A stretch of DNA of 31,784 nucleotides, taken from IMG/VR virus record IMGVR_UViG_3300032163_000070, positions 1 through 31,784 of that record; one strand, written 5' to 3'. Source of the stretch: a virus. The position numbers and the translations under genes are program-made. The notes under the pieces are model-generated. The model saw nothing but the letters and a program-made list of their open reading frames with translations. It was not told where the DNA came from and did not search any database. Position 1 is the first letter of the stretch; each line of letters starts with the position of its first letter. Shown here one piece after another: positions 1 through 31,784 of this stretch.

Positions 1-1
1 C

Positions 2-934
2 GATAACCTCAAATTCGGTCTTATCCTCTATAAGAAACCTGATACAAACACTTGGAGTTTTCAGTTAGAGGGGTGGGAGGAGTATGATTTCTTTTATCAG
101 GATATTTGGAAGAATATAGAGGTATTTACCAAAAATGGTGAAGATTGGGTAAGAAATTTAGATGAGCAAGACCATCCAACCCGTTCAATAAAAGTTCAAG
201 GTAGTTATGCCATTTATCATAAAACAAAGAAATGGGCAGCAGTCGGAAGGACTAATTATAAAACAGGAAAATTTGGGCATTACTACAGACCTAAATTCAT
301 TGATGCTAACAATAATATCGTCTGGGCTAATTTAAATATAATAAATGGAATAGTAACTATAACTGTCTCACAAAACTTTTTAGATAATGCAGTCTATCCA
401 GTAAAAGCAAATGACGAATTTGGTTATCATACAGCAGGTGGGAGTGCTGGGTCTTTTGACGTGCCTAATGATGGGATAGTTGCCAAGATGGTTGGGACTG
501 CTCCTTCTGGAATACTAAACTATATTACTTGGTATCTTGAAGTAAGTGCACATACTCCTACTTTTAAATATGCTTTATATGATGATATTACTACTACCCC
601 TACTACTCGGAGAGCGATAGATGCAAATGCCTTTACAGTTGGCGATGGGGTAAATTCTTACTTCTGGGCTTCCAATTCGGTAGATTATAATTTTACCCTT
701 GTTAATGGAACTCAATATTCAATAGGTGGTCTTTGGGTAACAGCAGGAGGTGCAGGTTATGTAGGTTACTATTATGATGTAGATGCAAGTTATTTAAGAC
801 GTTTTGGTTCAAATACTGGTTTACCTGACCCTTGGACAAACACTACTAATTCAGCAACAAGAAAAGTGAGTTGCTACGCCACCTATACGTCGAGTGGCGG
901 GGCAACAACAGGCAAAGTAATGATAGTAAATTAG
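2..934 (+). CDS. Virion structural protein, 3' part (5' end outside window)
   Basis: The frame is open from the first complete codon at base 2 to a TAA at 932-934, so this is the C-terminal 310 residues of a longer protein; the GTG at 461 is internal and has no ribosome binding site. The visible part is rich in Tyr, Asn, Thr and Gly and looks beta-stranded: an N-terminal stretch with many aromatic residues, a junction near residue 140 with the pattern YPVKANDEFGYHTAGGS, and a C-terminal sandwich-like domain (about residues 150-310). That composition is typical of phage fibres, decoration proteins or cell-surface-binding domains. It is followed 9 bases later by a small membrane protein and then neck genes, so a virion role is likely. 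The exact role, fibre or capsid decoration, is not resolved. Confidence 0.6.
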   Translation, partial: DNLKFGLILYKKPDTNTWSFQLEGWEEYDFFYQDIWKNIEVFTKNGEDWVRNLDEQDHPTRSIKVQGSYAIYHKTKKWAAVGRTNYKTGKFGHYYRPKFIDANNNIVWANLNIINGIVTITVSQNFLDNAVYPVKANDEFGYHTAGGSAGSFDVPNDGIVAKMVGTAPSGILNYITWYLEVSAHTPTFKYALYDDITTTPTTRRAIDANAFTVGDGVNSYFWASNSVDYNFTLVNGTQYSIGGLWVTAGGAGYVGYYYDVDASYLRRFGSNTGLPDPWTNTTNSATRKVSCYATYTSSGGATTGKVMIVN

Positions 935-943
935 GGAGAAATT

Positions 944-1273
944 ATGGACACAACAATTTGGACTAAGTTTTCAGAATATGGATTAGTAGGGGTCATCATA
1001 GGGATATTATTTTTTATCCTTTTTAAAATGCTTATTTGGGTAATGGCGTTTATCAAAGATATGCAGAAACAACAGAGCGATGAAAGAGTGGGATGGTTGG
1101 CTACTTTAGGTAAACATAACGACCTTTTAAATAAGATTTCTGACAATATTGATGAACATGATAAAAGAGCGGATGAGCGTGGAAGATTTGTCCGTTCTGA
1201 ACATGAAAAGATGATAGAAAATTTAACGGAGCAAGGAAAGATATTATCAAGAATAAACGGGTGGAAGGGTTAA
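944..1273 (+). CDS. Small membrane protein with cytoplasmic coiled coil, XhlA/holin-like
   Basis: 109 residues. One strong hydrophobic segment at about residues 13-35 (LVGVIIGILFFILFKMLIWV) is followed by a charged heptad-like helix with many Lys, Glu and Asp residues (about 40-105). This single-span plus coiled-coil plan resembles phage XhlA-type holin accessory proteins, but no diagnostic motif is present. It starts 9 bases after the preceding gene with a GGGAGAAATT ribosome site. It is far from the main lysis genes (12271 on), so it might instead be a DNA-entry or membrane-docking protein. The function is inferred from topology only. Confidence 0.5.
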   Translation: MDTTIWTKFSEYGLVGVIIGILFFILFKMLIWVMAFIKDMQKQQSDERVGWLATLGKHNDLLNKISDNIDEHDKRADERGRFVRSEHEKMIENLTEQGKILSRINGWKG

Positions 1274-1292
1274 TGCAAAATAGGGGTGAAAG

Positions 1293-2195
1293 ATGAAACA
1301 AGAATTTCTTAAGGCTAAAACAGGCACGATAAGATTAACGGTTTATGATAATAACAGGGCAATTATTCCTACATCAGCTAAAATTACTCTTTATAAAACT
1401 GATGGCACGACTGAATTGCAAGCGCAGGCGGACGCTTCAGTAAATTCTACAACAGGAGAGATGACTTATTCTCTTACAATAATACATACGGCAGATCACG
1501 ACTTAAATTATAAAGCCTTATGGGAATATGTTTATAATGGCTCTACTTATTATGAAACGCAACTTTTTGATGTAGTTAAAAGTATTCTTTCAATTCCTAT
1601 TACCGACGAGGATATTTATAACGAATTAGAAAGCCTGCGTAAGACTAATATTCAGGCTCAAGGCACAGCCACCGCAGGCGCGACAGGTTCATTAACCGAT
1701 ACCGCCAAGCGTAAAGAAGATGATAATTACTGGAAGGGCGGCATTATTGAGATTTTAGCAGGCACAGGAATAGGACAAAAAAGGGATGTAACTGGCAATA
1801 CACAATCAACCGGCGTGATAACCCTTACCCCTAATTGGGCTACCACTCCCGATACTACTTCTATTTATAGGATAGTTAAATCATTCTCAAACAAGATACA
1901 ACAGAGTTTCAGGAAGTTAGAAACTATGTTTTATGATAAAGGCAAGCGTGATTCATTAATCTTGGAAAGCTCGCAAATAGAAATACCCTTGCTTTATTTA
2001 ACTGTCCATTTTATCTGCCTTGACTTAATGGATGAGATAAACGACAAATGGGATATGCTGGCTCGTTCATATTGGGATAAATTTCAGAATTCTTTTAATA
2101 ATATGAAACTTGAATACGACGCGGATGAATCAGGCGGGGTTGATGAGGGCGAAGAAGGGCATAATCCGTCAGAATTAAGAATAGGCAGAGCATGA
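1293..2195 (+). CDS. Head-tail connector (neck) protein candidate
   Basis: 300 residues. The N-terminal ~90 residues form a beta-rich domain (TVYDNNRAIIPTSAKITLYKTDGT). A middle segment (about 125-195) has the GSLTDT...YWKGGIIEILAGTGIGQ pattern seen in phage structural proteins, which describes small beta barrels. The C-terminal helical part (about 200-275) ends in an acidic tail (YDADESGGVDEGEEG). Position between the capsid side and the gp10/tail-terminator-like genes, and the mix of beta and helical regions, fit a neck or head-completion protein. Ribosome site GGGGTGAAAG lies just before the ATG. It overlaps the next gene by 4 bases. Family assignment is tentative. Confidence 0.5.
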   Translation: MKQEFLKAKTGTIRLTVYDNNRAIIPTSAKITLYKTDGTTELQAQADASVNSTTGEMTYSLTIIHTADHDLNYKALWEYVYNGSTYYETQLFDVVKSILSIPITDEDIYNELESLRKTNIQAQGTATAGATGSLTDTAKRKEDDNYWKGGIIEILAGTGIGQKRDVTGNTQSTGVITLTPNWATTPDTTSIYRIVKSFSNKIQQSFRKLETMFYDKGKRDSLILESSQIEIPLLYLTVHFICLDLMDEINDKWDMLARSYWDKFQNSFNNMKLEYDADESGGVDEGEEGHNPSELRIGRA

Positions 2196-2881
2196 AAATC
2201 TTATCAGTAAATATTCTAACTTGGAATAATTTTGATACCTTGCATGATACCTTGCATAATCTTAAGGAAGATTTAGAGGATATAGATTACGAGGTTATCA
2301 TTATTGACAATGGCTCAAATGATTTATGCGCTAAGGCGGCAACTATCGCCAATCCAGAAAATTTAGGTATATCAAAAGCCAAGAATCAAGGAATTGAGGC
2401 AAGCAAAGGCGAATTTATTTTATTATTAGATGGCGATGTTGTGTATATGCCAAATAGTATCCAATGCCTAATACAATGGCTTGAGAATAACCCGGTAGAA
2501 TACGCTATAGGATTTTATCCTAATAAATTCACCAATGAAAAAGGATTAGAAGAAAAAAGATGTAATTTGTTATTTGAACCTAAGCCATATACGGCTACTT
2601 GCCTTTATTATGGTATGTATAGAAAAACAATGTTTGATTTGGGTATCCGTTGCCCTGTTGATGGGCCGTTTAATAAACCCGGGTATGGCTGGGAAGATAG
2701 GGATTTCTTTATGCAGATGAAGCAAAAGGGCGTTATTCAATGGGTGGCAGGTATCAATTCAGCAATAGGCAAGTATTATCATGCTATAAATTCATCCATA
2801 AGGGAAATGGGGCATGAGGAATATATCAGGAGTTCTAAAGAGCGCGCTAATCATTTTAAGGCAAAATGGATAAACTCATAA
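2192..2881 (+). CDS. Family 2 (GT-A fold) glycosyltransferase
   Basis: 229 residues with a recognisable GT2 layout: N-terminal nucleotide-binding strand with the VNILTWNNFDTLHDTL start, IIIDNGSND at about 37-44, NLGISKAKNQGIEASKGEFILLLDGDVVY at about 57-85 containing the metal-binding DGD (80-82), and a downstream GYGWEDRDFFM acceptor/catalytic region near 163-173. The size is that of a minimal catalytic domain without a membrane anchor, so a soluble cytoplasmic enzyme transferring sugar from a nucleotide sugar is expected. It overlaps the neck gene before it (4 bases) and the helical gene after it (16 bases), so it is co-expressed with virion genes. That suggests glycosylation of a virion component, but the acceptor is unknown. 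Confidence 0.88.
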   Translation: MKILSVNILTWNNFDTLHDTLHNLKEDLEDIDYEVIIIDNGSNDLCAKAATIANPENLGISKAKNQGIEASKGEFILLLDGDVVYMPNSIQCLIQWLENNPVEYAIGFYPNKFTNEKGLEEKRCNLLFEPKPYTATCLYYGMYRKTMFDLGIRCPVDGPFNKPGYGWEDRDFFMQMKQKGVIQWVAGINSAIGKYYHAINSSIREMGHEEYIRSSKERANHFKAKWINS

Positions 2882-3168
2882 ATAATCATATAGATGATAT
2901 AGAAAAATTAGCGGAAGAATTAGATGCCATTATAGATAATGCTATTGATAATATTGATATAAGAGCATTAGTTAAAGACCCGACAGCAGAATTGCAGAAG
3001 ATTACCGATGAGATAAAGGAAATATTCATAGAAAAATATGCGCCGCAGGCTGTTGAATTAGGGTTTGATTTTGCCAAAAGGATACAGGAAAAAATAGAGA
3101 AAGATAAGCCTATTAAGATAAATGATAGCAATAATCCTAACTTAAATAAAGATGAAAAAGCAGTTTGA
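2866..3168 (+). CDS. Small acidic helical protein, unknown
   Basis: 100 residues, dominated by amphipathic helices rich in Ile, Asp, Glu and Lys (IDDIEKLAEELDAIIDNAIDNIDIRAL, then KITDEIKEIFIEKYAPQAVELGFDFAKRIQEKIEK). No transmembrane segment or cysteine. It starts inside the end of the glycosyltransferase gene and its end overlaps the next gene by 17 bases, so it belongs to the same operon. The family is not recognised. It may be a virion-assembly accessory protein or a partner of the flanking glycosyltransferase/DUF6165-like pair. Confidence 0.5.
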   Translation: MDKLINNHIDDIEKLAEELDAIIDNAIDNIDIRALVKDPTAELQKITDEIKEIFIEKYAPQAVELGFDFAKRIQEKIEKDKPIKINDSNNPNLNKDEKAV

Positions 3169-3523
3169 CACAATGGATTTTGGCATGGGCGATGTAATAG
3201 ATAAAATGACTATACTCACCCGCAAAACTTACTTCGGTGAAGAATTTGCCCATATTGAGTTAGACGCTTATATAAAGAAGTTAGGCAAACTCGGTGAGTT
3301 GCTTGTTAATACTATTAGGTTAGGGCAAATAAATTTTGAGATATGGAATTTAGAGAACGAATTGCGTAAGGGCGGAGAAGATAAATTTTCATTAGAAGAA
3401 ATAGGGCGCAGGGCAATCAAGATAAGGGATTTTAATAAAAAGCGTATTCAATACAAGAACGAAATAAATAGGATTACTCAAACAGGATTTATAGAATATA
3501 AAATTAAGCACCGAAGCCAATGA
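3152..3523 (+). CDS. DUF6165-like protein
   Basis: 123 residues. The N-terminus reads MGDVIDKMTILTRKTYFG, which matches my memory of the GELIDKITILEIK-type opening of the DUF6165 family, small helical proteins often found beside glycosyltransferases in surface-polysaccharide loci. The remainder is helical with regularly spaced Leu, Glu and Lys (LGKLGELLVNTIRL, IWNLENELRKG, GRRAIKIRDFNKKRIQYKNEIN). It overlaps the helical gene before it by 17 bases and the gp10-like gene after it by 4. Placement one gene after a GT2 enzyme strengthens the comparison. The biochemical function of the family is not known to me; the assignment is from motif recall, not a search. Confidence 0.45.
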   Translation: MKKQFDTMDFGMGDVIDKMTILTRKTYFGEEFAHIELDAYIKKLGKLGELLVNTIRLGQINFEIWNLENELRKGGEDKFSLEEIGRRAIKIRDFNKKRIQYKNEINRITQTGFIEYKIKHRSQ

Positions 3524-3954
3524 TAAAGACAGAGATTAAAACTAAACTTAATTTTCCTAAAGAATTTATAACTCAAAATAATTTAAGATTTATAGCCGAA
3601 AGAATACATATACCAGCTATGCAGCAAGGTATTCACGCGGGAGCAGCTATTGACGGAGGCAGATTCCCGCAGAATGAGCCTGAAACAATTAAACGCAAAG
3701 GTGATAATAGACCTCTAATTGAAACAGGAACATTATTAGCTTCGTTTATCGTAAAAGAGCAGGGTAAATATAAGATTGTGGTAACTTTGGGTAATGAAAG
3801 GCTTGATGTAGGCCATTATTTACAGGTTGAGGGCATAAATACAAAGAGAGGCGTTAAATATTATAAATTCTTTGGCATTTCAAAATGGGCTGAAGTTGAA
3901 ACATTGAAATATGTAGCGCAGATAATTAAGAAAGCGATAGAAAATGCCGGATAA
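3520..3954 (+). CDS. HK97 gp10-like / phage virion morphogenesis protein
   Basis: 144 residues. The pattern GAAIDGGRFPQNEPETIKRKGDNRPLIETGTLLASFIVKEQGKYKIVVTLGNERLDVGHYLQVEG at about 47-110 is characteristic of neck proteins of the gp10/virion morphogenesis group, which dock the tail to the head: 'LI.TG.L..S' followed by a beta hairpin and 'YL..EG'. ATGA overlap with the DUF6165-like gene and an 11-base overlap with the next gene place it in the neck operon. A structural role at the head-tail joint is inferred from family and position. Confidence 0.65.
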   Translation: MIKTEIKTKLNFPKEFITQNNLRFIAERIHIPAMQQGIHAGAAIDGGRFPQNEPETIKRKGDNRPLIETGTLLASFIVKEQGKYKIVVTLGNERLDVGHYLQVEGINTKRGVKYYKFFGISKWAEVETLKYVAQIIKKAIENAG

Positions 3955-4423
3955 AGAAATATTAAAAACAGGATTAGACAGAGAACTTGAAACCTTAGAA
4001 ATTGCTTTGACTGCTAAAGTAACACGCTCTGCCGCAAGTCTTGAGGAATATATCAATATGCGCCTTACTCAAGGAGTTGAATTAAGCGTAATACAGGATG
4101 ATTTATTGACAGATTTAAACGAAGGCGGCCGGATATTTGGAGAATTTAGAAATTCAATGAAGGCTACTTATTCCGGTTCAATATTCAGGTTTCGTGATGT
4201 GGCCCAATTAACGGAATCAGGCATACAGACTAAATACAGATGGGTTGCCGTATTAATTAATACTTGCCCAGATTGTTTAGAGCGACATGGCAATATAGCC
4301 ACTTGGAATGAATGGGAAGCACAGGGTCTGCCGCGCACAGGCCAGACAGTATGTAAAGAAAATTGTAAATGTGTTTTATTACCTGAAGATGCAACTAAAA
4401 TAGGAGCGATATATCGCGGATAA
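3944..4423 (+). CDS. Phage head morphogenesis protein, MuF C-terminal-like
   Basis: 159 residues. The C-terminal part has the cysteine arrangement of MuF-like minor head proteins: NTCPDCLERHG at about 103-113, then W..W...GLPRTGQTVCKENCKC at about 120-145, matching 'CP.C....G......H..CRC' zinc or disulfide patterns. The N-terminal ~80 residues are helical. MuF proteins are normally fused to or beside the portal gene; here the domain stands alone in the neck cluster, some distance from the portal gene at 29208. It overlaps the gp10-like gene by 11 bases and is 2 bases from the next gene. Confidence 0.6.
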   Translation: MPDKEILKTGLDRELETLEIALTAKVTRSAASLEEYINMRLTQGVELSVIQDDLLTDLNEGGRIFGEFRNSMKATYSGSIFRFRDVAQLTESGIQTKYRWVAVLINTCPDCLERHGNIATWNEWEAQGLPRTGQTVCKENCKCVLLPEDATKIGAIYRG

Positions 4424-4425
4424 AT

Positions 4426-4845
4426 ATGGCATTTGATACAATCAAAAACGGCATAGTAACAAGATTACAAGGTTTAGGATATTCAGAATCATTGGAAGCG
4501 GTTGATTTTAAAAACGCACCGAGTAATGAATATGGCAATACTTTTATCTTAAAACCATTAACAGGAGTAATGGATAATGACGAATCAGAAACACTTATTG
4601 ATAGATTTTACGATGTTCAGGAATGGCAGGCGCAGATTGCATTTAACAGGTCAACCCAAAACGATGTGATAAACAGGGACGATCTGCACAGAAAGAAAGA
4701 CTTAATTCTCAAAGACTTGGACAATCCTGCCAATTGGTCAAGTTTTGCGAGGATTTTAAAATATAAATCTTGGGAAGTTGCAGAATTCCCTAACTACTTT
4801 GTATTGACGATTAAATTGAAAATCGTAGATACTTATCAATATTAA
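4426..4845 (+). CDS. Tail terminator / tail completion protein candidate
   Basis: 139 residues, small alpha/beta protein: an N-terminal helix (IKNGIVTRLQGLGYSES), strands around FILKPLTGVMD and WQAQIAFNR, a helix DDLHRKKDLILKDL and a C-terminal strand pair ending in FVLTIKLKIVDTYQY. The length, fold pattern and position between the gp10-like gene and the major tail protein are those of siphovirus tail terminators, which cap the tail tube and join the neck. No catalytic motif. A GGAGG site 16 bases after its stop serves the next gene. Confidence 0.55.
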   Translation: MAFDTIKNGIVTRLQGLGYSESLEAVDFKNAPSNEYGNTFILKPLTGVMDNDESETLIDRFYDVQEWQAQIAFNRSTQNDVINRDDLHRKKDLILKDLDNPANWSSFARILKYKSWEVAEFPNYFVLTIKLKIVDTYQY

Positions 4846-4861
4846 AAAGGAGGATTGAAAA

Positions 4862-5788
4862 ATGCTTACGAAACGCACTGTAATTTTAGCAAAGATTGAA
4901 ACAACTTACGGTTCTGACCTAACACCTACGGCTGCGGCAAATGCCATAATGGCATATGATCCGGAGATAACAATAGTTTCAGACATGAAAGAAAGGTATC
5001 CGGCAAATACTGACCTTTCAAGATTCCCAGAGTTAAGAGGCAAGACGCATTTTGAGATTAAATTCTCAACGGAGTTAGTAGGTTCAGGCACCAAAGGCAC
5101 AGCAACAAGGCAAAGCCCATTATTTCAGGCTTGTGGACTTGATGAAACAATTGTCAGTGCGACAAGTGTAACTTATGCACCGGTATCAAGCGGTTTAGAA
5201 AGTTGCACGATTTATGCCTACATTGACGGCCTGCTTTATAAACTACTTGGTTGTGTAGGAGATGTAGAGATTGATTTAACCGCAGGAGAAGTTGGTAGGC
5301 TCAATTGGACATTTAAGGCTTTGTATGTTCTGCCTACGGATATTGCAATAGTAACGCCTACATTTGATTCAACAGTGCCTTTAATTGTCAAGGGAACGAC
5401 AATGACATTTGGCAGTTATGCGGCGATTATTGAAAAGTTATCTCTAAAACTTAACAACACAATTGCCGAGAGGTCAGATTTTAACACTACTGACGGGATA
5501 AAAGGCTTTGCTGTAACGGGTCGTAATCCTGAAGGCTCAATGACAATTGAAGCGGTATTAAGGGCTACATCAAACGCTGATTTCTTGAGTTATTTTGACG
5601 CACGCGCAGTAAAAGTATTGTCTTTTGTTTTAGGCACAACGCAAGGCAATATCAATACCATTACCGCAAGTTATGGATATTGCAGAGTGCCTAAGATTGG
5701 AGATAAAGAAGGTATTAGGACATTTGAAATACCTTTCCAATTGACAAGAAGCACAGGTAATGATGAAATCAGTATAGCGCAAACTTGA
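4862..5788 (+). CDS. Major tail tube protein
   Basis: 308 residues, beta-rich with many Thr, Ser, Gly and Ala. Features typical of tail tube proteins: N-terminal arm 'KRTVILAKIETTYGSDLTPTAAANAI', internal 'GSGTKGTATRQSPLFQACGL', 'GLESCTIYAYIDGLLYKLLGCVGDVEIDLTAGEVGRLNWTFKALY' (strands around 110-155) and a C-terminal 'RTFEIPFQLTRSTGNDEISI' strand. A very strong AAGGAGG ribosome site precedes the ATG, as expected for a highly expressed structural gene. It is directly upstream of the tail assembly chaperone region, which is the canonical order. Confidence 0.78.
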   Translation: MLTKRTVILAKIETTYGSDLTPTAAANAIMAYDPEITIVSDMKERYPANTDLSRFPELRGKTHFEIKFSTELVGSGTKGTATRQSPLFQACGLDETIVSATSVTYAPVSSGLESCTIYAYIDGLLYKLLGCVGDVEIDLTAGEVGRLNWTFKALYVLPTDIAIVTPTFDSTVPLIVKGTTMTFGSYAAIIEKLSLKLNNTIAERSDFNTTDGIKGFAVTGRNPEGSMTIEAVLRATSNADFLSYFDARAVKVLSFVLGTTQGNINTITASYGYCRVPKIGDKEGIRTFEIPFQLTRSTGNDEISIAQT

Positions 5789-6107
5789 TGAGGTTTAAAT
5801 ATAATAGAAAATTGTGATAGTTGTCAATGCAATAAAAAAGATACAAAACTTCAAAAGATTAACAATAGATTTTTTAGTTTATGTTCTGAATGTATAGAAT
5901 CTTTGAAGTGGACACAAGCTTGTTTGAGGTCAGGAACTGAAAAACTGGTTTCAAGTATGCCTGATAAGTGGAAAAGGGTTTCAAAATTTTCTGTAACTGC
6001 TTGTGAATAATATACTTAAGCATAGAAATACCTATTTTATGTATATTATTGATACTAAAGAGGTTATGGAAAACACGATACCTCAAGGCTATCTATGTAT
6101 GGTTTGA
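5788..6107 (+). pseudogene. Broken small zinc-finger gene between tail tube and chaperone genes
   Basis: An ATG at 5788 overlaps the tail tube stop (TGATG) but its frame closes after 9 codons. A different frame is open from 5792 to a TAA at 6008-6010 without a normal start codon and encodes a convincing protein with CDSC...CSEC spacing (possible zinc knuckle) followed by a helical part. A third frame from about 5997 to a TGA at 6105-6107 gives NNILKHRNTYFMYIIDTKEVMENTIPQGYLCMV. Two one-base insertions, or two assembly errors, would restore a single gene of about 105 residues. The remaining 60 bases to 6171 hold only the ribosome site (CGGAGG) of the next gene. Confidence 0.4.
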
Positions 6108-6171
6108 CGGTCATCATGGCTTGTAGGGCTTTAAAACACATTATTAACCACTCTAACATCGGAGGTAAAAG

Positions 6172-6540
6172 ATGGGCATTAAAGGAATAAGTTTAAACGA
6201 AACAAAGGATTTTGTAAGCCAGTATGATAAGAGCGAGCCTAAGACAATATGGAAAATAGGGGCTTTGGATTCAGAAATATTTGATTTGCTTGGTGAGGAT
6301 AAAAACCCTTTAAGGCTTATGTCTGACGCTGTTCGTTTTGGGCTTAAAAACTTTGAGAATTTTAAGGATGCAAATGATAACCTGATTAAGTTTGATACAG
6401 TATCCCGGGCAGTCGGCCCATACAATTATAAAGTTGTATCCGATAGTATTATGAAAATAATACCGCCTCAAGTTAAGAGTGAATTAGGCGCAGAGATACT
6501 TAAATTATCTAAACTTAATGAGGAAGAAATAAAAAACTGA
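6172..6540 (+). CDS. Tail assembly chaperone, short form (gpG-like)
   Basis: 122 residues, soluble and helical, located between the major tail protein and the tape measure gene, the standard place of lambda G/GT-type chaperones that hold the tape measure protein while the tube polymerises. The ATG has a strong GGAGG site 9 bases upstream. The gene ends ATA AAA AAC TGA, in which A AAA AAC is a classical -1 slippery heptamer; the overlapping downstream frame carries on as the long form. Sequence similarity to known chaperones is not obvious to me, as is usual for this fast-evolving family; the call rests on position and the frameshift signal. Confidence 0.75.
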   Translation: MGIKGISLNETKDFVSQYDKSEPKTIWKIGALDSEIFDLLGEDKNPLRLMSDAVRFGLKNFENFKDANDNLIKFDTVSRAVGPYNYKVVSDSIMKIIPPQVKSELGAEILKLSKLNEEEIKN

Positions 6541-6599
6541 TATTGGCTGTCTGGATACCTAATTGGGATTTGCGGTGCGAGAAGTGTTCAGATAGCCAA
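6531..6599 (+). promoter_or_regulatory. Programmed -1 ribosomal frameshift signal
   Basis: Slippery heptamer A AAA AAC at 6531-6537 in the reading frame of the short chaperone, immediately before its TGA. Starting 5 bases after the heptamer, 6543-6553 (TTGGCTGTCTG) can pair with 6589-6599 (CAGATAGCCAA), an 11-bp stem with one G-U pair and a 35-base loop. Slipping back one base opens the frame that runs to 6866. Heptamer, spacer and stem are all in the expected geometry. Confidence 0.8.
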
Positions 6600-6866
6600 A
6601 AGAAGTTTAATGGTTGTGAAGAAGATAGCATTATTCCTGAACGCTGGAAGATACGAGAATGGATATGGCAAAGATGCCCTATAAAACTAATTACAGAACA
6701 AACACATCAATTGGTGTGGGCTTACAGATTATTCCAATTAGGCAAAACGCCTTATGGCAGGGGTTGGTTGCAGGAGTCAAATAAATTTATGGAAGCTATG
6801 CGAGTAATAGACCAAGAGATACAGAGAATAGAAACAGAGAATTTAAAGCAGATGAGAAAAAAATGA
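6537..6866 (+). CDS. Tail assembly chaperone, frameshifted C-terminal part (gpT-like)
   Basis: Entered from the short chaperone by the -1 shift at 6531-6537, adding 109 residues (LILAVWIPNWDLRCEKC...) for a fusion of about 231. The only in-frame start candidate is a TTG at 6543 with no ribosome site, and the frame is open across the heptamer, so separate translation is unlikely. The T-like part has a possible zinc knuckle (CEKCSDSQKKFNGC), several Trp residues in the middle (WKIREWIWQRC) and a charged helical tail. In lambda the GT fusion recruits the tape measure protein; the same role is inferred here. Confidence 0.75.
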   Translation: MILAVWIPNWDLRCEKCSDSQKKFNGCEEDSIIPERWKIREWIWQRCPIKLITEQTHQLVWAYRLFQLGKTPYGRGWLQESNKFMEAMRVIDQEIQRIETENLKQMRKK

Positions 6867-6867
6867 A

Positions 6868-6978
6868 TTATTCCTTAGAGGCAATCTTTTTTAAATATTT
6901 GGTTTGTTCGCGAAGATGCGACCAAACTAATATCATCCAAATTATTATTGGTAAGCCTAAAACAATAATAATATCCAT
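6868..6978 (-). CDS. 36-residue single-span membrane peptide on the minus strand
   Basis: The only supported minus-strand gene. It reads MDIIIVLGLPIIIWMILVWS followed by HLREQTKYLKKIASKE: a hydrophobic helix at residues 3-19 and a basic amphipathic tail, giving an N-out/C-in or N-tail peptide. The ATG (complement of 6976-6978) is preceded on the minus strand by an AGGAG site (complement of 6986-6990) with a 7-base A spacer, and further upstream by a promoter-like pair. The plus-strand reading of the same stretch has no ribosome site and no recognisable protein. Location between chaperone and tape measure genes with independent signals is typical of a 'moron', for example a superinfection-exclusion peptide, but the function is unknown. 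Confidence 0.6.
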   Translation of the reverse strand: MDIIIVLGLPIIIWMILVWSHLREQTKYLKKIASKE

Positions 6979-7001
6979 TTTTTTTCTCCTTTCAAATATA
7001 A

Positions 7002-7030
7002 AGCATAACATAAATTTTGACATTTTTCAA
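7002..7030 (-). promoter_or_regulatory. Sigma70-like promoter for the minus-strand membrane peptide
   Basis: On the minus strand TTGAAA (complement of 7025-7030) is separated by exactly 17 bases from TATGCT (complement of 7002-7007). Transcription would start near 6996 and give a leader of roughly 18 bases with the AGGAG site before the ATG at 6978. Confidence 0.5.
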
Positions 7031-7040
7031 GGGGTAAATT

Positions 7041-8564
7041 ATGGCAAATGAAAATGAACTTCAGATAGTGCTTTCTTTAATTGATAATGCTTCTGCTGAA
7101 TTGAAGAAAATTACCAATGATGTTAAGAAAGACACACAGGATATTACTAAAGAATCAGATAAGGCAAGTAAATCTTTAAAAGACGGATTTAAAGATGCCA
7201 GCAAAGAATTAAAGGATTTTAGGCGTGCTGCTTATGCTGTAACTATTGAAATAGCTTTTCTTACTACAGCAGTAAAGACTTGGGGAAATCATAACTTAGA
7301 AACAAGGGATTCTCTTGATAAGCTTGGAGTAAATGCTAAGACATTGTTTGCCATGTTTGGTTCTATATTTGCTCCAGCTATAAATGCCTTAAGTGATGTT
7401 ATTCAACAAAATATGGCATTTTTAAAAGGATTATTTACTACGATTCAGCAGGGTTATACTTGGTTATTTGAGAAAATATCATTTGGAACTCAATATTTAA
7501 TTTCATTTCAAGCGGCTTTTAGGGAAGGTGTCGGTATAGCAGAAGCTAATAGAATTGCTCTTAATGATGCTGGGCATGCAGTAGAAGAAATGTCCAATAA
7601 ATTTAAAGCAGCATTTACAGAGAATATTCCACAAACAGATGCCATGAAAACACAACTTAGAGAAATGGAGGATGCTTTAGAAAAAATTAATCTTCAGTAT
7701 CTTACAGGCGCAATCTCAGCCCAGCAATATTATAATGTTATATCTTCAAATAATGTCGCTAATTTTCAGAATATGAATACCCAAATGCAACTTATGCAAC
7801 AATTGGCAGCCCAAGAAAATATGATGCGTAATAAATCTCTTATGGATTATCAAACTGATGTTCAAGCAAAAATGGGGTTAATGAAAACCTTGCAGGAATA
7901 TCATCATACAGTTTATTCTTCAATGATGGATTTTACTAATACTGTTATACAGAAATTTTCAACAGGAATGACTTCTGCGTTGACTTCTATAATTATGGGA
8001 ACTAAAAAGGCAAGCGAGGCATTTAAGGAATTTGGTATTGCTATGGTAACGGCAATTGTAGAATTTGTTATTCAATATGGGATACAGATGCTGATTGCTG
8101 CTGCTTTAAGTAAATTGATTATGGCTTCAACTATTGCAGAAGCCACCGCTATTGCAACCGCTTGGCTTCCTGCCGCTATATTTGCCTCTATTGCTACTAT
8201 GGGAGGAGCTTCAGCCGCAGGATTGGCTGGTTTTACAACTGCTACGGCTGGTGGACTTATTATTGGTGCTGCTGCTATACTTACATCTAAAGCAATTAGT
8301 TTTGGTGGTGGTGCAACTGGTGGCACAGGTGCAGGTGGTGGTTATCAGGAAGGTGGCTGGGTTGGATTAAAAGGACCTGAGATAGCTCTTGTAGGTGAAC
8401 GGGGGCCTGAATATATCATTCCTAATAATCGTCTTGGCAGTATGGGTAATCAAACCTCTATTCACATTGAAATCAATAATCCTGTAGTCAGCTCTAAGGA
8501 TGATATAGATTATCTTACAGAGGAAATATCCCGAAGATTAGCAAGAGAGGCAGAGAGAATATGA
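7041..8564 (+). CDS. Tail tape measure protein
   Basis: 507 residues, the longest helical protein of the tail module. N-terminal coiled-coil-like region (about 1-65, NASAELKKITNDVKKDTQDITKESDKASKSLKDGF) is followed by hydrophobic helices, a long middle helix region, and a strongly hydrophobic Ala/Ile/Leu-rich block (about 325-430) ending in a Gly-rich linker. The C-terminus has the 'GGWVGLKGPEIALVGERGPEYIIPNNRL' signature common at the end of tape measure proteins. The protein sets tail length and helps DNA entry. If the usual ~1.5 angstrom per residue applies, the tail would be short, roughly 75 nm. It overlaps the next gene by 4 bases. Confidence 0.88.
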   Translation: MANENELQIVLSLIDNASAELKKITNDVKKDTQDITKESDKASKSLKDGFKDASKELKDFRRAAYAVTIEIAFLTTAVKTWGNHNLETRDSLDKLGVNAKTLFAMFGSIFAPAINALSDVIQQNMAFLKGLFTTIQQGYTWLFEKISFGTQYLISFQAAFREGVGIAEANRIALNDAGHAVEEMSNKFKAAFTENIPQTDAMKTQLREMEDALEKINLQYLTGAISAQQYYNVISSNNVANFQNMNTQMQLMQQLAAQENMMRNKSLMDYQTDVQAKMGLMKTLQEYHHTVYSSMMDFTNTVIQKFSTGMTSALTSIIMGTKKASEAFKEFGIAMVTAIVEFVIQYGIQMLIAAALSKLIMASTIAEATAIATAWLPAAIFASIATMGGASAAGLAGFTTATAGGLIIGAAAILTSKAISFGGGATGGTGAGGGYQEGGWVGLKGPEIALVGERGPEYIIPNNRLGSMGNQTSIHIEINNPVVSSKDDIDYLTEEISRRLAREAERI

Positions 8565-9802
8565 GTAACGAAATTCAGATTAAATTCGGCACACTTGAAT
8601 TAGACAGCACAAATAATATCACGATAGGCGATATTAATGTAAAAGAAAATAAGAATATCCAAGCAAGCAAAATTCCTGTTACTGATGGCTCTATTGCCGA
8701 AACTGCCCGCAGAATATCCTTAACTATTACGGTTGAAGGTGATATTGCCGGCAGTAATTATGATAACTTACGCACTAATCTTGACGCTTTAAGGGCGGGT
8801 TTACAGAATGGTATGCAGAAATTTACCACAGATGATGACCGCTATATTATAGCGCAGATGAAAGATTTTGATTATACACTTTCTTCAATGAGGATACTTG
8901 CCACTTGGCGGGCAACATTCTTGGCGCATTATCCTTTCTGGTTAGCTTCAAGAAAAAATGAATTATCTAATTTTGGTTTTGAATCTTGGAGTGCAGGAAC
9001 TTCTGTTGCTCCTGATGGGTGGACACTAGGTGGAACGGGGTCAATTTCCAGAGAATCTTCAATCATTAAACTTGGGACATATTCTTGTAAATTAACTTCT
9101 CCGGGTGCAAACTTACTCTACAATAGAGCAAATGCGTTTATTTCAAACAAAGGAGTAACTTACTGGCAAGGTAGAACAATTACTTTTGGTTGTTGGGTGT
9201 ATGCTACCGTAGCTAATAGAGCCTATCTGCAATTAGGTGATGATTCAAGTGGAGCATCTTCATCTTATCATACTGGGGATTCAACTTGGCAATGGTTAAC
9301 TACTAGCCATACTTTACTAGCTAGTGGGTTAACTCAAATTGTTGTTGATGTAAGAATTGAGGGTGGAGCAACCTCCGCCTACTTTGATGGTGCAATGTGT
9401 GTAGAGGGGGAAAGTATAGATACAGATTTAGGTTTTGACCAAACTGATACCCGTGTTCCAACAAGCGGGATTGGATATGTACTTACTAATAATGGTAATG
9501 CTCCTGCGCGCGTGAAAATTGAAGTTACTGCTCCCGGGGGAAATATAACCGATAATTTAAAAATAGAAAATACTACAACAGGCAAATCCTTGCAATTTAG
9601 AGGCACAATTACAGAATATACAGACCTTGAAATTGATAACAGATACGATACAGATGATTTTGAAGTTTTAAATAACGGTGCGGACGACCACGCTAATCTT
9701 GAGGGTGATTTTCTTACATTACAACCGGGAAATAATACAATTGTCTATACAGGAACAGTTAACGCCATAATAGCAATATCTTGGCGTGATACTTATTATT
9801 AA
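8561..9802 (+). CDS. Distal tail (Dit-like) protein with inserted carbohydrate-binding-like domain
   Basis: 413 residues. Residues 1-130 and about 290-413 form a split siphovirus Dit/phage tail protein fold (IQIKFGTLELDS...SLTITVEGDIAGSNYDNLRTNLDALRAGLQ; C-terminal GDFLTLQPGNNTIVYTGTVNAIIAISWRDTYY). Between them, about 137-285, is an independent beta-sandwich domain beginning NFGFESWSAGTSVAPDGWTLGGTGSISRES and containing GTYSCKLTSP, ITFGCWVYA and AYFDGAMCVEG. This matches the opening and strand pattern of family 4/9/22-type carbohydrate-binding modules, making it an 'evolved Dit' that could touch host glycans. ATGA overlap with the tape measure gene. Confidence 0.75.
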   Translation: MSNEIQIKFGTLELDSTNNITIGDINVKENKNIQASKIPVTDGSIAETARRISLTITVEGDIAGSNYDNLRTNLDALRAGLQNGMQKFTTDDDRYIIAQMKDFDYTLSSMRILATWRATFLAHYPFWLASRKNELSNFGFESWSAGTSVAPDGWTLGGTGSISRESSIIKLGTYSCKLTSPGANLLYNRANAFISNKGVTYWQGRTITFGCWVYATVANRAYLQLGDDSSGASSSYHTGDSTWQWLTTSHTLLASGLTQIVVDVRIEGGATSAYFDGAMCVEGESIDTDLGFDQTDTRVPTSGIGYVLTNNGNAPARVKIEVTAPGGNITDNLKIENTTTGKSLQFRGTITEYTDLEIDNRYDTDDFEVLNNGADDHANLEGDFLTLQPGNNTIVYTGTVNAIIAISWRDTYY

Positions 9803-9805
9803 ATT

Positions 9806-11290
9806 ATGCCTACAGCAATTAATGTATCAGATTATAACATTGAATTAAGGGATAAAGATAGCAAACTTAAAGCCTATATTACTCCTTTTGTCAGCAAAAT
9901 AAATTGGGAATGGAATAGGATAGGCGGTTGTGGCAGATGTTCTATCTCTATACAGAAAAAATATAGGGATATTGTTTTTGACGCAAGAGATGATATACAA
10001 ATACGCATACAAAATGGCTCAACAAGTAAACTTGTCTATCGTGGATATATTGCTAATATTACCCCTACTCTAAAAGAAAATCAGGATATTGTTTTGGATG
10101 TCAGAGGGTATTTTGATTTATTTAAGAAAATTATTGTTCATACGGCAGGAAATACAAAAACTTATACTTCCCAAGAAATATCTATAATTGTAAAGGATAT
10201 TATAGATACCTTCGTTGTTCCCAATTCGCCCATTACTAAAGACATTTATAGGATAGACGCAGGAACCTTTACTCCTGATAGTATAAAATTCTTGGATACA
10301 GTGGAAAATGCTTTAAGGACATTATCAGAATTAACGGGCAATATTGAATATGGAGTAGATGAGAATTTAGAATTTTTCTGGAATATTGAAAGCACTACTA
10401 TACGCAAGAAATTTTTTGTCGGGAACAATATTTCTATCTTGGAGCGCCGGGTTAATTGGGATGAATTAGTTAATAAATTGTATCTTGTAGGCGGTGAGGT
10501 TACAGGCGTTAAATATAAGAGAACAGCAGAAAATACCGATAGCCAATCACAATATTATTTATCCGAACAGATAATCAATAATTCATCCATAACAACCGAT
10601 ACGGTAGCAGACCAATATTTAGGGGCTATTCTTACAGAGAAATCCAATCCTCAATTTAACATCCGGGCGCAGATTAAGAATACTGCATTACGGTTAGAGG
10701 ATACTGTGCCAATAGGTTTAGTGCAATTTTATGACGCTAATTATGACAGGGATTCTCCCGGTGATTTAATAGGCGATATTATAGGCGAAGCTTTTGGCGG
10801 GATAAAAACAGTAGTCATAAAAGCAGGTGGTTCTGGATATACTCCGGGTGCACAAGTATTAACAGTTGTTCAGGCGGGCGGGGCTAATGGAACTATAAAT
10901 GTAACTGTTAGCGCTGGGGGGGTAGTTACGGCGATTGTTTCAGTAGCTACACAAGGAACTGGTTATACAACTACCGGGGTAGGTGGCACAGGGGCAAATG
11001 GACTTGCTACTATCGGAGGCGGTGGCACAGGGGCAACACTTAATATTTCTGCCTTAAATATTACTTCCGGAACTGGTAGTAATATTGTTATAGGCGAAAC
11101 TGGCGACGGTGGTTCTGATGTAACTATAGGCGGACAATATAGTGCACAAATTGATAGGCTTTCATATACGCCCTCTGATACATCTGGCAGATTAAATATT
11201 GAAATTCAATTAGGAGATACAGTATTAGAAACTGCGGCTAAAATCAAGAAATTAGAATTAGTTTTGAATAGTTTACAATCAACAGGGTAA
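9806..11290 (+). CDS. Tail hub / baseplate protein (Gp37-like or Tal-like) with Gly-rich insert
   Basis: 494 residues. Residues 1-325 look like siphovirus hub proteins: YNIELRDKDSKLKAYITPFVSKINWEWNRIGGCGRCSISIQKKY, IQIRIQNGSTSKLVYRGYIANITPT, then VKDIIDTFV and ILERRVNWDELVNKLYLVGG, the order expected of Gp37/ReqiPepy-like tail proteins. Between about 330 and 440 there is a Gly/Thr/Val-rich repeat block (GGSGYTPGAQVLTVVQAGGANGTI..., GTGYTTTGVGGTGANG...) that looks like a beta-repeat insert, followed by return of the hub fold (YSAQIDRLSYTPSDTSGRLNIEIQLGD) and a C-terminal helix. It follows the Dit gene by 3 bases. Confidence 0.68.
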   Translation: MPTAINVSDYNIELRDKDSKLKAYITPFVSKINWEWNRIGGCGRCSISIQKKYRDIVFDARDDIQIRIQNGSTSKLVYRGYIANITPTLKENQDIVLDVRGYFDLFKKIIVHTAGNTKTYTSQEISIIVKDIIDTFVVPNSPITKDIYRIDAGTFTPDSIKFLDTVENALRTLSELTGNIEYGVDENLEFFWNIESTTIRKKFFVGNNISILERRVNWDELVNKLYLVGGEVTGVKYKRTAENTDSQSQYYLSEQIINNSSITTDTVADQYLGAILTEKSNPQFNIRAQIKNTALRLEDTVPIGLVQFYDANYDRDSPGDLIGDIIGEAFGGIKTVVIKAGGSGYTPGAQVLTVVQAGGANGTINVTVSAGGVVTAIVSVATQGTGYTTTGVGGTGANGLATIGGGGTGATLNISALNITSGTGSNIVIGETGDGGSDVTIGGQYSAQIDRLSYTPSDTSGRLNIEIQLGDTVLETAAKIKKLELVLNSLQSTG

Positions 11291-11300
11291 GGGGGAAAAA

Positions 11301-12107
11301 ATGGCAGCTTCATTTCCAAATGCAAAGAAAACATTTTCACAGGTAGTAAATGGCATAACAAAGTTAATAGCTTCATTATTCAATTCTCCTTATGATGAGA
11401 TAGAAGCCATAGAAACTTATATCGGAGCAACAGGTGGTGGCGCGCAGGCATATTCTGAATCATTAAAAGGTTTGCTTATTAGTTATCGCAGGGGTTGTTT
11501 AGTTGATTATAAAAGCGCTGCCGATATTTATGTTCGTTCAGGTGAAATTGCAATACCCGACGCTTCAGGTAATGTCAGATTAAGGCGCAATACATCCGAT
11601 TTAACGGTTAATTGGGATAATATTGATACAGGGGCAGAGGCAAACTCAACAACTTATTATGTCTATGCGGTTGCGGATGCGAGCGCAACGACTTTTACAG
11701 TTAAAATATCTACTAATGCGACAACGCCTACAGGATGCACTTTCTATAAAAAGCTGGGGAGTTTTTATAATGACGCAAGCGGGAATATTATAACAGAAGG
11801 TTTTACTGATGACAGTATTCCGAAGGCTTTAGGTGCTTGGAATGTTGGCGCTCCTTGGGTTAAAAATACTGCTTATTTAGCAGCAACAGATGGATTTGTA
11901 GTTGCTTCTGCAGCAGCTTCAAGTGGAACACTGACAATTAAAACCGATTCAGCTAATCCTCCCACAACAGTAAGAGCAAGTGCATATACCACAACTTCAG
12001 GGCCAGCTCCTGCAACAGTTCCTGTTAAAAAGGGGGACTATTGGAAAGTTGAAGCAACAGAAGTAGGGGCAACGATAACTATTTTCTGGATACCATTGGG
12101 AGCATGA
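11301..12107 (+). CDS. Tail tip or fibre protein
   Basis: 268 residues, placed directly after the hub gene with a GGGGGAAAAA ribosome site. The N-terminal ~65 residues (NAKKTFSQVVNGITKLIASLFNSPYDEIEAIETYIGATGGGAQAYSESLKGLL) are helical and resemble the attachment region of tail-associated proteins. The centre (about 80-165) is a beta domain (IPDASGNVRLRRNTSDLTVNWDNIDTGAEANSTTYYVYAVADASATTFTVKIS), and the C-terminus (185-268) is rich in Ala, Thr and Ser, beginning WVKNTAYLAATDGFVVAS and ending WKVEATEVGATITIFWIPLGA, like small fibre tips. Probably a receptor-facing tail component. Confidence 0.6.
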   Translation: MAASFPNAKKTFSQVVNGITKLIASLFNSPYDEIEAIETYIGATGGGAQAYSESLKGLLISYRRGCLVDYKSAADIYVRSGEIAIPDASGNVRLRRNTSDLTVNWDNIDTGAEANSTTYYVYAVADASATTFTVKISTNATTPTGCTFYKKLGSFYNDASGNIITEGFTDDSIPKALGAWNVGAPWVKNTAYLAATDGFVVASAAASSGTLTIKTDSANPPTTVRASAYTTTSGPAPATVPVKKGDYWKVEATEVGATITIFWIPLGA

Positions 12108-12220
12108 TGAATTGCCCTATATGTAAAACAGAGATTATAGAAAAAAAGAACGGCATAGAAGCCTTAACTTTGACTTGCCCGAAATGCAAAACAGAATTAG
12201 TAAAATGCTTTAGTGCCTAA
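12104..12220 (+). CDS. 38-residue zinc ribbon, Com-like
   Basis: Start ATG 12104 overlaps the stop of the tail gene (ATGATGA; 12107 is an alternative). The product MMNCPICKTEIIEKKNGIEALTLTCPKCKTELVKCFSA has two CPxC knuckles 20 residues apart with an LTLTCPKCK second knuckle, the same plan as the small Mu Com translational regulator and related phage zinc ribbons. A zinc-binding, possibly RNA-binding peptide is inferred. The gene is short, but the cysteine spacing is unlikely by chance. The 50 bases after it contain the GGATAGGAGGAG site for the holin candidate. Confidence 0.6.
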   Translation: MMNCPICKTEIIEKKNGIEALTLTCPKCKTELVKCFSA

Positions 12221-12270
12221 AGATAAATTTATAAGGATGAAACGGGAATATAACGGATAGGAGGAGTAAA

Positions 12271-12471
12271 ATGGCAAAGTTAATATTATGGTTACAAGGT
12301 AAAAAAGTTTATCTACTTGCGATACTCGGAGCTTTGGTAGGGATAGTCAATTTTCTTTCAACTGGGGATTTTTCTATTGCGGCTTTAGTAGGATTAGCAA
12401 AAGCAGAATGGGTAATTGTTTTAATCGCAGCATTTAGAGCGGCAATAAGTAAGTCAGCTCCAAAGGCGTAA
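12271..12471 (+). CDS. Holin candidate
   Basis: 66 residues with two hydrophobic segments, about 13-30 (VYLLAILGALVGIVNFL) and 36-60 (AALVGLAKAEWVIVLIAAFRAAI), and a short basic C-terminus (SKSAPKA). Two spans, basic tail and size fit class II holins. Ribosome site TAGGAGGAG precedes the ATG; it lies 1 base before the inner spanin candidate and upstream of the endolysin, so a lysis role is well supported by context. Holins have little sequence conservation. Confidence 0.6.
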   Translation: MAKLILWLQGKKVYLLAILGALVGIVNFLSTGDFSIAALVGLAKAEWVIVLIAAFRAAISKSAPKA

Positions 12472-12472
12472 A

Positions 12473-12655
12473 ATGGTTGCACAGATACTTGCGATAGTTA
12501 TTTCTTTATTGGCAATAATTACAGGTATCTGGAAATACTTTGGCCGTAAGGCCGCAGAACGCCGTAAACAGGCAGAGCAGGCACGAAAGGATATGGATGA
12601 AGCTAATCAGAACGATGATCCTGGCAAGTTTCTTGATGGGTTTGGCAGGTTGTAG
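12473..12655 (+). CDS. Inner-membrane spanin candidate (Rz-like)
   Basis: 60 residues: a hydrophobic N-terminal segment (MVAQILAIVISLLAIITGIW, residues 2-20) followed by a charged helix (FGRKAAERRKQAEQARKDMDEANQND). The type II membrane-anchor plus periplasmic helix arrangement is that of i-spanins, though shorter than most. Its 3' end overlaps a lipoprotein gene in the +1 frame, the same overlapping arrangement as Rz/Rz1. Spanin pairs connect the two membranes and disrupt the outer membrane in the last step of lysis, which implies a diderm host. Confidence 0.6.
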   Translation: MVAQILAIVISLLAIITGIWKYFGRKAAERRKQAEQARKDMDEANQNDDPGKFLDGFGRL

Positions 12656-12806
12656 CACAACCTCGGTTTATGTATTAGATCAAGCTGAACTGATCAGGGT
12701 GAAGAAAGACCAAACTGTAACCGCTAAGTTTGATGGCTGGGTAATGTCAGACCGCGCAGTTAATAGGGTAATGAATGCCAAGATTAAGGATGTGAACTTA
12801 CAATGA
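12597..12806 (+). CDS. Outer-membrane lipoprotein spanin candidate (Rz1-like)
   Basis: 69 residues starting at an ATG inside the Rz-like gene, +1 frame, with GAAAGG six bases upstream. The N-terminus MKLIRTMILASFLMGLAGCSTT is a clear lipoprotein signal with lipobox LAGC (Cys19). The mature part (~51 residues) is charged and lacks the Pro richness of lambda Rz1, so assignment as o-spanin rests on the overlap geometry and lipobox. The frame is open further upstream (to 12540) but that longer form would bury the signal sequence. It overlaps the next gene by 4 bases. Confidence 0.65.
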   Translation: MKLIRTMILASFLMGLAGCSTTSVYVLDQAELIRVKKDQTVTAKFDGWVMSDRAVNRVMNAKIKDVNLQ

Positions 12807-13201
12807 AACTTAACCCTGAAGAATTACTCGTAGGGTTCATCTATGGCTCAAGTATGTGGCCGGTAATAGGCTGGATTGCGGTTGTGCCAGGCGTTATCTG
12901 CGCCTTTTTATGGGCTATTGGTGGTTCTGGCCCGAAGTTAGTCCGGCGTTTAGGAGTGCCTATTGTAGTCGCAGGGAGCCTCGCCTTTACGAGTTTATGG
13001 CTCATACCACTAATATTACCTCTTTGGGGGATAGTTTCAATAGGATATGGTATGCCAGACAAGGATGACAAGGGTTCGGCTCTTGGGCGATTTTACTCTA
13101 AATTCCTTTCCTATAAAGCGGCTAATTGGGCTACACGCCTCACAGTATTCGTGCTATTTGATATTATAATGATTATAGGATTAAGGATAGTGAATAAATA
13201 A
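12803..13201 (+). CDS. Polytopic membrane protein, unknown
   Basis: 132 residues with about four hydrophobic spans: 17-39 (SMWPVIGWIAVVPGVICAFLWAI), 50-65, 66-83 (WLIPLILPLWGIVSIGYG) and 111-130 (LTVFVLFDIIMIIGLRIV), with a charged loop around DKDDKGSALGRFYSKF. ATGA overlaps tie it to the spanin gene before it and the nuclease after it. It may be a second holin/antiholin or a superinfection-related protein; no family recognised. Confidence 0.55.
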   Translation: MKLNPEELLVGFIYGSSMWPVIGWIAVVPGVICAFLWAIGGSGPKLVRRLGVPIVVAGSLAFTSLWLIPLILPLWGIVSIGYGMPDKDDKGSALGRFYSKFLSYKAANWATRLTVFVLFDIIMIIGLRIVNK

Positions 13202-13509
13202 TGAATATTCCTGAAAAGATTATTGTTCGCCAGATACTTGGCTATTTACGAGCCATAGATTGTTATTGCGGTAAAGTGAAAACAGTAGGCATTAAGCGTG
13301 GAAAAGTATTTTGTTTTGACCCATTTCTAATGCGCGGTATGCCTGATTTAATTTGCTTTTTTAGAGGCTCACTCTACTTCATAGAAGTTAAAGCAGGAAA
13401 AAATAAACAATCTCCCGAACAAAAAACATTCCAAGAAAACTGCATTTCCTCGTCGGTAAACTACATTTTAGCATATTCCCTTGAAGATGTAATGAAAATA
13501 ATACATTAA
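13201..13509 (+). CDS. VRR-NUC domain nuclease
   Basis: 102 residues, single domain. The PD-(D/E)xK nuclease core of the VRR-NUC type is visible: MRGMPDLICFFRGSLYFIEVKAGKNKQSPEQKTFQ at about 44-78, with catalytic Asp49, Glu62-x-Lys64 and the following KQSPEQ helix (Gln74). Stand-alone phage VRR-NUC proteins are thought to act as structure-specific endonucleases in DNA processing or packaging. It overlaps the membrane-protein gene by 1 base. Confidence 0.85.
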   Translation: MNIPEKIIVRQILGYLRAIDCYCGKVKTVGIKRGKVFCFDPFLMRGMPDLICFFRGSLYFIEVKAGKNKQSPEQKTFQENCISSSVNYILAYSLEDVMKIIH

Positions 13510-13516
13510 ATAATCC

Positions 13517-13543
13517 TTGACAAAATGTAATAATATGTTATCT
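13517..13543 (+). promoter_or_regulatory. Possible sigma70-type promoter
   Basis: A perfect TTGACA at 13517-13522 is followed after 15 bases by TTATCT (13538-13543). Spacing is short by two bases, so the promoter may be weak. It lies just after the nuclease gene and would drive the small ribbon-helix-helix-like gene and the endolysin leader. Confidence 0.35.
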
Positions 13544-13561
13544 TTTACATAGAGGTTAAAA

Positions 13562-13699
13562 ATGTATAGAACAATCAAAATTAGAGTAGAAGATTATGAA
13601 AAAGCAGTAGTATATAAAAAGAAAACTAATCTACCGATTTATATTATTATTCAAAAAGCAATACAAAGATATTTTGCTGATAAAAAATTAAAGGAGTAA
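13562..13699 (+). CDS. 45-residue ribbon-helix-helix-like protein
   Basis: MYRTIKIRVEDYEKAVVYKKKTNLPIYIIIQKAIQRYFADKKLKE: a short N-terminal strand (TIKIRV), helix (EDYEKAVVYKKKT), turn and second helix (PIYIIIQKAIQRYFADKK), the pattern of MetJ/Arc/CopG-type DNA-binding proteins, in which strands pair in a dimer and insert in the DNA major groove. An AGAGG site lies 7 bases before the ATG. It sits downstream of a TTGACA promoter-like site and upstream of the structured endolysin leader, so it may be a local regulator. The small size is normal for this fold. Confidence 0.5.
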   Translation: MYRTIKIRVEDYEKAVVYKKKTNLPIYIIIQKAIQRYFADKKLKE

Positions 13700-13701
13700 C
13701 G

Positions 13702-13818
13702 ATGCGCTCCGTGGGAACAATATTAAAAATAATGGCAGGGTTAAGGGGCACTCTCAAAAGGGGTGCCTTATTTGCGTCCCACGGCGCAAGCCCTGCCTAT
13801 TTTAACCGTGGGAGGTGA
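13702..13818 (+). CDS. 38-codon leader open reading frame
   Basis: Begins at an ATG with an AAGGAG site 5 bases upstream (13691-13696), and its TGA lies immediately after the ribosome site GGAGG of the endolysin gene. The product is basic and low in complexity (MRSVGTILKIMAGLRG...). It covers the structured leader described separately, so translation of it would remodel the RNA. It may be a regulatory leader peptide rather than a functional protein, or not translated at all. Confidence 0.3.
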   Translation: MRSVGTILKIMAGLRGTLKRGALFASHGASPAYFNRGR

Positions 13819-13821
13819 ATT
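13704..13821 (+). promoter_or_regulatory. Structured leader upstream of the endolysin gene
   Basis: Arm A CCGTGGGA (13709-13716) and arm B GGCAGGG (13734-13740) are followed by a stem-loop (GGCACTCT 13747-13754 with GGGGTGCC 13760-13767) and TTATTT, then A' TCCCACGG (13777-13784) and B' CCCTGCC (13791-13797). A with A' and B with B' cross, forming a pseudoknot if both pair. A second copy of arm A (13806-13813) runs into the endolysin ribosome site GGAGG (13811-13815), so A' could pair either with the upstream copy or with the site itself and mask it. This is a plausible on/off switch for translation. Confidence 0.45.
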
Positions 13822-14274
13822 ATGAAAGTTTTACAAGCTCTAAGGGATTGGCGTTTGCAACGCAGGGCAAGGAAGGCAAGGTTAGCTATTCAACAACCAA
13901 ACTGGCCAGCTAAGATTGCACCAAAGGTTTTAAAGTGGTATGGACAAGCGGTGATTATAATATTCATCTTTGTGGGGGTGGTAAGTGCGGAGGAAGTTAT
14001 AAATGTAGAACGCCTTGCAACAGCTATATGGCACGCCGAAGGCGGAGCAAAGACAAATTATCCTTATGGGATATTGGCTAAATACAAGACTACCACACCT
14101 CGTCAAGCCTGCATTAACACAATAAACCACGCCTTAAGAGATTGGAATAGACAGGGCGATTTTATTTTATTCTTACAAAAACGATATTGCTCTATCGGCG
14201 CAAAGAACGACCCGAATAATCTCAATGTTAATTGGTATCGCAATGTTCATAAATTCTATGCGAGGGTAAAATGA
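13822..14274 (+). CDS. Membrane-anchored or exported endolysin (lysozyme-like)
   Basis: 150 residues. A basic N-terminal 40 residues (RLQRRARKAR) precede a hydrophobic segment at 43-56 (AVIIIFIFVGVVSA) with a possible VVSA/EE signal peptidase site. The rest (60-150) resembles a lysozyme or transglycosylase-like phage domain: ATAIWHAEGGAKTNYPYGI with candidate catalytic Glu73, ACINTINHALRDW, then LFLQKRYC and NWYRNVHKFY. Signal-anchor endolysins reach the periplasm by the Sec system. The gene follows the holin/spanin region. Its ribosome site GGAGG is in the structured leader. ATGA overlap with the next gene. Confidence 0.65.
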   Translation: MKVLQALRDWRLQRRARKARLAIQQPNWPAKIAPKVLKWYGQAVIIIFIFVGVVSAEEVINVERLATAIWHAEGGAKTNYPYGILAKYKTTTPRQACINTINHALRDWNRQGDFILFLQKRYCSIGAKNDPNNLNVNWYRNVHKFYARVK

Positions 14275-14408
14275 CGACAAAACTTGAAATCGTGTTACAT
14301 ATGCAGGCTATTTTGAAATTGATAGATAATTTGGAAGAAAAAAAAGAAGAAATACCTTTAGTAGATAGACCAGATTTAGAACGCTATATTAAAGAAACAG
14401 AATCCTAA
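14271..14408 (+). CDS. 45-residue helical protein, unknown
   Basis: Starts in an ATGA overlap with the endolysin gene. Product MTTKLEIVLHMQAILKLIDNLEEKKEEIPLVDRPDLERYIKETES is an amphipathic helix, a charged linker and a second short helix; no cysteines or membrane span. Overlap with the endolysin supports translation; function unknown. Confidence 0.45.
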   Translation: MTTKLEIVLHMQAILKLIDNLEEKKEEIPLVDRPDLERYIKETES

Positions 14409-14425
14409 AATGAGAGGGGGTGTAA

Positions 14426-14584
14426 ATGGGGAGGTATCATTGCTCCAAGGGTAAAATTGTAACAATCAGTAAAGCAGGACGTGTTTGTCTTTTGCGTCGC
14501 TGTCCACATCTGTTGGTTCAGTTTAAAAAAGGAAAGTTTAAACAAGTAGTACCAATCAGTATGATTGATAAAGGAGGTTGTTAA
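14426..14584 (+). CDS. 52-residue basic protein, unknown
   Basis: ATG 14426 follows a GAGGGGG site. The product MGRYHCSKGKIVTISKAGRV... is basic (many Lys and Arg) with four scattered Cys (HCSK, VCLLRRCP, GGC at the C-terminus), compatible with a small zinc or nucleic-acid-binding protein. Its end overlaps the ribosome site of the ATPase gene, so translation of the two may be coupled. Confidence 0.4.
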   Translation: MGRYHCSKGKIVTISKAGRVCLLRRCPHLLVQFKKGKFKQVVPISMIDKGGC

Positions 14585-14585
14585 A

Positions 14586-15536
14586 ATGTTAAAAGCTAAA
14601 AAGCCAGATGTTAAAGAGAAACGATTAAAAATGTTCGTATATGGCCCGGCCGGTGTCGGTAAAACTACCGCCGCAATCCAGTTTCCTAATTCGTATATTA
14701 TTGACACAGAAAAAGGAACTGATTTTTATGCTGGAACAATCAACAAAGCAAATTCTGCGGTATTGCAGACGCTCAATATTGACGAAGTAAAAGAAGAACT
14801 AAGGGCATTAGCAACAGAGAAACATCATTTCAAGACACTTATTATTGACCCCATAACACAGGTTTATAATAACGCACAGGAAAAATGGACACGCATCTTT
14901 GAAAAATATGCCAAAAGTGAAAAAGATAGTGCGGTTCAGGATTTTGGTATGCGCTATTGGGGTAAAGTAAAAGGCGATTTTAAGGGCCTTGAGAGGTTAG
15001 TTATCGCGCTTGATATGAATGTAATAGTAACCGCCCATCAAAAAGATGTATATGGCACAGGATTCAATAAAGTTGGCGTTACATTTGATTCAATGCGCGG
15101 TGATGATTATCTCTTTGATTTAGTATTCCGTGTTGAAAGGAAAAATGGAACACTTATTGCCATTACCGAAAAAGAAAGAGCTGAATTAGGCAAACAGAAA
15201 TTCCCTAAAGATTTTGAATGGAATTATGAGAATTTTTGTAAATTCTACGGGAAGGAAATTATTGAAAGGGAAGCCGAACCAGTTAAAATGGCGACAAAAG
15301 AACAGATTGAACGAGCTAATAAGTTAATTGAAGTAGTCAAGGTTGACGATGAAACAGTCAATAAATGGCTCGCGAAAGCTGATGTTGATTCTTTTGATGA
15401 GATGACAGGTGAACAGATACAAAAAGTTATTGAATATCTGGAGAAAAAAGTTGCCAGCTTAGTAGAAAAACAGGAAGAAACTATGCAAGCCGAATTAAAA
15501 GATAAAGTTGAAAAAAGAAAGGAAGGTAAAAAATGA
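14586..15536 (+). CDS. Sak4-type RecA-like ATPase (phage recombinase)
   Basis: 316 residues from the ATG at 14586, chosen because AAGGAGG (14571-14577) is 8 bases before it; an in-frame ATG at 14565 lies inside the previous gene and upstream of that site. Walker A GPAGVGKTT (20-28), Walker B TLIIDP (84-89), then a TAHQKD sensor-like segment and a RecA-core layout without RecA's terminal domains: the AAA_24/Sak4 group, which acts in phage single-strand annealing or strand exchange recombination. The C-terminal ~80 residues form a charged coiled-coil tail. The next gene is the small partner that usually accompanies Sak4 proteins. Confidence 0.8.
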   Translation: MLKAKKPDVKEKRLKMFVYGPAGVGKTTAAIQFPNSYIIDTEKGTDFYAGTINKANSAVLQTLNIDEVKEELRALATEKHHFKTLIIDPITQVYNNAQEKWTRIFEKYAKSEKDSAVQDFGMRYWGKVKGDFKGLERLVIALDMNVIVTAHQKDVYGTGFNKVGVTFDSMRGDDYLFDLVFRVERKNGTLIAITEKERAELGKQKFPKDFEWNYENFCKFYGKEIIEREAEPVKMATKEQIERANKLIEVVKVDDETVNKWLAKADVDSFDEMTGEQIQKVIEYLEKKVASLVEKQEETMQAELKDKVEKRKEGKK

Positions 15537-15970
15537 GAGGGACAGCCAATATGAAAGATGTAAAAGAACAGGGCAAATTTGTTACTTTACCGGAAGGTGA
15601 ATATCTTATGGAGATAACCGAAAAGACAGATAAAGAATCTTCTAACGGTGATCCTATGGTTTTGATTAAACTTTCTGTCTACGCTGGCGAATTTCAAGAC
15701 GAAGCATGGGTATATGACAATATACTCATACCGCCGTTGAGTAGCCCTTCCGCAAAGATACTTGGCCGCACAAAACACTTCTTGCATTGTATAGGCGAAC
15801 CATACGAAGGCGAAGAAGTAGAATGGGATTCTGATAATTGGGTAAATAGGCAAGTCAAGGTTAGAATTATCCATGAACAACCTAACGAATATCATAAATT
15901 CGTTAAACCGGTAATCGCAGAATACATCCTTGATGAAGAAATTGAACAAGAAGAAGGTCCACAGTTATAA
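15533..15970 (+). CDS. DUF669-like single-stranded DNA-binding partner of Sak4
   Basis: 145 residues, starting in an ATGA overlap with the ATPase gene. Features: LPEGEYLMEITEKTDKESSNGDPMVLIKLSVYAGEF at about 22-57, typical of the DUF669/small OB-fold proteins that follow Sak4 or other phage recombinases, then DNILIPP, LGRTKHFLHCIGEPYEGE and a C-terminal acidic tail (LDEEIEQEEGPQL) like that of single-strand binding proteins that recruit partners. DNA binding is inferred from family and context. Confidence 0.65.
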   Translation: MRGTANMKDVKEQGKFVTLPEGEYLMEITEKTDKESSNGDPMVLIKLSVYAGEFQDEAWVYDNILIPPLSSPSAKILGRTKHFLHCIGEPYEGEEVEWDSDNWVNRQVKVRIIHEQPNEYHKFVKPVIAEYILDEEIEQEEGPQL

Positions 15971-16026
15971 CTGTAACAAGCGTTTTGCGGCGTCAGCTTG
16001 AATAACCGTCTAACAAAGGAGTGCTT

Positions 16027-16326
16027 ATGGACATAAAAATTAGCCAAGAGGATAGGATACTGGAGTATTTAAAGACGGGGAAGTCAATAACGCCTATTGA
16101 CGCACTTAATATGTTTGGTTGTTTCAGGTTGGGGGCTAGGGTCTTTTCCCTCAAGAAGAAAGGCTACCGCATTGAAGAAATGGATACCCATATTAACGGG
16201 AAAACTTTTGCAAGATATTTTCTGGCAGAAGAGAACGAAGAGGCGATTGCTAATAATAACTTGGCGCAGGAAACGGCGATAAATAGAAAAGCGTTTGAGG
16301 ATAACGGGCAAATGGGATTTCTGTAA
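16027..16326 (+). CDS. HTH_39-type helix-turn-helix protein
   Basis: 99 residues from ATG 16027, which has AAGGAG 5 bases upstream; an in-frame GTG at 16021 overlaps that site and is not used. The N-terminal ~65 residues match the phage HTH_39 pattern: SQEDRILEYLKTGKSITPIDALNMFGCFRLGARVFSLKKKGYRIEEMD, a winged helix common in small phage replication or regulatory proteins. The C-terminal 30 residues are disordered-looking. A promoter begins 7 bases after its stop. Confidence 0.75.
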   Translation: MDIKISQEDRILEYLKTGKSITPIDALNMFGCFRLGARVFSLKKKGYRIEEMDTHINGKTFARYFLAEENEEAIANNNLAQETAINRKAFEDNGQMGFL

Positions 16327-16333
16327 GTAATGC

Positions 16334-16362
16334 TTGACAAGAATATTTTTGTTTTATATAAT
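16334..16362 (+). promoter_or_regulatory. Consensus sigma70-type promoter
   Basis: TTGACA at 16334-16339, 17-base spacer, TATAAT at 16357-16362: a perfect match to the vegetative consensus. Transcription would start near 16369, just before arm A of the structured leader. This is the strongest promoter in the window. Confidence 0.85.
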
Positions 16363-16370
16363 AAAGGTTA

Positions 16371-16514
16371 CGAGAGGCAAAAAATGAACAGAGTTAAAAT
16401 GGTTAAAATTATGGGCGAAGAAAAAACTCTTCGTCTTTTTTATTGCCTCTCGTCGGTGTCTGTGCCTCTCAAGACCAGACAAAAGCTCTGTTCAACCGGC
16501 GGGAGGCCTTTATT
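16371..16514 (+). promoter_or_regulatory. Structured leader upstream of the replication protein gene
   Basis: Arm A CGAGAGGCAA (16371-16380) and arm B TGAACAGAG (16385-16393) are followed by an intrinsic terminator, then A' TTGCCTCTCG (16443-16452, full 10-bp complement) and B' CTCTGTTCA (16486-16494, full 9-bp complement). A second partial copy of A' (TGCCTCTC, 16463-16470) lies between them. The order A, B, hairpin, A', B', ribosome site is the same as in the leader at 13704. Arm A also contains the ribosome site of a 44-codon leader reading frame. Confidence 0.55.
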
Positions 16515-16518
16515 ATGA
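16384..16518 (+). CDS. 44-codon leader open reading frame
   Basis: ATG 16384 has AGAGG (within arm A) 6 bases upstream; the stop TGA at 16516-16518 overlaps the start codon of the replication gene (ATGA). The product (MNRVKMVKIMGEEKTLRLFYC...) has no recognised family. The frame spans the terminator and both complementary arms, parallel to the 38-codon frame in the endolysin leader. It may be a leader peptide coupling translation to the next gene. Confidence 0.3.
   Translation: MNRVKMVKIMGEEKTLRLFYCLSSVSVPLKTRQKLCSTGGRPLL
16414..16441 (+). terminator. Intrinsic terminator inside the leader
   Basis: GGCGAAGA (16414-16421) pairs with TCTTCGTC (16428-16435, one G-U pair), loop AAAAAC, followed by six T at 16436-16441. 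It would end transcripts from the 16334 promoter after about 73 bases, leaving a short RNA carrying arms A and B. Confidence 0.6.
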
Positions 16519-16916
16519 ATGATGCGCGCTACTTTACCCACGATGATAACGCAAGAAACGATCCCAAAATTAAGGCACTAATGAAAAAATATGGTGTTGA
16601 GGGTTATGGAAGATTTTGGATTATTGTTGAAACAATGAGGGCAACAAGGGGGCAGAAAATCAACATAAAAGAATATGTCTTAGAATCCCTTGCTGAAGAA
16701 ATGAAGTGCTCTACTGATGAAATAAAAAGATTTTTAGATGATTGTGTTAAATTTGACCTTTTTGTCAAAGAGGGCGATTTTTATTATTCAGATTCACTTT
16801 TGGAAAGATTATCTTATTTAAAGCATTTAAGGACCGCAAAGCAACGCGGGGCTTATGCAATGCACGAAAAGTATGGACATAATATTACAAAAGAACCAGA
16901 TGATCTTGATCAATGA
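16515..16916 (+). CDS. Lin1244/DUF4373-like replication-associated protein
   Basis: 133 residues from ATG 16515 (GGGAGG site at 16501-16506). The sequence RYFTHDDNARNDPKIKALMKKYGVEGYGRFWIIVETMRATRG at about 4-46 is the signature opening of the Lin1244/Lin1753-like N-terminal domain found in phage DnaD-like replication initiators. The winged-helix-like domain continues to residue ~105 (YVLESLAEEMKCSTDEIKRFLDDCVKFDLFVKEGDFYYSDSLLERL). Most family members have a further C-terminal domain; this one stops soon after, so it may be truncated or a short variant. An in-frame upstream start at 16443 lies in the leader and has no ribosome site. The next 130 bases are a candidate origin. Confidence 0.7.
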   Translation: MNDARYFTHDDNARNDPKIKALMKKYGVEGYGRFWIIVETMRATRGQKINIKEYVLESLAEEMKCSTDEIKRFLDDCVKFDLFVKEGDFYYSDSLLERLSYLKHLRTAKQRGAYAMHEKYGHNITKEPDDLDQ

Positions 16917-17045
16917 TAAGTATCAATATGATATCAATATCAATAGATATAATAGATACATTTACTTATCTATTTACTTATTTACTTATTTAAGCATGCA
17001 TAGCAAAGCATATGCAATGCACTTGCAATGCAGTAAGGTATTGAA
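16917..17045 (+). other. Candidate replication origin: AT-rich iteron region
   Basis: Non-coding stretch right after the replication protein gene. It contains three TATCAAT (16921, 16932, 16938), three TTTACTTAT (16961, 16973, 16981) and two TGCAATGCA palindromic units 11 bases apart (17013, 17024), with GCATGCATAGCAAAGCAT just before. AT-rich repeats with helical-turn spacing beside an initiator-like gene are what phage origins look like; not proven. Confidence 0.4.
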
Positions 17046-17246
17046 ATGAATAAGTTTGAATATAAGCAGAGAATAAGGAAGATTCTTTGGGCTACCCAGA
17101 AGGAAACTGGCAAGAGAAAGACCAAGAAGATGATAAATGAGGCCGCGGATATGGTAAGGGCTATGGAAACGAAGCCAAAAGAGAATTGGCGCGGGGAGAG
17201 TAAACCTGAGAGTATAGCTGATATAGTGAACCAATGGTTAACCTAA
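17046..17246 (+). CDS. 66-residue basic helical protein, unknown
   Basis: Starts just after the iteron region (AAGG 9 bases before the ATG). Product is basic and helical (MNKFEYKQRIRKILWATQKETGKRKTKKMINEAADMVRAMETKPKENWRGESKPESIADIVNQWLT), possibly DNA-binding given charge and context. No family recognised. Confidence 0.45.
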   Translation: MNKFEYKQRIRKILWATQKETGKRKTKKMINEAADMVRAMETKPKENWRGESKPESIADIVNQWLT

Positions 17247-17271
17247 CACAACTCAATTATTGGAGGTGGAG

Positions 17272-17778
17272 ATGCTAATAAATAGAGTTTGGGCTATGCC
17301 TAATAAATGGACTTTTGCTATAATACCGATTAGGGATTTATTAAATAAATATACTAATATTGGGTTATGGTGCGACCCTTTTGCAGGACAAAATTCTCCC
17401 GCAGAAATAACTAATGATATCGTTGAAAAAAGAGCAAAATTCAACTTGGATGCACTTCAGTTTTTGAAATCAAGAGATACTGAACGATTTTATGGTTGTT
17501 TATATGACCCACCCTATTCTATTACACAAGCCCGGATGTATGGTAAAAAGGAATATTCGTCTATGAAGTATTGGGCTGACTGTAAAAATGAAATGGCTCG
17601 GATTATAAAACCCGAAGGTATAGCAATTTGTTGTGGCTGGAATAGTATGGGGCTTGGGAAAAACAGAGGATTTGAAATGATAGAAATATTACTCGTAGCC
17701 CACGGCGGGAGTAAAAATGATACTATTTGCACGATAGAAAGAAAATTCACCACCCACCCAAAGGAGATGAGGAGATGA
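17272..17778 (+). CDS. DPPY-type adenine methyltransferase-like protein
   Basis: 168 residues from ATG 17272 (GGAGG at 17262-17266); a TTG at 17260 is too close to that site. SAM-binding motif I region LWCDPFAGQNS at about 32-42 and catalytic motif IV YDPPYS at 78-83, then a helix and ICCGWNSMGLG strand region, in the order I to IV as in alpha/gamma DNA N6-adenine methyltransferases. It is short and lacks a target recognition domain, which is common for small phage methyltransferases that modify one short site. It would act on phage DNA to avoid host restriction or mark replication; the target is unknown. Confidence 0.65.
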   Translation: MLINRVWAMPNKWTFAIIPIRDLLNKYTNIGLWCDPFAGQNSPAEITNDIVEKRAKFNLDALQFLKSRDTERFYGCLYDPPYSITQARMYGKKEYSSMKYWADCKNEMARIIKPEGIAICCGWNSMGLGKNRGFEMIEILLVAHGGSKNDTICTIERKFTTHPKEMRR

Positions 17779-17885
17779 TTAAGAAGAAAAAGCTCAAAAA
17801 GAAAAATAAACGCACAAAACAGTCAGAATATACTAAAGAAGATGGAGAATATTTAGTTTACTTACACAATAGAGACAGAGATTAA
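17775..17885 (+). CDS. 36-residue lysine-rich peptide
   Basis: ATGA overlap with the methyltransferase gene and a GGAGATGAGGAG site. Product MIKKKKLKKKNKRTKQSEYTKEDGEYLVYLHNRDRD: very basic N-terminus, acidic end. No family. Overlap suggests it is translated. Confidence 0.35.
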   Translation: MIKKKKLKKKNKRTKQSEYTKEDGEYLVYLHNRDRD

Positions 17886-17938
17886 GAGAACGTTAAATGA
17901 TTAAATCCTGTGGGGTAGGTAAAAGAGGAGGTTGAATA

Positions 17939-18214
17939 ATGGACAAACCTACAGTAAAAGAGATACTGAAGGAATTTGCATTTTTAGTATTAGCAGATAA
18001 TTCAATGGAGGTGGGAGTTATTAAAGATTTAAGTATAAACCAAGCTGAAGCCCAAATCAATGAGATATATAAGAAGAAGTATTTGGAGATGTTGCCGAAG
18101 GAGAAGAAATGTAAATATAATTTTCATTATAAAGATAGTTATGTAAATTGTGATTGTGCAGAATTTGCTTGGTATAACTCAGCGATTCAAGAGATGAAAA
18201 GGAGGATTGTCTAA
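17939..18214 (+). CDS. 91-residue protein with Cys cluster, unknown
   Basis: MDKPTVKEILKEFAFLVLADNS... with helices up to residue 60, then CKYNFHYKDSYVNCDCAEFAW (possible metal site or redox cluster) and a C-terminal helix. Strong AGAGGAGG site 8 bases before the ATG. The 53 bases before it hold no gene. First of a run of small unknown genes with good ribosome sites. Confidence 0.5.
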   Translation: MDKPTVKEILKEFAFLVLADNSMEVGVIKDLSINQAEAQINEIYKKKYLEMLPKEKKCKYNFHYKDSYVNCDCAEFAWYNSAIQEMKRRIV

Positions 18215-18369
18215 TGACTTGGCGTAAGTCGCAAATGGTGCAAGAGGGGCTTTGGTCAGTCCTGATTTTACATCTATGCGAGCAATCCTATGGGGCAGGC
18301 AATTGGAATGGGGAATCCTGTTCGGCTGCCCTGTTATTTAACCCCACGAAAGGAAAACTAAATGGATAA
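18214..18369 (+). CDS. 51-residue protein, unknown
   Basis: ATG 18214 overlaps the previous stop (TAATG) and is preceded by GGAGG. Product MTWRKSQMVQEGLWSVLILHLCEQSYGAGNWNGESCSAALLFNPTKGKLNG. A short hydrophobic helix (LWSVLILHL) and a Gly/Asn-rich segment. Its end overlaps the start of the next gene by 8 bases. No family recognised. Confidence 0.35.
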   Translation: MTWRKSQMVQEGLWSVLILHLCEQSYGAGNWNGESCSAALLFNPTKGKLNG

Positions 18370-18748
18370 GCATTGTGTAAGTTTAGAGATAGCCAAGCAG
18401 TTAAAGGAATCTGGCTTTAAGAAGGAAACAGAGTTTTGTTGGGAGCATTACAATAAAGCTGTTATTGGTAAGAAAAGGATTTTACAGGGGGAACTTAATT
18501 GGAAATTAACAAAAGGAATGGTTTGTAAATGGGATGGAAGATTAGCTCATTACCCAGCCCCTCTCGCCACAGAGATTTTAGAGGAGTTACCAAGAGAAGT
18601 TAGCATAAAACAATATCCTGAAAATGATAGTGTAAGGTATCAGGTAGGACATAACGCTGGCAGAATGGCATTACAAACCTTTAGATATAGTAATAATTTA
18701 TGTGATGCGTTAGCAGAAATGTGGCTATATTTGAGAAAGGAAAACTAA
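18362..18748 (+). CDS. 128-residue conserved-looking phage protein, unknown
   Basis: MDKHCVSLEIAKQLKESGFKKETEFCWEH... has an N-terminal helix, a Trp/Lys-rich middle, a YPAPLATEILEELPREVSIKQYPENDSVRYQVGH region (66-97) and a C-terminal helix (NLCDALAEMWLYLRKEN). The 'YPAPLATEILEELP' block is one I associate with small uncharacterised phage proteins. AGGAAAAC ribosome site from the repeated start cassette. Function unknown. Confidence 0.5.
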   Translation: MDKHCVSLEIAKQLKESGFKKETEFCWEHYNKAVIGKKRILQGELNWKLTKGMVCKWDGRLAHYPAPLATEILEELPREVSIKQYPENDSVRYQVGHNAGRMALQTFRYSNNLCDALAEMWLYLRKEN

Positions 18749-18961
18749 ATGGATAAAATGATCTGTGCTTGCAAAGTTAAATATCTTGGTAAAAATGGAA
18801 CAGATGCAGATAAACTACAAGCTGATAGGCAATTAAAAGTTGGTAAAACTTATAGTATTTATCGCATAGACATTGGAAATTGGGAAACAAGATTATCGTT
18901 AGTGGGGTTACCTAACGATTTTAATAGTGTAATGTTTAAGCCAGTTGATTGGATAAAATAG
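18749..18961 (+). CDS. 70-residue beta-rich protein, unknown
   Basis: MDKMICACKVKYLGKNGTDADKLQADRQLKVGKTYSIYRIDIGNWETRLSLVGLPNDFNSVMFKPVDWIK. The pattern 'LKVGKTYSIYRIDIG..ETRLSLVGLP..FNSVMF' describes a small beta barrel seen in hypothetical phage proteins. Starts in the repeated cassette, immediately after the previous stop. Function unknown. Confidence 0.5.
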   Translation: MDKMICACKVKYLGKNGTDADKLQADRQLKVGKTYSIYRIDIGNWETRLSLVGLPNDFNSVMFKPVDWIK

Positions 18962-18974
18962 GGAGGAAAACTAA

Positions 18975-19247
18975 ATGGATAAGAAGGAGCAATTACGAGA
19001 AATTATTAAATATCAAATAGAAGCCTACGGAGGCAAGATAAATCCTAAAGATGATTTTAACGGATTCATTCTTGATATCCTCGCCCTCTTTCCTGAAAAT
19101 GGGGGAGTGTGTGAGTGTAAAAATCCTCCCCCACCAGAAAAGTATTATTATTGTCCTATTTGTCTTAAGCCAGTTGTGTTAACTGCCGATTGCAAACAAA
19201 CTTTGCTTAAAATTGGGGAGGAGAAAATAAATGGAACGCAAATTTAA
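18975..19247 (+). CDS. 90-residue protein with zinc ribbon
   Basis: N-terminal helix (QLREIIKYQIEAYGG), a segment DFNGFILDILALFPE, then CECKNPPPPEKYYYCPICLKPVVLTADC: CxC, CPxC and C residues forming a likely zinc ribbon. Starts in the third repeated cassette; its end overlaps the next zinc-ribbon gene by 17 bases. Function unknown. Confidence 0.45.
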   Translation: MDKKEQLREIIKYQIEAYGGKINPKDDFNGFILDILALFPENGGVCECKNPPPPEKYYYCPICLKPVVLTADCKQTLLKIGEEKINGTQI

Positions 19248-19383
19248 AGGCACTTGCCCTAAATGTGGCAACGAAATAATCGGCACAGATCATTGGGAAG
19301 AAGGAAATATTGTGATTATGGGCTTTTGTGATAAATGCCAATTGCATTATAGCGAGGATGAAATTGACTGGGAGGAGAAATGA
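19231..19383 (+). CDS. 50-residue zinc ribbon protein
   Basis: MERKFKGTCPKCGNEIIGTDHWEEGNIVIMGFCDKCQLHYSEDEIDWEEK: two knuckles CPKC and CDKC 24 residues apart make a classic zinc ribbon. ATG 19231 has a GGGGAGGAG site. Its stop overlaps the start of the next gene. Possibly nucleic-acid-binding or protein-binding. Confidence 0.55.
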   Translation: MERKFKGTCPKCGNEIIGTDHWEEGNIVIMGFCDKCQLHYSEDEIDWEEK

Positions 19384-19910
19384 TGAAAAAGAAAATCATT
19401 ACTAAAGAATGGCTACAAGAGAAATCAGCATGTGCAAGCGGAGTGGATTGGTTTGACGCCCAAAAAGATACCGACGCAGTAAAAGTTTTGAAGAAACTAA
19501 TCAAAGAAGATAAGCTGGGTTGGGCTAACTGGACAATTTGTCGTGTATTTGATTACAAACAAAGAGTGCAATATGCCGTATTTGTAGCAGAGCAGACGAT
19601 TGACTTATATGAAAAGGAATATCCGAATGATAAAAGACCAAGATTAGCAATTGAGGCGGCTAAGAGATGTATAGAAAATCCAAGTAAAGAAAATAAGGCT
19701 GTTGCCAATGCCGCCGCCTATGCCGCCGCCTATGCCGCCTATGCCGCCGCCTATGCCGCCTATGCCGCCGCCTATGCCGCCAATGCCGCCGCCTATGCCG
19801 CCGACTATGCCGCCAATGCCGCCGACTATGCCGTCTATGCCGCCGCCAAAAAAGAAATGAAAGTTAAAATACTAAACTATGGAATAAAACTTTTGGAAGA
19901 TAATGATTAG
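19383..19910 (+). CDS. Imm5-like protein with Ala/Tyr repeat tract
   Basis: 175 residues from ATG 19383 (GGAGG at 19371-19375, 7-base spacer; the ATG at 19380 is 4 bases from it). The N-terminal ~105 residues (KEWLQEKSACASGVDWFDAQKDTDAVKVLKKLI...YPNDKRPRLAIEAAKRCIENPS) resemble the Imm5-type group, in which 'P.D.RPR.AIEAA..' precedes Ala-rich helices. Residues 108-155 are almost wholly AAY/AAN/AAD units and end in a basic helix. Immunity proteins neutralise toxins; a phage copy could be antitoxin or anti-defence. The family is inferred from pattern recall, not a search. Confidence 0.45.
   Translation: MKKKIITKEWLQEKSACASGVDWFDAQKDTDAVKVLKKLIKEDKLGWANWTICRVFDYKQRVQYAVFVAEQTIDLYEKEYPNDKRPRLAIEAAKRCIENPSKENKAVANAAAYAAAYAAYAAAYAAYAAAYAANAAAYAADYAANAADYAVYAAAKKEMKVKILNYGIKLLEDND
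19704..19847 (+). repeat. In-frame GCC-rich microsatellite encoding Ala/Tyr repeats
   Basis: 48 codons in which every Ala is GCC, interspersed with TAT, AAT and GAC codons in units such as GCCGCCTAT and GCCGCCGCCTAT. G+C is far above the flanks, whose Ala codons are mixed. The pattern indicates expansion by slippage, with length probably variable between phage copies. Confidence 0.85.
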
Positions 19911-19986
19911 CTTACTTTGCTTGATTGTGATGCTGTTACCGTGGCCGAAACAAATTCGGGAAAAGGAAGATGGGGGAATATGGTAA
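19903..19986 (+). CDS. 27-residue hydrophobic peptide, doubtful
   Basis: ATG 19903, overlapping the end of the Ala-repeat gene, with GGAAG six bases upstream. MISLLCLIVMLLPWPKQIREKEDGGIW: a hydrophobic N-terminus and charged tail. Could be a membrane peptide, or chance. It overlaps the next small frame. Confidence 0.25.
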   Translation: MISLLCLIVMLLPWPKQIREKEDGGIW

Positions 19987-20081
19987 TATCTAAAATTTTA
20001 TTTATAATTTCCATTTTTTGTTGTTATTGTGCCTTTGTTTTGATTGTGGCGGGATTTTGCGGGATGAATGATGATAAATAA
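19980..20081 (+). CDS. 33-residue single-span membrane peptide
   Basis: ATG 19980 has a GGGGG site close by. MVISKILFIISIFCCYCAFVLIVAGFCGMNDDK: a Cys-rich hydrophobic helix (residues 5-28) and a short acidic tail. Its end overlaps the start of the thiamine-diphosphate enzyme gene, so it may be coupled to that cassette. Function unknown. Confidence 0.4.
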   Translation: MVISKILFIISIFCCYCAFVLIVAGFCGMNDDK

Positions 20082-20679
20082 ACAGCAGTTAATTGATTTT
20101 GAAACTTTAGTAATTAAGGAATTTGAACAAGGGCATATTAATTGTCCAATTCATCTGTCTGGAGGAAATGAGGATGAACTTATAGATATATTCCAAAATA
20201 TTGATTCTAAGGATTATGTTATATCTACTCATAGAAATCATTATCATTATTTGCTCAAAGGTGGTGATCCGCAAGCTTTAATGGCAGAACTTAAGGGGAA
20301 AAAAGAGGGTTGTTGCTATGGGCATGGCCGCTCTATGCACATATATGACCCGGATATAAATTTTTATACATCTGCTATTGTAGCGGGTGGTTGTGCTATT
20401 GCTTGTGGGTTAGGATTAGCAGGGAAACGAACATTCTGTTTTCTTGGTGATGGAACGGAAGATAGCGGACATTTTATTGAAGCAATTAGATTTGTCGAGG
20501 GGCGCAATTTACCAGTATGTTTCATTATTGAAGATAATGGTATTGCGGTAGAAAGTAAACATGCCGATAGATGGGGGAAATTTGCTAACAGTGCTTTTTA
20601 TGATTCAAAAAAAGTAATCAGGTATTCATATAAACGAATTTATCCGCATGTTGGTGTAGGGAGGCATATTAGTTTTTGA
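20068..20679 (+). CDS. Thiamine-diphosphate enzyme, alpha (PP-domain) subunit, E1-alpha-like
   Basis: 203 residues. Clear match to the N-terminal core of 2-oxoacid dehydrogenase E1 alpha: STHRNHYHYLLKGGDPQALMAELKGKKEGCCYGHGRSMHI (53-92), SAIVAGGCAIACGLGLAGKR (102-121) and the ThDP/Mg motif GDGTEDSGHFIEAIRF...FIIEDN (GDG 127-129, Asn157). Full E1 alpha is over 300 residues; this stops after the cofactor domain. With the beta subunit next door it could form an alpha2beta2 enzyme that cleaves or transfers two-carbon or acyl units from a 2-oxo acid or ketose. No E2 or E3 gene is visible. ATG 20068 or 20071 is the start; TGATG overlap with beta. Confidence 0.82.
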   Translation: MMINKQQLIDFETLVIKEFEQGHINCPIHLSGGNEDELIDIFQNIDSKDYVISTHRNHYHYLLKGGDPQALMAELKGKKEGCCYGHGRSMHIYDPDINFYTSAIVAGGCAIACGLGLAGKRTFCFLGDGTEDSGHFIEAIRFVEGRNLPVCFIIEDNGIAVESKHADRWGKFANSAFYDSKKVIRYSYKRIYPHVGVGRHISF

Positions 20680-21191
20680 TGATTTATAAAGACAGGCTTA
20701 CAGAAGATATGGAATGGTTAGCAAAGCAATCTAATACCATATTCTTAGGCGAAGGAATTATTAACGCCGGCAGGATTTATGACACATTAGATAAAGTATC
20801 ATTAGAGAAATGTATTGAAATGCCGATTGCCGAGAATTTAATTGCCGGTAGTGCTATCGGTTTAGCTATTGCGGGCTACAAGCCTGTTGTAATATTTCAG
20901 CGTATGGATTTTATGCTTATTGCCGCAGACGCCATTATAAATCACATGGCCTTAATACCGAAAATGAGTGGGGGTAAGGTTAAGTTACCAATTATCATAA
21001 GAGCAACCATAGGCTCAAGGGATAAAAAATTTGATTGCGGCCCGCAACATAACCACGACTTTAGGCATATATTTTCGCCTTACATAACTACATTTGATTA
21101 TGAACAGGGAATTTATGAAGTCGCTTATAACAGAAATGAGCCAGTTTTAATTGTGGATGATAAAGATTTATACGAAAGGAATGTAGATTGA
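20679..21191 (+). CDS. Thiamine-diphosphate enzyme, beta (Pyr-domain) subunit, E1-beta-like
   Basis: 170 residues from ATG 20679 in a TGATG overlap with alpha (a TTG at 20676 is less likely). IFLGEGI, CIEMPIAENLIAGSAIGLAIAGYKPVVIFQRMDFMLIAADAIINHMA (45-92) matches the E1 beta Pyr domain; Glu52 occupies the position of the Glu that activates the cofactor's aminopyrimidine ring. KLPIIIRATIGSRDKKFDCGPQHNHDFRHIF corresponds to the 'G.GP.HSQ' active-site region, here with His residues. The C-terminal domain that dimerises and docks E2 is absent, so this is a minimal stand-alone enzyme and not a pyruvate dehydrogenase part. Confidence 0.8.
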   Translation: MIYKDRLTEDMEWLAKQSNTIFLGEGIINAGRIYDTLDKVSLEKCIEMPIAENLIAGSAIGLAIAGYKPVVIFQRMDFMLIAADAIINHMALIPKMSGGKVKLPIIIRATIGSRDKKFDCGPQHNHDFRHIFSPYITTFDYEQGIYEVAYNRNEPVLIVDDKDLYERNVD

Positions 21192-22009
21192 AACCGATAA
21201 TATTACCGGAAAATTATAATTATATCGCGGCATTTCTTACCTTGTGCTGTAATCTTAATTGTGATTATTGTATTAATAGGCAAGGGGAATTTAAAGTTTC
21301 TGAAGAGATGTCAGGTAAGGATTGGATAAAAGGGCTTTTAAGGATACAAACACGAGAAGATTTGTCGATTACTTTGCAAGGCGGCGAGCCGACTTTGCAT
21401 AAAGATTTTTATGAAATAGCCGGTAAGCTATATGATAAAAATAAGAAAATGGATTTGTTGACTAATGGCTTATTTGATGTAGGGGAATTTTGTAATAAAA
21501 TATCTCCAAGTGTATTTGAGCGCGAGGCTAAATATGCGAGTATCCGTTTCAGTTACCATGCCAATACAAACATGCAAGCGCTTATGGCTAAAGTGTGGTT
21601 ATTACAAATACGCGGTTATAGTGTAGGAATTTGGGGATTAGATAATATTGACAATACAGAAATTCAGGATTTTTGTAAGTGGTTAAATATAGATTTTAGG
21701 GTTAAGGAATATCTTGATAAAACGCATGGCACTTATAAATATCCAAAGGCATTAAATGGTAGGTTAAAAAAGGTGTTATGCAAGCCAAGCGAGTTATTGA
21801 TAAATCCTGTCGGTTATATTTTTCGTTGCCACGCCGATTTATACGCAAACCGTAATCCCATAGGCCATATTCTTGCAGATGAGATTACTTTTCCCGATTA
21901 TCTGCCATGTGATTATTTTGGGGCATGCAATAGTTGTGATATAAAATTAAAGACAAACCGTTTTCAGGAATACGGACATTGTAGCGTAATTATTGAGGGG
22001 GTAGAATGA
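21188..22009 (+). CDS. Radical SAM protein 1 with C-terminal Cys cluster
   Basis: 273 residues, TTG start overlapping the beta stop (ATTGA) with AAGGA 9 bases upstream. Radical SAM motif CNLNCDYC (Cys21, 25, 28), SAM-binding GGEPTLHKDFYEIAGKLYD (65-83), TNG at about 91-93, and a C-terminal region LCKPSELLINPVGYIFRCHADLY...CDYFGACNSCDIK...GHCSV with at least six Cys, like an auxiliary SPASM/twitch cluster. Such enzymes modify peptides or sugars by hydrogen-atom abstraction. Substrate unknown; context suggests a glycan precursor or a protein side chain. Confidence 0.85.
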   Translation: MKPIILPENYNYIAAFLTLCCNLNCDYCINRQGEFKVSEEMSGKDWIKGLLRIQTREDLSITLQGGEPTLHKDFYEIAGKLYDKNKKMDLLTNGLFDVGEFCNKISPSVFEREAKYASIRFSYHANTNMQALMAKVWLLQIRGYSVGIWGLDNIDNTEIQDFCKWLNIDFRVKEYLDKTHGTYKYPKALNGRLKKVLCKPSELLINPVGYIFRCHADLYANRNPIGHILADEITFPDYLPCDYFGACNSCDIKLKTNRFQEYGHCSVIIEGVE

Positions 22010-22034
22010 AATATGGGTATATTTAGGAGAAAAC

Positions 22035-23096
22035 ATGGATAAATGGTTAATGGACTCAAACAAACTTTTATGGCATCCTGATCGTTTAAAGGATTTCCAG
22101 GATGGTAAACGAATTATGCCCATTTTAATTGATATAGGAATTCATAAAGGATGCAATATAAAATGTGTTTATTGTTATGGGATAAAGCAAACAAGGGGTA
22201 TGGCATACATTCCTGAAGATAGACTTTTAATGATGGCTGAAGATGCTAAAGAAGTCGGAATAAAAGCGATAGCTATTATTGGCGATGGTGAACCGTTAAT
22301 GAATAAAGGATTATACCCATTTGTGAAGAAACTTAAAAGATTAAAGATAGATTGTGGTGTGGCTACAAATGGATTGTTGCTCGATTTTGACAAATTAACA
22401 ACACTAACCTCTTCATGTACTTGGCTTAGATTTAATATATCTGGGGTAGATAAATACGAAAAGATTATGGGTGCTCCATTGGGAAGTTTTAAGAGATTTG
22501 AGGTTATTATTAAAGATGCAGTTTATTATAAATCAAAATGTACAATAGGATTACAAGCTGTTCTTATTCCAGATGGGTTTAGTGAGATTATCCATTTAAC
22601 AGAAAAGGCGATAGAATGGGGAGTAGATTATTTGGTGATTAAGCAATTCTCTGATGGTGGCGAAGGTATGCCAATGCACTTTGATATGGATGATTATGAT
22701 AAAGCTACAAAAGATTTGAAGATAGCTGAGTCTATGACAACAGATAAAACTCAGATTATAGTGAAGTGGGAAGCTATGAAGGATAGCCGAAATATAACTA
22801 AGAATAAGAAATGGGAGTTTGATAGATGTTTAGACTTACCATTCTTATTCCAGATTTCAGGAGATGGGGGTTGTTATCCTTGCGGATTTCTCTTTGGAAA
22901 TAAAGATTATTGTTACGGTAATATCAAGGAAGAAAGGCTTATTGATATACTTTATTCGAAAAAGTATTGGGATATTATTAAGACGATTGCTAAAACTCCG
23001 TTAGATAAACTTTGTAAAGGACAATGCCGTCATTGTAAGATTAACAAGTTCATTTGGGATTATTTACATAAACCAGAACATATTAATTTTATATAA
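22035..23096 (+). CDS. Radical SAM protein 2 with SPASM domain
   Basis: 353 residues, GGAGAAAAC site before the ATG. Motif CNIKCVYC (Cys40, 44, 47), then IGDGEPLMNKGLYPFVKKLK (GDGEP in place of GGEP), ATNGLLL, and a C-terminal SPASM-type region: DRCLDLPFLFQISGDGGCYPCGFLFGNKDYCYGNIKEERLIDILYSKKYW...LCKGQCRHCKIN, with the typical 'C...C.....G.N..E......' spacing of auxiliary [4Fe-4S] ligands. SPASM enzymes act on peptides, alcohols and sugars. Low G+C like the rest of the phage. It abuts the next radical SAM gene exactly. Confidence 0.88.
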   Translation: MDKWLMDSNKLLWHPDRLKDFQDGKRIMPILIDIGIHKGCNIKCVYCYGIKQTRGMAYIPEDRLLMMAEDAKEVGIKAIAIIGDGEPLMNKGLYPFVKKLKRLKIDCGVATNGLLLDFDKLTTLTSSCTWLRFNISGVDKYEKIMGAPLGSFKRFEVIIKDAVYYKSKCTIGLQAVLIPDGFSEIIHLTEKAIEWGVDYLVIKQFSDGGEGMPMHFDMDDYDKATKDLKIAESMTTDKTQIIVKWEAMKDSRNITKNKKWEFDRCLDLPFLFQISGDGGCYPCGFLFGNKDYCYGNIKEERLIDILYSKKYWDIIKTIAKTPLDKLCKGQCRHCKINKFIWDYLHKPEHINFI

Positions 23097-24506
23097 ATGA
23101 GAGTTTTAATCATAGCTCCAAGATATAAGTCTTTCGGTCTGTATTACGAGCTTCCCCTGGGCCTCGCTTATATCTCCGCATATCTGAAATCCAAAGGGGT
23201 AGAAACTACCCTTTACAACCTGAATGAAGTGGTAAACGATAACGGGTTATGGGATCATATCAAGCGGGTCGATGTTATCTGCTCTGGAGGCCTGTCCGTC
23301 CATTATGGGGAGATGAAACGCCTGCTTGATAAAGTGCGCCGGGTAAATCCTTCCGCCAAGATAATCTTAGGCGGAGGGTTGTTAAGTTCAGAGCCGGAGC
23401 TTATGATGTCAATGCTCCACCCGGACATAGGCGTAATCGGAGAGGGCGAGATCGCTTTATATGACGCGGTTGTGAATATGCCTTCATCCGGCTCAATAGT
23501 CAAAGCCGAGCCGATCAAGAACTTAGACGCTTTGCCTTTCCCGGATTATGAGGGGTTAGGTGTCCGCGCATACCTTGAGCGCCAGATTGCCGGAGATGAA
23601 CATTATCTCTACCCCTTTGACAATCCGCGCTGCCTGCCCGTAATATCGAGCCGTTCTTGCCCGCATAACTGCTCATTCTGTTTTCATCCTTTAGGCAAGG
23701 TTTACCGCCAAAGGTCTTTGGATAATTACTTTGCCGAGATCGAGTTATTGATCGAGAGTTACCAGATAAACATGGTCGCGGTATTGGATGAGCTTATATC
23801 TGTATTCCCGGAACGCATTAACGAGTTCTGCGTTCGCATAAAGAAATACAGCCTGAAATGGATGACGCAAATGCGCGTGGACAGCGTAAACCAGGATACG
23901 ATCAATATGCTTAAAGACGCGGGATGTATTCAGATAAGCTACGGGATAGAGCATATCAACAAGGAAGTCCTCAACAATTATAATAAGCGTATTACCCCGG
24001 AACAGATCGAGAAAGCGTTAGAGATGACTTATAATGCCGGGATAGGTATTCAAGGCAATATGCTTTTAGGCGGGCCGAAAGAAACCCCGGAATCTGTCGG
24101 GCAAGTACTGGCATGGCGCAATAAGAACTTGAAATATCATATCAATATAACTCCTATTACCGCTTACCCCGGGACTGACCTTTACATCTACGGGAAGTCT
24201 TGCGGAAAAATAGACGGGCGTTCTTTTATCGAGCAAGGTTGCCCGTTCATCAACTTTAACAATGCCCCAGTGAATTTCCCGGTTGAGTTTATTTATTCAG
24301 ATAAATCAAACTTTACCCCGGCAACTGATGATCCTTACCGGGGGCAACTTTTCCAACTCGAGGCTGTCTGCCCACATTGTAAATATGAAAATCTTTATAA
24401 AAACATATTCAAGTCGGGAACGGCTTTATCATTTACCCAGGGTAAGGCTTACAGGATAGCTTGCCGGAACTGCAATCAGAGGTTTGATATGAGGTTAGAC
24501 GGATGA
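23097..24506 (+). CDS. B12-binding-type radical SAM protein (class B-like) with zinc ribbon
   Basis: 469 residues. N-terminal Rossmann B12-binding-like domain (MRVLIIAPRYKSFGLYYELPLGLAYISAYLKSKGVETTLYN ... LGGGLLSSEPELMM...GVIGEGE; no DxHxxG, so base-off His binding is not assured). Radical SAM motif CPHNCSFC (Cys188, 192, 195), then a TIM-barrel region (QMRVDSVNQDTINMLKDAGCIQISYGIEHIN; MLLGGPKETPESV). The C-terminal ~40 residues carry CPHC and CRNC, a zinc ribbon. Codons are visibly richer in G+C (about 45-50 percent) than the flanks (about 30-35), marking recent transfer. Members methylate or rearrange unreactive carbons. ATGA overlap with the next gene. Confidence 0.85.
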   Translation: MRVLIIAPRYKSFGLYYELPLGLAYISAYLKSKGVETTLYNLNEVVNDNGLWDHIKRVDVICSGGLSVHYGEMKRLLDKVRRVNPSAKIILGGGLLSSEPELMMSMLHPDIGVIGEGEIALYDAVVNMPSSGSIVKAEPIKNLDALPFPDYEGLGVRAYLERQIAGDEHYLYPFDNPRCLPVISSRSCPHNCSFCFHPLGKVYRQRSLDNYFAEIELLIESYQINMVAVLDELISVFPERINEFCVRIKKYSLKWMTQMRVDSVNQDTINMLKDAGCIQISYGIEHINKEVLNNYNKRITPEQIEKALEMTYNAGIGIQGNMLLGGPKETPESVGQVLAWRNKNLKYHINITPITAYPGTDLYIYGKSCGKIDGRSFIEQGCPFINFNNAPVNFPVEFIYSDKSNFTPATDDPYRGQLFQLEAVCPHCKYENLYKNIFKSGTALSFTQGKAYRIACRNCNQRFDMRLDG

Positions 24507-25231
24507 AATTATTGACAATATGTCCAAGCCGGAATAGGCCAGAGTTATGTAAAAGGATGTTGGATAGTTTTGATAAAACTAAAAGTGAATGGTCGAATAT
24601 AATTGTCTATGTATCTGTTGATGACCCGCAAATAGGCAAATATGAGGATATTTTGAACGGGCGGTTACATATTTTTGGGCCACGCCGCACATTAGTAGAA
24701 GTTATTAATTATGTATCCTGCGAATATATGTCTGCTATTGCCTATTATCAGGAAGTGAATGACGACCATATCTATATTACCGACAAATGGGATGAGAAAT
24801 TGATAGGCAAGATTGAATATGGCGGTAATAAATTCGGTATGGCTTGGGGAAGGGATGGGATGAATAATAATGACAATCCTAATCTGCCGACTGCTGTAAT
24901 TGTATCTGGAGAGATAATCAAGGCATTAGGATATTTCTTTCCGCCTCATCTAAAACATATTGCCTGCGATGACGCACTTTTAGATATAGGCAATAAGACT
25001 AAGACTATATTTTATAATCCAGAAGTTACTATTGAGCATATGCATTATTATGCCATTGTGAATAATAAGCATAAGGCTCCTTTAGATGATAATTACAGGT
25101 CAATATATAATGAGGCGACTTTAAAAGAAGGTAGGCAATTGCTTCACGAATGGCGCAGTAATAATATGGAAAAAGACATAGAAAGGGTGAAAAATGCAAT
25201 CAAAAATTGGCGTGCTAATCAGGTGTTATAG
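24503..25231 (+). CDS. Glycosyltransferase A (GT-A-like)
   Basis: 242 residues, starting in an ATGA overlap. N-terminus MKLLTICPSRNRPELCKRMLDSF is the nucleotide-binding strand-helix; IIVYVSVDDPQIGKYEDIL and AYYQEVNDDHIYITDKWDEKL (NDD at 86-88, DxD-like metal site) follow, then SGEIIKALGYFFPPHLKHIACDDALLDIG (acceptor region with CDD) and VTIEHMHY. Paralogue of the enzyme at 25886 with the same motifs throughout. Soluble, no membrane span. Likely transfers a nucleotide-activated sugar in the same pathway as the radical SAM enzymes. Confidence 0.78.
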   Translation: MKLLTICPSRNRPELCKRMLDSFDKTKSEWSNIIVYVSVDDPQIGKYEDILNGRLHIFGPRRTLVEVINYVSCEYMSAIAYYQEVNDDHIYITDKWDEKLIGKIEYGGNKFGMAWGRDGMNNNDNPNLPTAVIVSGEIIKALGYFFPPHLKHIACDDALLDIGNKTKTIFYNPEVTIEHMHYYAIVNNKHKAPLDDNYRSIYNEATLKEGRQLLHEWRSNNMEKDIERVKNAIKNWRANQVL

Positions 25232-25889
25232 CATTACGGATTATCTACCGTATTTACTTAAAAATTATGCTTGGGTAGATAGGATTGTAGTTATGAACTA
25301 TCGGTTTACATCAGCCGAACCAAGAGAAGATGATACTGAAGAAGTTGTAAAAGAATATATTGATAAATGTTTTGAAAATTTGAAAGTGCCTAATATCCAA
25401 TTAAATAAAGGCGAAGGCTTAAAGCAACATGCGATATTAAACAAGGGGTTAAAACTTTTATCCGATTGTGATATTGTTTTCATTTCTGATGCTGATGAGT
25501 TTATGACGCAGGGTGCTATGCGGGATATAGCGATTAAGATGATTGAGGATGATAAGAATTTAGGATATGCCAAAATTATTGATTATGCTTTTGATTTCTA
25601 TCATCGTTTTGATAATAGACATCTTAGCGGGGCTTTGGTTGTGGTTAAACCGCAGGAGATAAAGTTTAAGCACATCCGGCAACCGCAGGATACCAATTTA
25701 AGGAAGATACAATTTGAGCATATCTTATACCACTTTGGGTTTGTGTTGCCGCCTGAGACTTTGAAATGGAAACTGCAATGGGAGAGCAAGGAAGAAAAAT
25801 TAGATATAGTTAAGGGAATTGGCGAAACAAACATAGTTTTAGCCAAACCTCCAGACAAGGAAATTATGGAACTTTTAGATGAAGAATGA
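25194..25889 (+). CDS. Glycosyltransferase B (GT2/GT92-like)
   Basis: 231 residues; ATG lies 38 bases inside the end of enzyme A, with GAAAGGGTG upstream. Features: KIGVLIRCYSITDYLPYLLKNYAWVDRIVVMNYRF, KGEGLKQHAILNKGLKLLSDCDIVFISDADEFM (DADE at 99-102 as the metal-binding site), then SGALVVVKPQEIKFKHIRQ and EHILYHFGFVLPPE. It resembles the GT92/GT2-type 'glycosyl transferase family' proteins and is not a close relative of enzymes A and C. It overlaps enzyme C by 4 bases. Confidence 0.78.
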   Translation: MQSKIGVLIRCYSITDYLPYLLKNYAWVDRIVVMNYRFTSAEPREDDTEEVVKEYIDKCFENLKVPNIQLNKGEGLKQHAILNKGLKLLSDCDIVFISDADEFMTQGAMRDIAIKMIEDDKNLGYAKIIDYAFDFYHRFDNRHLSGALVVVKPQEIKFKHIRQPQDTNLRKIQFEHILYHFGFVLPPETLKWKLQWESKEEKLDIVKGIGETNIVLAKPPDKEIMELLDEE

Positions 25890-26584
25890 GATTACTTACT
25901 ATTTGCCCCTCGCGCGATAGACCGGAATTATGCAAGCGCATGCTTGATAGTTTTAATGCTACAAAATCTAAAGATACCGAGATAATAGTTTATGTGGCGG
26001 ATGATGACCCTCAATTAGATAAATACAAGGAGATATTAAATGACATTAATCATATAATCGGTTGGCGCAGGTCTTTAGTTCAAGTGCTTAACTTTATTTC
26101 AACTGACCGATACCCGGGTGTATTTTATTATCAAGAAATTAACGATGATCATATTTACCTGACTAAGGGTTGGGATAGGATTTTAATAAATACCATAGAG
26201 GCAGAGGGCAAGGGTTGGGGGATAGCTTGTGCCAATGACTTAATGACTAATGAGCCGTGGGAAGTGGCCCGGCATCCAAGTGCGGCAATTATATCTGGGA
26301 ATATAGTAAGGACTCTTGGTTATTTTGTATTGCCAGAGTTAGAGCATTTATATACTGATACTTATTTACGGGATATTGGAGAGGGGATTAAGGCATTATT
26401 CAGGCTTGAGGGCGTAGTGATTGAGCATTGCCATTGGCTTTCAAACAAGGCGGTAAAAGAAGCCTATGTTGCTGTATATGACCAAGAGAAATTTAGGGTT
26501 GCTTATCGTGTATATCATAAATGGATAAAATATCAACGAAAATTAGATATTGAGAAATTGCTTAAGGCAAGGGATGGGTTATAA
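25886..26584 (+). CDS. Glycosyltransferase C, paralogue of A
   Basis: 232 residues. MRLLTICPSRDRPELCKRMLDSFNATKS, IIVYVADDDPQLDKYKEIL, FYYQEINDDHIYLTKGWDRIL and SGNIVRTLGYFVLPELEHLYTDTYLRDIG align one-to-one with enzyme A, so A and C arose by duplication with B inserted between. The acceptor region differs (YTDTYLRDIG against ACDDALLDIG), suggesting different acceptors or order of addition. Last gene of the cassette. Confidence 0.78.
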   Translation: MRLLTICPSRDRPELCKRMLDSFNATKSKDTEIIVYVADDDPQLDKYKEILNDINHIIGWRRSLVQVLNFISTDRYPGVFYYQEINDDHIYLTKGWDRILINTIEAEGKGWGIACANDLMTNEPWEVARHPSAAIISGNIVRTLGYFVLPELEHLYTDTYLRDIGEGIKALFRLEGVVIEHCHWLSNKAVKEAYVAVYDQEKFRVAYRVYHKWIKYQRKLDIEKLLKARDGL

Positions 26585-26726
26585 AACCAGAGCTAATTAT
26601 AAATTGGGGTTATGTTTAAGGCAGTGTGCTAACAGGGATATTAAATGCAAAACATGTTTAAAATTTAGTGAATATGAAAAAGTTATCCAAACTGCAAGAC
26701 GAAGCAATCCTAAAAATAAAGAGTGA
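26574..26726 (+). CDS. 50-residue Cys-rich protein, unknown
   Basis: ATG 26574 lies inside the end of enzyme C, with AAGG just before it. MGYKTRANYKLGLCLRQCANRDIKCKTCLKFSEYEKVIQTARRSNPKNKE: CxxxC and CxxC pairs 7 residues apart, basic. Could be a zinc-binding peptide. Overlaps the next gene by 53 bases in another frame, which weakens the case. Confidence 0.3.
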   Translation: MGYKTRANYKLGLCLRQCANRDIKCKTCLKFSEYEKVIQTARRSNPKNKE

Positions 26727-27036
26727 ATTGGAGCGGAAGCTAAATTTGCGCTCTATCCCTATGTATGCTTATCATGTGCCTATGATTAATCGCGCCGCTA
26801 TATTGGGATTTAGTTTTTTTACTATAATAATTCTTAGCGATAAATTAGTTGCAAGAAGAGATTTATCAGAGATTAAATATTGCATACATCATGAGTTATT
26901 GCATTTTAAATTTAACCATGTCTTAAAATTATTTTTAATCAGCATATTCCTGCCGTATTTGGCACAGAAAAAAATTATTCAATATGAAAGTCAGGTAATA
27001 GAAATTCTTTTGGAGGATAAAAATGGAAATACCTAA
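26674..27036 (+). CDS. Small HELLH metallopeptidase-like membrane protein
   Basis: 120 residues from ATG 26674 (GTG 26668 also in frame). IIILSDKLVARRDLSEIKYCIHHELLHFKFNHVL has HELLH at 73-77 and the strand-helix arrangement before it expected of M48/M56-type gluzincins; a Glu at 105 (QYESQVIE) could be the third zinc ligand. Hydrophobic stretches at about 42-55 and 84-97 suggest membrane association. Only the core is present, so it is a minimal version. It might process a phage or host membrane protein. Overlaps the next gene by 14 bases. Confidence 0.55.
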   Translation: MKKLSKLQDEAILKIKSELERKLNLRSIPMYAYHVPMINRAAILGFSFFTIIILSDKLVARRDLSEIKYCIHHELLHFKFNHVLKLFLISIFLPYLAQKKIIQYESQVIEILLEDKNGNT

Positions 27037-27223
27037 TCCGCAGGAGATAACAAGATTAATCCATGCTTGTAAGGATGGAGTTGATAAATCATGCTTTGGG
27101 CCGATGTTTCAATATCCGGATAAAACCGATATTTCACAACGCCAAATTAATCAGCTTGCTCTTGGTATATTTACTATTGTATTAACCGCAGAATTAAAAA
27201 AGATATTCAAGCAAGAGGCTTGA
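27023..27223 (+). CDS. 66-residue protein, unknown
   Basis: MEIPNPQEITRLIHACKDGVDKSCFGPMFQYPDKTDISQRQINQLALGIFTIVLTAELKKIFKQEA. GGAGG lies 8 bases before the ATG. Two Cys and a mildly hydrophobic C-terminal helix (LALGIFTIVLTAEL). No family recognised. Confidence 0.4.
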   Translation: MEIPNPQEITRLIHACKDGVDKSCFGPMFQYPDKTDISQRQINQLALGIFTIVLTAELKKIFKQEA

Positions 27224-27227
27224 AAAA

Positions 27228-27422
27228 ATGAAGAAAAAAAAGTTGGCTAATTGTCCTCATTGGACAACAAAGGAAGAAATTATATTTATAAACAAATTAT
27301 CTCCACATACTTTATTGTTTTACCGACGAGCTTGTTGTATGAGGTCAGATTGGGGTATATTGGATAGAGATAGGGTAATGTGTGCAATATCTGATAAGTT
27401 AAAAATTTACCACTTGACATAA
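27228..27422 (+). CDS. 64-residue basic protein, unknown
   Basis: MKKKKLANCPHWTTKEEIIFINKLSPHTLLFYRRACCMRSDWGILDRDRVMCAISDKLKIYHLT. N-terminal Lys run; helices with 'WTTKEEIIFINKLSPHTLLFYRRAC' that might be DNA-binding. The ribosome site is weak (AGAGG 8 bases before). Its stop overlaps the -35 of the next promoter. Confidence 0.4.
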   Translation: MKKKKLANCPHWTTKEEIIFINKLSPHTLLFYRRACCMRSDWGILDRDRVMCAISDKLKIYHLT

Positions 27423-27441
27423 TAAGAATATAACATAAACT
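27414..27441 (+). promoter_or_regulatory. Sigma70-type promoter upstream of terminase
   Basis: TTGACA at 27414-27419, 16-base spacer, TAAACT at 27436-27441 (4 of 6 matches). A second -10-like TATAAC at 27429-27434 has a weaker -35 (TTACCA, 27407). Transcription would begin near 27447, just before a small hairpin. Confidence 0.45.
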
Positions 27442-27447
27442 TTAAAC

Positions 27448-27514
27448 AAAGGGTCGCTCCCTTTTAGATTTAGCCTTATCTGTAGCTATAGGCAGGTAAG
27501 GCTCTTTTATTTTT
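27448..27514 (+). ncRNA. Possible short terminated RNA upstream of terminase
   Basis: Between the promoter and the strong terminator lie only about 65 transcribed bases: a hairpin AAAGGG-TCGCT-CCCTTT (27448-27464) and the terminator stem. No reading frame fits. It could be a small regulatory RNA or an attenuator for terminase genes. Confidence 0.35.
27472..27514 (+). terminator. Strong intrinsic terminator
   Basis: AGCCTTATCTG (27472-27482) pairs with CAGGTAAGGCT (27493-27503), 11 bp with one G-U pair, 10-base loop, then TTTTATTTTT (27505-27514). Confidence 0.8.
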
Positions 27515-27531
27515 AGGCAAATTTTAGGCAA
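27511..27531 (+). repeat. Direct repeat before the small terminase gene
   Basis: TTTTAGGCAA occurs at 27511-27520 and 27522-27531, 11 bases apart; TAGGCA also occurs at 27489. It takes the place of a normal ribosome site for the terminase small subunit. Candidate TerS-binding (pac/cos) iterons, or a duplication. Confidence 0.4.
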
Positions 27532-27533
27532 AA

Positions 27534-27908
27534 ATGTCAAGATCATTACCTCCAATTGAAACAAGGTTTCCAGTCAATAGGCCGTATGCTCCGCATGCAG
27601 GGCATAAGGGGCCTTATTTAGTGCCGCTTCTTAAAAAATTCCTTAATAAGAAAATCAAATATGAAGACCCTGAAACACAGAAAATAATTTTTGGCAAAGT
27701 TAAAGACGCGGTTATCTGGCGTTTATTGCTTAATGCCTGTCAAGGTGAGAATGATGCTATCAAAGAAGTATTAAATCGCATTGATGGCAAGGTAGCCGAA
27801 GTTATTAAATTTGATAAAGCAACAGAGGCATTAGTTAGTGAAGAAATAGAATTGATTCCCACAAATGGCAAAAAAACTCCAAACAGGATTTCTAAATTTA
27901 TCCAATGA
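27534..27908 (+). CDS. Terminase small subunit candidate
   Basis: 124 residues directly upstream of the large subunit (4-base overlap). The N-terminus (MSRSLPPIETRFPVNRPYAPHAGHKGPYLVPLL) and the 'AVIWRLLLNACQGENDAIKEVLNRIDGKVAEVIKFDKATEALVSEE' segment (61-106) match small terminase or DUF5681-type phage proteins, where 'A...A..G..DAIKE.L.R.DGK' is typical. Such proteins recognise the packaging site. The ribosome site is poor (AGG only), so translation may depend on other signals. Confidence 0.6.
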   Translation: MSRSLPPIETRFPVNRPYAPHAGHKGPYLVPLLKKFLNKKIKYEDPETQKIIFGKVKDAVIWRLLLNACQGENDAIKEVLNRIDGKVAEVIKFDKATEALVSEEIELIPTNGKKTPNRISKFIQ

Positions 27909-29197
27909 TACATCTGAAGAAATATAAACCTGATCCCGGTCAAGAAGCCTTCCATTATGCGATAGGTAGGTTATTTAACTATGTAGCTATGATTTGCGGA
28001 ATCCGGGGGGGCAAAACCTTTGCCGGTGCAAGGGAAGCAGGCAAACAGGCATGGAATAGTAAGGCAGAGCCAATGGCTGTATTCGGTATAGTTGCCCCGA
28101 CTTTTAATATGCTTGACCGCACCACTTGGAAAGAGTTTCGCTATGCAATGCGCCCTTTAATCGCAAGGGAAAATGAAACCAAGAAAATAATCACATTAAA
28201 AAACGGTAGGGAAGTTTACGGCTTTTCAGCAGAGCAACCGGATAAGATACGGAATGTTACACTATGCGGATTTTGGGTAGATGAAGCGCGCGAGTGTAAA
28301 GATTTTAAAACACTTTGGGATGTTTTATTGGGGCGTGTGCTATCAACGAAGGGCAAAGGTTTTATTACTACAAGCCCTAATAGTTTTGATGATATACATG
28401 ATATTTTTATTGCTAATAAGAAAGAACATTATGGAACGGTAAGATTTACCACATACGAAAATACGCATTTAGATAAATCAGCTATAGATGAATTAGCGCG
28501 CCTTTATGACGCAAAATATATGCAACAGGAATTATTGGGGCAGTTTGTTATATTTGAGGGCGCTGTTTATTATACATTTAATCGCTTGCTTAACGCAGGT
28601 GATTTAGCTTTTAAGGTTACACAATATAATCCTAACCTGCCATTAAATTTATGTTGTGATTTTAATGTTGAACCTATGGCTTGGGTAATAGCGCAATACG
28701 GCATAAATCAGCAGACTAAACTTAAGGAAGTTTATTTTATAGATGAGATTTATTTACATAATTCAAATACCATAGAGTGTTGTAACGAGTTTAAGACACG
28801 CTATCTGAATCATACCGCAGGGATTCATTTATTTGGCGATGCTACAGGTGAGGCAAGGCATACAGACAGCAATATTACTAACTGGAAGATTATACAAAAT
28901 GAGTTATCAAGATATGGCGTTACTAAATATGTGCCTAAGAAAAATTCTGCCGAGAGAGATAGGATAAACGCAGTCAATGGTATGATTTGTAACTCTAAAG
29001 GTGAGCGCAGGATTTTAGTTAATCCTAAATGCAGGAATTTAATCAGGGATTTTGAGCAAGTTTCCTATAAAAAAGGCTCAACGCAGATAGATAAAAATAA
29101 GGATTTTAAATTAACGCATCCATCCGATGCAGCAGGTTATTTCATTGAAAAAGAATTCAGTTTAAATCGTGGCCGCATAGAAGGTTTAAAAATATAG
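27905..29197 (+). CDS. terL: Terminase large subunit (TerL)
   Basis: 430 residues. ATPase: Walker A-like GIRGGKT (32-38), Walker B FWVDEA (123-128, Asp126-Glu127), coupling TTSPN (155-159). Nuclease (RNase H-like): CCDFNVEPMAW with Asp252, HLFGDATGEA with Asp312 and HPSDAAGYF with Asp408. Both domains are complete and all acidic residues present, so packaging and cleavage should be functional. Overlaps the small-subunit gene by 4 bases. The family could be placed by phylogeny; cos or pac packaging cannot be told by eye. Confidence 0.95.
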   Translation: MIHLKKYKPDPGQEAFHYAIGRLFNYVAMICGIRGGKTFAGAREAGKQAWNSKAEPMAVFGIVAPTFNMLDRTTWKEFRYAMRPLIARENETKKIITLKNGREVYGFSAEQPDKIRNVTLCGFWVDEARECKDFKTLWDVLLGRVLSTKGKGFITTSPNSFDDIHDIFIANKKEHYGTVRFTTYENTHLDKSAIDELARLYDAKYMQQELLGQFVIFEGAVYYTFNRLLNAGDLAFKVTQYNPNLPLNLCCDFNVEPMAWVIAQYGINQQTKLKEVYFIDEIYLHNSNTIECCNEFKTRYLNHTAGIHLFGDATGEARHTDSNITNWKIIQNELSRYGVTKYVPKKNSAERDRINAVNGMICNSKGERRILVNPKCRNLIRDFEQVSYKKGSTQIDKNKDFKLTHPSDAAGYFIEKEFSLNRGRIEGLKI

Positions 29198-29207
29198 GAG
29201 AGAAGAT

Positions 29208-30779
29208 ATGAGTAATATCAAAGACATTGTTGAAAATAAACACCGGGTTCATAAACAATATTGCAACTATTGGAATTTTCTCTTAGAGAGTTGGGAAGGC
29301 GGAGTTGATTATTCTCTTTCGTATGTAATATCCAGTAATAATCATTTCGGGCAAATCGTGGATTCCCTGTTTCAGATATTCGCAGGCGGTAAGCAAATCA
29401 CTAATGTTACCCGCAGTAATTTATTTCAGCATCCTAAAGAACGCGCGCAGGATTATAAAGACCGCGTGCAGATGAGTTATTATTATAATTTCTGTTCTCC
29501 CATAATAGATATTTATACAGACCATTTATTTAAACAAACCATTATAGAAGATTTCGGGAATATCCAGAATATAGTTGAATTGCGTAAAGAAAACATAGAC
29601 AGAAAAAACGGTTCTATCTTAGAGTTTAGAAAAGAACTTACAGAAATGGCGCAAGTTTATGGCCATGTATTTGTGTTATGCGATACTCCCAATATTGATA
29701 AGAATTTATTGACATTCCAAGATGTAATTGATAATGATGTGTTTCCTTATTTTACTATTTTTTCTCCGCAGAGCATAATTAACTGGGCGCTTGATAGTTT
29801 CGGTAATCCTTATTGGGTGCTTGTAATTGAAAGTGAAGATGCTAATTCTAATCCGTTTAATATGAATACGGATAAACCAAGTAATTATTATTATAGGCTT
29901 TGGACGCGCCAAGAATGGATTTTATATGATGGTGAATATAAAGAGATAGGGCGAGGATTACATAATTTAGGTTTTGTGCCTATTACTTGCGTATTTGATA
30001 AACAAAGTAAGAAGGTGCGTAACTTCTTAGGGGTAAGTGCGATTGCTGATATAGCTTTCATAGCAAGGGATATTTATAACTCATGTTCAGAATTAAAACA
30101 AATATTACGCGACCAGACATTTGCTTTTCTGGCCTTGCAAGGAGAAAGTTCGGAATATGATGAATTATCTATTGGCACGGGTAAAGGTTTGTTATATCCA
30201 GTTGATCGTAACCCTCCGCAGTATATTTCTCCTCCAAGCATAAATGCAGAAGTTTATTTTAAACATATAGATAGGCAGGTTACAAAGATATTCCAATTAG
30301 CTAAACTTGAAGGTGGTAGCGCTGATTTTCAGGGCCAAACAGCAGTTAATCAATCAGGAGTATCTAAGGCATGGGATTTTAACCAGACTAACTCTGCTTT
30401 ATCAAAGAAAGCAACTAACATAGAAAATGGCGAGATGAAGTTATGGCAGATGTTCGCAGCGTGGCAGGGATTAGAGTTTGACGGCAGTATTGTATATCCA
30501 AATGAGTTTTCTATTCAAAGTCTGAAGCAGGACTTGGATGAGGCTGAACAGGCGGCCAGAGTTCAATTAGGAAAGACTTTTAACATAGAAGTAAAGAAAG
30601 CAATCATTAAAAAGAAATTCCCAAGATTGCCTGATACAGAACTGGAAAAAATGATGAAGGAAATTGAAATAAATGAAGGCAAAGGCGAGAGTGGCCGGCT
30701 GATTGATAGATTGCCTTCATTAGCAGAAAGATTTATGAACGCTAACTCAAGCGGTAAAAAGGAGGAGCAAAATGTTTAA
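29208..30779 (+). CDS. Portal protein
   Basis: 523 residues, GGAGAGAAG site before the ATG, directly after TerL. Features typical of portal proteins: QDYKDRVQMSYYYNFCSPIIDIYTDHLF (about 84-112), AQVYGHVFVLCDTP, FPYFTIFSPQSIINWALD, a clip/stem helix region (LGVSAIADIAFIARDIYNSCSELKQILRDQTFAFLALQGE) and a C-terminal helical crown (TFNIEVKKAIIKKKFPRLPDTELEKMMKEIE). The dodecameric portal forms the DNA channel and the docking site for TerL. Overlaps the scaffold gene by 8 bases. Confidence 0.85.
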   Translation: MSNIKDIVENKHRVHKQYCNYWNFLLESWEGGVDYSLSYVISSNNHFGQIVDSLFQIFAGGKQITNVTRSNLFQHPKERAQDYKDRVQMSYYYNFCSPIIDIYTDHLFKQTIIEDFGNIQNIVELRKENIDRKNGSILEFRKELTEMAQVYGHVFVLCDTPNIDKNLLTFQDVIDNDVFPYFTIFSPQSIINWALDSFGNPYWVLVIESEDANSNPFNMNTDKPSNYYYRLWTRQEWILYDGEYKEIGRGLHNLGFVPITCVFDKQSKKVRNFLGVSAIADIAFIARDIYNSCSELKQILRDQTFAFLALQGESSEYDELSIGTGKGLLYPVDRNPPQYISPPSINAEVYFKHIDRQVTKIFQLAKLEGGSADFQGQTAVNQSGVSKAWDFNQTNSALSKKATNIENGEMKLWQMFAAWQGLEFDGSIVYPNEFSIQSLKQDLDEAEQAARVQLGKTFNIEVKKAIIKKKFPRLPDTELEKMMKEIEINEGKGESGRLIDRLPSLAERFMNANSSGKKEEQNV

Positions 30780-31494
30780 GTTTCTAAGTAGGTTGGGATT
30801 GGTATTGTTTGAGGAAGAAGTTAAACCGCCGGTAAAGGTAGAATTTACCAAAGAACAACAAGATGCGGTAAATGCTATTGTGCAAGACCGCCTTGCAAGA
30901 GAAAAAGATAAATACCGAGATTATGATGATTTGGTAAAGTTTAAGACTGATCATCAGAAACAATTAGACGCGCAGACACAGAAAGATTTAGAAGCGCGTA
31001 AGGAATACGATAAGTTAAAAGAATTACACGGAAAAGAATTAGCAGATGCTAAAGCAGTGATAACACAGAAAGACCAAGCATTGCTTGACGCACGCATAGG
31101 ATATAATCTTGATGCGGAGTTATCAAAACAGAACGCATATATTGAAGAAGCAAGGGCATTGTTGAAAAGCAATGTTAAAGTTGATGCTGAAGGGAATTTA
31201 TATATTGACGGCAAAGACGCAAATAATATGCCTATTAAGTTTACGATAGAGCAAGGGATAAAAGATTTTCTTACAAAAAGACCGCATCTGGTTAAAGCAA
31301 ATGCAAGACCGGGCGCGGGAACACTTCCAGCCGGTGGTGATGGCGGTGCTGGTGCAGGTGGAGCTGATGACCTCATGAAGCTCAACGAAGAATATATAGT
31401 TGCCCATACATCAGGCAATCATAAGAGGGCGCAGGAAATAAGAACGAAAATAAAAGGAATCTTGACTGCGAAGGGCGTGAATAGAAGTGCTTAA
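30772..31494 (+). CDS. Capsid scaffold protein (GP20/DUF4355-like)
   Basis: 240 residues. Residues 22-110 are a continuous coiled coil starting 'VEFTKEQQDAVNAIVQDRLAREKDKYRDYDDLVKFK', the usual opening of phage scaffold proteins of this type. Then a small domain (DARIGYNLDAELSKQNAYIEEARALLKSNVKVDAEGNLYIDG...) and a Gly-rich linker (AGTLPAGGDGGAGAGGADD) before a short C-terminal helix that may contact the shell. GGAGG 9 bases before the ATG. The following capsid gene and portal before it confirm the role. Confidence 0.8.
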   Translation: MFKFLSRLGLVLFEEEVKPPVKVEFTKEQQDAVNAIVQDRLAREKDKYRDYDDLVKFKTDHQKQLDAQTQKDLEARKEYDKLKELHGKELADAKAVITQKDQALLDARIGYNLDAELSKQNAYIEEARALLKSNVKVDAEGNLYIDGKDANNMPIKFTIEQGIKDFLTKRPHLVKANARPGAGTLPAGGDGGAGAGGADDLMKLNEEYIVAHTSGNHKRAQEIRTKIKGILTAKGVNRSA

Positions 31495-31507
31495 CGCTTT
31501 CGTTCTT
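31440..31507 (+). repeat. Inverted repeat across the scaffold stop
   Basis: AAGAACGAAA (31440-31449) is the exact complement of TTTCGTTCTT (31498-31507), enclosing 48 bases and the scaffold TAA. An alternative hairpin could use CGAA...GCGT against ACGC...TTCG. The stem lies 30 bases before the capsid start and may shape capsid mRNA ends or translation. Confidence 0.4.
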
Positions 31508-31537
31508 AAAAATATTGAGGAAAGGAGGACTTACAAT

Positions 31538-31784
31538 ATGAAATTTCTAAAATACATCTTTGGTTCTATTATATTCGGTTTAGGAGCAGATACAACTGAA
31601 ACTACTTTGCAGGAATGTGTTCCTACAATAGTAGCTTCTGCCCTCTTGGAGCTTGAGGAAGGCGACATAATCAGGCCTTTAGTAACTAATGTTCCATTTC
31701 CCGGGCCGGGTATTCTTCATCAGACACCCTTTATCACGAAACTAGCTTCTGAAGCTGACGATACTTTAGCAAGTCAGGCGTTAG
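31538..31784 (+). CDS. Major capsid protein, N-terminal part (cut by window edge)
   Basis: 82 complete residues; GGAGG ribosome site 9 bases before the ATG and order portal-scaffold-capsid. After an unusual hydrophobic start (MKFLKYIFGSIIFGLGADTTETT) the sequence has 'CVPTIVASALLELEEGDIIRPLVTNVPFPGPGILHQTPFITKLASEADDTL', which looks like the N-arm of an HK97-fold capsid protein (P/LV motif, later 'TPF..KL'). The rest lies outside the window, so fold cannot be confirmed. Confidence 0.65.
   Translation, partial: MKFLKYIFGSIIFGLGADTTETTLQECVPTIVASALLELEEGDIIRPLVTNVPFPGPGILHQTPFITKLASEADDTLASQAL

Follow-up and report, generated by a model that had tools for sequence, protein, structure and literature searches.

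Plasmids such as R1 (copA/tap/repA) and ColIb-P9 control their copy number with an antisense RNA that is transcribed from the opposite strand. A ribosome that covers a terminator can prevent termination, as in attenuation, and overlapping stop and start codons couple the translation of one reading frame to that of the next. In other systems the antisense RNA and its target come from the same strand. In phages P1 and P7, C4 RNA is processed by RNase P to a trans-acting RNA of ~77 nt (PMC5320573); the annotated order at c4 of phage P1 is promoter P1c4, a1, b1, C4 RNA, a2, b2, icd, ant. The CI RNA of P4 pairs with seqA upstream and with seqC downstream, and early termination shuts off the replication genes (PMC4825925). 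IsrK of Gifsy-1 is a terminated RNA for which activation of the read-through mRNA from the same promoter, by way of a coupled small ORF, is proven (PMC4825925).

Here we describe an element upstream of a replication-initiation-like gene (rep) in a virus record of 31,784 nucleotides (IMGVR_UViG_3300032163_000070), the whole of which we refer to as the window. The element is very probably real, and very probably a self-targeting antisense switch of a known kind in a previously undescribed form. Judging from its sequence, we consider it likely that rep is under same-strand antisense control of the C4 (P1), CI (P4) or IsrK kind (probability about 0.72).

Results

Architecture of the element

The window is from a tailed phage, with terminase, portal and tail genes. 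Relatives of its terminase are less than 33% identical, and a search of the phage collection for closely related DNA found none. Downstream of rep, a 176-aa ORF (19380-19910) encodes a long alanine/tyrosine repeat (AAYAAYAAAYAANAAA), and a gene block at 20068-26584 looks metabolic by eye, with a split transketolase-like pair, CxxxCxxC radical-SAM-like enzymes and glycosyltransferase-like proteins. Directly behind rep, at 16910-16995, lie repeats rich in AT, both direct and inverted (ATTTACTTAT(C/T)TA and TATCAATAT), that are a possible replication origin.

Table 1. Positions in the window of the element's features and of the gene that follows
Feature	Position	Strand	Evidence or remark
Sigma-70-type consensus promoter, TTGACA-17-TATAAT	16334..16362	+	12/12 match
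Arm A, ACGAGAGGCA	16370..16379	+	Holds leader Shine-Dalgarno GAGAGG (16372-16377)
Leader ORF, 44 aa	16384..16518	+	ATG in arm B region; encloses terminator and module
Arm B, TGAACAGAGTT	16385..16395	+	Start-codon region of leader ORF
Predicted intrinsic terminator, 9-bp stem and T run	16413..16440	+	Stem at 16413-16436
Putative antisense module, C4-like, with 13-bp closing stem P1 (16445-16457 / 16495-16507)	16445..16507	+	Fold -28.6 kcal/mol, z -3.4
Hairpin P2 (16458-16462 / 16476-16480)	16458..16480	+	Sequence, fold; loop carries TGCCTCTC
Arm B partner, AGCTCTGTTCA	16484..16494	+	Single-stranded, 3' of P2
rep Shine-Dalgarno, GGGAGG	16501..16506	+	Within 3' strand of stem P1
rep, replication-initiation-like gene	16515..16916	+	Lin1244_N PF14297 E 1.3e-16; phrog_2562 E 1.9e-13

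An earlier note on this DNA had proposed that a consensus promoter is followed by a terminator that ends the RNA after about 73 bases. We find both features (Table 1), the promoter being the only perfect one within the record, and the predicted transcription start at about 16369-16370 should give a short RNA of about 68-72 nt. The proposal of a terminated short RNA is thereby supported. The same note had described two stretches of the short RNA, A (10 bases) and B (9 bases), as complementary to sequences past the terminator. These pairings extend further than was claimed. Arm A pairs with 16444-16453, within a full match of 11 nt (ACGAGAGGCAA/TTGCCTCTCGT, partner 16443-16453), and the core of arm B, TGAACAGAG (16385-16393), pairs perfectly with 16486-16494, growing to 11 pairs, including one G-U, over 16484-16494. 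The order A, B, A', B' is crossed, as the note had it, and the two arm pairings support the bipartite antisense relation that it suggested.

The segment after the terminator is a 63-base module in which stem P1 encloses one hairpin and one single strand, the latter being the partner of arm B. The hairpin loop repeats the partner of arm A as TGCCTCTC (16463-16470), which is complementary to 8 nt of arm A (16372-16379). Across the loci studied, most lowest-energy folds omit the loop pairing because the folding excludes pseudoknots; under that restriction, arm A of the window prefers the P1 strand. Module-leader pairing in the window is better than in all but 2 of 500 shuffles, and the window had the top score when both strands of 2.9 Mb were scanned for a terminator, a closed module and arms. 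We did not find a second target (a2/b2) at the rep start, where shuffles were as good in 410 of 500 cases.

The leader ORF has arm A as its ribosome site and starts at 16384, and its stop codon overlaps the rep ATG (ATGA, 16515-16518). Since the frame encloses the terminator, a translating ribosome could block termination, and since it ends on the rep start codon, translation of rep may be coupled to that of the leader. The frame from the arm-side ATG to the start of the next gene is likewise open at four of the other loci described below. The chance of an open frame in dinucleotide shuffles is 0.12 for the window, 0.039 for L001, 0.28 for L068, 0.070 for L209 and 0.20 for L212, with a product over the five frames of 1.7e-5 for the start codons as chosen. 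A sixth locus, L418, has a similar leader frame, with its stop four bases ahead of the next ATG. The leader peptides differ between loci, suggesting that it is the openness of the frame that is kept rather than the peptide sequence.

Phages with a related rep gene

The nearest rep relative among the viral contigs (L001; 59% identity) shows this layout in the orthologous position, although pairing played no part in its selection. A perfect promoter is followed by a Shine-Dalgarno sequence CTTTAGGAGAG, then ATGAACACAGA, a terminator ending TTTTTTATTGCC, and a module closed by a 17-bp stem (fold z -3.7); a 50-aa gene lies between the element and rep. A P2-type hairpin occupies the same position as in the window, and its loop, TCCTAAAG, is complementary at 8/8 positions to the Shine-Dalgarno stretch CTTTAGGA, while TCTGTGTTC is complementary at 9/9 positions to GAACACAGA. 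The earlier note had named arms that fail to pair in related phages as evidence that would speak against its proposal; in L001, both arms have changed in sequence relative to the window and both are still paired. A MAFFT alignment of the two loci is structurally senseless, as the arms differ, and pair counts on it were left out. L001 was also the sole true case recovered with the pattern ATGAAC...CTTTTTTATTGCC.

A more distant rep relative (L068; 49% identity) has a 5' hairpin loop, CGAGAA, facing the module loop TTCTCG as potential kissing loops, and GGCTAAC at the start codon facing GTTAGTC, with a module fold z of -3.5. Its arms are short, and the duplex energy is not significant (76/500 shuffles). 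Duplex energy is in general a weak test, in which the leader/C4 pair of phage P1 itself is not significant. The element is missing from the rep relatives L067 and L069-L088, and thus does not follow the rep gene. In known phages with a related rep (L089-L092), the annotated operons are tightly packed, leaving little room for such an element.

These relatives bear on the main rival to repression by the module, namely activation of the kind proven for Gifsy-1 IsrK, where a leader ORF is also coupled (PMC4825925). Here, the short RNA would act in trans, with arm A displacing the 5' strand of stem P1 and thereby freeing the rep ribosome site. The pairing of arm A with the P1 strand (11 nt, -18.3 kcal/mol) is indeed the lowest-energy one in cis and in two-strand folding, both pseudoknot-free, and the rep Shine-Dalgarno does lie in P1. 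However, the match between arm A and the P1 strand is missing in L001 and L068, which share with the window only the loop pairing, and in neither of these two loci does P1 contain the next gene's ribosome site. We therefore consider activation by the short RNA unlikely. The earlier note had taken the P1 strand as the partner A' of arm A, but this is a stem strand of the window and is not kept in the relatives; the partner common to the window and L001 is the hairpin loop (16463-16470 in the window).

Unrelated viral loci with the same layout

In viral contigs, we searched for promoters with a T run and ATTGCC lying 60-90 bases further on, and obtained at least 162 non-redundant loci. The ATTGCC junction belongs to the scan pattern and is independent evidence for the window and L001 only. 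Moreover, the scans favour consensus promoters and this junction, such that they underestimate how frequent and widespread such elements are. As a control, each leader was compared both with the stretch that follows it and with mismatched stretches from other loci. Complementarity of at least 9 nt was found in the own pairs of 11 of the 162 loci listed, against 2.9 expected from mismatched pairs, and complementarity of at least 12 nt in 4 of the 162, against 0.10 expected. Given this control, the compensated arms of L001 and arms of 12-14 nt elsewhere, it is highly improbable that a Shine-Dalgarno sequence happens to match a stretch resembling an anti-Shine-Dalgarno close to a standard promoter and terminator, even though arm A, being a ribosome site, is of a kind that finds partners in many pyrimidine stretches. 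Two candidates, L149 and L357, were rejected: their complementarity of 10-11 nt stems from sequence that is locally rich in AT or is coding, and a closed module is missing. When genome contigs were scanned with the promoter/terminator pattern, no further locus was convincing; L297 is the leader of a cold-shock gene.

The layout, with unrelated arm sequences, recurs at nine other viral loci, in most cases ahead of replication genes: the two rep relatives L001 and L068, and seven from the promoter-terminator scans (L209, L212, L403, L418, L477, L482 and L486), all of which have a closed module. Their arms measure 10 + 8 nt (L209), 9 nt (L212), 14 nt (L403), 12 nt (L418), 8 + 9 nt (L477), 13 + 8 nt (L482) and 14 nt (L486); in L212 and L418, only a single arm is clear. 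The promoters of L001, L209 and L212 are perfect, like that of the window, and we read those of L403, L482 and L486 as Bacteroidetes-like from the sequence TAnnTTTGC. The next gene is replication-related in the window, L068, L212 (phrog_9474), L418 (where a 27-aa ORF precedes a DnaD-like helicase loader) and L477 (a DNA primase). A 35-aa ORF follows in L209, and small genes without an assigned function follow in L403, L482 and L486. That unrelated phages share a layout with entirely different pairing sequences makes it very probable that the switch is real. Separately, the stem of the leader terminator in L418 (1310-1347) matches Rfam abiF RNA (RF03085; 50.1 bits, cutoff 37), which is linked to AbiF abortive-infection systems.

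The layout at these loci also bears on two readings that do without a diffusible RNA. In the first, a single pseudoknotted 5' leader would control leader and rep translation, or attenuation, purely in cis; the crossed order of the arms in the window, L001 and L477 could indeed form a double pseudoknot in one molecule. In L209, L403, L482 and phage P1, however, the arms are collinear. Phage P1 has a second target copy downstream. At the start of the next gene, a second target is clear in L403, L482 and L486 and partial in L001 and L209; the copy of the A target there is perfect or almost perfect in L403, L482, L486 and L209. Collinear order together with a second target copy points to a separable antisense RNA, and we regard a purely cis-acting leader as doubtful. 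In the second, the structures would act as DNA, as an origin or as single-strand hairpins bound by Rep. A replication initiator adjoins the element, with AT-rich repeats just behind it, but a promoter, a terminator with a T run, and paired arms that include ribosome sites and start codons are features of RNA, and the layout also precedes genes other than initiators (L403, L482, L486 and icd of phage P1); we consider this reading very improbable.

Relationship to the Rfam C4 family

The earlier note had likened the locus to c4 while stating that it does not match c4 in sequence. Indeed, a 201-nt query from the window matched neither C4 (RF01695) nor c4-a1b1 (RF03163) at E<=10, and an Rfam search at permissive thresholds gave only chance matches. 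None of the nine other loci has an Rfam C4 match either, whereas phage P1 scores 68.8 bits for C4 and 51 bits for c4-a1b1. Among these nine are the C4-like loci at L403 (- strand, promoter at rc 5781), L482:3054 and L486:4221, which have perfect target copies both upstream and downstream; the small proteins of unassigned family encoded downstream in L482 and L486 begin MKDSISLQRTAKQSA and MKETISLERTAKQSA, respectively.

The likeness in layout goes beyond what the note had claimed, as c4 of phage P1 likewise runs from promoter through a1, b1 and terminator to C4 and the controlled gene. We read the hairpin ACCGCA...TGCGGTATTTTTG, between b1 and C4, as terminator-like. The c4 CDS once annotated in phage P1 (X15639, 120-320, corresponding to L372 3268-3468 and NC_005856 48267-48467) extends from b1 across this hairpin and C4 and ends four bases short of the icd start codon. 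Rfam C4 loci were found in 12 of 229 Gammaproteobacteria genomes and, leaving L384 and L397 aside, follow the order of phage P1 on inspection, usually with a T run directly before C4. A leader ORF that runs through is not general among canonical C4 loci, being mostly missing there. Each of the three Nitrosospira genomes tested (G005, G006 and G007) has one or more Rfam C4 matches.

Discussion

By parallel with C4 and CI, the short RNA is probably the target or decoy (a1/b1), and the folded segment after the terminator is probably the antisense RNA. This reverses the roles assigned in the earlier note, which are not supported. We infer that the promoter would yield mostly a terminated RNA of ~70 nt carrying the leader's ribosome site and start codon, and that read-through would add the module (16445-16507), whose loop and 3' strand could pair with these two sites, either in cis or, once processed, in trans. 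With the pairing in place, the leader would go untranslated and the terminator would be uncovered, stopping transcription early; in addition, no ribosome would arrive at the rep start and the rep ribosome site would be locked in stem P1, such that rep would be off. If leader translation escaped, the ribosome would melt the terminator and the module and finish at the rep start codon, switching rep on. More copies of the phage would mean more module RNA and a tighter shut-off, as expected of copy-number or immunity control.

There may be a separate class of same-strand antisense control of phage replication initiators, in which a leader ORF overlapping the initiator has its ribosome site and start codon clamped by crossed arms, which lacks the C4 P2 hairpin, and which extends beyond the Rfam C4 groups to phages with Bacteroidetes-like promoters. 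We advance this only tentatively, at somewhat less than even odds; such a class would have branched off distantly from C4 or have been invented independently. Our data suggest that control by an RNA that targets its own leader, in the style of C4 and CI, is far wider than the curated family, indifferent to the sequence and order of the arms, and often tied to replication initiators. This provides a testable rule by which immunity or copy-control RNAs that escape sequence and covariance models may be found, and the loci offer a natural setting in which to examine the effect of arm topology on recognition between RNAs.

Among known systems, R1 and ColIb-P9 resemble the window in coupling translation of a leader ORF to that of a replication initiator, as we propose for rep. 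Their antisense RNA comes from the opposite strand, whereas the window needs none from there. The IsrK/orf45/anrP locus shares with it a terminated RNA and a read-through mRNA from one promoter, a coupled small ORF, and a terminator flanked by segments that are complementary to each other; however, the small ORF of IsrK starts after the terminator rather than before it, and activation has been shown for its short RNA. P4 CI, compared with the window by inspection, resembles its putative antisense RNA in that antisense RNA and an upstream target lie on one transcript and replication genes are controlled, a replication gene being downstream in the window too. The targets of CI lie on both sides of it, whereas in the window only the upstream target is clear.

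The window also resembles C4 of phages P1 and P7 in layout. C4 has stem P1, a UUCG-type P2, a P3 with the b' loop, and a' single-stranded after P3, whereas the window and L001 have stem P1 and one hairpin only, the UUCG P2 hairpin being missing. Pairing in C4 is collinear (a1-b1 / b'-a'), but crossed in the window and L001, with the loop arm facing the first target and the 3' arm the second. The window also differs in having no a2/b2 at the next gene, which is a replication initiator rather than icd/ant. Nonetheless, the window and the nine other loci share with C4 the succession of promoter, targets, terminator, module and controlled gene, and the window also has two short targets and a closed module with one putative antisense arm in a hairpin loop and the other in a single strand 3' of the hairpin. 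Arm A of the window occupies the position of a1 in C4 systems, and phage P1, like the window, has an ORF that runs from the target through the terminator and the antisense RNA.

Follow-up and report, generated by a model that had tools for sequence, protein, structure and literature searches.

YerE is a ThDP enzyme that adds an acyl anion to a keto sugar, and one and the same aminocyclitol oxidation is carried out by the radical SAM enzyme BtrN and the zinc dehydrogenase NeoA. Phage glycosyltransferases are used for DNA glucosylation. For pelagimyophages and cyanophages, one study describes LPS/O-antigen genes in variable regions, including glycosyltransferases, rfaE and radical SAM cassettes (PMC7029224). 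Here we analyse a siphophage genome of 31,784 nt (IMGVR_UViG_3300032163_000070, hereafter the window), which carries an eight-gene cassette whose pared-down thiamine enzyme and radical enzymes probably build an unusual sugar, which would then be linked to the surface of the cell or the virus. The gene set seems to be undescribed so far, since we found no description of the whole module in the open-licence literature. The preliminary description knew of no such phage module, which holds for the set as a whole but not for its ThDP enzyme, already present in cyanophage annotations and in the phage family phrog_34187.

The cassette in the window

All eight ORFs are present where the preliminary description had placed them (Table 1). 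Overlaps of 4 bases (TTGA or ATGA) join E1a to E1b, E1b to r1, r3 to g1 and g2 to g3; g1 and g2 overlap by 38 bases, r2 and r3 abut, and 25 bases separate r1 from r2. The G+C content is 0.377 in the cassette and 0.371 in the genome, with r3 (0.458) as the sole deviating cassette gene. No sign of a chimera was found, since G+C runs on continuously from the phage into the cassette. Together with the recurrence in viral scans presented below, this composition rules out the earlier concern that the cluster might occur only once, in a chimeric assembly.

Table 1. Cassette genes and associated genes in the window
Feature	Position	Strand	Assignment	Evidence
E1a	20068..20679	+	PP half, ThDP enzyme	Pfam E1_dh, phrog_34187, GDG motif
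E1b	20676..21191	+	PYR half, ThDP enzyme	Pfam Transket_pyr, phrog_34187, alignment
r1	21188..22009	+	short radical SAM protein	PF04055, alignment, 30 viral loci
r2	22035..23096	+	radical SAM, Twitch-type site	PF04055 + PF13186, Cys conservation, E1-gene neighbour
r3	23097..24506	+	B12-binding-domain radical SAM	PF02310 + PF04055, AprD4 relative, G+C
g1	24503..25231	+	phrog_14945-type glycosyltransferase	PHROGs match, relatives' context
g2	25194..25889	+	GT2-like glycosyltransferase	weak PF00535 match
g3	25886..26584	+	g1 paralogue	PHROGs match, 45% identity
DUF4254-like partner	3152..3523	+		HMM 1.6e-48; 56% identity to L006 homologue
fourth glycosyltransferase (GT2)	2192..2881	+		PF00535 2.8e-21

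The paralogues g1 and g3 match phrog_14945, annotated as glycosyltransferase, with no Pfam match for either one, and g2 has a PF00535 match with an E-value of 0.0019, below the Pfam cut-off. Two genes had been missed, the GT2 gene and the nearby DUF4254-like gene, the latter being 17 kb away from the cassette in the window and within it in other phages (L116-L118, L123-L125, L128 and L144). It is highly improbable that the cassette serves the hypermodification of phage DNA with an unusual sugar, even though g1 and g3 also match phrog_2675, annotated as DNA methyltransferase, and another window protein has a DNA methyltransferase match; hydroxymethylase, thymidylate-synthase-like and base-kinase proteins were unmatched in non-exhaustive PHROGs scans. 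DNA, one of the targets suggested in the preliminary description, is unsupported.

A minimal ThDP enzyme

E1a, with 203 aa, matches Pfam E1_dh (8.8e-19) at model positions 8-166 of 300 and stops short of the C-terminal part of an ordinary E1 alpha. In the 171 aa of E1b, Transket_pyr (1.1e-9) was the sole domain found, with the transketolase C domain absent in the Pfam search. Both halves match the 405-aa phrog_34187, E1a at 14-198 (1.5e-55) and E1b at 237-404 (6.1e-32). When 4 members were aligned, neither the GDG motif (127-129) nor beta Glu53 (Glu52 if counting starts at the ATG of 20679) nor beta His125 varied; the accompanying Asn (Asn157) is found in the window E1a, with Asp at the same place in the cyanophage S-SM2.

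The pair has the PP and PYR domains, the ThDP motif and the catalytic Glu and His of a 2-oxoacid dehydrogenase E1. It does not show the set of Transketolase_N, PYR and C domain, being of the E1_dh type without the C domain. No E2 or E3 genes were noted beside the ThDP genes in general Pfam and HMM neighbour scans, not specific for E2/E3, and E2/E3-type genes appeared only at one locus (L005) that corresponds to ordinary bacterial acetoin genes. Since the C domain is missing and no E2/E3 was noted alongside, E1a/E1b should not serve as the E1 of a dehydrogenase complex, and we do not favour this reading. The E1-type sequence is closer to 2-oxoacid-using enzymes, and the E1 fold search did not separate Dxs, transketolase and E1.

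Radical SAM proteins

The three proteins r1, r2 and r3 match PF04055, with an additional SPASM match in r2 and a B12-binding match in r3, the latter as previously proposed. There is no Pfam SPASM match for r1, which has five auxiliary Cys invariant in the alignment. In r2, the auxiliary Cys 265, 283 and 327 are conserved in 42/42 homologues and Cys331 in 40/42. Judging from these four conserved auxiliary residues, r2 is Twitch-like and not full SPASM, which corrects the earlier label of SPASM-like. It has the CxxxCxxC plus four auxiliary Cys expected of a BtrN-like Twitch-type radical SAM dehydrogenase, and fully ligated BtrN has a four-Cys auxiliary site (PMC6231123). The AF2 model of r2 (pTM = 0.89) gave an unspecific fold search, with SuiB, SkfB, DesII and anSME above BtrN (rank 31), and BtrN was not among the sequence matches of r2; its membership in BtrN by fold is unsupported. 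The best solved relative of r3 is AprD4 (1.6e-14), and r3 is probably an accessory tailoring enzyme added late to the cassette.

Recurrence in other genomes

The core formed by E1a, E1b, r1 and r2 was found in numerous phage contigs that show no similarity we could detect to the structural genes of the window phage, and also in a 735-kb phage, DPANN archaea and Deltaproteobacteria. In one viral scan, the ThDP family reached 339 tblastn-confirmed loci, and 30 viral loci were found for r1. Relatives were recovered from viral contigs only with alignment-based queries, single-sequence scans with E1a or r1 giving zero relatives, and an Acinetobacter 'phage' match was excluded as ordinary bacterial acetoin genes.

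The cassette site varies by genome, and some of its positions could point to a virion protein as the target, with radical SAM proteins altering a structural protein and glycosyltransferases decorating it. In L036-type phages the cassette has head genes on one side and tail genes on the other, in the window it precedes the terminase, r2 and a glycosyltransferase set come after the capsid gene in MW202801, and the top fold matches of r2 include the peptide-modifying SuiB, SkfB and anSME. We nevertheless consider such a modification quite unlikely, as an obvious precursor peptide is missing, the ThDP enzyme and the zinc alcohol dehydrogenase (MDR) of some relatives would have no clear role, the cellular relatives are in polysaccharide-type clusters, and in L125 the cassette has an early-gene location.

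Apparent partner exchanges

Among 50 non-redundant E1 loci, r2 was found in 32 and MDR in 15, with neither in 3 and both nearby in none. This distribution corresponds to 3 changes on the tree, and the exclusivity rests on few independent switches because it mostly tracks the division between split and fused ThDP genes (r2 is also found at the fused L094, and MDR at the split L070). In a 16-genome search, strong r1 matches were present in 6 of the 12 genomes with r2 at the E1 locus and in none of the 4 with MDR. Since r2 and MDR never occur close together, r2 may replace the dehydrogenase, as a stand-in for the zinc enzyme by analogy with BtrN and NeoA in aminocyclitol synthesis.

The ThDP pair itself is exchanged. 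Beside r1/r2, the E1 pair is repeatedly replaced by a truncated split transketolase pair, the slot on the r1 tree being occupied by the E1 type in 18 loci and by truncated transketolase in 5 (L126, L130, L134, L141 and L144). Placing these labels on that tree takes 5 changes, as many as shuffled labels take, and at least 2 of them are forced by the starred branches. L144 and L128 have nearly identical gene order save for the ThDP pair. The swap suggests transfer of a C2 (ketol) unit and not 2-oxoacid dehydrogenation, and the two-carbon transfer guessed earlier fits it.

The ThDP pair could instead decarboxylate pyruvate or another 2-oxoacid and, in the manner of YerE, couple the resulting acyl anion with a keto sugar from r2 or MDR. 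The product, a sugar with a two-carbon branch, would then be attached by the glycosyltransferases. The sequence of the pair is nearest to E1, a user of 2-oxoacids, the ketone would come from the dehydrogenase partner, and the setting is one of sugar genes; the repeated swap with truncated transketolase pairs, however, points to ketol donors, and we regard this route as unlikely. The swap argument is weakened by the L144 pair, also matched by DXP_synthase_N, since Dxs uses pyruvate.

Sugar-pathway genes around the relatives

Relatives are accompanied by ADP-heptose-type genes (GmhA, PfkB, cytidylyltransferase, SDR) and GT9 or g1-type glycosyltransferases. Fused ThDP relatives are followed by PfkB, SDR, CTP_transf and GmhA, the cellular neighbours include GT9, CTP_transf and PfkB, and L134 has CTP_transf and LicD; the scan labels MTase, hldD and PfkB stand for broad superfamilies. 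The g1-type gene is a recurrent cassette member, and g1 relatives in Streptomyces phages adjoin a heptose-type nucleotidyltransferase. In the window, no kinase, isomerase or nucleotidyltransferase was found, confirming the lack of nucleotide-sugar synthesis genes noted before, and the ADP-heptose set (GmhA, kinase, nucleotidyltransferase, epimerase), present in fused-class relatives, was not seen.

General metabolic help, in which the ThDP pair and the radical SAM proteins feed host carbon metabolism beside unrelated glycosyltransferases, seems very unlikely. Phages do carry central-carbon genes and the cyanophage copies are annotated as transketolase-like, but the tight linkage to genes for glycosyltransferases and sugar metabolism, seen across phages, archaea and bacteria alike, and a minimal form unlike housekeeping enzymes, argue against it.

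Proposed function

We suggest, with a probability of roughly 0.45, that the cassette produces a keto sugar with an altered carbon chain and transfers it to an acceptor, for which glycans of the host surface are the most likely candidate. The sugar- or acyl-building and glycosyl-transfer module of the preliminary description is thus consistent with the heptose-type neighbours, the glycosyltransferases and the transketolase swap; the individual reactions, their order and the target are what we infer. As a radical SAM dehydrogenase-like enzyme, r2 would act on a sugar or polyol (phosphate) and oxidise one of its hydroxyls to the ketone, a step left to the zinc alcohol dehydrogenase in the sister class. 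E1a/E1b would then use that ketol to shift a C2 unit in the manner of transketolase. The resulting ketose would have a new carbon chain and might be heptulose-like, and r1 and r3 could tailor it by oxidation, epimerisation, deoxygenation or methylation. Activation to a nucleotide sugar would depend on phage genes in the relatives and on host enzymes in the window phage. Finally, g1, g2, g3 and the GT2 protein would attach the sugar, most likely to a host-surface glycan, for superinfection exclusion or receptor masking, virion proteins being a less likely target.

More tentatively, it is possible that phages, DPANN archaea and bacteria have in common a new sugar-biosynthesis system, traded between unrelated phage genomes; here a ThDP ketol-transferase reduced to two domains (E1- or transketolase-type) and a radical SAM or zinc dehydrogenase would produce a new class of chain-altered surface-glycan sugars. 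If our reading is right, a new carbon-chain-building step would be added to the glycan synthesis of phages and archaea, the interchange of enzymes (E1 and transketolase, radical SAM and zinc dehydrogenase) would have a natural test case, and a widespread unnamed phage family would gain a role.

Comparison with known systems

The LPS/O-antigen gene sets do not include a ThDP/radical SAM module in the available part of PMC7029224. Parts of the ADP-heptose pathway (GmhA, HldE, HldD) and GT9 heptosyltransferases accompany the ThDP and g1 relatives, but the known pathway has no ThDP or radical SAM steps and its genes are absent from the window. The BtrN and NeoA pair resembles the present case in the apparent exchange of Twitch radical SAM and MDR and in the four-Cys auxiliary site, although BtrN was absent from the sequence matches of r2 and came only at rank 31 in its fold search. 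With the E1 alpha-beta of pyruvate/2-oxoacid dehydrogenases, the window pair shares the fold, GDG, the beta Glu and His, the two subunits and the best sequence matches; it differs in its half length, without the transketolase C domain or the C-terminal alpha region, and in the exchange of the E1-type pair for transketolase-like pairs at other loci. The cyanophage 'transketolase central region' protein of S-SM2 and P-TIM68 (phrog_34187) belongs to the same family, with 47% identity to E1a and 38-43% to E1b, but it is one fused chain in a heptose-type operon, with a zinc alcohol dehydrogenase partner instead of r2. As both are cultured cyanophages carrying this fused form, the question is testable now.

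The cassette and its phage

PHROGs matches of the window proteins identify this virus of 31,784 bases as a siphophage, with small proteins also matching replication initiation, SSB and Holliday junction resolvase. All eight ORFs of the preliminary description were found at 20068-26584, closely packed on a single strand and directly followed by terminase genes. Some other proteins of the window deserve mention. One resembles domain two of Mtd, which determines tropism in a Bordetella phage, and is likely a receptor-binding region; the Imm5-like protein immediately 5' of the cassette has alanine-rich YAA/NAA repeats; and two small proteins, also 5', are related to proteins of contigs L124, L125 and L116, which carry the cassette, and are almost the only genes outside it that the window has in common with such contigs.

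Features of the window and of the cassette genes
Feature	Position	Strand	Basis
GT2 gene	2192-2881		
DUF4254-like protein	3152-3523		
Tape measure	7041		PHROGs match
Distal tail protein	8561		PHROGs match
Mtd-like protein	11301-12107		
Sak4-like annealing protein	14565		PHROGs match
Small proteins	17260-17778, 18362-18748		
Imm5-like protein	19380-19910		phrog_38757
E1a	20068-20679	+	
E1b	20676-21191	+	
r1	21188-22009	+	
r2	22035-23096	+	
r3	23097-24506	+	
g1	24503-25231	+	
g2	25194-25889	+	
g3	25886-26584	+	
Terminase large subunit	27905		PHROGs match
Portal	29208		PHROGs match
Scaffold	30772		PHROGs match

The proposed split ThDP enzyme was recovered, with E1a as PP half and E1b as PYR half, matching the two halves of phrog_34187, an unnamed 405-aa phage family. 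Both are short: E1a spans about half of the E1_dh model, and the transketolase C domain is missing from E1b. The GDG motif, beta Glu and beta His are invariant in alignments of E1a and E1b with three other phages (identity 46-51% and 38-41%). The model of the fused ThDP protein (pTM 0.89) matches the folds of Dxs, transketolase and E1. The three supposed radical SAM enzymes are indeed such proteins; of the three glycosyltransferases, g1 and g3 stand as paralogs and g2 shows a weak GT2 match. The top solved relative of r3 is AprD4, an apramycin biosynthetic oxidoreductase, and its G+C of 0.458 and GC3 of 0.534, against 0.33-0.38 and 0.23-0.35 in its neighbors, suggest recent acquisition. A DUF4254-like protein is also part of the cassette set; in the window its gene stands at 3152-3523, close to a GT2 gene (2192-2881).

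Recurrence and partner exchange

Checked for co-occurrence by alignment-based searches, the cassette recurs in other phages and in prokaryotes. Relatives of the PP half are encoded in 339 viral stretches (80 kept) and 30 prokaryote loci, mostly of Nanoarchaeota, Woesearchaeota, Deltaproteobacteria, Prochlorococcus and candidate-phyla bacteria; r1 retrieved 30 viral loci. The order E1a-E1b-r1-r2-DUF4254-GT-g1 is contiguous or nearly so in L117, L123, L124, L125 and L128, and in L144 but with another ThDP pair; L118 has this gene set with DUF4254 at the start. Since the window structural proteins tested have no relatives in any of these loci (flanks up to 9 kb), the cassette is apparently mobile among phages. 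Two records are likely mislabelled: L005 (CAKLQF020000010.1), a contig listed as Acinetobacter "phage" that contains acetoin genes of chromosomal type, and L100, titled Bifidobacterium breve, with a cyanophage-type cassette.

The fused class covers cyanophages, Prochlorococcus and candidate-phyla bacteria. Here the ThDP gene adjoins that of a zinc alcohol dehydrogenase (MDR family), often together with PfkB kinase, SDR epimerase, cytidylyltransferase and GmhA, which belong to an ADP-heptose-type pathway. Split-class ThDP genes adjoin r2; in a group of about 44 closely related loci of freshwater phages, E1b-r2-E1a lies between the head and the tail genes and is preceded by two glycosyltransferase-like genes. 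Among the 50 loci left when identity was limited to under 80%, the partner is r2 in 32, MDR in 15 and neither in 3, and the two were never found together within the tested distance (0/50). The partner label requires three changes on the tree, versus 12.7 to 13.0 with shuffled labels. Fusion state is associated with partner (Fisher test, 6e-10), although the loci are related and this is not a tally of independent events. Two exceptions are telling: in L094 the fused gene adjoins r2, and in L070 the split pair adjoins MDR; L047 has an MDR-partnered E1ab and an r2-like gene several genes away.

A truncated transketolase pair, Transketolase_N plus Transket_pyr of 152-175 aa without C domain (Pfam on 3 of 5 loci), adjoins r1 and r2 in L126, L130, L134, L141 and L144. 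On the r1 tree these five loci require five changes, not below shuffled labels (4.7), with at least two of these E1/transketolase changes forced by starred branches; therefore, the ThDP pair was exchanged repeatedly next to a constant r1. Most simply, the two types of pair would catalyse one kind of reaction, in the case of transketolase a C2 transfer. Pyruvate may still be the donor, because the L144 protein matches DXP_synthase_N in Pfam.

The role of r2

The three radical SAM cysteines and Cys265, 283 and 327 are conserved in 42 of 42 aligned r2 homologues, Cys331 in 40, with no further conserved auxiliary cysteine among those checked. These cysteines form the Twitch pattern. The clusters of BtrN and anSME are fully ligated and thought to accept an electron from the intermediate radical (PMC6231123). 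The AF2 model of r2 is good (pTM 0.89), with SuiB, SkfB, DesII and anSME as closest solved structures. BtrN came only at rank 31 of the fold search, so the proposed dehydrogenase role is based on the exchange with MDR and not on structure. One r2 homologue (L006:2867-4900; 677 aa versus about 360 usually) bears an intein-like insertion inside the CxxxCxxC, with two LAGLIDADG-like motifs.

Sugar context and target

Among cellular neighbors of the split class, SDR epimerases account for 19 of 113 proteins, accompanied by methyltransferases, GT2, GT9, cytidylyltransferase-like and PfkB proteins; GT9 genes adjoin r2 in L009 and L010. The g1 protein has relatives in 63 records of Streptomyces phages; in many of those listed, and in the one locus inspected, they adjoin a gene with the annotation heptose kinase/adenylyltransferase or nucleotidyltransferase. 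In L134, r1, g1, a cytidylyltransferase and a LicD protein are adjacent. A further radical SAM glycosylation cassette is that of the Manatee Spring podophage (L145, MW202801.1). Located at 7989-12652 and flanked by the capsid and stabilisation genes, it combines an r2 relative and glycosyltransferases with a PhyH-like oxygenase, a methyltransferase and a NodB-like protein.

With moderate confidence, the best reading of the cassette is a mobile unit for sugar building and glycosylation that includes an unusual carbon-chain step; we infer the order of reactions, the substrate and the target alike. As target we prefer a host-surface glycan, since cellular relatives are located in clusters of polysaccharide type and LPS modification by phages is known (PMC7029224); the chief alternative is modification of the virion.
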